Of a DNA stretch of 64,000 nucleotides, positions 1 to 64,000 are shown one piece after another. The translations under genes and the position numbers were made by a program. The notes under the pieces are model-generated. The model searched no databases. It was not told where the DNA came from and saw nothing but the letters and a program-made list of their open reading frames with translations. This DNA is from Haliotis asinina (taxonomy: Eukaryota; Mollusca; Gastropoda; Lepetellida; Haliotidae), in NCBI RefSeq assembly GCF_037392515.1, contig NC_090280.1, positions 20,708,618-20,772,617 on the forward strand, in the 5' to 3' direction. Position 1 is the stretch's first letter; the number at the start of each line of letters is the position of its first letter.

Positions 1-240
1 GGTTCCTTGATCCATCGGCACAATTATCTGCAAATACCATTCCTCTCATCTCAGTCTAATTCGGCATTGGTCACCACATGCAGGAATCCAAATTGAAACT
101 GTTCTGTGCGTAGGACTATCCCATCATGCAGTGCAGCTTGCCAGCCATCACAGACCTTTAATATACTGCTATATCAATGTCTCTCCTCACTGCTGTTTGA
201 AGTAGACCTATGTGTAAGACAACTCTCCTGTATAAAGGTT
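1..240. other. Unassigned sequence
   Basis: I see no convincing exon, repeat or RNA gene here. It could be the tail of a transcript lying to the left. Confidence 0.4.
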
Positions 241-726
241 TAAAAAGCTGGTGCTAATTGATGTACCCTATCTAAAAAGCTGGTGCTAATTGATGTACCC
301 TATCTAAAAAGCTGGTGCTAATTGATGTACCCTATCTAAAAAGCTGGTGCTAATTGATGTACCCTATCTAAAAAGCTGGTGCTAATTGATGTACCCTATC
401 TAAAAAGCTGGTGCTAATTGATGTACCCTATCTAAAAAGCTGGTGCTAATTGATGTACCCTATCTAAAAAGCTGGTGCTAATTGATGTACCCTATCTAAA
501 AAGCTGGTGCTAATTGATGTACCCTATCTAAAAAGCTGGTGCTAATTGATGTACCCTATCTAAAAAGCTGGTGCTAATTGATGTACCCTATCTAAAAAGC
601 TGGTGCTAATTGATGTACCCTATCTAAAAAGCTGGTGCTAATTGATGTACCCTATCTAAAAAGCTGGTGCTAATTGATGTACCCTATCTAAAAAGCTGGT
701 GCTAATTGATGTACCCTATCTAAAAA
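241..726. repeat. 32-bp minisatellite, about 15 copies
   Basis: The unit AAAAAGCTGGTGCTAATTGA plus twelve more bases repeats every 32 bp (for example starts at 242 and 274). Copies look identical to each other, which points to recent expansion or homogenisation. The array ends at a partial unit near 727. Confidence 0.97.
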
Positions 727-1486
727 GTAATCCTGAACTAAGAACATCACCAGTGTGCACTGAATTGCTTTTTTTTGTCTGTTGTTATAAATGTGCTTGG
801 TCACGTTGTACATGATGCATTTTGTGTGCCATGGTGCAAAATGTAAGTGGTTGCATTAAAAAGTCTGTCTATTTTAAATGCTGAAATAAATTTCAAGAAA
901 GACAAGATACTTTGTGGATGATAATTTATTTCGTATTATTGCACAACTATTAGTTAACAACTTAACACCAACCAGATATTAAGTCATATGTTAGACCAAT
1001 AATCTACCTATAATCAAGTCTCCAATTATCAGGGTTTAATGTACGAGGCATAGTTTTGTGAACAAAGAGTTGCCCTGTTCTATTTTCTGTTTAGCTGCCT
1101 GAAGAAAGCTAATTCTATTGGAATACTTCTGATATTATGAACCAAGTTTCACAATTACATCAAAGTAAGATATTAAGGCAACATCCCTATCTTGTTTGGA
1201 TGTTTTGGTTTTTTTTGTTTTGGGGTTGTTTTTTTTGTTTTTTTGCATTATACTTTCTTTTAAATGTTGGAGTAATTTATTGTCAAAAGAATGTTAATCA
1301 CTGATATCATTTTAAAGCTTTGGACATTTCAGTTTTAAGAAGATTCTGATCAACTGTAAAGTGTCAAAGCTGTGTTTTGCAGAAATTCTGTCAAGTGTTT
1401 TATCTCAGGACCCTGTGGGTTTTCTGACATGTCAGATATCAATTCTCACTCATAATGACACAGTTGCGCGGTTCAAGGTTAAGGGT
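727..1486. other. Noncoding stretch with a possible poly(A) signal
   Basis: An AATAAA at 885-890 follows a T-rich stretch and could end a + strand transcript from the left. T-rich runs occur near 1210-1245. No coding exon is visible. Confidence 0.35.
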
Positions 1487-1634
1487 AGTGGCGTAGCCTC
1501 GTGGTTAAAGCGTTTGTTCATCATGCCAAAGATCTGAGTTCGCTTCCCCACATGGACACATGTGAAGTCTATTTCTGGTGTCCCTGCTATGATATTGCTG
1601 GAATATTGCTAAAGCAGCATAAATTCATACTCAT
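1487..1634 (+). mobile_element. SINE, family A (tRNA-derived)
   Basis: Family A, as seen across this window, starts with a tRNA-like head (GTAGCCTAGTGGTTAAAGCG, then a B box GGTTCGATTCC), continues CACATGGGTACAATGTGTGAAG, then ATTTCTGGTGTCCC, and ends GCTGGAATATTGCTAAAAGC-GGCGTAAAAC plus ACTC repeats. This copy is degenerate but covers the full length. Confidence 0.85.
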
Positions 1635-2253
1635 GTACCATCGTCAAGTAGCAAATCTGGCTTTAAATTGTTTTAAAATTGTTTGAAAACTTGAGAATTG
1701 ACTCGGTTGACTGCTATAACGCTGACTCAGCATCTCACGCACTTCAGGGGACATTCTCGGGGTTATAGAACTATTATCTTTTTTTGATTAAGATAATAAA
1801 TTAATTGTGAATTCTTTCTTACGTTTTGTATGTTTTTTAGTACACAAATGTAACTGATGCAAATCTACTAAATTTGAGTGGTATTAGGTGCCTTTTCACT
1901 CAAAACATTGACCTTGGATTTCTGGTGCAGAATGCTAAAGGGCTTGGAAATTAAGCCATGCCTAATTCTGAAATCTTGTTAAAGTTGGATGAAATACTTG
2001 GTGCAAAGATGTATCATTAATTCCAACAAGGTTGTGAACATTGATGTGAACGACCTGAAAGATCACAGTGACACAAAGTTTGGAGTGACCTGGGATTAGC
2101 GTGAAGAGTTGAGTGACGAGTTTGTTGGGCATTGTACCAGTCTAACAAGCTGAACCTCTAGCTGTGTCAGCAGGACGAGTTCTGGGACCCTTATTGTCAG
2201 ATAAAGTACACATGATGATCTTACCACCGGGCAGAGGAGTTCAGTATGTCACT
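1635..2253. other. Noncoding stretch
   Basis: No supported gene. The last part (about 2190-2253, TTGTCAGATAAAGTACACA then TTCAGTATGTCA) is similar to 19438-19490; both lie directly upstream of a family A SINE head, so the repeat may extend further 5' than the tRNA-like part. Confidence 0.35.
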
Positions 2254-2426
2254 GGGGCAGAGGTGTAGTATAGTGGTTAAACCTTTTGCTTACACCAAAG
2301 ACTCGATTACACCAAGGTTCGATTCCCCACATGGGTACAATGTGTGAAGCTCATTTCTGGTGTCCCTCACCTAACCATGGTATTGCTGGAATATCGCTAG
2401 AGGCAGTGTAAAACCACTCACTCACT
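2254..2426 (+). mobile_element. SINE, family A
   Basis: Full-length copy with tRNA-like head, B box GGTTCGATTCC near 2318, and tail ending CACTCACTCACT. The head carries a short internal duplication around ACACCAAAGACTCGATT. Confidence 0.85.
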
Positions 2427-2469
2427 AAGCCTGACAATCAAGTGGTTGGTTGGTTGGTTTGTTGTCTAA

Positions 2470-2520
2470 TGACACACTCAGCAATATTTCAGCTATGTTG
2501 CAGCTGTCTATAAATAGCTG
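2470..2520 (-). mobile_element. SINE family B fragment (3' tail)
   Basis: CACTCAGCAATATTTCAGCT and the following bases are the reverse complement of the family B 3' region. Only the tail is left. Confidence 0.6.
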
Positions 2521-3100
2521 ACTGTGTACTGGCTCCCTTTGTCCACCCCATTTCTGTTCTTGTAAATAACATTGTAATTAGCTTCTTATGACTTCGGGTC
2601 CTGCTGAGCTAATTCCCCACAACAACCATCACGCCATTTAAAAGGGGTTCACCAGGAACCTCCTTGGTACATTAAATGGATGACCATAATAGTTTTTTGA
2701 TTTTATACCTAATATTGTTGACACATCCATATACTTCATCATGAGCCATCACCACTGGCCTTGATCTGGACCCACTGCAATGGCTGTAAACTGTGTTAAA
2801 AGACGTGACACTGGCCTTGACCTTGACATCAAGGTTGACCAACATCTGTACCTCTGTCATGATGATGTATGTGACATGTTCTAGGCCAGGACCCACTGGT
2901 TTGGTGTTTTCATGTCAGCCTGTCCTGGTGACCTTGGTGACAAGTCTTGGGACCTCATGTTTTCTGAGTTACCACAGGTTTCACTGATTTCAGTTGTCTT
3001 GAAGAATGGAATATCAGGGGATCACATTCTAGATGGAAGAACATAGGATGGGATGGCCACTTAACGATGCATCATGTTGGTTTGGGAGGATGGACCAGTG
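2521..3100. other. Noncoding stretch
   Basis: No supported gene, RNA or repeat structure recognised. Confidence 0.3.
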
Positions 3101-3262
3101 AAGATTCAGATTAGAATTGATCCTCAGCATCCTATTCTTGTAAGAGACTGCTAATGGGATCTGGTGGGCAGACTTGTTGACTCATGTTAATCACAGGAGT
3201 GTCTGGTCCAGATGCGATTCTTTTCAGATGGCCACCATATAGCTGGAATATTGCCGAGTACA
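3101..3262 (+). mobile_element. SINE, family B
   Basis: Family B, as seen across this window, runs GAAGATCCGGGTTAGAATTG, ATCTTCAGCAACCCATGCTTG, GGTCAGACTCGCTGACTTGG, TTGACACATGTCAT, GATGCTCATGATGTTGATCA, CTGGATTGTCTGGTCCAGAC, ATTATTTACAGACCGC, then the same ATAGCTGGAATATTGC tail as family A. This copy is degenerate and internally shortened. Confidence 0.7.
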
Positions 3263-4156
3263 TTTAAGATGAGAGTATATAGGAAGGGGATGTCCACTTG
3301 ACACTAGATTTTGTTGTTTCAAGAGGTTGGCTTTGATTGCAGTAAATTATCTGTCTGCTCTTCCAGCTACTATGGATGCAAAGTTCCTTTGACCAGGTTA
3401 GGATTCAATACCCAGATGGTTCCTATTGTTTCCCTGCATGGAGGTAAAAGAAGTGCTGGTCAGTAAACCAGTGCCAGTTGCCATGGTATAACTCACATGC
3501 TGTTCAGCATGTGTTCAACCCAGGTGACTAGCCACTCATGTCCATTCAAAATGAAGTGTGATGAAGTTTGCACAAATTAGTCATCTAAGATTGCTTTCCT
3601 TTGTGCAACCATCAAGAAAACAATACCAAACCGAATATTCCTGTAGAAGGCCCATTTTAAGCCATTGTTCCTTCAGTGATGAACCATTTCACTGCTGACA
3701 GTCTCTATCCTGGACTGTGATTAAATTGGTGTCTCAGTGATTTCAGCTCTAAGTCCTGACAACTAACCATAATATATTACCTATCACTGTGTTCAGAGCA
3801 AAATACCCTTGATTCAATTCTGGACCTGATTGATTCAGATGGCCAAGAGTTTGACGAAAAATACTTATTCCATCACAGATTGTCCATTTGAATTAGGGTG
3901 ATGGATGATCTCAGTTCATCCGTGTGGTTGTCTCTTAACCCAGTTTCTGACCTGTGTGATTGTATTGACCATTGGGACACAACAGATGTGTTCTTATGGT
4001 TAAACATGCTCAAAGTTTCAGGTCAAGCAGGTCCATTTTGGTGGCCATCTTCTGTCACAAATAGTATTCGATGATTACCAATTTGTATTGGAAATTGGGA
4101 CCATTGAAGAGTTGTTAGGACATATATTCGAGATCGATCCCAAATTTAACAGTTCC
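3263..4156. other. Noncoding stretch
   Basis: No supported gene, RNA or repeat structure recognised. Confidence 0.3.
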
Positions 4157-4320
4157 GTGAGTGAGTTGGATTCTAAGCCACTTTTAGCATTATTCCAGCA
4201 ATATCATGGTGAGGGACATCAGAAATGGGCCTCACACATTTTACACATGTGGGGAATTGAACCTAGGTCTTCAGTGTGACTCATGAACATTTTAACCACA
4301 AGGATATGCCACCGCCCCTC
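4157..4320 (-). mobile_element. SINE, family A
   Basis: Reverse-complement copy: GTGAGTGAG tail on the left, then AGCATTATTCCAGCAATATC, and a degraded tRNA-like head ending in CACCGCCCC on the right. Confidence 0.8.
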
Positions 4321-5290
4321 CAAATTTGAACAAAGGGGCATGAGATGTACATGGTGATCGTTATTAGGTACCATCTGTTGTATCAGAAAAAGGGTGTACA
4401 TGTGTTAACAATAGTAGGAACAACTATAGCAATGTGGGAAAACATTCCTCTTTGAAACTGTTCCATGGAAACAGTTTCTGAAAGGAAAATAGCACAAGAA
4501 ACAATTTCACCACAGTACGGGATACTCCTTGATGTGTGTAACCTTACAGTCCCTTTCTGAATCCCCAAGTGATTTTCCGTGTATTATTTCTTTAACTATC
4601 CGATGTAAGAGTCTCCAGAAAAGCTGAATGATTAAATGATCGTGATTGTCTTTTTCTCATTGCCAGCAGTGACTACATTATGTCTTCTATCCTTACAATC
4701 CAGCTGACCATAATGAATTCTTCTTGACCCAACTGTAAACCAGAATTCCCCTTTAACCACTCATCTCACTAATGAGTACTCCCCTGTGACTAATGAGAGC
4801 CCATAATGAATTCTCCCTCATAGCAAGGCCTGGAGCTGATCATACACAACGTGGTTGAACACTGCTTGAAGATCAGTGGACATGTCAGATTCCCTGAGCT
4901 CGTGTCCAGGGAGCCCTTATAATGTGTAATCTATAGAGAAGAAATCTATAGAGAACCTGGGCCAGAGTTCCTTTTGTCCCAATCATCATTAGTTACTGGG
5001 CAGCATGACATTCTTGGGGAGTGGGGATTTTTTAAAAGATATATTTCCAGTTATCGACCTGTTGTGTGAAATGCAGAATGGAATGATGCTGGTCCAGACT
5101 TGATTTGTTTAAAAACAGCTTCATACCAGAACCAAGCTATTTGTCCTACTGCCTATTCCTTCCTGAAACAAAGCAACTCTAGATTTCCTCCAGTTCTGAA
5201 TCTCCCATCTCACTGGGTACCTCTTCAATTTCAATTTATTTGTTAATGTCAAAAGGATATATATTCAGAGACTAGGCATAAGTCCAGCAA
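4321..5290. other. Noncoding stretch
   Basis: No supported gene. Several near-copies of an ATAATGAATTCT motif occur between 4710 and 4815. Confidence 0.3.
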
Positions 5291-5370
5291 GTACAATGTG
5301 TGAAGCCCATTTTCAAGTGTCCCGCGGTGTGATGTTGCTGGAATATTGCTAAAAGTGTTGTAAAACTAAC
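5291..5370 (+). mobile_element. SINE family A, 5'-truncated
   Basis: Starts in the body at GTACAATGTGTGAAGCCCAT and lacks the tRNA-like head. Its tail runs directly into the ACTC microsatellite, so the microsatellite is an expanded SINE tail. Confidence 0.85.
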
Positions 5371-5561
5371 TCACTCACTCACTCACTCACTCACTCACTC
5401 ACTCACTCACTCACTCACTCACTCACTCACTCACTCACTCACTCACTCACTCACTCACTCACTCACTCACTCACTCACTCACTCACTCACTCACTCACTC
5501 ACTCACTCACTCACTCACTCACTCACTCACCCACCCACCCACCCACCCACCCACTCACTCA
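5363..5561. repeat. (ACTC)n microsatellite with a (CCCA)n segment
   Basis: About 165 bp of uninterrupted ACTC units, then about 24 bp of CCCA units, then two more ACTC units. It grew from the SINE 3' tail just upstream. Confidence 0.98.
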
Positions 5562-6780
5562 TTGTTTTCACGTCCCTGTTTGCTTTCATATCATATCATC
5601 ACAGTCCCCCGAACAAATATTCTCTTGACCTTTGGTACTGGCTTCACAAATGAAACAGGATTCAGTGAAAAAATATTTTAGAAACCTAATGGCATACCTT
5701 CACAATAACAGATGAAAAAACATGTAAAAAACATCCTTTGATGTTTAGGCCATGTTACATTACAGAATTAAGAGATGGGGAATACACTGAGTCTATAACT
5801 CCCTTATGGATAATCCATATTCAATAATGGAACATTTCCAATTGCCAATTGTGGTAATTTATTGTGGCATTATTGGTACAGTAATTGGCACAGGCAAATA
5901 TGATCGTTAACAGATTGTAGCCGTAAACTATGCTGTTCACATCTTGATGGTTCCACCAACCTGTAGCTTCATCCAGCAACACTAATTGTGTTATGCATGC
6001 ACAGTTAATGCAGACAAATTGGATGATTCGACGTACAGCAAGTGCGTTAATGAGGAAGCTGTAGACCTTTCTGATCCCAAGATTTACTGGAATGGCGTTT
6101 TGAGGAGGCTGTTGGTAGGGATATAGTCATTGGTAACACAGTTCCAAGTTGATCATTTGTGGGATATGGAAATTGGCAGGAATGTGGTCCCATGAGGGTC
6201 CTTTGTGTCAGTAACATCCATGAATACAAATACATTCTTGGTGCAAGGTCATTTTAGTGCACTACATTGCACTGACCGACATGGGAATCTTTGAATTATT
6301 GTTTGGAGTGTTTTAAGATGTGTAGTAAATATATTATATTTGTCATGTATATGTGAACCACTGGTTTATGGTTCACTGACTGCTGTGGATGGATGTATTT
6401 TCCATGAGGCCTGGTATAAATAATTTATTCTCGATCTCCCTTGCAAAGATTTCTATCCCTCATGGGTTTGCTTAAAGGGCGTGCACTGAGCATACATTGT
6501 AATTTGTAATCAAGTGAACCAATCAGAGGTTAACATTCTTATATCAGGTAGGATAATGGATCTTGAAATGTTGATGTACTGGAGAGTTGTATTTTGGATC
6601 TGAGAAACAGATTGATATTTTGGTCATGGCTTGTATCATTTTAAAAGATAAGCAGTTGTTTTCTTCACAACGTTTTAGCAATTTTTGTGTATAAAGCCTG
6701 AAGAAGAAGATTTCCACTATTGTTTCAAACATCCTAAAAATGAAGTGAAGAATCAATGCTTGATTTAAGAAGCACCCAAA
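5562..6780. other. Noncoding stretch
   Basis: No supported gene or repeat. Short ORFs on the - strand here have no recognisable content. Confidence 0.3.
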
Positions 6781-6940
6781 AGGATCAGGTGGTCACTGAC
6801 TTTGTTGACTCATGTCATTGCATCACAGTTACGCAGACCAATGCTCATGATGTTAATCACTGGATTGTCTAGTCTCGATTCAGTTATTCACAGAGTGATG
6901 CCATGCAGCTGGAATTCAGCTCAGTGCAGTGTGAAACAAC
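6781..6940 (+). mobile_element. SINE, family B
   Basis: Carries GACTCATGTCATTG, GATGTTAATCACTGGATTGT and a decayed tail. It lies about 370 bp upstream of the first IQ-gene exon. Confidence 0.75.
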
Positions 6941-7310
6941 AAACCAGCCAGCCTCACTCGAGGCTATCAAATTGTTAGCCCTATTTTGACTATCAGTTGC
7001 ATGAAGTTCATCTAAGGTGCAGGACCGTGGGTTAGAGTAGCATGACTTGACCAGATTGATATATTGGTGGTGTAGTATGTGTAGGTCTAGTGGGAGGAAC
7101 CTGCAGCTCCATTAGACCACGACAGAGGAGATGGAGACACATTTGATAAACTAGTGCAGACAGCTTGGGCTCAGCCAGCTTCTGGTACAGAAGATGAATA
7201 GGACCAGTCATCTGTGTTGCTTGGAATCAATAAAGGTGTGCTGAAATACTGGCACCAGCTGTTTTTGTATTTTATTTCTGGTTTTAAAGACAATATGGGA
7301 GAGTCGTTTT

Positions 7311-7351
7311 AGGAGCTTTCCCAAGGTTTGAGCAGCATGGCAGATTTTGAG
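7311..7351 (+). CDS. IQ gene exon 1 (5'UTR end plus MADFE)
   Basis: An acceptor-like CGTTTTAG ends at 7310. The ATG is at 7337, followed by four codons (ADFE) and a donor GTAAAG at 7352. The phase-0 end fits the next exon exactly. The tiny coding part makes the ATG choice an inference; an additional noncoding exon upstream is likely. Confidence 0.6.
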
Positions 7352-10300
7352 GTAAAGTTTCTCTGACACAGGACATTTTTGAGTTCTGGTTTTGTGAACA
7401 TTGTTTCCTATGTTACAAGTTGGATGTTGCTGATTGTGGATTTGATGAATATATGTATCTTATTGACAGTTATTCCTGGGCTGCTTGTCACTGATTGTGG
7501 ATTTGATGAATATATGTATCTTATAGACAGTTATTCCTGGGCTACTTGTCACTGATTGTGGATTTGATTAATATCTAGTTCTAACTGCCAAGTATTTGTA
7601 ATGCATGTTATATTTCGGATTACACTTTCTCAGTAAACCACAGATTCTGTAACTTTTATTGGGTTGAGTCGCATCCAAGATTTGAACCTTCAGAGTCAGG
7701 CATGTAATCGCCAGCACTCAAAGTTACCTTTCTAACCCACTCAGCCAGAATGGTTTTGACCACTTTTTTAATGGATAGACAAGTATTTGATGCCAATACA
7801 TGAAAAACGTCATGCACTGAAATTTGGAATATGGACTTTGTCCAAAAAGAACAGAATCTAATAAGTGGACAGTGTTTATTTACATTTCTACTAATGTTTT
7901 ATATTATGTTTTATCAGTCTTATATTGATACTGACCTATCACCACCCATGGTATTCTATAGAGCATGGGTTTCTGTTACAGAATACATTGATCAGAATCA
8001 AGACTCAGAGATGAGTCAGAGGCCATTGTAACATTCTTGTTTCTTTTACTTTTGTAATTTTAGCAGTTGTTCTTTGTATTTGTTTAAACCCAAGAACCTG
8101 TTAACGTTTGCTCGTTATTGTTCCAACTAACAGCCAAAGGATTCAGAACAGCCTCAAGAGAAGACAGAGGAAGACGAAATCGCAGACATAGATCTTGAAG
8201 ATCCTGAACTTGCATCTGCAGCTACCAAAATACAAGCAAGTTTTAGAGGTCACAAAGCAAGGAAAGATGTCATAGAGAAGAAGGTTTGTAGGTCAATGTA
8301 GTTCTAGATCTAGTTTTTAAGTAAGGTCATACAAGGTCAAGATTAAGCCAGGTCCACAGTGACTAGGTCAAGGTCATGTATTAGTTTGAAATAGGACAAG
8401 ATGAAAGTTGCATATATTATCCAATCTGAACGATGTCAGGATTGTTTTAGGTCACACTTGAACGATGTCAGGATTGTTTTAGGTCACACTTGAACAATGT
8501 CAGGATTGTTTTAGGTACACATGAATGAGGACAAGGTTTTCTTTGATATTTTCATTTGTAATCGTCATTTCTGTAATGAACTGTTTGTTGTTGTCAATGT
8601 AGTTCTAGAAGTGTGACATCTGTAAATGCCTAGATGAGACAGAAGTATCTAGATTGCTGTGGAGGAAGTTATCTCTATATAAACAGTGATAGAACAACTC
8701 ATCTCATTTTCTCAGTGATGCACCAAAGCTTTCGGATATCTGTACAGTGATTATCATATATGACAGTAGATGACAAAATCTCAAATAAACCCAGTGTATA
8801 AACCTGATCCTTGAAGTCTGCATGAAGTACCTGCTAAAGTACCCAAACATGTTTGAAAACATACTTCAAACATTCATTATGTAACTCAGGAGAGTTTTTA
8901 TTTTGTGAAACTGTATCATGCTGTTCATCTGGTCTGTGGGGCAGCCTTGTGGTGAAAGCATTATCTCATCATGCCAAAGATCTGGGTTTGAATCTCCACA
9001 TGGGTACAAAGTGTGAAACATGTCTGGTGGTCTGCCGCAATATTGCTGGAATATTGCTAAAAGCAGCATAAAACTATACTCACTCTCTCACTCACTCACT
9101 TACTTCTGTATCACTTGGGAGGAGTCCTCCCATATCAAGCTGTCAAATTGACTTTAAAAGATATCACCGGATTAGTGTTCAAAGACTTATTAAACCCAAC
9201 TTACTCACTCACTATGGAGTAGTGAAAATTTACCATTGACCACTACTTACCATTACCAACCAAGCTCCCTAGGTTGACTTGGGCTTCAGATGTTTGACTT
9301 GGAGTTTAGTTTGTAGCACCACAGTTAATTTTCGGTGTAGGTGTAAGTTTGGTGAAAACAGGTCTCCAAATGGTCAGTATGTTTGCCTAAAATCACACAG
9401 AATCTGTCGGCATGGTGCATCACAGTGTTCCTATTATTCCAAAACAAGAGGGAGATTAAAATGTCCCAATTACCATATTCACCATAATAAGCACCATGAA
9501 AATTCTAATGATGGCACTTATTAGAATCTTACAGAACAAGTCATTTTTGATTTCAGAGATTGACAGGCAGTAAACAGACATTGTTCAAATGTAGATGAAG
9601 CTAAACCGTTTCTAATATAGTTACCATGGTGATAATATACTCATGTTTTCTGTCCATTATGTATGTTACACAAGAAAATATAGACTTGTATAGTTTGGGC
9701 CTGACTTGAGATACAGATTACTTACTGTCTAGAAGTTTTCAGGAAGTATTCATCAGAACGGGTTGCTTATTTTGGTAAATACTGTAAATCGTTTTAGACA
9801 TTTGAACTGTCACAAGATTGAATTTTGAATGTGTAGTTAGGCATTTAGTGATGTTATGTGCAGTACAAGTTATTAGTTGTGTGGATAATAGTAGTTGTGA
9901 TTGTGTCTGTATTCAAATGCATTTTGATTAGATGGTTAACTTGATATTTATTACAGTAATGTATTCTAATTCAATTTTAATTCTTTTGACTGGATGGTAA
10001 ATTAAGCTGAGTTTTCTTTCAAAATATCAAAATGCATTTCACGTCTTGTAAAAGATAGTTGTTAGTTTGATAGTACATGTGGATAGTTTTTGCAGATGAT
10101 TACATTATTTACTGTTGCAAAAGTTTAAGATTTTCTTCAATAATTTCAAAACAGGCCGAGAGAGACCACAACAGAGAGTCCGAGGCAGAATTTGTAGATG
10201 ATGAGATTGTGGATATAGATTTAAATGATCCCGATGTCAATAGAGCTGCAGTCAAGATTCAGGCAGGCTTCAAAGGGCACTTAGTCCGTAAAAATATGCA

Positions 10301-12794
10301 AAATTACAAGGTTTGAGAGCCCCTGTTTTTGTATAATTTTTGTCATTATCTGCTAAATATTCCTTTCGTAGAAACCCCTTTTGTAGATTTTGTAAATATG
10401 AGTAGTTGCTTTGATTGTATATTCGTACAACATTAGTTGCATGTCCGAATGTTTAATGTTTTCCTCAGCATGATCGTCACTCCTATCATATCTTTCTTTT
10501 CATGTACCCATGTAGTTTAGGTTTTTAGTTCTCTTCTTGATTCCAGTCCAACTGTTTTATGAAAGTGGGAAAATATCATAAGCATCTTTTATGGAAGAAA
10601 TGCTTTGTTTCTTTTAGTGCCAATTTAAGTTTTAATGTACATTGTCTTATTGTATTATACATCGTAATAGATGCTGCTCATGGATCAAATCATTACAATA
10701 GATTCTAGGGGAAATTCCTGTCGTTTTTTTTCTGTACCAAATTTAACACTTATTTTACAGTATCTTCTTTTTTTATCACAAAGCAACATAGTTTGCTTTC
10801 TTAGTTTTCTTAGTGCCCCAGGGCATGTTTTTGCCAATTTTGGAAAACATATCTGGTATCTTTTTTCAGTTGGGAAAAAATTGTTTTTCAAAACAGCATC
10901 ATATGGTCATTTCATGCAGCAATATAGTTTAGTTTTTAGTTGTTTTTTAGTTTCCCATTGCAACTGGTTTGTCAAGTTGGGAAACTTTTATCATATTTCT
11001 AATTTAACAAAATTCTTTTCTTTTTCACATTATGCCCTCTTGTTTCCTTGACATGTATCAACATAGTTTAGTTTTTTGTTTTCTTTTGTTTTAAAGTGTA
11101 ACTATTTGTGAAATTGGGAAAACATTACAAGAAGTAGCTGTCTTTTCGCTGTGACAATTAATGTTTAGTGTAGACTGTAGTTGTTTGAAGAGCAACTACA
11201 GATTTGGCAGAGTCAACATGTACACAATGTATCTGACTTAAATTAAAATTCATGACATTTTTTTATGAAATACTAAGATAGATCAAAGAGAGATGTTTAT
11301 CGAATATAATATTAAAATGAATTATACAATATTAATGGTTGTGGAGGGTAGGTGAGGAGAGGGGAGGGACATGTTGCATAAGATGTGGAACGTGAATACC
11401 ACATATGTGAAATAGTTTATATAACACTTTCAACCAAACCCCACCATCCCAGGTAATATTTATGTTATTATATTTCTGTTATTACCTGATTAGTTTAACA
11501 TGTATAAATCTTGTATCCGTCATTACAGTGTAGTTGTGTTGTAGTGGAAGTTGTAACTGCCATGGATGCTATAACTGTGATGTAGCAATGTCCTTGGTGT
11601 TCTGTTGTGTTTCATTTTTATGTCTCTCGTGTCTGAACGTGCCCCAACAGCATGCAGCAATGGGGATATGTTTTGCTCACTGATAGTATGTAATGGAATC
11701 ATAGTTCACATAATGATATCATACTTTTATTTTCAGCAGATGGCTCTTATTTCAGATAGTTATCATGATTAGTTTCAAATAATTAATTAGTTTCTTCGAC
11801 AAAGTAACATGATATTCTTTCCCTTTGCCAAACCAATCTCTTGTGTGTATTTGAGTGGGCCCTTCTAACTGCCTCCACTCATCTAGGTTGACGATGAACC
11901 AGCCCCCGAGACAGACACTAAACCAGTAGATGAGGAAATTGTGGATATAGACTTAGCTGACCCAGAAGTCAGTAAAGCTGCCCTCATGATTCAGGCAGGG
12001 TTCCGCGGACGTATGTTCCGGAAAAATAAGAAACCAGAAAAGGTTTGAAAAGCATGAACATTGAGCCTTGTACAAGTTTGATTTTGACCCTGTTTGTGAT
12101 TTAGTCCAAGATGGGTTTAGCAGCTGATATAGACAGTTCGTTCAGTGCATGGCTCTGTTGTTTAGTTTAGAAACATTAACACTTTTCTCATTGCCTTACT
12201 ATCTCTAGGTTCTATTCCAGAGAAAAATTGGAAGGTAGTACTGTGGGGATTCACCGAAAACATGATTTGGTTTTGGTTACTGGACACTTGATTCGATCAT
12301 TTTTTATTTGGTTCTTCAGACTAGTGAAACATCAGATTTCAGCTAAGGCTTTTTTAATGTGTAAGCCATCGTCAACTTGGCGATGTCTGCAATAACACTG
12401 TCACTTTGTTCATTGCTATTGAGAGTCCAGAGGGACTGGTTTACTTTGCCTACATCTGGCCATTGCAGATGAACCACGAGTCAAAGAACTGCAGACTAAC
12501 TGGGCTTGACCATCGGTGTCTGCCATTTGATGGTCAGTGTTCAGGTTGGACAAAAAGGCAACACATTCCCAGTGTGTGGAGTATGCCATACAGCCAGCAG
12601 TATCAGTATTGCTATATGTTTAGGAGATATTTGTATAGTGAATTTTCAGTCAATGAGAGCTCAGTCAGACCTCTGTATCAGTGATAAGAGCTGGCTGATG
12701 AGCACATTGTTCTCAGAATAGCTGCTGCTGATGATATTAGTAATGATTAGCTGGCTGGCAAGCATCTTGTTCTGTGAACAGCTGCTGATTGTAA

Positions 12795-12828
<34 letters not shown>

Positions 12829-15800
12829 CACCCTGAAAGCACATAGCGTGATATGCTTGCGGTGCTGCCTTGGTTTACCATGATCAAGGGATCTGTGTGT
12901 ACCCAGTTTCTCATTCTTAAATTCCCGAGGACAGTTTACACTCTCAAGCATGTTTAGAAGTTTTTAGCCATTAACGTTTACCTTGATGTGAAACCAAATA
13001 TCAGAGAGAATTTGTGTTCACAGTATCAATAAACAGTCAACAGACTGAACGAATTACCCATGAAGATCCAAGTTGGAATTGGTCCTATAAGCAATCCATG
13101 CTTGTCATAAGAGGGTACCAACAGGATTGAGTGATCAAGCTAGCTGACTTGGTTGACACATGTCATTGTAACCAGCTGCATAGAATAGTGCCCATGATGT
13201 TGATAACTGGATTGTCTGGTTCAGATTTGATTATTTACATACCGCTACTATATAGTTGAAATATTGCTGAAAGCTCACTTACTCATTTAACTTGGTGTGA
13301 GACCATCTGGCAGAAAGGATGTGTGTGAGAAATGAAGCAGTGCTCACAATATCAAACAATAGTTTACAGACCAAATGAAGTTAACAATGGCTGAACATAC
13401 CCCACCATACCTATATTAAACAAAACAAAAATAATAGTTTATTATGTCTTGAAAATACAAAACACAAGTAGACATGTTCAAGGAATGATAATATAATTAA
13501 CTTCATGTGTATGATGCTCAGTTTATGATCCATTTCTCTTCGGTAGCAAATATTAAAACTACAAATTTTTCTCTTGGCATCCTCTTCCTGTCTCTAACAC
13601 CACTTGTGTCTCTCTACACCTCTTGTTCCACCTCTCCTTCCACACCAGTCTCCCTCTGTGAATATTCTCTCTCTTCCTTAGAATAGGCCTTCAGCAACCC
13701 ATGCTTACCATAAAAGGCGACTGTACCTGTCGTAAAGGTGACTATAGGGATCAGGTGGTCAGACTCGCTGACTTGGCTGACACATGTCATCGGTTCCCAA
13801 TTGTGCAGATTGATGCTCATGTTGTTGATCACTGGATTGTCTGGTCGACTCAATTATTTACAGACCGCCGCCATATAGCTGGAATACTGCTGAGTGCGAC
13901 ATAAAACTAAACTCATTCATTCACTCACTCACTCACTCACTCTTCTTTAGCAACACATAATAAGAGGCATTTTATCCCCTATGGGTATCCTAGATGTTGT
14001 TGTACAAATCAACCTTTGAGTTATGGTTATAAGCCTTGTCTGTCTACGTTGCTGAGTAGAAGGTAACAGACTGTCTCTGTATAGCTAGAATATTGCTGAA
14101 ATGGTATTAAACAAAAAATGAACAAGTCTTTACTCTATACCATCTTGTTTCACGTCATTTATATGATGAAACTTCCAGCGTTTCAACAGCAGACAGAAGT
14201 AAAATTTTTATGAAGTTTCTTTTGTTTGTTTCCATTAAATATATATGATGGTGATATGTTTATAGTCAAGTATTACGTTTTGGAAATGTAGAGAATTCTT
14301 TGGGAAATGTTCTTTCCTTGTTTCTAGCTTGTTTTTGGAAAGACTGTGTAATAAACATAGGATCTTAATCCCTTGTGTTGGTGGAGTTGATATAAATTTA
14401 AAAGAACAGCATGGTGTTATTTTTTTAATCTGAAAATATCTTATCCAAGGGACACGTCATGTCAGATCTGTTTTTAGTGCCTCAAAGACAGCAGGATTTT
14501 GCTATAGCTGATGAAATAACAAGTTGATCTCACAAAGTTGACATTCATGATCACAATACACAAGAAAATATCAAACTTTTCGGGTTACTTTAAGAGATAG
14601 ATATGTATTTGACAAAGAACACAACAATCCTGTAATGTAGTCTTCATGTTGATTTGGAGGAGGTGGAGGGGTAGTCTAGTGGTTAAAGTGTCTGTTGAAA
14701 GTGGTTAAAGACTATTTCTCACATGGGCATAACTGGTGAAACCCATTTCTGGTGTCCCCAGCAGTGATGTGAATAGTGGAATAGTTGGAATAGTGCTGAA
14801 AGCAACATAGAACCAAACTCAGTCACTCATGATGATTTTACATAATTCAGCAGCAGGTTGAGGAGAAGGACCAAGAGCCTGAAACAGTAGTCCAAGAGGC
14901 TGAGGCTGAGGCTGAGGCTGAGGCTGAGGCTGAGGCTGAGAGTAAAACCTTAGAGGAGGAGGAAGTTGTGGATATTGATTTAGACGACCCTGAAGTCAGC
15001 AAAGCCGCTGTCAAGATTCAGGCAGGGTTCCGTGGTCACATGTCTCGCAAAGCAAACCAAATCCAAAAGGTTTGAACATGGACTAGCCCCAAATTTGAAA
15101 TTTCGCTTAATACTCACTCATGTAGATGTTCCTACCTGCGTAGTGTACACTGACGTATGAGAGCACTCATGTAGTGTAGTTCTAACAATCCCAGCATATA
15201 GGATATTGCTACTAACATTGAGCTATGCTGAGTAAATTGTCAGATTTTCATCCTTAATACTCCCAGGGTACCTGTATATACAAAACAACCTTAGCACTTC
15301 AACTGTTGTAAATATTTGTTACAGTCCCCTTAGTTCTACGACTGTTCTAGGGATATGTTATGGCATGAGAGTTACGATCACCTTAGTTCTACGACTGTTG
15401 TAGGCATATGTGAAGGTATGGGGGTTACGATCACCTTAGGCCTGCGACTGTTGTAGGCATATGTGAAGGTATGGGGGTTACGATCACCTTAGTTCTACGA
15501 CTGTTGTAGGCATATGTTAAGGTATGGGGGTTACAAGCACCTTAGGCCTGCGACTGTTGTAGGCATATGTTAAGGTATGGGGGTTACAAGCACCTTAGGC
15601 CTGCGACTGTTGTAGGCATATGTTAAGGTATGGGGGTTACAAGCACCTTAGGCCTGCGACTGTTGTAGGCATATGTTAAGGTATGGGGGTTACAAGCACC
15701 TTAGGCCTGCGACTGTTGTAGGCATATGTTAAAGTATGGAGGTTACGATCACCTTAGGCCTGCGACTGTTCTAGGGATATGTTAAGGTATGGAGGTTACA

Positions 15801-18800
15801 ATCACCTTAGGCCTGCGACTGCTGTAGGCATATGTGAAGGTATGGGGGTTACAAGCACCTTAGGCCTGCAACTGTTGTAGGCATATGTTAAGGTATGGGG
15901 GTTACAAGCACCTTAGGCCTGCAACTGTTGTAGGCATATGTTAAGGTATAGGGGTTACAAGCACCTTAGGCCTGCGACTGTTGTAGGCATATGTTAAGGT
16001 ATGGGGGTTACAAGCACCTTAGGCCTGCGACTGTTGTAGGCATATGTTAAGGTATGGGGGTTACAAGCACCTTAGGCCTGCGACTGTTGTAGGCATATGT
16101 TAAGGTATGGAGGTTACAAGCGCCTTAGGCCTGCGACTGTTGTAGGCATATGTTAAAGTATGGAGGTTACGATCACCTTAGGCCTGCGACTGTTCTAGGA
16201 TATGTTAAGGTATGGAGGTTACGATCACCTTAGGCCTGCAACTGCTGTAGGCATATGTTAAGGTATGGGGGTTACAAGCACCTTAGGCCTGCGACTGTTG
16301 TAGGCATATGTTAAGGTATGGAGGTTACAAGCGCCTTAGGCCTGCGACTGTTCTAAGTGTGGGCATACGATCACCTAGTGCTGCAACTGCTTCATGTTAA
16401 AGTCTCAGAGTTTTGATCACCTTAGTGCTACAACCATCACAGGTTTGATTCAAGGTATGGTGTAGTAGTACTGCCATCACAATGAGCTCACTATAACTGC
16501 AGTTGACACTGTAGTCCAGTTTTGCTTCATTAATCATTTCAGATTGTTTTCTGAAAACAAAATACATGACTATGTTCACACATACACTTGAGCAGAATTC
16601 ATCCAACAAAGATACAAACACAAAGACATGATTAGAACAAAGTTGTTTTAGCTCCAGTTAGATCATTTAGTTGCATAACTCTAGAAGACCATAGAAGAGA
16701 ACAGGTGTCACAAGTGCACCTTCACTCTGCAAATTATACTAGCCTAGCAATTAAAAATGAAAATAATTTAGTTACATAGTAAACAGATAACAAAAAAACT
16801 AGAAAAGGACAGGTGCTAGAAGTTCACTGTGACTCACAGCAATAATACTAGTGCTTAAGAATGAAAGAGCACTTGTTAGTGTGTTTTGTCTCACTGAGAT
16901 AACCTATGTGGTGTTTCACAGTTCTATTGTTCTGATGACGCCATCAAAGAGTTCATGATCAATTTGTCTTGTCATCATGACAAAGCCATGTGTGACATTA
17001 CATTTGTCTTATTTTGATTCCTTATCAGTTGAAGTAGCAACATTTTATATTCAACTTAATATTATTTGCGTATATTACTTGTTGTATTTTGCCATAAGAT
17101 TTTGATTGAAATATGTCAGTAGAATTTCTAATTTCAGCTTTGTCATTCCCTTGTATAACACTAATCATGTTCCTTTCGCAATCAGATGCTTTGTCACTCA
17201 CATGAGCAATCTAGGGCATGTACCAAGAGCTTTCATTGAGCAAGTATTAGATCCTCATAATGAACCCTTGTTGTGATTGTTGTTAGGCCAAGAGAATGCA
17301 TTATCAAAGTTCAATTCAGCATCTGTTTCAACTGACCCATATCAAAAGTCTAAATTATCATGTTGCAATTATTTGTAATTGATGTTATTATCACTGGAAA
17401 TGTGTTGAGAGCTTCTTTCTTGTCAAAGCAGTATGAACACATTTGGCAGGTGCTTTATTCAAGAAAATTAAGCACATATTGTTCACAACTTGAGCAACTA
17501 ATCACTTTTATCACTGAATGACAATGGGACAAAACTATATATCATCCCAGCCTGGCTTCCATAGGAGATATTATATAACAGTGCTTTGAAGAGCATTGTG
17601 ATGTCGTTGGTTACTGTGACTACGCAGTCAAGTGTTATCACTGTTCTCTCTGCTATCAAGGCTGAATAGCTGTACTGTTTACACTCAGTATGCTGGTTAT
17701 TACTGCTTCTAAATGAACATGTCCGGAAGAATGATTTGGGATGAAAAGTAGATCAGGCAATATGTTCATTGTCAGTTCATGCTGCAGTTCCATTCTCATT
17801 TATGCAAAGGCAGGTTGGTTGATTTATTACTGAATGCCGCACTCAGCAATATTCCAGCAATGTGGCAGTGGTCTGTAAATAAACCAATAATCCAGTGATC
17901 GACATCATGAGCATTGATCTGCACAACTGGGATATGATCGCATGTGTCAGCAAGCCTGACCAGCTTTCACTAACCATGAGACCTGTGAATATCCAGGTTA
18001 GACTGAGTTGTAACCAACGCATACTTAACTTGAGACCACTAATGGGATCAGGTGATCAGACACACTGACTTGATTGACGCATGTCATATCCCAAGTGGAT
18101 TGATGCTCATGATATCCTTCACTGGGTTGTCTGGTCCAGACTCATTTATTTACTGACCACTGCAGGAATATTGCAGGGTATAGTGTTAATCGACAAACAA
18201 ACATGTCAAAACAACAATGCATACATGTGGGAAGGTGAATGAAAACAATGAAAAGAACGATGAACAATGTGTTTGATAGGAAGAACGACAAAATGCTTCT
18301 CTTGGCTTCATTTTGCATGATGTTCACCACATCATTATAGAAAATACAACCAATGTTTCAGTATATTGCATGTATTTTCACTTTATAATTGTACGTTCTG
18401 GATATGCAAGTGAAGCAGATCTTATGATATTATCTGTTCAACTAATTATATTGTGATGTATATACCCTTATGACTTTCATTTATTCAAATAACGTGTAAA
18501 AGCCTCCACAAAATGATAAAATATAGTTCAGTTTACATCTTATGGCTTTTTATCTTAATAGTGATAAAAATGTTTCTGTCTATAAAGAAGTCAACGTCTT
18601 TTATCATTACAGAAGATATTATTATAAATTCTGTGTGAATAACTTTGCATTTTCAGAAGATATAGGACATGCTTTTTAACGATGTGTGTTTAATCTAACC
18701 ATAGTAACCTACTCACATGTGTGATGTGTGTGTGACGTGGCACCCTCTGCTTACAGACAGAGGAAATCCCCGTTCCACCTCCAGAAGAGGAGAAACAGGA

Positions 18801-20487
18801 AGATGAACTAGATATAGATCTCAATGACCCAGAGGTTGAGAAAGCAGCGACCAAAATCCAGGCCTCATTCAAAGGCCATAAGGCTCGTAAGGAGGTGCGG
18901 GCCCTGAAGGTAGGTGACTGTGGTGAGCTGCTTTGGCTGTTCGTTTCAGTGTCACTAACTCACTAATGATCACTTGACTTCATATGGGTCTGTAGTTATC
19001 AGTCAGACATTTGTAATACCCAACAAGTGGAATGTGTGAAGCAGCAGGGAAAGCAGAGGGTCAGTAAGGATCTAATTTTAGTTGTCAACAACAGATGATC
19101 CATATGTGAGAGTCCCAATTTTGCCCAAGCTATGATCCTTTCAGAGTCAGCACCATCCTTGCAGGTTTCAGGAAAGTGGTGAATATCACCACTGAGGATT
19201 TTACTCCCCTACTAATCCATGCCATGACTCACACTCTTACTGTGTATGCTTGTATTCCAGGGTGAGGAAGAGGCTTCACCAGCAGCTGCTGAGGCCAAAC
19301 CAGAGGAAGAGGAGATCGATATAGATCTGGAGGATCCCCAGACCGAGAAAGCTGCTGTTATGATTCAGGCACAGTTCCGGGGATTCAAAACCCGCAAGGA
19401 CATGACCAATAATAAATCAGGTAGGCAAGCCCTCCTGTTGTCAGATGAAGTACACACAATGAGGTGTTCAGTATGTCAGCAGGATGGAGGTGCAGCCTAG
19501 TGGCTACAGCATCCGCTTGTGGTAACAACTTAACACACACTCTCTGATACCTGTGACAGTACTGAAATAGAGGGGAGGTGGGGTGGACAAGTGGTTAAAG
19601 CATTCACTTTTCATGCTGACATCACTTTGCCACTGTATGGGACTATTCAAATCCCTGCTGGGAACTGTTTGAAAACTTAGTCGCCTGCACCCTTATCCTG
19701 CAGTGAAAGGCAACACATGCAATGGTCAGTTGTGATAGTGTCTTTGGTTGTAATATAAATCACTGGGCTGTCAGTTCAAGAGTTGTTTCTGAGCCAACAT
19801 CATATTGCTTGAATATTGCTCAATGAAACAAGTAAACTACCCATGAAGATCCGGGTTAGAATTGATCTTCAGTAACCGATGCTTGTCGTATGAGACAATT
19901 AACGGGATTGGACATTCAGCCTTATTGACTTGGTTGACACATGTCATTGTATTCCGGTTTCATAGATCGATATTTATGCTGTTGATCACTGAATTGTCTT
20001 GTCCAGACATGATTATTTACAGACCTCTGTCATATAGCTGGAATATTGCTGAGTGTATTGACAAACAAACAAGAACACGATAACAACCTTGTTGGTAGTC
20101 TAACATTGTGTTAACATCAAAAGTTTTCATCTAATGTCAGAAACCACCACAGAGGCTGCCCCAGAAGAAAGCAAGCAAGAGGAGGAGGAGGAGATTGATA
20201 TCGATCTCACTGATCCTGAGGTCGAGAAGGCAGCTGTGAAGATTCAGTCCGGCTTCAAAGGATTCAAGGCTCGCAAGGAGATGAAGGCCTCAGGAGGAAC
20301 TTCTCCCACCAAATCTGAGAATGAAGAACCAAAGCAGGAGGCAAAGACAGAAGAGGAAGAGGAGGTAGACATTGATCTGGATGATCCTGAAGTGGAAAAG
20401 GCAGCTCTGAAGATTCAGGCTGGATTCAAGGGATTCAAAGCCAGGAAGGATATGAGTGAAAGCAAGAAGGAAGATGACCAGCAATAA
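7337..20487 (+). CDS. Multi-IQ calmodulin-binding protein, igloo/PEP-19-like (whole gene, 8 coding exons)
   Basis: Joining 7337-7351, 8134-8283, 10155-10310, 11887-12042, 14857-15069, 18757-18909, 19261-19420 and 20141-20487 gives one open frame of about 450 residues (MADFE...KKEDDQQ). It holds eight copies of a module of about 50 residues: an acidic stretch, a core like [20 protein letters not shown], then the IQ motif IQxxF[RK]GxxxRK. IQ motifs bind calmodulin, usually the calcium-free form. The acidic-DIDL-plus-IQ layout is that of PEP-19, neurogranin/neuromodulin and Drosophila igloo, which buffer calmodulin in neurons. All donors and acceptors are GT/AG; the first six joins are phase 0 and the last is phase 1, and all are consistent. 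No enzymatic domain, signal peptide or membrane segment is seen. The family call rests on motif recognition; a neuronal role is inferred. Confidence 0.85.
7427..7575. repeat. 61-bp tandem repeat, 2.3 copies
   Basis: CTGATTGTGGATTTGATGAA recurs at 7430, 7491 and 7552 with the following bases nearly identical. It lies in the first intron. Confidence 0.9.
8134..8283 (+). CDS. IQ gene exon 2, IQ repeat 1
   Basis: 150 bp, phase 0 at both ends. Acceptor AACTAACAG ends at 8133; donor GTTTGT at 8284. It encodes an acidic linker, [16 protein letters not shown] and [14 protein letters not shown], a textbook IQ motif. Confidence 0.88.
8428..8520. repeat. 32-bp tandem repeat, 3 copies
   Basis: AACGATGTCAGGATTGTTTT with its flank repeats at about 8429, 8461 and 8493, with one C/A change in the third copy. 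Confidence 0.9.
8936..9102 (+). mobile_element. SINE, family A (intronic)
   Basis: Head GGGGCAGCCTTGTGGTGAAA, weakened B box, shortened body, intact GGAATATTGCTAAAAGCAGC tail plus CTCACTCACTCACT. Sense to the host gene. Confidence 0.85.
10155..10310 (+). CDS. IQ gene exon 3, IQ repeat 2
   Basis: 156 bp, phase 0 at both ends. Acceptor TTCAAAACAG, donor GTTTGA. It encodes [20 protein letters not shown] and [14 protein letters not shown]. If the intron is retained, translation stops after one extra codon (GTT TGA). Confidence 0.88.
10311..11886 (+). other. IQ gene intron 3
   Basis: AT-rich. Several segments near 10520, 10790, 10930 and 11060 share a decayed TAGTTTAGTTTTTAGTT-like motif, perhaps an old tandem duplication. 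No extra IQ exon seen. Confidence 0.5.
11887..12042 (+). CDS. IQ gene exon 4, IQ repeat 3
   Basis: 156 bp, phase 0 at both ends. Acceptor CATCTAG, donor GTTTGA. It encodes [20 protein letters not shown] and [14 protein letters not shown]. The length and the donor match exon 3, which supports exon duplication. Confidence 0.88.
12795..12829. repeat. (GAT)n microsatellite
   Basis: About eleven uninterrupted GAT units in the intron after exon 4. On the other strand it reads as a poly-His ORF, which is not a gene. Confidence 0.95.
13056..13289 (+). mobile_element. SINE, family B (intronic)
   Basis: Nearly full length from ACCCATGAAGATCC to a decayed tail. Confidence 0.85.
13682..13942 (+). mobile_element. 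SINE, family B (intronic)
   Basis: Well preserved, ending in a run of CACT units. A short internal duplication of a CGACTGTACC/GGTGACTATA segment lies near 13720-13745. Confidence 0.88.
14659..14829 (+). mobile_element. SINE, family A (intronic)
   Basis: Head GGGGTAGTCTAGTGGTTAAA, B box lost, body ATTTCTGGTGTCCCC, decayed tail. It ends about 25 bp before the exon 5 acceptor. Confidence 0.8.
14857..15069 (+). CDS. IQ gene exon 5, IQ repeat 4 with Glu-Ala expansion
   Basis: 213 bp, phase 0 at both ends, donor GTTTGA. The acceptor is an ambiguous CAGCAG: splicing after the first CAG (start 14851) would add two Gln codons. The exon is about 57 bp longer than its sisters because of a GAGGCT hexamer run at about 14898-14940 that encodes (EA)n. 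It then encodes [20 protein letters not shown] and [14 protein letters not shown]. Confidence 0.87.
15320..16370. repeat. 53-bp minisatellite, about 20 copies
   Basis: The unit starts GGCCTGCGACTGTTGTAGGC and continues ATATGTTAAGGTATGGGGGT-TACAAGCACCTTA; starts at 15541 and 15594 give the 53-bp period. Copies vary at a few sites (GATCACC/AAGCACC, TTGTAGGC/TTCTAGGG) in a higher-order pattern. It sits in the intron between exons 5 and 6. Confidence 0.96.
16371..17826 (+). other. IQ gene intron 5, remainder
   Basis: No exon-like DIDL/IQ module or other structure recognised. Confidence 0.45.
17831..17985 (-). mobile_element. SINE, family B (intronic)
   Basis: Reverse copy, tail-first: CCGCACTCAGCAATATTCCA then GTGGTCTGTAAATAA and AACTGGGATATGATCGCATG. 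It faces the next copy, about 30 bp away. Confidence 0.8.
18013..18180 (+). mobile_element. SINE, family B (intronic)
   Basis: Forward copy, 5'-truncated and missing part of the 3' region (CACTGCAGGAATATTGC). With its left neighbour it forms a tail-out inverted pair. Confidence 0.78.
18757..18909 (+). CDS. IQ gene exon 6, IQ repeat 5
   Basis: 153 bp, phase 0 at both ends. Acceptor CTGCTTACAG, donor GTAGGT. It encodes a Pro/Glu linker, [18 protein letters not shown] and [14 protein letters not shown]. Confidence 0.9.
19261..19420 (+). CDS. IQ gene exon 7, IQ repeat 6
   Basis: 160 bp; acceptor TGTATTCCAG, donor GTAGGC at 19421. Phase 0 start, phase 1 end. It encodes [19 protein letters not shown] and [14 protein letters not shown]. 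The last base G joins the AA of exon 8 to make a Glu codon. Confidence 0.9.
19571..19670 (+). mobile_element. SINE family A, degenerate head
   Basis: GGTGGGGTGGACAAGTGGTTAAAGCATTC resembles the tRNA-like head; the rest is decayed. A second head fragment (GCAGCCTAGTGGCTACAGCA) lies at 19489-19521. Confidence 0.6.
19690..19836 (+). repeat. Dispersed repeat linked to SINE family B
   Basis: GCAATGGTCAGTTGTGATAG-TGTCTTTGGTTGTAAT and the segment down to GAATATTGCT recur at about 48150-48283. In both places the segment abuts the 5' end of a family B SINE, so it may be part of a longer composite element. Confidence 0.6.
19837..20060 (+). mobile_element. SINE, family B (intronic)
   Basis: Well preserved from CCATGAAGATCCGGGTTAGA through ATAGCTGGAATATTGCTGAG. 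It lies 80 bp before exon 8. Confidence 0.85.
20141..20487 (+). CDS. IQ gene exon 8 (terminal), IQ repeats 7 and 8
   Basis: Acceptor CTAATGTCAG ends at 20140; stop TAA at 20485-20487. It encodes two modules without an intron between them: [19 protein letters not shown] with [14 protein letters not shown], and [19 protein letters not shown] with [14 protein letters not shown], ending KKEDDQQ. An ATG at 20134 lies just upstream, partly in the intron, and is not the start. The two modules are the most alike in the gene, so this is probably the youngest duplication. Confidence 0.93.
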
Positions 20488-23025
20488 AGTTTTGACATCA
20501 AGTTTCCTATGATAAGAACATGTAGATGGACTTTAGCATTATGTGTCAATTTGTGCCAACAATGTATGTCATGAGGATTCACCATTCTGGGCATGACTGA
20601 GTTGAGTTTACCCTACAGGTTGATCTGGCTATTTGTATGGATCTTTCACTGGTCAAATGGAGGGTTGTTGAAAAGTGGGATACTGGAATGTTTGGGATTT
20701 ATTTTTACTTTAAGAGTCATAAACATGGAGGCTGATGGTAAGCAATAATTAAGTTTATATTTTTGGATGTCATTCTGTGGAAAACAATTCAAAAAAGAAT
20801 TTGAATGATTGATTTCAGGCAGTGGGATTGAGTTTTATTGAAGCATAAAAGTTAATTGATCATGTATTGGGTGAAGTATTTCTGAAGAAATTATTCATAA
20901 TAGAAGTAACAGAAGGTGAATTTTAGTTGTGTTTGATATATGTTAGGTGTTAATAGTTTTGTTTTTGTTCATAATTCAGTTAGATTTACTTGCTGTTTCT
21001 GACTGTAGTTTTCATGACTGTTGTCAGCCCAATTCAATAATACTACCAAATAGTGTTGCAACTGTGATACAGTGTTGAAAGTTCATCATGTTCTCATTTC
21101 CACAGTCACTGTAACATGATATACAGTATATCAGTGGGGAGATGCACAACATATCATGTATGAATATATCACTGTGATATATGAACGGCATATCTCAACA
21201 TCTGTATCTAGATATACAATATGTGTATCATGGTGTTTCATAGCCATTACATTATACAGTGAGATATACAATATGTTAAGGTGTGATATACGAATATATG
21301 TCATTGGATCATATAAACATGTTTTAGGGGAAAGACACATCAAATTGCTTTGGGTGATATAATATCTTTCATCGGATGAGGTCGTTTCTGTATATCAGTG
21401 TGAAGTGAGATATTTGGTATATTGTGAAATAAATACCTCCCTGGCTTCCAGTTTATATCCATAGATTTTCTTTCAGATTTTGAACGGCATGTTAGTCTAC
21501 CACTGCACAAAATAGTCTCCACTAAGCTGAAACATGGGATGGGTCTGTTAACACCTCTTGAAATGTCAGATTTGGCTGATATGAAAGAGATGGGGAAAAT
21601 ACTTTTACAGAATATTTAAGTTTATACCAATGGAAATGTGATTTCACAAAATGGATTAGCACCATAAAGCATTTGGAAAGGTACATGGCATTTTTCCTTA
21701 CTTTAAATTCTTCACTGAAGTTCCATCTTTGTGGATGGAAGTACTTTAGGGAGTAGATCTACCTCTGTATACAACTTGAATCATTTATACATGTGTCTTG
21801 GACTTAACGGCTATAATTAAACAGGTACATGTATTTTATCTTTGTATAATGAAAGCAGGATTAATCCAGAAATTAAACATTGTCTGTTTTCAACATCCAA
21901 GTCCCAGAACTCTTCTACATGTTGTAGATATTGCAACTTGGGAGTTTGTGATTAGCTGGCACAGTACTCAGTGTTTGGAAATATACTGAGGGAAACAATT
22001 GAGTTAACACCACTTCAGTGTTCCTTTATTTATTCTCAGATTTCCTCCTTAGCACTATTGAAAACTTGTGATGAAAACTGGAAAATATTAAAGGAACACT
22101 TGTATTTTCCTGTGTTATTTGATTTGTTTTTCCTCAGTGTATGTGCTGTTTTCTTGGAACGTCCAGCACATTGTAGTCAGGAAGAGTGTAGCTGGCGTAT
22201 TCTCTAGAGAGATGGTATTTTGATGCTACACACAATCAAGTGCACTTTCAGATTTACATAACTATATAACTTGTTGAAGTTGTTGTTGAATTCCTTTTTA
22301 AATTGTTATAGTGAATAATAAATGCATCTTCAACCAAAGTCATGGTTTCATCAAAGTTCTTTAGCAGTTGTGTCATTCTTGGGACCACTTCAGATTATTC
22401 CAACACACAAGTGAAATTCACATTTTCGTCTTTGATGAAACTATGAGTTTATGCATGGTTCTCAATTTTTCAGCCATTATCACAAACTGTATATGCACGT
22501 TAATATTTCTCTGAGAGAAATCTGAGTGTAACGTATATCACTGAACTATGCACATTGTGTAAATTCCAAATCCTAAGCAATTCTAGCTCTTCTTTTATAG
22601 GTTGTTATTTATGAATATTTACTAGAAATTCCATGTATTTTCAGATATCATATCATTTTAGCCATGTTGACATAACTTTGTACTCACAACTTTATATACG
22701 TGTTTAATTTCATTTGTAGTTGTGTAGTTTTTGTAGCAAGTATATCTTGGCTCTGTTCCATGAATCGATCCTACTGCTAGGACTATCGCAGGCCAGTGTT
22801 AAAGTATGGGACTTACAATTACCTTACGTATAGGAGTTACGATCACTTTACGTGTATGAGATGCGATCACCTTAGCATGAAGATCACCTCGTGGAATGGG
22901 TGGGCTCAATATCCCTTTTTCCTAAGTTTCAGTAATTATGGATTTTACCATTTTTTGCAATGATTGTAATCTTTAAAATTGTGCATATTAGTATGAATGA
23001 TCAATAAAATGTTCAAAATACTCAA
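20488..23025 (+). other. Likely 3'UTR of the IQ gene
   Basis: AT-rich, no exons. Candidate poly(A) signals are AATAAA at 22317-22322 and at 23003-23008. Segments with ATATAC/GATATA runs lie at 21110-21320. The UTR end is inferred, not shown. Confidence 0.5.
22795..22875. repeat. Decayed copies of the 53-bp unit
   Basis: GTGTTAAAGTATGGGACTTA-CAATTACCTTA, then TACGATCACTTTA and GCGATCACCTTAG, match the TTAAAGTATGGAGGTTACGA-TCACCTTA core of the minisatellite at 15.3-16.4 kb. Confidence 0.6.
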
Positions 23026-24289
23026 ATTTCAACCTGTTAGATGAATAATCTTTTTATCTCTGCGTCTTATCTCCTCTACCATTATCAGTCTATGGTATGA
23101 TTTTGTTGTCTGTATATCTGTCTCTGTTGAGTGTATATTTCTGTATATCAATATTATTTATCTATTATTTAATCATGTTTGTGTTCTTGTTGACATATTT
23201 TTCAGTGAATCACATTCGGAAGATAATTTCAGGATATCTGCAGCTTAGCATGCACTGTCAAACTTTTATGTATTTTTCGAAATGAACATTTACAAAATAA
23301 TCAAAATATTCTCTGTTTAATACATTCAGGCCCACATAATTCTCCTCTGTCTTTCCTTTGAGAGCTGTTTTAATTAGTATTATTCAGTTTATGAACTGTC
23401 TTTGAATTGATGATCTAAGGACAAATTGTTTTTGTACGGTATTCATAAAGTTTTTAGATGTAACCCTCAGGCAAAATACTATATACTCACAGGACCTGGA
23501 TTCATTTCTTAGAGTGGTTGTATTTCAGAGTCAAGGGAACATTTGTTAAACTGGGCCAATGGTCCTTGAAAAAAAACTGACTTGCAACCACATAATTTAA
23601 GACTGATGAAAACGTTATTCAGTGCTGCTACATTCCAATTCAGTAAATTTTGTGGAATGTTTTATTTCCTCAGAAACAGGGAGCTCTTTGAGAATGCCAT
23701 AGCCTTGTAGCTATAGCAACCAGATCCTGCCAATGTAAGCTGTGTATATGTATGATGGCGTAGGTTGTCATGTTTGTATACTGCACCTTCTGCACAAACT
23801 GTCCTGGTAGACGGGGTACAAACTCGAATGTCAGTTTAAGCAGGAAGTAGTTGAAAATGGAACTTTGTGAACTCACTGGTTTGATGAAATTGACGTGTGT
23901 CTGTTCTTACCTTGCAGGTTATCCTTAAAAATCAAATAAGTATTAAAAGTTTAAATGAATTCAAATCCATAAAACTTATTTTGTAATACTGCTAAGTGAA
24001 ACTAGTATTTTGCAATTGTCTCAATAAAAGGAAGTCTTCACTACAGCGTGGAAATAGCAGCAAAGAAATAAAAACATGCAGAGTACATTGGACATGTGAT
24101 ATAGTAAATATGACAAAGTGCAAAGACATTCATTATGTACAGTTATTTCTGGAACACATGGTGAGTTTGTAACCACAATAGACGCTGTTGTCTCTCTCTT
24201 CAACACAGTTGTATAGCTGGAGGCTCACTTGATCAGGTATATTTGCTTGTAATGAAAATATATCCCAACGAAAAGGCTTTGTTTTTATT
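23026..24289. other. Noncoding stretch
   Basis: AT-rich. A hydrophobic 62-codon ORF at 23097-23285 has no supporting context. No gene supported. Confidence 0.35.
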
Positions 24290-24560
24290 TGCTTGTTGGT
24301 TAGATGGGTGAAATGTTTGTTGGTGAGATGGGATGAAATGTTTGTTGGTGAGATGGCGCTAAATGCCTGTTGGTGGTAAGATGGGTGAAATGTAGTTTGT
24401 TGGTGAGATGGGTGAAGTTTTTTTTGTTGATCAGATGAGGTGAAATGCTGTGTGCTGGTGAGATGGGTGAAAGTTTTTTTGTTGATCAGATGAGGTGAAA
24501 TGCTGTGTGCTGGTGAGATGGGTGAAATGTAGTTTGTTGGCAATGTGGGTGAAATGTACA
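24290..24560. repeat. Minisatellite block 1 (TTGGTGAGATGGGTGAAATG-like)
   Basis: Irregular repeats of a unit of about 24-60 bp (GTTGGTGAGATGGGTGAAAT, AGTTTTTTTGTTGATCAGAT). The same motif builds the larger block at 26.18-27.08 kb. Confidence 0.85.
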
Positions 24561-24658
24561 TAGGGATTTTTCTAGGTTCTTGTTTTTTTCTAGACCACAA
24601 CGTTTCGGGGAGGTGGGGGAGGCTTGTTCTATCCCATCATCAGGTAGAACTATAAGGG

Positions 24659-24759
24659 TAACGCTATTTTTCAGGGCATTATCACTTATAGAAGCCCAAG
24701 GTTTTTCATTAACTGCCCGAGGGCTCCTACCGATGATAGTGCCCTGTTAAATAGCATTA
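24659..24759. repeat. Imperfect palindrome (25-bp arms)
   Basis: Arms 24659-24683 and 24735-24759 pair at 21 of 25 positions (core CAGGGCATTATC / GATAGTGCCCTG) around a 51-bp loop with a further small AGAAGCCC/GGGCTCCT pairing. It is probably the end or core of a DNA transposon. Confidence 0.7.
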
Positions 24760-25507
24760 CCGGTACCGTTATTATAGCTAAAATCAGGGAGCCTATAGAG
24801 TTGTAGAGTATCCCTGCTAAAATGAATAGAATTTTTAATAAATTACAACAGCATCGGTATAGAAGCATTTACTGCGAAAAATAAATGACGGAGGTCACTG
24901 ACACACTATTTTTACAAATACAGACACGTCATAGAACGATACAGATGGCATCACTATTGAGAGTGACAACATTCAATCTTGACCTTTGCCCATACTACCA
25001 GCCACCATTGTTTTCAGTGCACGACAATGTTAGACTTCCAGTCTATATTTTCATGACTGTATGTTGTAATTTATCGTACACTTGTTACTGTTGGCACAGG
25101 CAAGAAAATGCATAATGGCACAGGTACATGTGACAAATGTGAGCCAGATATATCGTAAATAAAGAACCCAAGTTCAAACGAGCCATAGGTGATTGAACTT
25201 CATCAGCTGAGCTACTTATGACGTCACCTAACAAGGGCTTTGATAATGGCCCATCCTCAAGCATTTAGCGGGCATTATTAAGTTACTGTGCCTCGCCCAT
25301 TTATGATAACGTGCGTGCTTTCTAACGATAATTCTATCCATTTTAGCTATACTGAATAGTAAGGCTTAACTGATAACTCTGCCTGTGACATCACAATGCT
25401 TATGACATCACAGTGCTACATAATACATATGGAAGTCAATGGTTACATCTAACAGGGCCAATAGAGTAAATACATAGAGGATACTAAACGACCTTCTGTG
25501 TAATACC

Positions 25508-25591
25508 ATTTTTATTAAACAAGTTAACGGTTTGGTATCAAATGAGTGAAAGCGAGTTTTATACTAAATCTTTAACAAGTTTAATAAAAAT
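25508..25591. repeat. Inverted repeat (20-bp arms)
   Basis: ATTTTTATTAAACAAGTTAA at 25508-25527 pairs with 25572-25591 at 18 of 20 positions. It lies inside the 1.6-kb segment that separates the two minisatellite blocks. Confidence 0.7.
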
Positions 25592-26179
25592 TGAACTTCA
25601 CGGAAGCTGGGAGCCTATTTAGAGTATCCCTGACGGAAGCGAGTTTAGTATTCTGGTTATTACTCGCCAACATAAATAGACAGAAACTGCTGCGAAATTG
25701 CCTACAGTGTGAGGACTCTCAGCTTTCCATGAGTCGAGCAAGGTCTAGTAATTGCGACAGCGACATAAGCATTGTGACATCACAACTCTGAACCATTTTG
25801 ACGTCACACGTCAAGCGGTATTACTGCCATAAAAATATTACACTGCAGTTTCTTCAACTTGCGAGGAATAAATGTTATAATAAATATATAAAATAGTGTT
25901 GGATTGTTTATTGGTTTAGATATGTACAGAGACATATTTTTATAAATGTATAGAATGTAAAGTATTACTTATAGCAGTGTGTAATTATTATAGATATATA
26001 GAAATTATTGTTTATGCATGGGAACAGTGACGAGGGTGGGGTTTTGTCTTTGATTGTTTTATGTACCATGCATTTGTAAGGTACACACCCTGATGTTTTG
26101 CTTGGGGAATTCAGTTTCCCAGTTGATTTTATGATGGGGATTAATCATAACGTGTTGGGATCCAATTTATCCACTGAAC

Positions 26180-27075
26180 TGAAATGTAATTTGGTGGTGA
26201 GATGGGGTGAAATGTAGTTTGGCAAGATGGGTGAAATGCACTTTGTTGGTGGGATGGGGTGAAATTTAGCTTGTGGGTGAAATGGAGTGAAATGTTGTTT
26301 GTTTGTGAGAGGGGTGAAATGTAGTTTCCTGAGATGGGGAGAAATGGAGGTTGTTGGTAAAATGGTGGAAAATGCACTTTGGTTGTGAAAGTGACATGCT
26401 GTTTGTCGTTGAGATGGGTGAAATGTAGGTTGTTGGTGAAATGGTGGAAAATGCACTTTGGTTGTGAAAGTGACATGCTGTTTGTCGTTGAGATGGGTGA
26501 AATGTAGGTTGTTGGTGAAATGGTGGAAAATGCACTTTGGTTGTGAAAGTGACATGCTGTTTGTCGTTGAGATGGGTGAAATGGTGGAAAATGCACTTTG
26601 GTTGTGAAAGTGACATGCTGTTTGTCGTTGAGATGGGTGAAATGTAGGTTGTTGGTGAAATGGTGGAAAATGCACTTTGGTTGTGAAAGAGACATGCTGC
26701 TTGTCGTTGAGATGGATGAAATGTAGGTTGTTGGTAAAATGGTGGAAATGCACTTTGGTTGTGAAAGAGACATGCTGTTCGTCGTTGAGTTGAGTGAAAT
26801 GGAGGTTGTTGGTGAAATGGTGGAAAATGCACTTTGGTTGTGAAAGAGACATGCTGTTCGTCGTTGAGTTGAGTGAAATGGAGGTTGTTGGTGAAATGGT
26901 GGAAAATGCACTTTGGTTGTGAAAGAGACATGCTGTTTGTCGTTGAGTCGGGTGAAATGGAGGTTGTTGGTAAAATGGGGTGAAATGCACTTTGGTTGTG
27001 AAAGTGACATGCTGTTTGTCGTTGAGATGGGTGTAATGTAGGGTGTTGGTGAAATGGGTTGAAATGCAATGAAAT
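26180..27075. repeat. 79-bp minisatellite block 2
   Basis: The unit GGTTGTGAAAGTGACATGCT... repeats every 79 bp (starts at 26381 and 26460), about ten copies with small variants. On the - strand the unit has no stop in any frame, so three overlapping ORFs of 267-352 codons appear. They are products of the repeat, not genes. Confidence 0.93.
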
Positions 27076-27762
27076 GCAATTATCATCATGTCTAAGATCA
27101 CTGCATTATCTTCAGCAACACATTTTTCGTCTGATGGTACCACTTTGGATAATACACAAGTTAGGATTCCAGCCCACTGAAATACCATGCTGGAGGTAGA
27201 CATGGATGGCCCACTCAGACACAGATACTGACACTAAATAACAATGCTCAATGCTGAACACCATGTTTTAACCTATTTGGTATGACCAGGACAAGGATCA
27301 AACCAGAAACTTCTGCTCTCCTGTCAGTCGCTGCACCCACTTTACCATGGAAACAGTCTTAGCAGTTGTTACACAAAATATGTGAATACTGATGTTTCAC
27401 TGGAATGGAGATAAGGCTTGAATATGATAAAGACGCCCTAAAGACCACTCAGTCGCACAACAGCCCCACCCTCAGAGACCACTATGATCCAAGATGCGAT
27501 TTTGTGTTCTTGCTTACCACACTCAACAGTAGTCCAAGTTTGTGACAGCGATCTCAAAATTTTCTACAGAAATAGATAGCACTAATCTAACCAGCCACTT
27601 TTGATTCGATGACATGTAAAGTCAGCGAACCTGAGCATCCAGTCCTGTAAGTGACTCAACAAGCATGGGTTTTGGACGGTGGTCAAACTGTTAGTATCTG
27701 GGCAACACTTATAATGGTATACTGGTAGCAAAATGCCACACACACCTAGAGGCCCGAGTGTG
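27076..27762. other. Noncoding stretch
   Basis: No supported gene or structure. Confidence 0.35.
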
Positions 27763-27903
27763 GTTTTATGCCACTTTCAGACATATATTCAAGCAACATA
27801 ACAGCAGGGGGCACCTCAAACGGGTATCACATTGTGCCCATGAGTGGAATCAAACCTGGACTTTGTGTGATGAGCAAACATTTTAACCACGAGGCTACAA
27901 CAC
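27763..27903 (-). mobile_element. SINE, family A
   Basis: Reverse copy with decayed tail; head TTTTAACCACGAGGCTACAA on the right. Confidence 0.78.
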
Positions 27904-28437
27904 AAAGGCTGGAGCTGCTGAGTTATATCATTCGACATGTAGGGTGAATATACTGGTGGAAAGTTGATGTCAGGCTGCTTGTTATACTGTATTGTATGAC
28001 GCTGTTGCCAAGGAGCACTGTTGCCAAGGAGCGCTGTTGCCAAAGAGCACTATTGTTTCAGTAAAGTCTGCAGGAATCGACTGATCAGGCTGCTGTAACA
28101 AATACGATGTCCTCTCCCTTGAGACCAAAACAAACTCACTTGAGACTTCTGAAAGTTCTAAACGTCAACGCCAGAGAATTATTAGTTCTGAATATTTCGA
28201 ATCTGATTCCGTGGGGCGGAAATGCAAAGTATGGATAAACTTCATATATTTTCACCACTGAAACTCGGTAGTATCACCGGGTGTTCGAGGGGAGGTTGTA
28301 TACATATAGGCTGTTCGGACGGAACCGGCAAATTACACCATTTTCGTTAAAAAGTGAAAAATCACGTAGAGCTCACACTTAATGTTATTTTATCAGTTTT
28401 GTCAAGTTTTCTGAATGTCTACTACGGGATGGGCGGT

Positions 28438-28597
28438 GGGAAGTTCGCTGACTTGGTTGACACACTTTCCCAGTTTCGTAGATGGATGCTCATGATGTTG
28501 ATCACTGGATTGTCTGGTCCAGACTCTATTATTTACAGACCGATGCCATTTTCCTGGAATGTTGCTAGTCAGGCGTGAAACTAAACTCGCTCACTCT
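28438..28597 (+). mobile_element. SINE, family B (5'-truncated)
   Basis: Starts at TTCGCTGACTTGGTTGACAC; the tail GGCGTGAAACTAAACTCGCTCACTC is intact. Confidence 0.85.
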
Positions 28598-28642
28598 TCA
28601 GAATGACCATCCACTCAGACACACTAGGACCTGCCCTTGTTT

Positions 28643-28700
28643 TACACACACACACACGCACGCACGCACTCACGCACGCACGCACGCACACACACACACA
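28643..28700. repeat. (CA)n/(CGCA)n microsatellite
   Basis: Mixed ACAC and GCAC units, uninterrupted for about 58 bp. Confidence 0.95.
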
Positions 28701-29307
28701 TTGTCTGGAAAAGAACAAGAAGCGAGCAAAAGTTTCAACAAAGTTACAGTGAAGTCCCATTTCTTCTCGCTAACCTCTGTTGTACATTCAGTCACAGCAG
28801 GCCAGGTTAATTCCTCTTGACAGAGAAGTCATAGTCTGGAATCTTGCCGATCCGACCAGCCGGATCCCCGACGATGGCGCCGGTACACCACGTTGTAGAC
28901 GCTGACAACGTCGAGAAATCACCATCATTCTAAATCGGGAAATAGCTCCATTCTGAAGGCCCTACGTTTCCGTGGGGATGAATATAAAGCTTCACCGCTG
29001 ATTCGTTAATCAATTTGTCAGTATAACTAACTTCCGCCCAGTCTTGATCAGACTGGGTTTGACAGTACGGGGAGAGAGGGGTATTTCTGTCCGATGGGAC
29101 TAATAATCAGCCTGTCGGTGTCTGACGTATACAGTCACCTTGGGCCCTTGTGCTGACAAGATGTACCAGAAGAACTCATCGCGTTATTTCCAGGTAACGT
29201 CAGTTCTTGATGTCTAAATAACGCAGAGTCAGCAGAATAATAAAATCACAATAAAGGATCCCCCCCCCCCTCCATGGCACGAGTTATGAATTACAACATT
29301 ACATGTG
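28701..29307. other. Noncoding stretch
   Basis: No gene supported. A C10 run lies near 29262-29271. Confidence 0.35.
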
Positions 29308-29598
29308 ATGCATGGTTTAGTGAGTGAATGAATTTAGTTTTACGCCGCACTCGGCAATATTCCAGCTATATTGCGGTGGTCTGTAAATAACCGAATCTGG
29401 ACCAGACATTCCAGTGATTAACAGCATGAGCATCACTCTGCGCAGCTGGAAACCAATGACATGTGTGAACCACGTGAACGAACCTGACTACCCGATCCCG
29501 TTAGTCGCCACTGACAAGCATGACTGCCTTTTATGGCAGGCATGTGTTGATGAAGGTCTATTCTACTCCGGGACCTTCACGGGTCGATGCATGGTTTA
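29308..29598 (-). mobile_element. Full-length SINE family B with target site duplication
   Basis: GATGCATGGTTTA (13 bp) occurs at 29308-29320 and again at 29586-29598. The element between (29321-29585, 265 bp) is a reverse family B copy: tail GTGAGTGAATGAATTTAGTT-TTACGCCGCACTCGG on the left, 5' end on the right. This fixes both ends of the family. A 13-bp duplication is typical of LINE-driven retroposition. Confidence 0.93.
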
Positions 29599-29615
29599 AG
29601 AATGCTTATAATTTG

Positions 29616-29943
29616 AAAAAAGGAGGGAACTAAGTTAAGCAATGCAAATATTGTACTATTTACGAAAAAGGGAGTTAACTTGGTTCTCTTTATATAAACC
29701 TTAAGTGTGCTTCTCGCTATATATCAGGGCATCTCTTGTTTTCCCAGAATAACCGCATTTGGGGTTTTTGTTTTGGAGGAACAGTTTTCACATTTCGTTA
29801 GTAAGACCGCTTCCCGCCCCTCGGGATTTCTCTCTCCCTCCGGTTTTACATTGTCTACCAAAACCTTTCTCCTATACATAAAAAAAGGAGGGAACTGGGT
29901 TAAAGAATGCGAATAATGCACTCTTTACGGAAAAGGGACGGAA
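29616..29943. repeat. Pair of 65-bp direct repeats
   Basis: AAAAAAGGAGGGAACTAAGT... at about 29616-29680 and AAAAAAGGAGGGAACTGGGT... at about 29879-29943 match over about 65 bp, including GCAATGCAAATA / GAATGCGAATAA and TTTACGAAAAAGGGA. Confidence 0.8.
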
Positions 29944-30534
29944 CACTTATAATTTACACTTTAAGAGACTGAGAGGTACCACAGTCAGTGGGTGTTGATA
30001 TGATAATAATGAGAGTGATTATAATGTTTGAGAGTGCACCACGTATTGAACGTCTTTAGGACCATAGTTGCTTACACAGTAATATGACGTGGAATCTGCA
30101 TGTGTACTATTTTCATTTTCAAACAAAATATACAGAAATAAACACTGACAAATGTGTGATGTACGATAATTGTCAAATTTAATTATCAACAGCGATTTAT
30201 CGACCTTCTTGTATACCGTCAAAATGAAGAATGACACCTCATGCACGTGTATCCCGTGTCTCGTTTTTAGGGGTGACATAGAGAAACAGTGATGCGTTCA
30301 TAATATGTCTGTCTTTGAAAAGTTTGCTAACGCTTATACTTCCTATCCAAACTGAAAGTTCAAGTATATCAAGTTCTGAGTATATACAGATCTTATAATC
30401 CTTGTCTTGATTCGTCTTTTCCATACACAGGTGGGTCGTCTAGGGTCATACAAACAGATTTACAAAGTTCTCCCACCTGTAAGTTCTGGTTGTAATCCCA
30501 AGTTCGTATTTACTTTGTTTTCGTTTTGATATTT
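29944..30534. other. Noncoding stretch
   Basis: No gene or repeat recognised. Confidence 0.35.
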
Positions 30535-30700
30535 GGTTACCCTAGTGACTGCAGCGTTCGCTCGTCACGCCAAAAGACACAGGATTGACTCCCTACATGG
30601 GCACTACATATGTGTGAAGTCCATTTCTTGAGTCCCTAGCCGTGATATTGCAGGAATATTGCTAAAAGCAGCATAAAAGCAAACTCACTCACTTACTCGC
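30535..30700 (+). mobile_element. SINE, family A
   Basis: Full length: head GGTTACCCTAGTGACTGCAG, GCTCGTCACGCC, tail AGCAGCATAAAAGCAAACTC-ACTCACTTACTC. Confidence 0.87.
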
Positions 30701-32700
30701 TACTAAAATAATATAAAATGTCTGTACTCGTTAGCGATCAGTTATCCCCGCGTACCAATTATCGCCAACACGTGGCTGTAGCGCCAGCGCAGACAGCTTT
30801 ACTTGTACTTCCGTAGTATTTCACACATCGACACATCCAAAAAACGATAGGTTACAAGAGTTTAAACTACTGTGAGTATTTTACGTTGTAGACGTTACAA
30901 ATATGAATCCGTCGGAAGACGAGTCCCAAACACGTCTGGGGGGGGGGGGGGGGGGGGGGGGGGGCGAGAGTTGAATAAAAATCATCCTGGCTGTGTTGTG
31001 AATCTATAATCTCCGACTTGACAATTCAGTCCACAAAAAGTGCAGATTTTAATGTGTCTGAACCTACCCATAATGCCAACAGTCAATCACTTAACTTTGA
31101 ATTGACACACATTTCCATCTCCGTTTTATGGACTCAACAGATACTAAGCAGACGATACTGACAAATTATAACTGTCAGTTTTCACCTTTATCTTAAAGTT
31201 TCCCCCCGAGAAAACAAACATTGCCAAAATTGCAAACAACTATTCAAAATGTCAAGTTTGGTAAGTTCAACCTCGCGGTGACATCTCCATATTCCTATCA
31301 GCTTATATCAGCATCCGTCAACATTCACAATGAAAGCGAGTTTTGTTTTTTTAAACTTCCTTTTTTAAAACAAATTCCTGTCATGAATTTTCCTCAATAT
31401 GTCAGGATTTGAAACACAATAGTTTTATTACCAAGTGTATGTCAAATTAGTTGAATAACTTAAAAACTTCAGAAATGGCGATAATTGGTCTTGTTAGTTG
31501 CAGGGTAAGCACAATCTACACTACCGCGCCTCCTGTTGACCGCGTTAGGAAGAAACACGATCGACAGCAGTAAACAATCAGAAAACATCGGTGAATAGCT
31601 GATCTATCATCAAAATAAATTTTATTTCATTCTGTTAAGAAATAATGGAGCAAATTAAAGACCGCCTAAAAATGGCGATAACTGGTCGCTAGTCAGTAGC
31701 TGTTTCGTCTTGAGACAGTCACAGGGACTGAGTCACACAAGTGCAGTATTGATCATTTAGGTCAAATCATATACTCTTAAAAAGTGTTTCCATCGGACAC
31801 AGTTGTATTGTTGTATCACAAGGTATTAAAAAGGAAGCGTTCAGTGTCAGTATATACAAACCTAAAATATTGACCAAACATGTATTGCGTCGTTTCCCCC
31901 TGCGCATGCTAGACCGGAAGTTGTTCTATTTCGCAGGTGCAGCACCACACTCCAGCGCAGCGTTGACATAATCATGCTGGCTCCTCGCATGGAACTCTGG
32001 GTAGGCGAGTGGTGCAGCACCAAGTTTTCAACTCTACAGAACCCTACTCTCGCCGGTGTGTCTCTTTCAACTATGTCCAGCTTAAATTTAGCATTTGTTC
32101 AAAGGACGTTGAAACAGAATCACTCTTTAAGATCTACAGTTATTTTCTTGCGAAAGGTAACAACTTTTTAACGCTCGAGGCATCTCAAGCATCATGATTA
32201 ATCCTGTTGAATGAAATCCTAGTCTTGACGTCAGACTCCTGGGTTATACTGCGTATATAAAACAAACAGTTCCAAATTCAGATATACATAAACTCAAAAA
32301 CAATTTTCACAAAAACATAACATGTTTTAATGTTGAGTATTCAACTTCTCGCGTGAAACTATACTCACTCACTCATTCAAAACGTTTCATCATTGCTTGG
32401 CGCTATTGCTTACTCATATTAATTCACCTATCGCCGATCGGATTGTCTCACCCTCTGTGGTCTTGTAATCCATTCGATCTTTCCAGTGAAATCTCGAGTC
32501 TGCGAGAGGTAAGTCTGTATGTTTTGATATAGCATTTACCAATGTTTCGTTTATGACTGTTTAGCAACACGAAGAAAATGTAAAGATTACGATTTTATAA
32601 ACCAAAACACTGCCACACTCGAGCTCTAACATAGATTCATGAGTTTTGAATATTTGCCTTAACACGTGTCAGATCGTAAAGATCGGACTTATGATTGATA
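30701..32700. other. Noncoding stretch with exon-like signals
   Basis: No gene assembled. A TATATAAA at about 32255-32262 and a strong donor (GAGAGGTAAGTC near 32511) are present on the + strand, and 32009-32155 reads openly in two frames, but I could not join them into a coding chain. A bare SINE tail lies at 32349-32378. Confidence 0.3.
30938..30964. repeat. Poly-G run
   Basis: 27 consecutive G. The length is unreliable in most sequencing methods. Confidence 0.95.
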
Positions 32701-32843
32701 TTCACCAACCGACACTTGTCGCAAGATGCGACTAACGGGATCGGGTGATCAGATTCGCTGACTTGATTGACACGTCATCGTATCCCATTTTCGTAAAGAC
32801 ATGTTCATGATGTTGATCACCGGTCTGTCTGGTCCAAAACTGT
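32701..32843 (+). mobile_element. SINE family B, 3'-truncated
   Basis: GACTAACGGGATCGGGTGAT... to GGTCTGTCTGGTCCAAAACT; the tail is missing. Confidence 0.82.
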
Positions 32844-32992
32844 ACTTGCAGTTTTGCATCTACACATCTACAGCTAAACGTTCGGAAAGATGTTCGAAGT
32901 GATACAAATAGTTCTGTTGTGGAGATGCGTTTGACACACCGACTGAGAATCATTCTGATATTGGCTTGTTTTGTTTATTTTCTGTTATTGTT

Positions 32993-33205
32993 TGGCGCCC
33001 CACTCACTAATATTTCAGCTATATGGCTTACGGAACGTAAACAGTCGAATGTGAATCTGACAATCTAATGACCAACATCGATCAACGCAGCTGTGTTCTA
33101 CGACTACATGTGTCAACCAAGTCAGCGAGTCTGACCACCCGACCCCTTTAATCGCCTCATATGACAAACATTGGTTATTGAAGACCAATTCTAACCCGGA
33201 TCATT
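32993..33205 (-). mobile_element. SINE, family B
   Basis: Reverse copy from the tail (CCCCACTCACTAATATTTCA) to the 5' end (ATTCTAACCCGGATC). It faces the forward copy at 32701-32843. Confidence 0.85.
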
Positions 33206-33480
33206 TTGTATATGGAATCGCCTGATCTTGGATTTTAATTCAAGATTGAAGATTGCTGATTCTTGCAGTTGGTATGCTATCACCGTGATTGAGTGAGAAA
33301 TAAACCAGTGCTCAAAAGAAACTATACACTGCATACGTTTTTTTGAGCAGTAGTTCGTTAATGTGAAAACAAATGTTTGGTTTTTGTTCAAGTACTCATC
33401 GTTTTCTAACTGAATTATTGTTCAGTGTGGTGTTTAAGAGAGTTGAAACGAATAACAAATATCATTCTATAATATTGTAT

Positions 33481-33486
33481 TTTATT
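33481..33486 (-). terminator. Poly(A) signal of the secreted peptide gene
   Basis: TTTATT on the + strand is AATAAA on the - strand, about 395 bp past the stop codon at 33882. Confidence 0.55.
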
Positions 33487-33881
33487 AAATGTTTACTAAA
33501 ACACATATTTACATAAATGCTGGGATCCTCAGAATGATGAAGGTGAATTAACCCTTGAAATGAACATCACGAGGATCTAAAAGGCTTGGTGGGTGATTAC
33601 ACTAGGGAATGACGTCATAACATGTATGAAGTCGCTGAATTAATATGACATACAAGAAATAGGTCGCACAGTCTCCCCTTTTCAAATGTCAGTCACAAAA
33701 TCTCCTCTTCAAACATAACGTTTCCATTTTACATGTCGGGTTCACATGAAAACTGAGAGAACTGTGTTCGCGGCTTGTGAAATCATGCGCCACAACGCCG
33801 TCATTTCTGGATGCTTAGGCTGGGAGTGTGGGACAGTCGATTATCGTAGATAAGTCCATTATTTACAGAAGGGTGACAAGG

Positions 33882-33940
33882 TCAGTTCCAAAATGGTAAC
33901 ATCCACATCCAATCGTTGTTGGCGGGTTGTTGATTTCTAC
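33882..33940 (-). CDS. Secreted peptide exon 3 (C-terminus)
   Basis: Acceptor CATCTTGCAG, then GRNQQPANNDWMWMLPFWN and TGA. A second frame of the same exon is also open for 24 codons (ending GTDLVTLL), but only the first matches the phase of exon 2. Confidence 0.75.
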
Positions 33941-34142
33941 CTGCAAGATGGATGAGAGGGAGAACTAACATTAGCATTAAGACCAATTAAGACACATCCG
34001 AAACCAAAACGTTGTATTTACGTTTTGCATAAAACGGTTTACTCTGCTTAAGGAAGCACGTCAGTAATATCTCAGCTCATTTTGGGCTGGGAACGATCTC
34101 TTGTGTAAGCCTCTCTTACACATGCACACACACACACACACA

Positions 34143-34183
<41 letters not shown>

Positions 34184-37155
34184 GACTGTTTCACTCATGT
34201 AACGACAAACCTTTCTCTCTCTCCCTCTCCCTTTTCATCTCTCTCCCTCTGTCTCTTTCTCTCCCTATCTCTCCCTTTCTCTCGCCCTCCCTCTCTATCT
34301 CCCTCCCTCTCTCTCACTCCCTCCCCCCTTCTCTCTCTCACACACACACAGACACACAAACTCTCTCTCACACACACAAAATAACCCACTCACCCACAAC
34401 CACACACAGAATAGTGAAACGCTGTGATATACGGGGCCGATAGGGTAGCTTACTGGTGAAAGCATTTCGCTCGTCAAGCAGAAGGGCCGGGTTCGATTCC
34501 ACTGAAGCGCATTCCTGGTGGTCCCCGTATTGGCGGAATATTGCTCAAACGGGGTAAGACTATACTCCCTCCCTCACTCACTCACTCACTCACTCACTCA
34601 CTCACTCACTCACTCACTGTTATATATCTTGAGACAAAGTAAACGGGAAATTCCGAATGAAATTTCTAAGGTTATGATTTAATGATTTTAAAGTATTTTC
34701 ACACAACCTTTCGTTTCTGAACCCCATGCTATCGACATTGAAAAGGTTTACCATCAACTGAATATCAGTTAGGAGTAGTGTCATGTTGATAACACCCACC
34801 ACTCTATCTATTAAACAAAATCAACCAACTTGCCAAATCAAACAGCTAATTACAAATCTTGCTACTTACAACTTCTGGGTATTAGGATTGATTCGGGGTA
34901 GCCGATTATTCGACTTATCCGATGTTGAATGCATGTGGACCTCAACTTACCAAACTGGTTTTGTTGTCTTTGCCTCATCATCCAGTACAGCCACGCCCCC
35001 TCTCCCCCGAACAACTCCGCCGCCGCCATGCCGAGACCTGTGTCAAAACAACAGCATTTTAATACTTAACAATTGTACTGACGGTCGTTGCAAATATGCC
35101 ATTTTGCTTAAAACATTCGTTCTGAAATGGAAGTCCATTGAGATTCGAAACCTGTGGAAAATCTGCCTCACATCAGATCACCTCACCTTACCTCACCTCA
35201 CCGAGTTATAACAGGGTGATGGTTTGTAAGTCACCTCACCTCACCTCATCTCACCCCACAAAATTATAACAGGACTGGTTTGTAACTATAAATTCTATAC
35301 TTATCCAGAAGTTTTATGACTATTTAACTGAACATTTACCCTGTAACGTCCTCTTTACAAAAGCTCGCATGTTGATTTATTTATTATTCACCAAATTCAT
35401 TCTTGCTTAGCAATGTTTATGTCTTTGACACCGCGCTGTTTTCACAGTGTATTGTGAATTCACAATGCAATGTTCCAGCTGTATTGCGGCGGTCTGTAAA
35501 TGATCGAGTTTGAACCAGACAATCCAGTGGTCAACAGCATGAGCATCGATGTAGGCAATTGTTATACGATGACATGTGTCAACCAAGTCAGCGAACCTGA
35601 CCACCCGATCCCGTTAGTCGCCTCTTACGACAAGCACGAGTTACTGAAGACAAATTCTAACCCGGATCTTCAAGATGACAAACGTTGGTTGCCGAATACC
35701 AGTTCTAACCCGAATCTTCATACGCAGGGAAAGAAAGTCTGCAGACTTTAACTAAAAGTCCATGGAGATGATAAGGAACCTTGGAATAACGATGGACCCT
35801 GTTTGCAGGGTTTCAGAAACGTGTTGCGTGAAACTTCTAGAAGTTGGAGCGTCAGATGAGGACAATCTGAGATCCTCTGTTCAGATGATACCACGTTTCG
35901 ATACAGATACTTGTATCGTTGTCAAGCAGGTATTCTATGTGTTGAATATAGTATACGTATCGTCCGAAACGCGTATTATGGTATACCAGTAATTTCGTGA
36001 AGTTCGAGGAGTAATATCGCCAGTGTTAGTTACACGCGGGTTCGATATACACGTAGTATACTGTATAGTGAGTGAGTGAGTGAGTTTGTTTTTACGCCGC
36101 TTTCCGTAATATTCCAGCAATATCACGGGGGATGACACCAGAAATAGGCTTCGCACATTGTACCCATGCGAGGAATCGAACGTGGGTTTTCTGCGTGACG
36201 AGCAAAGGCTTTAACCATTAGGCTACCCCACCGCCCCCAGTATACTGTATAACCGGTTTTGTCGTTAATGGAGGTATACTATATTAATATTTTGGACTAA
36301 TCCAACAAGGCCTTGTATTTTTGTATCAAGATTCTCAGCACACAAAAAACAGTAAAGCTATATGCAATTATGTGATGGGCAATTCCAGTTATATCTCGCC
36401 GTGTAAGCTTAATGTGGGATGGGAATGTGTCTCAGACATTTACTTCTTGGGGGAAGCTCACGAGCATGGGTTTGCTGCTGAATGCACTACAAACATATTC
36501 GAGAGGAAATGGGATTCGAACCCAGACAGTTTCGTGTGCCAAACATATTCGCGACTCTGGCCACACTGGTTCCTTGTCATCGTACAAAGCGCTGATTGTT
36601 TAAATTGTTTGATTAATAGCAATACCAATAATAAATTATTGCACATATATTTGCTTGATGAAGTGTGTAAATGAGAGAATTGTTCCTGAATTTCTATTTC
36701 ACAAAACTGTTTTTGAATAGCATTGTGTTAAATTCGAAGTTTTCAGATCCCCTGATCGTTATGACTTGATTACAAAGATCGACAGCCAATTGCAAGTTTC
36801 ATATAGGTTTAGGAACAGCACTTTTTATTCAAACACCAAGTTTGGCATTAATGTCTGTATATCTGCATTATGCTTAGAGCGCGATTTGGTTGAATTTGAT
36901 AACGATATTTACCAAAGCTGTTTTGTGTTTCGGATGTTGACGTACAGCGATTGCAACAGTAAAGTACTTTAAACGCTCAGATCTTGTTTATGATAAATTG
37001 AAAAAAATATATGAGAATTTGATTAACAGTTAAACGACAACTACAAGTAAACCAAGATAAATAAAAAAAATTATAAAGTAATAAATAAAATATTTTTTCT
37101 ACTTACACAGCAGGCACAGAGTCGCTACGATCAGGAATGTCAAGCTGTTGGCCAT
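33882..37155 (-). CDS. Small secreted Trp/Met/Gln-rich peptide (whole gene, 3 exons)
   Basis: Complement join of 37107-37155, 34951-35037 and 33882-33940 gives 64 codons with stop TGA. The start MANSLTFLIVATLCLLCLGM followed by AAA is a clear signal peptide; cleavage after AAA would leave a mature peptide of about 41 residues beginning ELFGGEGAW. The mature part has no cysteine, five Trp, four Met and many Gln/Asn (WLYWMMRQRQQNQFGR, then NDWMWMLPFWN at the end). Both introns are phase 1 with good GT/AG sites, and a TATA box and poly(A) signal bracket the gene. I do not recognise the family. Secretion is well supported; a shell-matrix, mucus, signalling or defence role are all only guesses. 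A GR before NQQ could allow processing, but single basic sites are weak evidence. Confidence 0.75.
34126..34182. repeat. (CA)n microsatellite
   Basis: About 28 CA units with two interruptions, in intron 2 of the secreted peptide gene. Confidence 0.95.
34205..34380. repeat. CT-rich low-complexity tract
   Basis: Mostly CTCTCC/CCCTCT units, then CTCTCTCACACACA units. Reads as Arg/Glu-rich ORFs on the - strand, which are not genes. Confidence 0.9.
34432..34620 (+). mobile_element. SINE, family A, with (ACTC)n tail
   Basis: Head ATAGGGTAGCTTACTGGTGA, B box GGGTTCGATTCC, tail of about fourteen ACTC/TCCC units. Confidence 0.88.
34951..35037 (-). CDS. Secreted peptide exon 2
   Basis: 87 bp, phase 1 to phase 1. 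Acceptor GTTTTGACACAG, donor GTAAGTTGAG. It encodes the end of the signal peptide (CLGMAAA) and the first half of the mature peptide. It is much more GC-rich than its surroundings, as expected of an exon here. Confidence 0.8.
35160..35275. repeat. CCTCA-rich tandem duplication
   Basis: Two copies of (ACCTC)n followed by TTATAACAGG and TGGTTTGTAA, about 60 bp apart. Confidence 0.85.
35469..35727 (-). mobile_element. SINE family B with duplicated 5' end
   Basis: Reverse copy from TTCCAGCTGTATTGCGGCGG. The 5' end (GACAAGCACGAGTTACTGAA... TAACCCGGATCTTCA) is repeated in changed form at 35688-35725. Confidence 0.85.
36055..36251 (-). mobile_element. Full-length SINE family A with target site duplication
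   Basis: AGTATACTGTATA (13 bp) at 36055-36067 and at 36239-36251 flanks a reverse family A copy (36068-36238): (GTGA)n tail, GTAATATTCCAGCAATATCA, B box GGAATCGAAC, head TTTAACCATTAGGCTACCCC. This defines the family A ends, with a length of about 171 bp. Confidence 0.94.
37107..37155 (-). CDS. Secreted peptide exon 1 (signal peptide)
   Basis: ATG at 37155 in good context (GGCGCCATGG). It codes for 16 residues of the signal peptide plus one base, then a near-consensus donor GTAAGT (37101-37106, read on the - strand). Confidence 0.82.
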
Positions 37156-37223
37156 GGCGCCGAACGCGAGCTGGAAGAAAGCTGACTGGAAACGGTGAGT
37201 GTTCTCACAGAACATCAAACTGG

Positions 37224-37231
37224 TTTATATA
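37224..37231 (-). promoter_or_regulatory. TATA box of the secreted peptide gene
   Basis: TATATAAA on the - strand, about 70 bp upstream of the ATG. A start of transcription near 37195 would leave a 5'UTR of about 40 bases. Confidence 0.65.
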
Positions 37232-37721
37232 GGCTGTGAAAACTGATTAACTCCTCCTCCTTGCTCCGGGGTAGTATTCCCCAAACTGTTGTACAACAGA
37301 GAGGTATTTTGCTGCGACCAGATCGGCCCTGTACTATATCCATCAGTTTAGGCGTGACCGTCTCCAGTGTGAGTTGGGTAATGTTGGGCGGGGACAGTCA
37401 CAGGTGTGACGAGTTTGATGACATCGTTATATGCCAGTTACAGCTTGTACTCTAATGAAAACTGTAGGTGAAAACAAAGTAATCTGGTGCCTTAGCTCTT
37501 CTACCACATACCTCTGTCCTCTTTACAACCAATATCTGTCCAGTACATGACCGCTTGACGTTGACCAGGTCGTAAATGTTTCAAAGGTATACATGTTTGT
37601 GATGCTAACGCAGTACCTCTAGACTCTATGACGCACAAAACCCCGGAATGTCTGCTGACCTCACCTTGCTGACCACGCCTTGCGGACATGCTGACACTTA
37701 CTTTCACAATTTAATGTTTGG

Positions 37722-37857
37722 TTTTGCCCCTCTTTTGCAATATTCCAGTCTATCACGACAGAGGACCCTAGAAATGGGATTCACATGTTGTACACATGTA
37801 GGGGATCGAACCCGGACATCGGCGTGGCAAGCAAACGCTTTGACCACAAGGCTAAGT
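37722..37857 (-). mobile_element. SINE, family A
   Basis: Reverse copy lacking the tail; B box GGGATCGAACCCGG intact. It lies about 490 bp upstream of the secreted peptide TATA box. Confidence 0.85.
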
Positions 37858-38032
37858 CTGTGTCTACAATTATAACCATCTTTCCAATATGCACATCAGA
37901 AACACTCAACATAAACGTTTTGTTTAACTGTCATATTTCTTACACTGGAAGTTTTGCATTTTGGATCCAGTGTACATTTAGAACTATACACATGGGTATA
38001 AATTAGTTACTACTTGAATATAAGGGCTAATG

Positions 38033-38620
38033 CCCCAGTTAAGATCCGAGTTAGAATTGATCTTCAGTAATCCATGTTTGTCGTAAAGGGCGACTAACCG
38101 GATCCGGTGGTCAGCGTCGCTGACTTGGTTAACACCTATCATCGGTTCCCAATTGCACAGATGCTCGTGCTGTTGATCACTGGTCCAGAGTCAAATATTT
38201 ACAGACCGCTGCCATATCAGTGTTCGCGAATAGTGTCTGACCCCCTGACAAATCTGGCAGATTTGGCAATGGTCAGACAGAGGTCCCCAACCTGCTGGCC
38301 CCAGTGTCTGACTGAATATATTACAATGACTTTGTCTAAAGTTCTTATTTGTGGCATATGACACTTGTTCACTGTTTATAAATTTATATTTGTAATGTTT
38401 GTCATTATATGATATTAATAATTTCAATGAGATTATGAGAAATGTTAAATCTTAAATGTGTGTTTAATTTTATTCTGTGGGTCTTGTGAATTTTCAGTGG
38501 GTCAGACAGGCATCTGAAACTTACAGGACCCAATGTCCTGTTACACTATTCGTCAACACTGCATATAGCTGAAATATTGCTGAGTGCTGCGTAAAACTAA
38601 ACTCACTCACTCACTCACTC
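38033..38620 (+). mobile_element. SINE family B split by a transposon
   Basis: 5' part 38033-38217 (ending GACCGCTGCCATAT) and 3' part 38562-38620 (CATATAGCTGAAATATTGCT... ACTCACTC) together make one full family B copy. Confidence 0.88.
38218..38561. mobile_element. 344-bp nonautonomous DNA transposon inside a SINE
   Basis: Ends are inverted: CAGTGTTCGCGAATAGTGT on the left, and on the right the reverse complement of CAGTGTTGACGAATAGTGT. CATAT is present on both sides (38213-38217 and 38562-38566) as a 5-bp target duplication. No ORF of note. CAGTGTT ends resemble hAT elements, but hAT duplications are 8 bp, so the superfamily is open. Confidence 0.82.
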
Positions 38621-38847
38621 AAAGACAATTTAGTCCAAACATAAGCTTAGCGTACTGGAATGCACATGTAAAGCACGCGCTTCACACAATATATAAAAAG
38701 CTGTGTTCACGTACTGTGAAGGTTCCAAATAATTTTCATATAACATGCACGATAGTTGCCTGAACTGATGTACAAGACGACATTTCTTGACATGCAAAGA
38801 CGAAGCTCGAAGACGAAGAAAATACACGATGGCGCGTCATTGGCATG

Positions 38848-38989
38848 CATGACTCGTGTAGGCGTTCAATCGTCACGGCGAAGCGCCGGGTTCGATTCCC
38901 CACATGGGTATTGTGTGAAGCCCAGTTCTGATTTCTCTCACCGTGATGTTTCTGGAAGCTAAAAGCGGCGTAAAACCATACTCACTCAT
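38848..38989 (+). mobile_element. SINE, family A
   Basis: B box GGGTTCGATTCCCC, tail AAAAGCGGCGTAAAACCATA; slight deletions in head and body. Confidence 0.85.
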
Positions 38990-39330
38990 GCAAGGGAGTT
39001 AACTGAGTGTAAACTGTAAACTGAAAACATCAATAATATAGTATAATGATCCTTTGAATACATACCTTTGCCAGTTGCTGAAGATGAGGCGCAGAACAGA
39101 TGGCACTGTACAAACTGCTGTAAAGTGCTATCTACTCCTGCCGCCTACTTGGAATATACAGTTATTCATGCGTTTTATCGTGTTTGTATTATGAGCAGAG
39201 GCTAAAGTATAACTTTAATACAGGCTGTCCATCGTAGAACTCCGAACATCGGTAACTGGGACTGAAACAGAAGGACGTATATGATCAAACCGATGACTAG
39301 AAGTGACTCTTTGCCTGAGTCTCAGGGTGA

Positions 39331-39714
39331 GGGGAGGTAACCCGGTGGTCGTCACGTCACAGACCCAGGGTCGATTCCTTACATGAGTAACAGAACTTTA
39401 TTTCAGTTTGTAGGCCATTTGCCCATGTACAAGAAAGCAACATAAATGCTACTTTGCATAATGACAATAGACAGACATTTGTCTTGCCATTATATAGAAG
39501 ATCGACATTTAAGTGCTGGTTTGATAAATTTAGCACAATTCAATAAAAGTAACTTGTCATTAAAAATTATTAACTTTATGAGCTTACAAGAATTTATTAA
39601 ATTATTCGATAGATGTAAATATGTTACCTCCTTACATGGGTACAGTGTGTGAAGCCACTTTCTGGTTTCCGCCGTTGTAATAATTGTAGAGCGGCGTGAA
39701 AACCACTCACTGAC
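39331..39714 (+). mobile_element. Two decayed SINE family A fragments
   Basis: A head fragment at 39331-39440 (GGTAACCCGGTGGTC, GGGTCGATTCC) and a body/tail fragment at 39634-39714 (TTACATGGGTACAGTGTGTG, GCGGCGTGAAAACCACTCACT) could be one copy opened by an AT-rich insertion of about 190 bp. Confidence 0.65.
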
Positions 39715-40668
39715 CATAAGGGTGACATTTTGGATCAAACTAATTCTTTGGAATACAGCAAATTCTACTGTGGAGTGGAACATGAATATTTAGACCGAAA
39801 TAACAAAGGAATAAAATTAACGACCATCCATTTCAGAAGTGTTGGTTTCTACCTGAAGGGAAAGGTTTGTCATTCAGGTAAATTTTGTCTCTTGTTTGTT
39901 TTACTACGATGATATGCCTTACTGTAAACATAAGACGTTTTAATTAGCGGGTATGAATTTTTTCATGGGCAGTTTTTACGAGGTCTACACAGTTAAAATA
40001 GATCCTTATTCAGTTGTTGAATATAATATAATTTTGAAAGTAACAAGTAATCAACAAGAGATTCAGAACCTGGGGAAATAGAGCCTTACTTCATTTAGGG
40101 CTTTAGCAGTGCAGATAGTAGCTAAACGGGGGAAAATGCGGTTCAGGGACTTTGAGACAATCTGTTGTCAAGCATAGTTGTATGTTAAGAAATCCATAAA
40201 CTGTTTACTTGAATTATTAAATTGTTTCTCCTGTCGCACTAATGTCAAAATGACTTTATAATTTAACTCACTCTTTCAACTCATTCGGTTGAAAACCGAA
40301 ATGAAGAAAAAAATGTGGAGATTGTCATTAATATCCAAATAACCTGAAGCTAAAATGATTACGGATTTTTCCTGACGAGAGTTCATTGCAACCGTGTTTT
40401 TTATGTGGAGGCAGTATACACACTTACGTTTGAAATTAGGCAAGCATAGATTTTCTCCACGTTACGATATCCCACCTCACCGTTGAGTTATTTGTTGCTA
40501 TTAGAAATATATTTTTGAAGGGACTAAGCCTAAGTTAAACACACATTTTGCGCTATCTGCGGGGAGTATAGTAAGATAATATTATGATTTCACACACTAC
40601 TACTTATCTACATTACGAATATGATAAGCAGTTCTAAAACGGCGAGATAAGTTTTATGCGTTACGAAA
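39715..40668. other. Noncoding stretch
   Basis: No gene or repeat recognised. Confidence 0.35.
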
Positions 40669-41529
40669 TATACTGAGTCAAAAAAGAAACTTCACATTCA
40701 TTCTTCAGGGCACTATAAAAGAACAAGTGATAAAGATAAGATAAGATGGATAGAGGTAAGATGGTTAAATTGTTATGATTGCATCTGAGATTTGTGTGAT
40801 GTACTCGATACACTGACAGTGTCACAATCAGTTTCATTAGGTTACACCGCCGTTCCAAAACATGTGTATACAGAATGTCAAGTCAAGAATAAGACTTCGA
40901 ACGGAGACTGGCAGCCAGCAACGGATTTCGAATGGTTTTGGAGGACAGTCGACCTCTAAACATCTCAGCCCTGGTTCGTGTAGCTGGCAGAAATCTGCCA
41001 CTTAGGTGACGTAAGGACCATTTGACGGTCTTCTCCTCGTGACGTCACACGTGGACGACCCGACCTGGGGCGATCAGAAATGGTACCAGTTTGATGTAGA
41101 CGACCTCGACCTCATACACAGTACGACGGCTGCATCCCATTGCTCTTGCGACGTCAATAACTAATCTTCCAGCTTGCAACGTGCCAAAGGCACCTTAACG
41201 TTTCACATTTGACAATCGTGGCATTTAAAGTACAGTTAGAACTGTGGTTTAAAAGTGTTTTTGTTTCAGTTCTTGAGGCCAATGCAAACACGTGCAAATG
41301 AAGCAAACTTCGATACGAAGATCACGTGATCAACTGCACGTGCAAAACTTGATTTGGCACTTACGTCATTTGCAGGACGAATGGATGGGTTCGAGTGGGT
41401 TTTGCTAACGGTTTTCCACAGTCGAAAGATAGGCATCCCATTTCGGATACATAGATGTATTATCAGAGAAAAAGTATTCATTATTTTAAAAAATCACATT
41501 ATGCGAAGTTTCATTTTTGACTCAGTATA
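40669..41529 (-). mobile_element. Degenerate Tc1/mariner-type element
   Basis: TA at 40669-40670 and 41528-41529 flanks an 857-bp element (40671-41527) whose ends read TACTGAGTCAAAAA-GAAACTTC in inverted orientation. On the - strand at about 41200-40960 it encodes a broken transposase N-terminus: a helix-turn-helix piece (DVARAMGCSRRTVYE), then after a frame change GRPRVTSRGEDR and WQISASYT, then a stop. GRPR and the HTH are hallmarks of Tc1-like DNA-binding domains. The catalytic DDE region is absent, so it is a dead, internally deleted copy. Confidence 0.85.
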
Positions 41530-42207
41530 CGTCAGAAGGATGCTGACGAGACAATGCTGGAAGGTAGATTTATTGATGCAGTTTCTAAATACATTTTCAA
41601 CGTACATAAACTTCGTGCATATGTAGTACCGTGGGTCGGATGAGCACGAGCAAGTCGCTTGTACCTTGGGTACGCCAGGAATCTGTGACTGTGGTTTCAA
41701 ATGCCGGTTCCTCCGGTTAATCACAGGGTGGAAGCGCTGTCCACACGAAATGTGGAGTTGCCCCCAAATGGACAGTGAAAGAAGAACACGTGACACGAGA
41801 GTAAAGGTAACTTTCCCCCCACAATTTCATTATTTTGCAAGTATTATTTTGCAAGTATATATAAGTCTTTGCCATTTGGCTGACGGGTCTAGAAATCTAC
41901 AGATCTTTCTGTAACAGCTTGACACCCTGTACATACCGAAACATAAGTCTCATTAACCTATTCAGACAATGACCTACTTTTCAGACGATCCGAATTTTCT
42001 CGTGTGAAAGTGTAAATTGATACCACAAACAACTCTGGTTAAACTGAATTCCAGTTCCTTTTTTCATAAGAAAATGGTATTTACAAATGAATTTTAATTT
42101 TAAACTTTAATTGCACCGACATTCTCTACTTTATGTCGAGGTTGAGGCAACATACCTTAAGTACTGATGAGGTCGTAAAACGATTTACAATGCATCTGGC
42201 TTACTGG
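41530..42207. other. Noncoding stretch
   Basis: No gene or repeat recognised. Confidence 0.35.
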
Positions 42208-44286
42208 TTAAAGGGGCTTTAATGCGGAGCAATTTCCGTGGACTGGTGTAAACTTTTGTTATTGTTTTTCTCCCGTGAGTACCCGGATGATGTCCCAGAA
42301 TTCGTGACTGGTTCGTGACTTCTGCTGCGCAGTCCTTGTGCGCAATTCATAGTTTAATTATAGACAGATCAACTAAGGTGAAGTCATTTTTATTTCATTA
42401 CAAATGTATTGTGAAAACAAATGAAACACTTTGAAGGTTAATCATCTGCCAGTGGTAGAAATAGTCAAAAAACTATTAGGACGGAAAAATAGCGAAGCCA
42501 ATGTACGTCTCTATATTTTGTCTCATAACCCTAATTAGTTTATTGTATATTTGTATGATTTTGAAAATTACTAAAAGAACACACGGTCTGCTTATACTTA
42601 TAGTACATTTCTAATGTGACAGCAACATTTATACATTGTATCAGGGATACCCTACCTCTATATAGGCTCCCTGATTGTACAGATTGCCAATGTGGATCCT
42701 ATTTCACATACATACGCGATCTAGTGTGTGTTTTCTGTCATATAGATTCTGCTGAATGCTGCAACAAATAAATTAAAACAAAATGCAAATAATGAATGTA
42801 AAGCAGACTAATTTTATAGCAACAATGTCAGGATACTACCTTATTCAGGAATGTATCCATCAATATCCACATAAAAGAAATCGTATTCCATTCATCTGCA
42901 GCTGGTAAATAATCCTGCTTTGTGTCGTGTGTCTTGCAACAGTCTAATTTGCGAAAAAGTAACACATCGTTTCACGTCTTTCACATTGGTGAAAAACTGA
43001 TAAACGTCTCATTGGTCACCCAAGATAGCACACCTGGCAACTAATTGTATGATGTCCGCCATTCTAAGTAATTTAGTTAACCAATAATGAGGAATCAATC
43101 AATCAACGCAGGGGTGGTTAATTCTTTGAAGGGAGGATCGATGTTGTTTTTACACTCGCACTTTACGACAGGGTGTAGTCAGTATGAATTAGTACATCTA
43201 CACACACTGCCTTTTGACAAATCCGCTAGAAGATAAAAGTAATTAATTAATCAGTGTGTTATCGGTTAATCCTTTGATCGATGTTTGTTTTTGTAAATCA
43301 GCTGATAAATCCTCTTGCATCACATACATGCACATATTACATAACATAAAATACATTTGCCATTACCGACCTTAATTTATAATGTTGAGTATTTACACCA
43401 GACAGGAGAAATGCCAAATGGGAACCTTTGTTGAATAACCTAAGTGATGGTACCACTAATTATACCTGTTATAAATTCATTAACTGTCCATCCAAAGAAT
43501 GATGACAAATAACACATGTAGGTTTACACCATCAAACGCGAGTTACAGCAAGGAAGATGTAATCTCTGTGTCGCATGCAACCTGAAAACACTTATGGGCC
43601 GAAACTGTTTTGAGGATACCAACGGAACTTCGTTACTTACGGAATACATACTGGCATTTGCTCTGTACTTGGGTAAATAGGTGTAATAAGTTGGGTTTTT
43701 TACGTAAGAAAATTTTCAGATTTCTCTACTAAAGGCAAAGTCATCGTTTTTAGTTTACGAATTCAAATAAATCAACTGTGTGTTTTTATTATCATAAATA
43801 ATAAACCAGGGTAGCTACCTACCATGGCTATCAAAATTTACGTATGTTATTTGCTATCTCAGCTGAACTAACACTCAAAACTACATGTACCTAAATATAA
43901 AGCTTTGCAATCTTTTGGACTGAAACAAATGGCTTGCTACGTGCCTGTAGACATCATATTTTCACGTAACATGATTAAATATCGAGGATAGAAACAGGAT
44001 CAATTGGATCAGTCACTATACCATCCAAGCATCCGAAAAAAACTACACTGCTGGGATATTTTGTTACGATCAGACAAGGAATGCCGTGGATATTTTTAAA
44101 TAATGGCGTATGATGGGCATCCGGCCTCTTGACTGTTTAGGTGAAGAAATTGTGCTAATATGGACAGGAGCCCAGTCCCTTTGTCCGTCACGGTCGAGGG
44201 AGCGGGCGCTGACCAATTTGCAGTTTGGTTTCGTAATTTGACCGTTGGCGAGAAACATTTTTCGCTCCGCATCAGTGCCCCTTTAA
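42208..44286. mobile_element. TTAA-flanked 2.07-kb nonautonomous element (putative)
   Basis: TTAA at 42208-42211 and 44283-44286 flanks inverted 19-bp ends: AGGGGCTTTAATGCGGAGC at 42212-42230 and, on the other strand, AGGGGCACTGATGCGGAGC at 44264-44282 (16 of 19). The inside is AT-rich and has essentially no ORF above 60 codons. TTAA duplication is used by piggyBac and Kolobok superfamilies. The two ends could also belong to separate solo copies. Confidence 0.55.
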
Positions 44287-44798
44287 ACCTGTTATGTGTT
44301 GTTTTGCGCTTATTGAGCGTAGTTCTGTAACGCAAAATGAGGCTGTTGTAATATCAGTTCCGTCAGAGACCGCTAAACTTTTCTAGCGGTAGAGCCTCGT
44401 TTTGATATTTCCACGATTTCCAGGTTTTCGTTTATCAGTGCTTGCTGTACGACATAGCACGCCGTACGACGTATTTAATAGGATTAGAAGGAGCTTAGTG
44501 TTGCAATATACAACTGCGTAGACTTATCAAACCACACTGATTAATAGTTATGCATCCAGTTAAATGATACAGTCTAAAAATACTGGACTGGTTATCGCAT
44601 TAAGCTGCGCAATAGGACAGAACCAAGTAAACAGGAAACGAGACTGTTCTGTAATCAATGTTTTGACATGTATTTATTGCAATTGTGCGTTAAACCAGGG
44701 CACCCCATGAGTGTCGAAACAAGATCGCGGAAAATGATCGTTTCAACACGAAATATAACAGTAATGGTAAGTTGAGACGCCTCTTGACCGCGGCTGAT
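44287..44798. other. Noncoding stretch
   Basis: No gene or repeat recognised. Confidence 0.35.
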
Positions 44799-44945
44799 GT
44801 GGTTTAAGCGTCCACTAGTCGTACCGAAGACCCGGGTCCTTCTTCCATACATGGGTACTATATGCGGAGCCCAATTCTGGTGTACCCCGCCGTGATATCG
44901 CTAGAATATTGCTAGAAGCGGCGTAAAACCATACTCGCTCAATCT
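44799..44945 (+). mobile_element. SINE, family A
   Basis: Nearly complete: GTGGTTTAAGCG, GCCGTGATATCGCTAGAATA, GAAGCGGCGTAAAACCATAC. Confidence 0.87.
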
Positions 44946-45591
44946 AATGAAAGAGTCTTTTCTGTCAAGATCGACTTCTGCCATCAACGTTACTTTTCTG
45001 TTGATATTGTAATTGTAATCTGCTTATTACTTATTTCATTACTATTATTTTTCATTATTATTCATTGTAGGAGGATTAAATCCACCATTCACGCAAACAC
45101 TAGAACGGGTACTTTATGAGATGCAGTTTTGTTTTCAAACACACAAACGCAAACACCATCTTAGTGACTTTGTAAGTTTTTTCACCCCGCCTATTTGTGT
45201 CATACATTTAGATACTTCGCTCATTATTCTTTTCAAGGACATATCACTGTATATATATCACGAAAGGCCCTCTGCGTGATTTATATAGTACAATGTTGTC
45301 TTTGTTTATGCTTATAAATTACCTGGTCATCATAAATCTTGCTTGTTTATGATATTGGTATCGGGATGTGAAGGCAACGCCTGTCTTTATTTATGACAGA
45401 TGAGTTAATTCATGTGTTGGCTCAAGTCACGCTCGTTAACGCCCGGTGTGGTTCATTGGACGCGTGCCTTCAGGTACTTTTGTGTTACCTGGACAGTTTT
45501 AATTCTGTTTCACTCATGGTTGTTTTCCGTATACATGGATTATCTGATTGAGTAAGTTTTAGTTTTACATCGTATAAATCCTCGAAGTGCC
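44946..45591. other. Noncoding stretch
   Basis: No gene or repeat recognised. Confidence 0.35.
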
Positions 45592-46051
45592 CAAGATCAA
45601 GATTAGAATATTGATCGTCAGCAAACCCATTCTCTTCCCACAGAGGTTACTCCTGTCATATCCTCCTACGTAGTGGCAAGTTTTCCCGATGCATTCGGAA
45701 ATTACCGAGATCTTGCAAATGATCACTCTTGAAACAACGTGTCTGATTGTACAACTAAATCTGAACGCCTCCAACCGCTAGTCTTGAACACTCGCACCAT
45801 GAAAGGGCCGTATTAGAACAGAGGTTAAGTGCGGGGATATGACACGAGTAACCTCTGTGGGAAGAGAATGGAGCAATCCCTTGTCGGAGAGGCGTCAAGT
45901 GGTCAGGATGACTTAGTTGACGCATGTCATCGTATCCCAACTGCACACATCGCTGTTCGTTCTGATGATCACTGGATTGTCTGGTCCAGACTCAAATATT
46001 TACAGACTGCTACCATATAAATGGAATATTGGTTATTGTGGCGTAAAACAA
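45592..46051 (+). mobile_element. SINE family B split by a transposon
   Basis: The 5' part (45592-45626, AAGATCAAGATTAGAATATT-GATCGTCAGC) resumes after an insertion at 45872 (AGCAATCCCTTGTCGGAGAG-GCG) and runs to GTGGCGTAAAACAAC. Confidence 0.85.
45627..45871. mobile_element. 245-bp MITE with 37-bp inverted ends inside a SINE
   Basis: Arms 45627-45663 and 45835-45871 are reverse complements with one mismatch; the end reads CCATTCTCTTCCCACAGAGG. A likely 7-bp target duplication, AGCAAAC / AGCAATC (6 of 7), flanks it at 45620-45626 and 45872-45878. No ORF of note. The superfamily is not assigned. Confidence 0.85.
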
Positions 46052-46250
46052 CACCTCTACAAACAAGCTGCCCATGTTGGACATGGTCCTGTTGACGTCA
46101 AGCGTCCAGACACCTGTCAGGTTTTCTTCGTACACCTTTGTCAGACTCTTGACCTTATTACATTTCAGGTCAGTGTGTCTGACGCGTGACCCAAAATGAC
46201 CCGGAATGACCCAGTATCATCGGCCGGCAACATCAACTCACTGACCGAGT

Positions 46251-46326
46251 TACCGGACTTGGCACATAGCTTGGCATGTCCAGAGACGTAGATACGCTTT
46301 AGCCACTAGAATACCCCACCGCCCAG
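46251..46326 (-). mobile_element. SINE family A, head fragment
   Basis: ACGCTTTAGCCACTAGAATACCCCACCGCCC is the reverse tRNA-like head; the body is lost. Confidence 0.7.
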
Positions 46327-46601
46327 AAATCTTGAAGAACGACAGATCAGCTTTGGGCCGTTGCACCAGATCTCGTTTACCAAATTGTGGAATCGATTTA
46401 AAAGTATAATTATTTGTCTTATTGCACTAGAGAGTCAGGAAAGTGTAGCTCACATCGTATTGCAATAATTTGAAACTTTGGTTCAAGGCACACACATAAC
46501 CGATATATCAACCGATAAAACAAAATATGGTTTTGAAATTTTTACGTCCTGGTGTAACTGATTGTCTTTTTAAGGACATTAAGTAAGTAGCTTGATGATG
46601 A

Positions 46602-46732
46602 GGTGGGGTAGTCTAGTGGCCAGAGTGTTCGTCCAACACCCGGGTTCAGTTCCCCACATGAGTGCATTGTGTGGTATCCCCCGCCACGGTATTGCTGGAC
46701 TAATACTAAATTCACACTGTCTCACTCACTCG
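46602..46732 (+). mobile_element. SINE, family A
   Basis: Head GGTGGGGTAGTCTAGTGGCC, B box GGGTTCAGTTCCCC, shortened body and tail. Confidence 0.83.
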
Positions 46733-46933
46733 TGTTAGGCACGGTACATATGGGCACATATCATCTGTCACCGATGGTGACTATGAAACACTAAACTCTC
46801 TGAAAAACAATTCAGATGATGGGCGGAATTGATTTCAAATTTTCATTTAATCGTCCGTGTCGACTTGGCGAATCTGAATATTTTCCCTGCACTGCTTTTC
46901 AAACTATATGTTTCATCGGGTGCATGGGTTCTT

Positions 46934-47391
46934 TACATTGTGCGAAATAGCCACTGTCCCGCCAGCTCGTGGCTAGTAAAACTCCAGTCGCGCCAGTAAA
47001 TCTTCATAGCCACTGTCCCGCCAGCTCGTGGCTAGTAAAACTCCAGTCGCGCCAGTAAATCTTCATAGCCACTGTCCCGCCAGCTCGTGGCTAGTAAAAC
47101 TCCAGTCGCGCCAGTAAATCTTCATAGTCACTGTCCCGCTTGGCTAGTGAATTTTCACGGGGTCATTCGATAATTATGTCGTTCTCTCCGAATCGTTAAG
47201 TTATAACACACTTTCCAATGATGCAAATTTATGCCCTGATAAAAATATTCGTCAAATTAGCAGCTTAATGGTGAAACTCGTGTCTACATTCAAATTGCTG
47301 GCCAGTGAATTATTTTGTGGGTTAGTAAGTTTCAGTTATAGCTAGCCCGAGAGGCTAACAAATTTGAAAACCATTTCGCACAATGGTTCAT
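46934..47391. mobile_element. Putative element with 59-bp internal repeats
   Basis: CATTGTGCGAAAT at about 46936-46948 recurs inverted near 47379-47391, suggesting short terminal inverted repeats. Inside, a 59-bp unit (ATAGCCACTGTCCCGCCAGC...) is repeated three times from 46947 with a fourth partial copy. A CTAGTAAA/CCAGTGAA motif recurs through the element. Confidence 0.55.
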
Positions 47392-48149
47392 TGAACGTAG
47401 ACTCACACAGAAGCGATTGTTATATGTGTACATGTCCGGCTTTATATGCATGTGAGTGAAGCAACACGCTTTGTGTGTGTGGTTGTTTACCACCCGTCGG
47501 GGTGTGTTTAGGTTTGTGAGTATGTGAGTGCGTGCGCGAGCGTGTGTGTGTATAGTGAGCAGTGATGTACGTGATCGGTGTTCACATTAATAAATCTGCA
47601 GTGAAATCATACATTTATTTATCTCTTAATTCATATAGAGCTCAAGTCTTTAATCGCCAGTTCTTTACAGGATTGTCAAAATTTAAGAAGTTGGAAGTTA
47701 GTCATCGAGCCATTCCTCACAGTGGAATATGTCGAACTCATGAACATCATTTTATTGATGCCCTTGTGGGTCAAGGTTACCCTTCGGTTCACGTGTCGAG
47801 AGTCATCATCTCGCGAGACGTGAACGGCGCCCTCTATATGTAAGAAGCCTTTAAGAATAAGTCATATCATACGTGTATTTTATGTCTCAATTCAGTGGAG
47901 GTGTGTGTCCATAAATCGTGAAAATGGAATGCTTGAACAAGCTTGATAGACAGGGGCGTGTATATCATATAGTGTAATTTTTGTGTCTGGCGTTCATTTA
48001 GGGAAATAATCTGGGTTTGAGTGACACGATCAAAGAAAGTTCCATTCATCTTTGCATATGATGGCAACACTGACATAACTAATGAAAGGGCGGCGTGGCG
48101 ATGTGTAGGAGACGATTATTGTCTGACACAGATCTGTCAGATCTGTCAT
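47392..48149. other. Noncoding stretch with one unconvincing ORF
   Basis: A 93-codon + strand ORF at 47562-47843 has no recognisable domain. A GT-rich stretch lies near 47500-47550. Confidence 0.3.
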
Positions 48150-48283
48150 GTTTATGTCTAAGTGAAGGAAGGCACGGGATACAATGGTCGGCTTTGTGAT
48201 AGTGTCTTTGGTCGTAATGTCCAGACTTGTTTCTGCGCCTGTGCTTGAATACTGCATAATGGAGTATTCAGAAACAACCTAAA

Positions 48284-48455
48284 CTGCCCGTGAAGAGAAA
48301 TTAGAACTGACACATGTCATCGCATCCAAATTGTGTAGATCGATGCTGATGCTGTTGATCACTAGGTTGTCTGGTCCAGACTCGAGTGTTTACAGACCGC
48401 CGCCATGTAACTGAAATATTGCGTAAAACTAAATAAGGCGTAAAACTGATGTCAC
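48284..48455 (+). mobile_element. SINE, family B
   Basis: 5' end AACTGCCCGTGAAGAG with an internal deletion to TGACACATGTCATCGCATCC, then the rest. The segment just upstream (48150-48283) matches 19690-19836. Confidence 0.8.
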
Positions 48456-48532
48456 TTTCTCATTCTAGCTCTCGATTAAGCAAGTCTAGATTTCAAAAGG
48501 TTGTGAATCTCCAAGGCTACTGTCCAATTTTC

Positions 48533-48650
48533 CTGCCGTGATATTGCTAAGAGCGGCGTAAACCCCAACTCGTTCATTCACTATGGGCGAACTGAACCCG
48601 GGTCGTCGGAGTGACGAATGTACCCTGAAACCACTCGGCTATCCCTAAAC
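48533..48650. mobile_element. Two abutting SINE family A pieces, tail + and head -
   Basis: A + strand tail (GCCGTGATATTGCTAAGAGC-GGCGTAAAC) ends at about 48583 and is followed by a - strand head (GAACCCGGGTCGTCGGAGTG to CTCGGCTATCCC). Confidence 0.75.
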
Positions 48651-48957
48651 GAAAAAAACGTTGCTGAACCACGAGAGTATGGAGAGGGAATTACGAGCTC
48701 AGGAAAGCCATCTTGTCTCCTGCTACTGCCGAATGCAAATATGCGGGTCCAAGGCATCGGCGGATCTAATTAAGTAACAGTCCATATCGCACCTGCAAAA
48801 TATAAAGCAGTCTGTCGCGCCATGTGTGCTGGCACTTGATTGACAAGTCATTGTTTCTGCTGAATGGAATTTCCCTGAATCGACCTGAAATCCCTGAAAT
48901 TCTAGTCAAACTTGCTTAGCTAAATGCATTGCCTTTGAAACCTTTGCAACGTTTTAT

Positions 48958-49081
48958 TGGGTAGCCTAGCGCTTAAAGCGACCAGGGTAAATTCTGCAAA
49001 GCACATTTCTGGTGTCCCCCCGCAGTGATATTGCTGGAATATTGCTTAAAGCGGCGTAAAACTAAACTCAATCACTCACTA
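48958..49081 (+). mobile_element. SINE, family A (internal deletion)
   Basis: Head TGGGTAGCCTAGCGCTTAAA, no B box, body and tail intact. Confidence 0.85.
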
Positions 49082-49349
49082 TTGCAATGCTTGAAGTGTA
49101 TTCATCAGATCCTCTGCTTTGTTAAATGAATTAAAACATCAAGAAACTAATTTTTGTTTTGGAAAAAAACGCAGAAAAAACACATACTCGAAGGATTGAT
49201 GCTCATTCAATAGAAATTAAACAGGAAGCGGTTTAAAGCGATTTGAAAACAATGCATATATTTGATTTAATACCCAGCAGCCTGTATGTTGGTAGTCTCC
49301 CTTAGGAAACCCAAACCTATGTATATACATCACTGGAGGCGGTCGTTCC

Positions 49350-49514
49350 CTTATGAGTTTATTGGTTTCCCGCCCCGCTTAGCAGTATTTCAGCAATATT
49401 GCGGCTTGGGACACCAGAAATTGACTTCACACATTGAATCCATATGGGGAATCGAACCCGGGTCTTCGGCGTGACAAGCGAACTCTTTAACCAACAGGCC
49501 ACCCCACCGTCCCT
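49350..49514 (-). mobile_element. SINE, family A
   Basis: Reverse copy with B box GGGAATCGAACCCGGG and head CTTTAACCAACAGGCCACCCC. Confidence 0.87.
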
Positions 49515-49544
49515 TACTGAAAAAGGAAAGTTCCTAGCCTCCCA

Positions 49545-50073
49545 CCAGGGACTGACTGACTGGATGGGTTATTGAGTGAGTGTGTGAGTGACTGGGTGGA
49601 TGGGTTATTTAGTAAGTGACCGTGTGGGTTATTGAGTGAGTGAGTGACTGGATGGGTTATTGAGTACATGACTGTGTTGGTTATTGAGTGAGTGCCTGAC
49701 TGGATGGGTTATTGAGGGAGGGAGTGACCGGATGGGTTACTGGGTTAGTGAGTGTGTGGGTGACTAGCAGGATTGGTTATTGAGTGAGCGAGTGAGTGAC
49801 CGAATGGGTTATTGAGTGAGTGTGTGTCTTGCAGGATGGGTTATTGAGTGAGTGAGTAAGTGTGTGGGTGACTAGCAGGATGGGCTATTAAGTGAGTGAG
49901 TAAGTGGCTAGCTGGTTGGGTGATATTGAGTGATTTAGTGGCTGACAGGCAATATTGAATGAGTCAGTGTGTGACAGGTTGGGTTATTGAGTAAGTGAGT
50001 GGCTTACTGGCAGGATTGGCTATTGAGTGAGTGAATGAGAAGCAATTTGCGTTATTGAGTGAGTGAGTGAGAG
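49545..50073. repeat. GAGT-based irregular minisatellite
   Basis: Units of about 25-35 bp built from GGATGGGTTATTGAGTGAGT and GTGAGTGACTGG-like pieces, over 500 bp. The GAGT core is the reverse of the SINE tail ACTC. Confidence 0.9.
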
Positions 50074-51270
50074 TCTACATCGACTGCAAGGGTATTTCAT
50101 TTCCCCTTGGAACATTCTAACCAAAATGGCCATGTATAATAGGGAGGAACGTTTCGTAGTAATGGTGTAATTTTTTTTAAAGAATTCGCTAATTTTAGCA
50201 GATTTTTATAATTTATTGAGCTCATGACATTAATCTTTTCAAAGTTATGAATTTGTTTTACAATTCATCGGATCATGCGCAAAACAGTCACTTTAAACAG
50301 TTTGGAATGTTTTGCAAAGTTCAGTTTAGAACAGATGCCTCAAGCAAGTGGCTATATTTACACTCGTGAGTCTTAACTTTTGATGGAAAGTACATTGTAT
50401 TTGTTAATTATATATGTTTGAGATTAAATTTTCTCAGTACAATGTGTATTGTGAAAGTGGCATCGTGTATTCAGTAGTTTTTACAGCGAGTTTTTTCATG
50501 TATACCTTCATAAACGCACAAATTGCGATTCTTATATACATGTTAATACATGAAACAGAAGATTTATTACTGGACTTAAGGTCCGTTACGTTACTTGAAG
50601 GCTGACCCCAGACCATCCGGTCATTATCTACAGTATATACACAGTCACCTTAGACCGTGCATGTCGAGATTAACCGAACATATGCCGTTACGGAAATCAA
50701 ACGGAAGATAACTCTGTTCGCATTCATCACTGCCATGTAAGACAAGCGTCATGACATGTTCCTTTAATGAAACAATTTGTTCTCTAGGAAACATGTACTT
50801 AGCCTAATGTTTCATATACTGTGGAACTGCGCGTGGCCGATTCATGATCATGTGCCGTTTTCTCCGATAATCCAAGGTGTACTCACAATTCAGTGTTCGA
50901 AAATCATTAGGACATTGTTAAAATGTTTAATGATCTGACGTCTGTCAGTTTATAGCATTAAGGCCGCCATAGGCCAGTGTACAAAGTAGATATGCATAAA
51001 ATGTACATCATGTACACCATACGACACACACGTTACATTGCATCTTCCTCAATACAAGCGCATGATAAATAAACAGAGGTGCCTTATATTATACTAGGGA
51101 TGTTTTTCAGGAAAGTGTTCAATACAGTTTTTTTGCGTCATTATGGCGTGTGTTTGTGGAGGCAGAGCTCTTATCAAAAAGGTCTGTAAATCTGGACTTT
51201 TGACTTTAATAAGTTCACAAATGTAAGAAAAAAATTGAAATAAATTCTGTCGTCAACAATACCAGTTTGA
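50074..51270. other. Noncoding stretch
   Basis: AT-rich, no gene or repeat recognised. Confidence 0.35.
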
Positions 51271-51424
51271 ATTGGGTAGCCTCGCGGTTATAGCGTCCAC
51301 GCCGAAGACCCGAGCTCGATTCCTTGTATGTGTGCAATGTGTGAAGCCCATTTCTAGTGTTCCCCACCCATGATATTGCTGGATTATTGCTACAAGCGGC
51401 GTAAAACCATACTCATTCATTTAC
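51271..51424 (+). mobile_element. SINE, family A
   Basis: Complete: head ATTGGGTAGCCTCGCGGTTA, tail CAAGCGGCGTAAAACCATAC-TCATTCATTTAC. Confidence 0.87.
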
Positions 51425-51611
51425 TAGTTTCACTGATCTTTTTTCCACAAGATACGAACAGTAGATAACAATGCGAAAGCACCCTAAAACCCTAACACAC
51501 CCTGAATACTCAGATGTTTGAGGATTGTCTTGTCCAGAATTGATTATATTCGGATCGTAGTCATGGGTCACAAAATTGCTCTGAGCGAATCAAACAACAC
51601 TACACTTAAGT

Positions 51612-51833
51612 GAATAACTTGAGAGAGGTAGTCTGGTGGTTAAAGCGTTCTATTGTCTCGCCAATTCCAATGAGTACAATGTGTAAGACCTATTTTAGCA
51701 ATATTCCAGCAATATCACGGCGAGGGACACCAGAAATGGGCCTCACACATTGTACCCATGTTGGGAATCGAACCCGGGTCTTCGGCGTGACGAGCGAACG
51801 CTTCAACCATTAGGCTACCCCATCGCCCTCACC
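51612..51833. mobile_element. Inverted pair of truncated SINE family A copies at the duplication breakpoint
   Basis: A + strand head and body (51612-51689) is cut at the ACCTATTTT position and joined to a - strand copy (51690-51833) that starts in its tail at TAGCAATATTCCAGCAATAT. The junction coincides with the left edge of the 6.39-kb tandem duplication. Confidence 0.85.
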
Positions 51834-52170
51834 ACATCTGAGAAAGTGCAGTCCTACTATATAACACGTGTTGCAGTTCACTCCAGGTAGGATCGAGTAT
51901 TCACTGCTTTTGACATGGTCTCGACTACCTATACTTTATGCAGATGCTGATTTGGCTAAGTAGGTTAGTTGGCGATTTGGTTTGCTCAGAGCGTAGGTTT
52001 GATTCCCGGATTTTATTTATAGGAACCAAAGGCACCACTGTGAAAATCGGACTTCAAACCACCACGGTGTACTTTTCAAGAATGGCACGCATTTGCTGTT
52101 TGAAAATTCGATTGGACTGGAAATGAGAAGTAGAGAAACATACGGTCAGTCTTACATAACATAAACACTC

Positions 52171-52385
52171 GTGAAGATGCGGCTTGGAATTGATCATCAG
52201 CAACCCATTCAAGTCAGAGGAGGTAAATAAATGGATCGGATGGTCCAGCTCACTGACTTGGTTGACAGATATCATCGTATCCCAGAGTATATAGATGCTC
52301 ATGATGTTGATCACTGGATTGTCACGTCCAGACGTGCACATCTACATATAGCTGTAATATTACAGAGACCGGCGTTAAACACCGA
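52171..52385 (+). mobile_element. SINE family B variant (copy 1)
   Basis: GTGAAGATGCGGCTTGGAAT to ACAGAGACCGGCGTTAAACA. It is diverged from the others (GACAGATATCATCGTATCCC). The same insertion is in copy 2, so it predates the duplication. Confidence 0.8.
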
Positions 52386-52649
52386 ATAAACCTAACACAG
52401 AATGTGAGAGAGCAAGGCAGTAACTTTTGAGATTTGAGAATATTTTACGAACGATTCCGAACCTTCTGCGCACACATGTGGCTGGACAAATACAGATCTT
52501 TTTTTTATTGTTTTTAAATCTGACAAACTCGACATTTGCACAGTTATAATGAGACTTCCTTACACTCTGGAAGTCACAAACCTAGGTGGTGTAGCTAGTC
52601 ATCCTGCATATTCTAAACTACTAGTTGCCCGTCTTCTATTTGTCGGGAA

Positions 52650-52737
52650 GCCGCACTGGTTGAGTGGCTTAAATTGCTGACTTTGTAAGCATGCAATTAG
52701 TTGCCTGACTACGAGAGTGTGTGTTCAAATCCCGTAC
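52650..52737 (+). repeat. Class II tRNA-like sequence
   Basis: An A-box-like TGGTTGAGTGGC, a long variable region and a B-box-like GTGTTCAAATCCC, with CCGCAC/GTACGG as a poor acceptor stem. Probably a relic of a tRNA-derived SINE; I would not call a working tRNA. The matching site in copy 2 (near 59035-59100) has lost the B box. Confidence 0.4.
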
Positions 52738-52922
52738 GGGACTCAACCCAACGAAAGCCTATGTACTTCACTGAGAAAACGTAACCCCAAATATAACTTC
52801 CTAATGAGCGCAGCGCAGCATAGCTGTTGAAGCGTTTGGGCAAAATTAGTGAATCGTTTGAACTCAGCTTTTTTTCATCGCTTTCTTTTCAACTTTTTAG
52901 GTTGGATTGGCATTTTTGATGA

Positions 52923-52928
52923 TTTATT
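52923..52928 (-). terminator. Candidate poly(A) signal for STAND-ankyrin copy 1
   Basis: AATAAA on the - strand, about 330 bp past the stop codon. The equivalent in copy 2 is at about 59277-59282. Confidence 0.45.
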
Positions 52929-53139
52929 TCAGAATCTGCAAAGTTGTGTTTACGTTGCATGTGACCTTTAAGTGTCATTTAGATGCTGGGATCATTAGGA
53001 GGAACACTCTGTATGGACAGAAAACTACTTTGTTGCAACTAATGCGATGTTTCAGTATAGGTCTTTACACCGTTATAAAACAAATGCTGCACAACACATG
53101 CACAAGGTGCAACAAATACATGGCTGGTATTTGAGTTTA

Positions 53140-53330
53140 TACAAATACCACCTCTGCAGTGCTGGGTGCCTTCTATAATTATATACAGTTTCGGGCTTCT
53201 TATTAAACAGACACCACCTCTGCAGTGCTGGGTGCCTTCTTTGATTATGTACAGTTTCAGGGCTTCTCAATAAACAATGTCTGACACCACCCCCTCAGTG
53301 CTGGGTCACCTCTGTCATTCTCTACATTAG
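53140..53330. repeat. 66-bp repeats spanning the STAND-ankyrin stop codon
   Basis: The motif CAGTGCTGGGTGCCTTCT occurs at 53157 and 53223 (66 bp apart), and a third, diverged CAGTGCTGGGTCACC is at 53296 inside the coding end. The 3' end of the reading frame has been copied into the 3'UTR. Copy 2 shows the same at about 59510-59690. Confidence 0.85.
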
Positions 53331-56300
53331 CACTGGCACCATGGTCCAAGAGCAGAGCCAACAGCCGGCGGTAGACCTCTCCGTAGGAAGATGCTGTTGA
53401 AAAGGCCTCAATCTCTCTACCTTCCGGTGCCTTGCAGTCCAAAACGGAAACGTCCAGATCTTGGTTTAGCACTGCAGAATTTCTGGCAACCGAACACAGC
53501 AGGTGAAGTGGGGTGTTGCCTGTAGCGTCCCTGCTCAATACATCAGCGCCGTGTCCAATCAGAGTAGCACATGTCCCAACATCAGGCACTTGACTAAAGC
53601 ACAACACAACCTGATGGCACAAGGCAGTGTGTAATGGGGTCCGACCTTGGCCATTTCTTACATTTACATCAGCTCCTTTCTCCAAAAGCGCATCAACAAT
53701 ATCTTTGAATCCCCTCGCTGCTGCATAATGCAGAGATGTGTTGCCTTCGTGATTCTGTCTGTTCACGTCAGCCTGCGCCTTGAGTAGAAGGTCAACACAC
53801 TCCAAAGACATTCCCCAGTCTCCAGTCTCAAACGTCCTATTGTCTTTCACATAAGCCCTTTGGTGGTATTTATGAAGGCCCGTCCAACTTTCCCTTGCTG
53901 GCAGTATATCAAGACTCCATTTCGAACCCCTTCCCGATGCTATGTGAAGTGGCGTATCACCGTTTTTATTTTGTATATTCACATCACATCCACTCTTCAG
54001 CAAGACTCCAAAGAATGTCTTCGACACGCCCCAAGCTTCCAAAAGACATATATTTACGCCAGTGTAATCCTTTGCCAATTCTTCTGCAAGTTCTCTTTTC
54101 CTCTGTTCCGCATTGCTGCTAGTTCCATCTTGAAATAACACATCAGCACCAACATCATCACCGACATCATCTCCAGATCCAAGGGCACCTGCTGTATACA
54201 CTTGACTTCCGCTTAAACTAAGTGAGATGTTGTGGTACGACACCTCGACTCCCTGATACCGAGATCCTACAATCAACATTATATGGAGCAATGTGTCGCC
54301 GTTACTGTTCTGTACATTCACATCAGCTCCAGCCTGTATGAATTTTTTGACAGTGTCAGTTGAGCCACGGGCTGCTGCTGTCAACAAGGGTGTCTCACCT
54401 TGGCGGTTGCGCAGATTTATGTCTGCTCCGGCCTTTAACAATTTATCCACACCTGCTCCAACAAGAATGGACAAACGACTTATGTGAAGTGGAGTATTTC
54501 CATCATCGTCTTGTGCATTCACATCAGCACCACTATTTATCACTGCATCGACTGTCGATGGAAGCGAGAAAAGCATGATCGCTGCATGTAGAGGTGTACG
54601 CCCTCTGTTATTTCGTGCGTTAACAGAAAGTCCAGCTTTAATTAACACATATACACACTCTTCACTCCCACCATGAACAACTGCGAAAATAGATGTCTCC
54701 CCTTCATCATTGCACAGATTCACATCTGCTCCGTGTTTGAGCAAATGTTCTAGACAGTCTTTCGACTTCTTTTGTGCTGCTTTGTGAAGTGCTGTGGATC
54801 CTTTTCCATTCCGTGCATTCACATCAGCCCCTGCCTCTATCAACATGCTCATACATTTTGTTTCTCCATACAGCACAGCCATTTCCAAAAGGGGTTCATC
54901 TGTGGCCTTCGTTGTGTTTACCTTTGCTCCGGCCTCCAATAAACGTTTGACACACGACTCTTTATGACCATCCTTTATTGCAAAATGAAGTGGAGTCCAA
55001 CCATCAGTATTATCTACACTGACGTCAGCTCCAGCCTTTATCAACATTTCAATGTAGTCATGTCTTCCCATGTGAGCTGCATCATGTAAAGGAGTGTTAC
55101 CCTTTTCATCCTGACTGTTCACATCAGCCCCTGCCGTCAGCAACATCTCAACGTAAACTTTAGACCTCCAGCGTATGGCTGTATTCAGTGGCGTCTCCTT
55201 ATCAACATCCTGTATGTTCACATCGGATCCAGCATCCAGTAGTAATGTGACGCAGTCTTCAAATCCCAGTCTAACTGCCCTATGTACCGCTGTACAGCCA
55301 TTGGTGTTGTAGATGTTTGTATCAGCTCCAGCCTTCAGGAGCTTGGCTACACATTCATGAGCCCCAAGCTCCGTTGCAATATAGAGTGGTGTTTCACCTG
55401 TATTATTCTGGGCATTGACGTCAGCACTGGCCTTCAGTAGGGCATCCACACAGTCATCAGATCCTGTATCTACGGCTATATGGAGCGGAGTGCTGCCTGC
55501 TTCGTTCCGTACATTGACATCGGTAGCCTTCATCAAAATGGCAGCACATTGACGAGATCCACATCTGACTGATCTGTGAAGAGGTTTCTCACCTGCCTGG
55601 TTAGTTATATTACCATCAGCTCCTGACTTCACTAGGGCATCAACGCACTCCTCAAATCCACATTCTGCTGCAAGGTGGAGGGGAGTGTCGCCCTTTTCAT
55701 TCCGCAGATTCACAACAGCTCCGGCCTCAATGAGCACTTCCACACATGGCCTTGATCCTCGCCATGCTGCTCTGTGTAGGGGTGTATCGGACATGTTGTT
55801 TGCTACATTCACATCAAAGCCAGATTTGGTCATCACATCTTTCCGTCCAGTCTCTCCACTTGACATCCGTCTACAGTTACCCCCAATTTGACAGACTGCA
55901 CCTGTTCTGTCAATAAGGAACTCTAACAATTCAGGCTTTCCTGCATCAGCCGCAGAATGAAAAGGCGTGTCACCACTAGACGAAACCATGGCCATGTGTG
56001 CACCTTTCTGAAATAGGAACTTCACAGTTTCCATGTCCCCACCTTTACAGGCTGAGTGGAGAGGGCTGTTTCCATCCAGAGACAACATGTTAACTGAAGC
56101 GCCCTTTTCAAACAGAATCTGTACGAGAGACAGGTTTCCACTTTGACATGCACTGCACACGACATCCCCAGACACAAGAGCCCCCTTGTCTTGCAGCAAC
56201 GTTATCAACTCCTCTCTGCCACTTCTGCATGCCAGATGCAGCGGAGATTCCCCAAATGCGTCTGTGACATTGACATCTACCTCTCCATCAGTAACAACTG

Positions 56301-57881
56301 CAGCAGCAGCGGTATGACCGTATTCACACAAGTAATGCAAGACAGTTTTCCCCCAGCGGTCAGACGTAAATAAGTCAGGTCCGGTGGATAGAATCTGCAT
56401 AACAAAGTCAGTGTCCTTTGTTTCTGCGGCTATCATTAAGGGTGTTTTTCTGGCAGTTCCATATGCAGTGTTTATGTCTATTGCCATACGTTTAGTCAAA
56501 TACGTCAAGACATGTCCAGCAGAATGCTTGCAGACACCAAACAAAAGTTCACTTATTTGTTCTCGACTTAGAGCAATGTTGCCTTCCTCCATAAAATAGC
56601 GAAGCACATTTGAGGACTTGCTGCTGGGAAGTAATTCCAGGAAAGAATCCCCTGATATGTGATCGGTGAATGTGATGAGATCATTCAGACATATTGGATG
56701 ATCCCTTGTCAGAATATCCATGAATGTTTGAACAAACTCAACATCTCCACATACTCTGTGAGACAGCACTAACACGAAGTTCCTGTTCATTATCTCAAAT
56801 GCAAATCTCTTGGCCAAATCTGAAACGTACAGTCTGGGAATATGTGCCAGCAACCCCGTCTCGCTATCAGTACTGGCTGTTTGGGCAGTTTCAAGACGCA
56901 GTCTTTGATGAATGAATGCCAAACTGCAGTTGGTAATGACAAATCGGGTGTGTTTTCTGCTGAGAATAAAAGCAACACTATCGTAGATGGAAGGGTGGTC
57001 GAAAGTGTACATGTCCTCTTCCCTTTTGATATACGATCCAAGCAGATCTTCTGCAGCTGTTAAACACTCATAGCCAAGGTCCTCATCAGCATGAAACTCA
57101 TTTTCAGACACTTTCCCATCACCTTTGATCATCATCATGAACACCTTACGCTTTATGCTATCGTTAATCAGTTTGTTCATTGTCTGGTTCAGAAAATCGA
57201 GAGGTCTGCTGAAGAATTCCTTCATTGAAATCTGACTGTCGTTGTTGTATGCTCTGAGAAACATTCTACAAACATGAGGAAATCCGTGTGGGCAGTCGAT
57301 ATAATAGCACTGTTCTACTGTTTCCTTATCAAAATGTAAGCCTTGAGCCAATGCTTTCCAAATTTGTTTCTTCTCTTCCACCTTTCTCTCCGATGATACC
57401 TCGATCACGTACTCGCTGCTGGTGATGAATGTAGCGAGTCTTCCCAAGTCGGGTACAGATGATTGCAGAACATAATCACGCCCAACAAGAATTATTGTCA
57501 GCGTCCTACATTGTTGCCCATCCTCATGTTCCTTGTAGTGCTCCACTGGGTCCAGAATTGGACGCAACAGCGGCCTCCACCTAGACCATTCCAAAATGCT
57601 AAATTCCAAGTCTCCCAATATGTCGTCCAGCATTAGAAGGGGACTGGAACAGGTCATAGTGACCTCAGAAAACTCTGCTGGGGACTCCACCTGGAAGACT
57701 TGTCTCCCTTTGATGTGCTGATCTTTGAGAGCCATGTAAGCCATTGTCGACTTTCCTTCTCCAGGGCTTCCCTTTATGGTTATCCAACTGGCACCTTTGT
57801 CGAGTCTATCTGTCACCTTCTTGAGATCTTCCGTTTTCACCATATCTTCTGTCCAAATCTGAATCCTTGTTTCGGTTCTTT
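53257..57881 (-). CDS. STAND P-loop NTPase (nSTAND3-like) with ~26 ankyrin repeats, copy 1
   Basis: One exon of over 4.6 kb ending at TGA (53257-53259). Counting from the Met at 57843 (1,528 residues): Walker A GSPGEGKST at 25-33, Walker B LLMLDD at 69-74, sensor-1-like ILVGRD ending near 123, a GFPH motif at 187-190 in the GxP position of STAND proteins, and a winged-helix-like FDHPSIYDS at about 281-289. These fit the nSTAND3 family, signalling ATPases that switch state on ligand binding. Ankyrin repeats (xTPLHxAAxxG...LLxxGADVNxxNxxG) run from about 465 to the end, two with long insertions. The frame stays open upstream of that Met (GTETRIQIWTED-like), and TATGTTGCAG at 57882 looks like a 3' splice site, so the true N-terminus is in an unseen upstream exon. 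Ligand sensing and immunity are inferred from family, not shown. Confidence 0.88.
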
Positions 57882-57892
57882 CTGCAACATAA

Positions 57893-58017
57893 TGGAAGTT
57901 TGGGTAATCTAGTAGTTAAAGGTTTACAATCCGGGTTCAATACCACACAAGGGTACAACATATGAAGCCCATAAAACATTGTTAAAAGCGGTGTAACACT
58001 AAGGTCACTCACTTCTG
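57893..58017 (+). mobile_element. SINE family A (internal deletion) next to the STAND exon acceptor
   Basis: TTTGGGTAATCTAGTAGTTA, GGGTTCAATACC, then a shortened body to AAAGCGGTGTAACACTAAGG-TCACTCACTTC. Antisense to the gene; its head begins about 11 bp from the acceptor, so the branch-site region of that splice site is SINE-derived. Confidence 0.82.
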
Positions 58018-58558
58018 GAATATATAGTGGAATTACGTTATATGTCTGGGTTCATACATCAAATTCTCCTGTGGGGGCTGACTATTTTAGCAATATTCCA
58101 GCAATATCACGGCGAGGGACACCAGAAATGGGCTTCACACATTGTACCCATGTTGTGAATCGAACCCGGGTCTTCGGCGTGACGAGCGAACGCTTCAACC
58201 ATTAGGCTACCCCATCGCCCTCACCACATCTGAGAAAGTGCAGTCCTACTATATAACACATGTTGCAGTTCACTCCAGGTAGGATCGAGTATTCACTGCT
58301 TTTGACATGGTCTCGACTACCTATACTCTATTTGCTGATTTGGCTAAGCTGGTTTGTTGGCGATTTGGTTTGCTCAGAGCGTAGGTTTGATTCCCGGATT
58401 TTATTTATAGGAACCAAAGGCACCACTGTGAAAATCGGACTTCAAACCACCACGGTGTACTTTTTAAGAATGGCACACATTTGCTGTTTGAAAATTCGAT
58501 TGGACTGGAAATGAGAAGTAGAGAAACATACGGTCAGTCTTACATAACATAAACACTC

Positions 58559-58772
58559 GTGAAGATGCGGCTTGGAATTGATCATCAGCAACCCATTCAA
58601 GTCAGAGGAGGTAAATAAATGGATCGGATGGTCCAGCTCACTGACTTGGTTGACAGATATCATCGTATCCCAGAGTATATAGATGCTCATGATGTTGATC
58701 ACTGGATTGTCACGTCCAGACGTGCACATCTACATATAGCTGTAATATTACAGAGACCGGCGTTAAACACCG
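58559..58772 (+). mobile_element. SINE family B variant (copy 2)
   Basis: The copy-2 counterpart of 52171-52385, nearly identical. Confidence 0.8.
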
Positions 58773-59623
58773 AATAAACCTAACACAGAATGTGAGAGAG
58801 CAAGGCAGTAACTTTTGAGATTTGAGAATATTTTACGAACGATTCCGAACCTTCTGCGCACACATGTGGCTGGACAGATACAGATCTTTTTCTATTGTTT
58901 TTAAATCTGACAAACTCGACATTTGCACAGTTATAATGAGACTTCCTTACACTCTGGAAGTCACAAACCTAGGTGGTGTAGCTAGTCATCCTGTATATTC
59001 TAAACTACTAGTTGCCCGTCTTCTATTTGTCGGGAAGCCTCAGTGGCTGAGTGGGTTAAATGGATGGTTTTGTGAGCATGCAATTAGTTGCAATTTGTTG
59101 CAACCCAACAAAAGCTTCTGTACTTCACTGACCAAACGTAACCCCAAATATAACTTCCTAATGAGCGCAGCGCAAAACTGTTGAGGCGCTTGGGCAAAAT
59201 TAGTGAATCGTTTGAACTCAGCTTTTTTTCATCGCTTTCTTTTCAACTTTTTAGGTTGAACTGGCATTTTTGATGATTTATTTCAGAATCTGCAAAGTTG
59301 CGTTTACGTTGCATATGGCGTTTAAGTGTCATTTAGAAGCTGGGAGCATTAGGAGGAACACTTTGTATGGACAGACAACTTCTTTGTTGCAACTGATGCG
59401 TTGTTTCAGTATAGGTCTCAATAGTAACAGTATAGGTTATCATAAAACAAATGATGCACAACACATGCACAAGGTGCAACATATACATGGCTGGTATTTG
59501 AGTTTATACAAATACCACCTCTGCGGTGCTGCGCGCCTTCTATAATTATGTACAGTTTCGGGCTTCTTATTAAACAGACACCACCTCTGCAGTGCTGGGT
59601 GCCTTCTTTGATTATGTACAGCT

Positions 59624-62600
59624 TCAGGGCTTCTCAATAAGTAATGTCTGACACCAGCCCCTCAGTGCTGGGTCACCTCTGTCATTCTCTACATTAGCAC
59701 TGGCACCATGGTCCAAGAGCAGAGCCAACAACCGGCGGTAGACTTCTTTGAAGGAACATGCTGTTGAAAAGGCCTCAATCTCTCTACCTTCCGGTGCCTT
59801 ACAGTCCAAAACGGAGACGTCCAGATCTTGGTTTAGCACTGCAGAATTTCTGGCAACCGAACACAGCAGGTGAAGTGGGATGTTGCCTGTAGCGTCCCTG
59901 CTCAATACATCAGCGCCGTGTCCAATCAGAGTAGCACATATCCCAACATCAGGCACTTGACTAAAGCACAACACATCCTGATGGCACAAGGCAGTGTGTA
60001 ATGGGGTCCGACCTTGGCCATTTCTTACATTTACATCAGCTCCTTTCTCCAAAAGCGCATCAACAATATCTTTGAATCCCCTCGCTGCTGCATGATGCAG
60101 AGATGTGTTGCCTTCGTGATTCTGTCTGTTCACGTCAGCCTGCGCCTTGAGTAGAAGGTCAACGCACTCCAAAGACATTCCCCAGTCTCCAGTCTCAAAC
60201 GTCCTATTGTCTTTCACATAAGCCCTTTGGTGGTATTTATGAAGGCCCGTCCAACTTTCCCTTGCTGGCAGTATATCAAGACTCCATTTCGAACCCCTTC
60301 CCGATGCTATGTGAAGTGGCGTATCACCGTTTTTATTTTGTATATTCACATCACATCCACTCTTCAGCAAGACTCCAAAGAATGTCTTCGACACGCCCCA
60401 AGCTTCCAAAAGACATATATTTACGCCAGTGTAATCCTTTGCCAATTCTTCTGCAAGTTCTCTTTTCCTCTGTTCCGCATTGCTGCTAGTTCCATCTTGA
60501 AATAACACATCAGCACCAACATCATCACCGACATCATCTCCAGATCCAAGGGCACCTGCTGTATACACTTGACTTCCGCTTAAACTAAGTGAGATGTTGT
60601 GGTACGACACCTCGACTCCCTGATACCGAGATCCTACAATCAACATTATATGGAGCAATGTGTCGCCGTTACTGTTCTGTACATTCATATCAGCTCCAGC
60701 CTGTATGAATTTTTTGACAGTGTCAGTTGAGCCACGGGCTGCTGCTGTCAACAAGGGTGTCTCACGTTGGTGATTGCGCAGATTTATGTCTGCTCCGGCC
60801 TTTAACAATTTATCCACACCTGCTCCAACAGGCGTGAACAAACAACTTGCGTGAAGTGGAGTATTTCCATCATCGTCCTGTGCATTCACATCAGCACCAC
60901 TATTTATCACTGCATCGGCTGTCGATGGAAACAAGAGAAGCATGATCGTTGAATGTAGAGGTGTACGCCCTCTGTTATTTCGTGCGTTAACAGAAAGTCC
61001 AGCTTTAATTAACACATATACGCACTCTTCACTCCCACCATGAACAACTGCGAAAATAGATGTCTCCCCTTCATCATTGCACAGATTCACATCTGCTCCG
61101 TGTTTGAGCAAAAGTTCTAGACAGTCTTTCGACTTCTTTTGTGCTGCTTTGTGAAGTGCTGTGGATCCTTTTCCATTCCGTGCATTCACATCAGCCCCTG
61201 CCTCTATCAACATGCTCATACATTTTGTTTCTCCATACCGCACAGCCATTTCCAAAAGGGCTTCATCTGTGGCCTTCGTTGTGTTTACCTTTGCTCCGGC
61301 CTCCAATAAACGTTTGACACACGACTCTTTATGACCATCCTTTATTGCAAAATGAAGTGGAGTCCAATCATCAGTATTATCTACACTGACGTCAGCTCCA
61401 GCCTTAATCAACATTTCAATGTAGTCATGTCTTCCCATGTGAGCTGCATCATGTAAAGGAGTGTTACCCTTTTCATCCTGACTGTTCACATCAGCCCCTG
61501 CCGTCAGCAACATCTCAACGTAAACTTTAGACCTCCAGCGTATGGCTGTATTCAGTGGCGTCTCCTTATCAACATCCTGTATGTTCACATCGGATCCAGC
61601 ATCCAGTAGTAATGTGACGCAGTCTTCAAATCCCAGTCTAACTGCCCTATGTACCGCTGTACAGCCATTGGTGTTGTAGATGTTTGCATCAGCTCCAGCC
61701 TTCAGGAGCTTGGCTACACATTCATGAGCCCCAAGCTCCGTTGCAATATAGAGTGGTGTTTCACCTGTGTTATTCTGGACATTGACGTCAGCACTGGCCT
61801 TCAGTAGGGCATCCACACAGTCATCAGACCCTGTATCTACGGCTATATGGAGTGGAGTGCTGCCTGCTTCGTTCCGTACATTGACATCGGTAGCCTTCAT
61901 CAAAATGGTAGCACATTGACGAGATCCACATCTGACTGATCTGTGAAGAGGTTTCTCACCTGCCTGGTTAGTTATATTACCATCAGCTCCTGACTTCACT
62001 AGGGCATCAACGCACTCCTCAAATCCACATTCTGCTGTAAGGTGGAGGGGAGTGTCGCCCTTTTCATTCTGCACATTCACAACAGCTCCGGCCTCAATGA
62101 GCACTTCCACACATGGCCTTGATCCTCGCCATGCTGCTCTGTGTAGGGGTGTTTCGGACATTTTGTTTGCTACATTCACATCAAAGCCAGATTTGGTCAT
62201 CACAGCTTTCCGTCCAGTCTCTCCACTTGACATCTGTCTACAGTTACCCCCAATTTGACAGACTGCACCTGTTCTGTCAATAAGGAACTCTAACAATTCA
62301 GGCTTTCCTGCATCAGCCGCAGAATGAAAAGGCGTGTCACCACTAGACGAAACCATGGCCATGTGTGCACCTTTCTGAAATAGGAACTTCACAGTTTCCA
62401 TGTCCCCACCTTTACAGGCTGAGTGGAGAGGGCTGTTTCCATCCAGAGACAACATGTTGACTAAAGCGCCTTTTTCAAACAGAATCTGTACGAGAGACAG
62501 GTTTCCACTTTGACATGCACTGCACACGACATCCCCAGACACAAGAGCCCCCTTGTCTTGCAGCAACGTTATCAACTCCTCTCTGCCACTTCTGCATGCC

Positions 62601-64000
62601 AGATACAGCGGAGATTCCCCAAATGCGTCTGTGACATTGACATCTACCTCTCCATCAGTAACAACTGCAGCAGCAGCGGTATGACCGTATTCACACAAGT
62701 AATGCAAGACAGTTTTCCCCCAGCGGTCAGACGTAAATAAGTCAGGTCCGGCAGATAGAATCTGCATAACAAAGTCAGTGTCCTTTGTTTCTGCGGCTAT
62801 CATTAAGGGTGTTTTTCTGGCAGTTCCATATGCAGTGTTTATGTCTATTGCCATGTGTTTAGTCAAATACGTCAAGACATGTCCAGCAGAATGCTTGCAG
62901 ACACCAAACAAAAGTTCACTTATTTGTTCTCGACTTAGAGAAATGTTGCCTTCCTCCATAAAATAGCGAAGCACATTTGAGGACTTGCTGCTGGGAAGTA
63001 TTTCCAGGAAAGAATCCCCTGATATGTGATCGGTGAATGTGATGAGATCATTCAGACATATTGGATGATCCCTTGTCAGAATATCCATGAATGTTTGAAC
63101 AAACTCAACATCTCCACATACTCTGTGAGACAGCACTAACACGAAGTTCCTGTTCATTATCTCAAATGCAAATCTCTTGGCCAAATCAGAAACGTACAGT
63201 CTGGGAATATGTGCTAGCAACCCCGTCTCGCTATCAGTACTGGCTGTTTGGGCAGTTTCAAGACGCAGTCTTTGATGAATGAATGCCAAACTGCAGTTGG
63301 TAATAACAAATCGGGTGTGTTTTCTGCTGAGAATAAAAGCAACACTATCGTAGATGGAAGGGTGGTCGAAAGTGTACATGTCCTCTTCCCTTTTGATATA
63401 CGATCCAAGCAGATCTTCTGCAGCTGTTAAACACTCATAGCCAAGGTCCTCATCAGCATGAAACTCATTTTCAGACACTTTCCCATCACCTTTGATCATC
63501 ATCATGAACACCTTACGCTTTATGCTATCGTTAATCAGTTTGTTCATTGTCTGGTTCAGAAAATCGAGAGGTTTGCTGAAGAATTCCTTCATTGAAATCT
63601 GACTGTCGTTGCTGTATGCTCTGAGAAACATTCTACAAACATGAGGAAATCCGTGTGGGCAGTCGATATAATAGCACTGTTCTACTGTTTCCTTATCAAA
63701 ATGTAAGCCTTGAGCCAGTGCTTTCCAAATTTGTTTCTTCTCTTCCACCTTTCTCTCCGATGATACCTCAATCACGTACTCGCTGCTGGTGATGAATGTA
63801 GCGAGTCTTCCCAAGTCGGGTACAGATGATTGCAGAACATAATCACGCCCAACAAGAATTATTGTCAGCGTCCTACATTGTTGCCCATCCTCATGTTCCT
63901 TGTAGTGCTCCACTGGGTCCAGAATTGGACGCAACAGCGGCCTCCACCTAGACCATTCCAAAATGCTAAATTCCAAGTCTCCCAATATGTCGTCCAGCAT
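59624..64000 (-). CDS. STAND P-loop NTPase with ~26 ankyrin repeats, copy 2 (5' end outside window)
   Basis: Open to the window edge; the visible part is 1,458 codons and aligns from residue 71 of copy 1 to the same C-terminus without gaps. The Walker A motif lies beyond 64000; Walker B (LDDILGD), VGRDYVL, GFPH and FDHPSIYDS are all present and unchanged. By eye about 44 residues differ from copy 1. Only two of those fall in the first roughly 330 residues (N to S at copy-1 residue 200, R to K at 213); the rest are in or next to the ankyrin array. No stop or frameshift is seen, so both copies look usable. Confidence 0.9.
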   Translation of the reverse strand: MLDDILGDLEFSILEWSRWRPLLRPILDPVEHYKEHEDGQQCRTLTIILVGRDYVLQSSVPDLGRLATFITSSEYVIEVSSERKVEEKKQIWKALAQGLHFDKETVEQCYYIDCPHGFPHVCRMFLRAYSNDSQISMKEFFSKPLDFLNQTMNKLINDSIKRKVFMMMIKGDGKVSENEFHADEDLGYECLTAAEDLLGSYIKREEDMYTFDHPSIYDSVAFILSRKHTRFVITNCSLAFIHQRLRLETAQTASTDSETGLLAHIPRLYVSDLAKRFAFEIMNRNFVLVLSHRVCGDVEFVQTFMDILTRDHPICLNDLITFTDHISGDSFLEILPSSKSSNVLRYFMEEGNISLSREQISELLFGVCKHSAGHVLTYLTKHMAIDINTAYGTARKTPLMIAAETKDTDFVMQILSAGPDLFTSDRWGKTVLHYLCEYGHTAAAAVVTDGEVDVNVTDAFGESPLYLACRSGREELITLLQDKGALVSGDVVCSACQSGNLSLVQILFEKGALVNMLSLDGNSPLHSACKGGDMETVKFLFQKGAHMAMVSSSGDTPFHSAADAGKPELLEFLIDRTGAVCQIGGNCRQMSSGETGRKAVMTKSGFDVNVANKMSETPLHRAAWRGSRPCVEVLIEAGAVVNVQNEKGDTPLHLTAECGFEECVDALVKSGADGNITNQAGEKPLHRSVRCGSRQCATILMKATDVNVRNEAGSTPLHIAVDTGSDDCVDALLKASADVNVQNNTGETPLYIATELGAHECVAKLLKAGADANIYNTNGCTAVHRAVRLGFEDCVTLLLDAGSDVNIQDVDKETPLNTAIRWRSKVYVEMLLTAGADVNSQDEKGNTPLHDAAHMGRHDYIEMLIKAGADVSVDNTDDWTPLHFAIKDGHKESCVKRLLEAGAKVNTTKATDEALLEMAVRYGETKCMSMLIEAGADVNARNGKGSTALHKAAQKKSKDCLELLLKHGADVNLCNDEGETSIFAVVHGGSEECVYVLIKAGLSVNARNNRGRTPLHSTIMLLLFPSTADAVINSGADVNAQDDDGNTPLHASCLFTPVGAGVDKLLKAGADINLRNHQRETPLLTAAARGSTDTVKKFIQAGADMNVQNSNGDTLLHIMLIVGSRYQGVEVSYHNISLSLSGSQVYTAGALGSGDDVGDDVGADVLFQDGTSSNAEQRKRELAEELAKDYTGVNICLLEAWGVSKTFFGVLLKSGCDVNIQNKNGDTPLHIASGRGSKWSLDILPARESWTGLHKYHQRAYVKDNRTFETGDWGMSLECVDLLLKAQADVNRQNHEGNTSLHHAAARGFKDIVDALLEKGADVNVRNGQGRTPLHTALCHQDVLCFSQVPDVGICATLIGHGADVLSRDATGNIPLHLLCSVARNSAVLNQDLDVSVLDCKAPEGREIEAFSTACSFKEVYRRLLALLLDHGASANVENDRGDPALRGWCQTLLIEKP

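Follow-up and report, generated by a model that had tools for sequence, protein, structure and literature searches.

A tandemly duplicated giant nSTAND3-ankyrin exon in Haliotis asinina, possibly served by a single first exon

Near the right end of a 64,000-nucleotide stretch of the Haliotis asinina genome (the window: contig NC_090280.1 of assembly GCF_037392515.1, positions 20,708,618 to 20,772,617, or G000:C1:20708618-20772617 in our numbering), a long coding unit occurs twice in a row. A first-pass annotation described this as a recent tandem duplication of the kind by which arrays of NLR-type receptors grow. The question here is what was duplicated, a gene or a part of one, and whether the similarity of the copies tells when it happened. 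We examined the window together with the following 39 kb of the same assembly (L009-L012).

Self-comparison gave a direct repeat of two units with a spacing of 6,354-6,392 bp. The units are 97.6% identical overall (151 of 6330 aligned bases differ, or 2.4%), their coding strand is minus, and Ns are absent across the duplicated region.

51690..58081, minus strand: duplicated unit, copy 1 (left), with clear homology to ~58057-58073 in the copy-versus-copy alignment
58082..64000, minus strand: the part of copy 2 inside the window, which continues to ~64426-64453 in the next 10 kb (L009)
58082..58225 (approximate), minus strand: tRNA-like SINE, 3'-truncated, with A and B boxes recognised by eye; its broken end is the left edge of the unit
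~51690-51833: the same SINE in copy 1, at the left edge of that copy

The tandem duplication itself stands, as two direct copies at 51690-~58073 and 58082-~64453, the second of which finishes past the window end. The copies do abut head to tail, as had been noted, but the join without any spacer is imperfect, since for about 9-23 bp at 58059-58081 the right end of copy 2 offers no clear counterpart.

The array had been expected to continue beyond the window. We found no third copy in the 39 kb to the right of the window or in its left 51.7 kb, and the genome searches turned up no near-identical copy beyond these two. A 601-bp piece of the 3' flank (52000-52600) was searched against the 1.14-Gb assembly, and 40 of the 2368 first-look candidates were scored. 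Among the 41 matches listed, full length was reached by the two window copies alone; the remaining ones were short stretches at 72-78% identity, in our view a dispersed repeat. With the initial 914 bp of the NTPase frame as query, the genome yielded 12 matches (counted as pieces), the window copies at 99-100% identity and the rest at 67-75%, so that only the two window copies among these 12 exceed 75% identity over this stretch.

The SINE at the unit edge belongs to an element that is frequent in the window (30 hits, including fragments and both unit copies), and it is shorter at its 3' end than the other copies when compared with the consensus tail. We considered unequal exchange between two SINEs as the origin of the duplication, as the left edge lies inside such an element, yet the SINE part of the unit has no match at the right end of copy 2, so this origin is not supported. 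Two abutting SINE pieces that face opposite ways make up a small inverted pair at the left edge of copy 1 (51627-51867). Rfam and tRNA scans of the whole window gave no hits. Elsewhere in the window we noted a tandem repeat with a 32-bp period and 100% identity (241-727), another with a 53-bp period and ~86-94% identity (15318-16352), a tandem array whose minus strand has three overlapping open frames of 267-362 aa (26144-27233), and two open stretches on the plus strand (19228-19497 and 20104-20484) of an acidic protein in which Pfam IQ marks calmodulin-binding motifs.

The coding part of each unit lies in one very long exon.

53257..57881, minus strand: giant terminal exon, copy 1, with acceptor TTGCAG/AA (AG at 57883-57882), phase 1
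59624..64000, minus strand: in-window part of the giant terminal exon, copy 2 (whole exon 59624-64248)
57355..57840, minus strand: nSTAND3 NTPase domain, copy 1 (Pfam residues 2-163; Walker A at residue 25, Walker B at residue 69)
53305..56457, minus strand: ~26 ankyrin repeats, copy 1 (residues ~463-1513)

After the acceptor, the copy 1 exon has 12 full codons and then ATG 57843 with 1,528 codons. This 1,528-codon frame is present on the minus strand in each copy (53257-57843 and 59624-64210), and both frames are intact, with no stop and no frameshift. A Pfam search, which the first-pass annotation had proposed as a check, bore out its domain call: nSTAND3 (PF20720) scored 56.0 bits in copy 1 against a gathering cut-off of 27.2 (E 4.8e-15). 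NB-ARC stayed at 15.4-18.4 bits, under its cut-off of 23.5, and NACHT was not listed among the Pfam matches. The in-window piece of copy 2 shows neither Walker A nor an nSTAND3 hit because the window cuts it at codon 71. In the next 10 kb copy 2 is complete, with Walker A present, its motifs intact and 97% protein identity to copy 1; Walker A (GSPGEGKS) and Walker B (LLMLDD) are kept in both copies. The description of each unit as an intact nSTAND3 domain plus about 26 ankyrin repeats in one exon thus applies to both copies, except that part of the copy 2 NTPase lies beyond the window.

An HMM built from copy 1's own repeats found 26 ankyrin matches in each copy. Several of the repeats are broken by in-frame inserts. 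We looked for hidden introns in these inserts (residues ~646-672, 1196-1279 and 1311-1347, and two more C-terminal ones), and since no GT-AG pair passed the filter we kept the giant frame as one exon. For the NTPase half, AlphaFold2 run from the single sequence gave a mean pLDDT of 36, and the top PDB sequence match was weak (E 0.35).

The exon has relatives. A search of the genome with the NTPase half, in which 89 of 110 candidates were scored, gave 75 matches (pieces) at E ≤0.001. Besides the window copies, there are at least 11 loci at 42-53% identity (main piece), plus more distant ones.

Close paralogs on C1: 35.16, 35.18, 35.30, 35.32, 36.10, 36.12, 39.15 and 92.87 Mb
Close paralogs on C4 and C10: C4 59.27 and 59.43 Mb; C10 26.56 Mb

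Six of these 11 close paralogs lie inside 1 Mb of C1, and the family has grown elsewhere in the genome. We fetched 12 exons, those of the 11 close paralogs and one at ~31% identity. A long open frame with 5-34 ankyrin matches was present in nine; among the other three, two stop early and one shifts frame near residue 147 (a frameshift or perhaps a small intron). All 12 NTPase regions that we aligned, from the two window copies and from 10 of the 12 fetched relatives, retain the P-loop, DDI, HGFP and FxHxS motifs; the alignment omits the relative that changes frame and one of the two that stop early. The GRD motif is lost in the most distant aligned member. Neighbouring same-strand nSTAND3-like matches, 1-5 kb apart, were seen on C6 (52336973-52338109 and 52342087-52342998, minus strand) and C13 (54854103-54855137 and 54855989-54857092, plus strand); these pairs may be further exon or gene duplications. 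A weak, short nSTAND3-like fragment at C1:35323636-35323818 (L050:4237-4419), possibly a relic of a second terminal exon, follows the NTPase match at C1:35319479-35320861 at a distance of ~2.8 kb; the stop of that frame lies ~1.3 kb before the fragment.

These relatives also tell how the exon is entered. The NTPase-half search provided 20 loci for comparison, two of which were omitted as second pieces of genes already counted. A phase-1 acceptor (CAG, two nucleotides, then the first full codon) stands at the same place in 18 of the remaining 18, that is, in the two window copies and 16 of 16 others. The first full codon after it is R, with W, K or Q in a few loci, and in close relatives a segment like RTxxRIQxWTxDMVxT follows the acceptor codon. 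The shared position of the acceptor means that an upstream exon leads into the giant exon, in phase 1. We scanned both strands of the 103 kb for a suitable one.

67779-67521 in window numbering (L009:4521-4779, outside the window), minus strand: proposed first exon, 86 acidic codons plus 1 nt, donor AAG/GTGAGT

This is the only ATG-started phase-1 exon of at least 40 codons with a 7/7 donor. Relaxing the donor to 6/7 adds three plus-strand candidates, and three on the minus strand that all fall inside the giant frames. The proposed exon sits 3.3 kb upstream of copy 2, the right copy, and a splice to either copy would yield an uninterrupted reading frame of 1,627 residues; the fusion of this exon with the start of copy 2 scores 58.2 bits for nSTAND3. 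The N-terminal stretch is acidic, with no Pfam domain above cut-off and no HEPN or death domain found; of the parts of an NLR-type layout (effector domain, NTPase and sensor repeats), the NTPase and the repeats are seen. We did not find a homologue of this exon in the paralog loci, scanned to at most ~1.5 kb upstream; two of the 15 scanned (L018 and L034) have a different open stretch of at least 30 codons before a good phase-1 donor. In the intron between the proposed exon and copy 2, the stretch 64644-65505 (L009:1644-2505) appears by eye to be a minisatellite with the repeated donor-like sequence GACGTGAGT, which accounts for five of the 14 listed donors of at least 5/7.

The donor/frame scan finds no coding first exon inside the unit, although it leaves room for a noncoding or weak-donor one. 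On present evidence the duplicated unit is therefore the terminal exon, bordered upstream by ~190-200 bp of intron and downstream by 1.57 kb of 3' flank. Duplication of a whole gene is not shown: the exon opens with a phase-1 acceptor and the fitting first exon was found once. Receptor-array growth is not supported at this locus either, with just two copies of a unit that does not contain the first exon found.

The age of the event has to be judged from the differences between the copies, which are unevenly spread (copy 1 coordinates).

51690-52499, outer 3' flank: 11/805 (1.4%)
52500-53256, inner 3' flank: 54/724 (7.5%)
53257-57843, exon from the ATG: 71/4587 (1.55%)
57844-57881: 1/38
57882-58057, upstream intron flank: 14/176 (8.0%)

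Near-identity had been reported over coding and noncoding parts alike, and the event had been called recent on that ground; the first does not hold as a general statement, and the second is not supported. Synonymous sites of the exon differ at 23 of 1044 (2.2%) and the two adjoining noncoding flanks at 68 of 900 (Fisher P = 2e-8), so divergence in the flanks is 3-4 times that at the synonymous sites of the exon. The outer and inner parts of the 3' flank differ from each other as well (P = 2e-9). Mismatches are clumped: the observed dispersion was matched in none of 5000 shuffles of the in-window alignment and in five of 5000 within the coding part, and a mismatch-free run of 524 bp, as seen here, was reached in one of 2000. 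The high-similarity block does not stop exactly at the stop codon, because the final 49 codons hold nine base differences. One recent event followed by even divergence is at odds with these data, and the divergence does not date the duplication because identity is so uneven between exon and flanks. What the blocks imply is either an older duplication later overwritten in part by gene conversion, or a mosaic origin through exchange between haplotypes that had diverged.

The reading that we prefer, at just under an even chance, is a two-exon nSTAND3-ankyrin gene in which the giant 3' exon was tandemly duplicated and the first exon was not, with the copies serving as alternative last exons after partial gene conversion. 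Transcription would run from right to left. The first exon (67779-67521) would splice in phase to the copy 2 exon (64248-59624), or alternatively skip it and join the copy 1 exon (57881-53257). Alternative use is likely because the first exon fits both in phase and each giant exon has its own stop and its own AATAAA (at 59282 and 52928, ~330-340 bp beyond the respective stops); a shared first exon, compatible phase, separate stops and poly(A) signals are all there, at the level of sequence. The predicted products are two proteins of 1,627 residues with the same N-terminus and NTPase-ankyrin parts that are 97% identical. After the duplication, the two exons would have been partly homogenised by gene conversion. 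STAND proteins act as nucleotide-driven oligomeric switches. Judging from this family, the protein, which resembles an intracellular receptor, most likely works as such a switch, in which the ankyrin array would bind a ligand, the NTPase would exchange nucleotide and oligomerisation would signal.

A broader version, which we consider somewhat unlikely, treats the locus as a cassette: one first exon and promoter would serve alternative giant terminal exons, each encoding an entire NTPase-ankyrin receptor body, which conversion keeps alike while short stretches such as residues 1087-1149 diverge. Since phase-1 entry was found in 18 of 18 loci, any exon of this type could come into use wherever it landed 3' of a phase-1 donor, which would make this a plug-in route to new STAND receptors.

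Slightly less likely again is an orphan copy 1, an unused exon whose duplication took along neither promoter nor first exon and whose frame is still open through youth or through conversion from copy 2. The scan found no first exon for copy 1, and the ratio of nonsynonymous to synonymous differences between the copies is neutral. There are 47 nonsynonymous and 23 synonymous in-window coding differences, where neutrality predicts a nonsynonymous mean of 50.0 (sd 3.8, P = 0.25); the absence of a stop between the copies has P = 0.15 under neutrality, and dN/dS over the whole exon is 0.60 (NG86) or 0.93 (YN00). We looked for purifying or positive selection and set both aside, as the ratio does not differ from the neutral expectation. 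There is thus no sign of constraint since the copies diverged, as expected if one of them is idle. Loss also seems common in the family, because three of the 12 fetched relatives have no single long frame as assembled. Against an idle copy, the frame, acceptor and AATAAA of copy 1 are all intact, and the exon has no indel compared with five in 1.53 kb of 3' flank, a difference that is clear per base (P = 0.001) and marginal per substitution (P = 0.058). The differences between the copies include one cluster.

54397..54585 (copy 2: 60764-60952), minus strand: copy 1 residues 1087-1149, with 17 of the 70 in-window coding differences

Fifteen of these 17 are nonsynonymous and two synonymous, but the region was picked post hoc and is only suggestive as a sign of selection. 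It covers two adjacent 34-residue ankyrin repeats, with many differences at repeat positions 10-17.

We think it improbable that these are two separate genes, such that copy 1 would be driven by a promoter of its own, with a short 5' exon lying in the 1.74 kb that separate the copy 2 stop from the copy 1 acceptor, and would start translation at ATG 57843. The nSTAND3 domain does begin directly after this ATG. In addition, a GTGAGT-type donor (GAAGTGAGT), which copy 2 has as well at 64380, precedes the acceptor by 130 bp at 58012 and would allow a separate noncoding first exon, and weaker donors in the 1.74 kb (most of them 4/7) follow open phase-1 frames of 20-45 codons. However, none of the three donors of at least 5/7 there closes an ATG-started phase-1 exon. 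The coding homology of close paralogs (RTxxRIQxWT) extends upstream of ATG 57843 to the acceptor, so a start at this ATG would drop a conserved segment. Of the intron that the donor at 58012 would create, ~80 of the 131 bp match SINE fragments, and the stretch differs by 8% between the copies.

An assembly artefact, with two alleles of one exon set head to tail, is a still less probable explanation. It is worth stating because heterozygosity of a marine mollusc can be ~3%, the figure given for pearl oyster in the cited passages of PMC9646362, and the overall divergence of 2.4% falls within that allelic range. Both edges are sharp, however, the outer flanks are not repeated where an extra haplotype piece would usually bring shared flanks, the sequence has no Ns, and the four-block mosaic includes blocks at 7.5-8%. 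Finally, a young whole-gene duplication within a growing array would account for tandem copies with intact frames, but with a third copy absent, no first exon found in the unit and noncoding flanks far more diverged than the exon, we regard it as hardly tenable.

The preferred reading of one gene with two giant last exons has partial parallels in known systems. The nSTAND3 domain occurs in bacterial Avs5 (cited passages of PMC12931631), which likewise has Walker A and B, downstream STAND-like motifs and a C-terminal repeat array. The repeats are ankyrin here and TPR or Sel1-like in Avs5, and our protein has just an acidic stretch in place of Sir2 or another recognised N-terminal domain. Molluscan NACHT/HEPN expansions, such as that described for Pinctada fucata in PMC9646362, are similar in combining an NTPase with repeats, in lineage expansion and in copy-number change; here the NTPase is nSTAND3 and not NACHT, no HEPN or death domain was found, and only the last exon is duplicated. 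Among candidate receptors that exon duplication and splicing have diversified, the brown algal ROCO genes (PMC11378527) and Dscam1 (PMC5465998), as far as the cited excerpts go, share exon duplication that feeds possible splice variants. In those genes many exons vary part of the protein, whereas here one 4.6-kb terminal exon holds the NTPase and the ankyrin array and the splicing is predicted. In the literature searched, nSTAND3 itself appeared in work on bacterial Avs5 and on mosquito viruses, no description of a giant-exon nSTAND3-ankyrin family was found under that name, and excerpts on alternative last exons or exon arrays in immune receptors showed nothing that we recognised as this arrangement.

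In bacteria as well as in animals, repeat-coupled STAND NTPases have roles in immunity and in cell death (cited passages of PMC12931631 and PMC8195603). A gastropod survey, in the excerpt used here, counts only four NACHT proteins in Aplysia, one of them NLR-like (PMC9334734), and for that reason we speculate that the nSTAND3 family could fill part of the NLR role. For this locus, the young gene array gives way to an exon-level model that can be tested. The 3-4 fold difference between exon and flanks also means that the raw identity of tandem receptor copies can mislead about their age. Beyond the locus, the analysis outlines a family of giant-exon nSTAND3-ankyrin genes, and if both exons are used here, one promoter would feed two receptor bodies.
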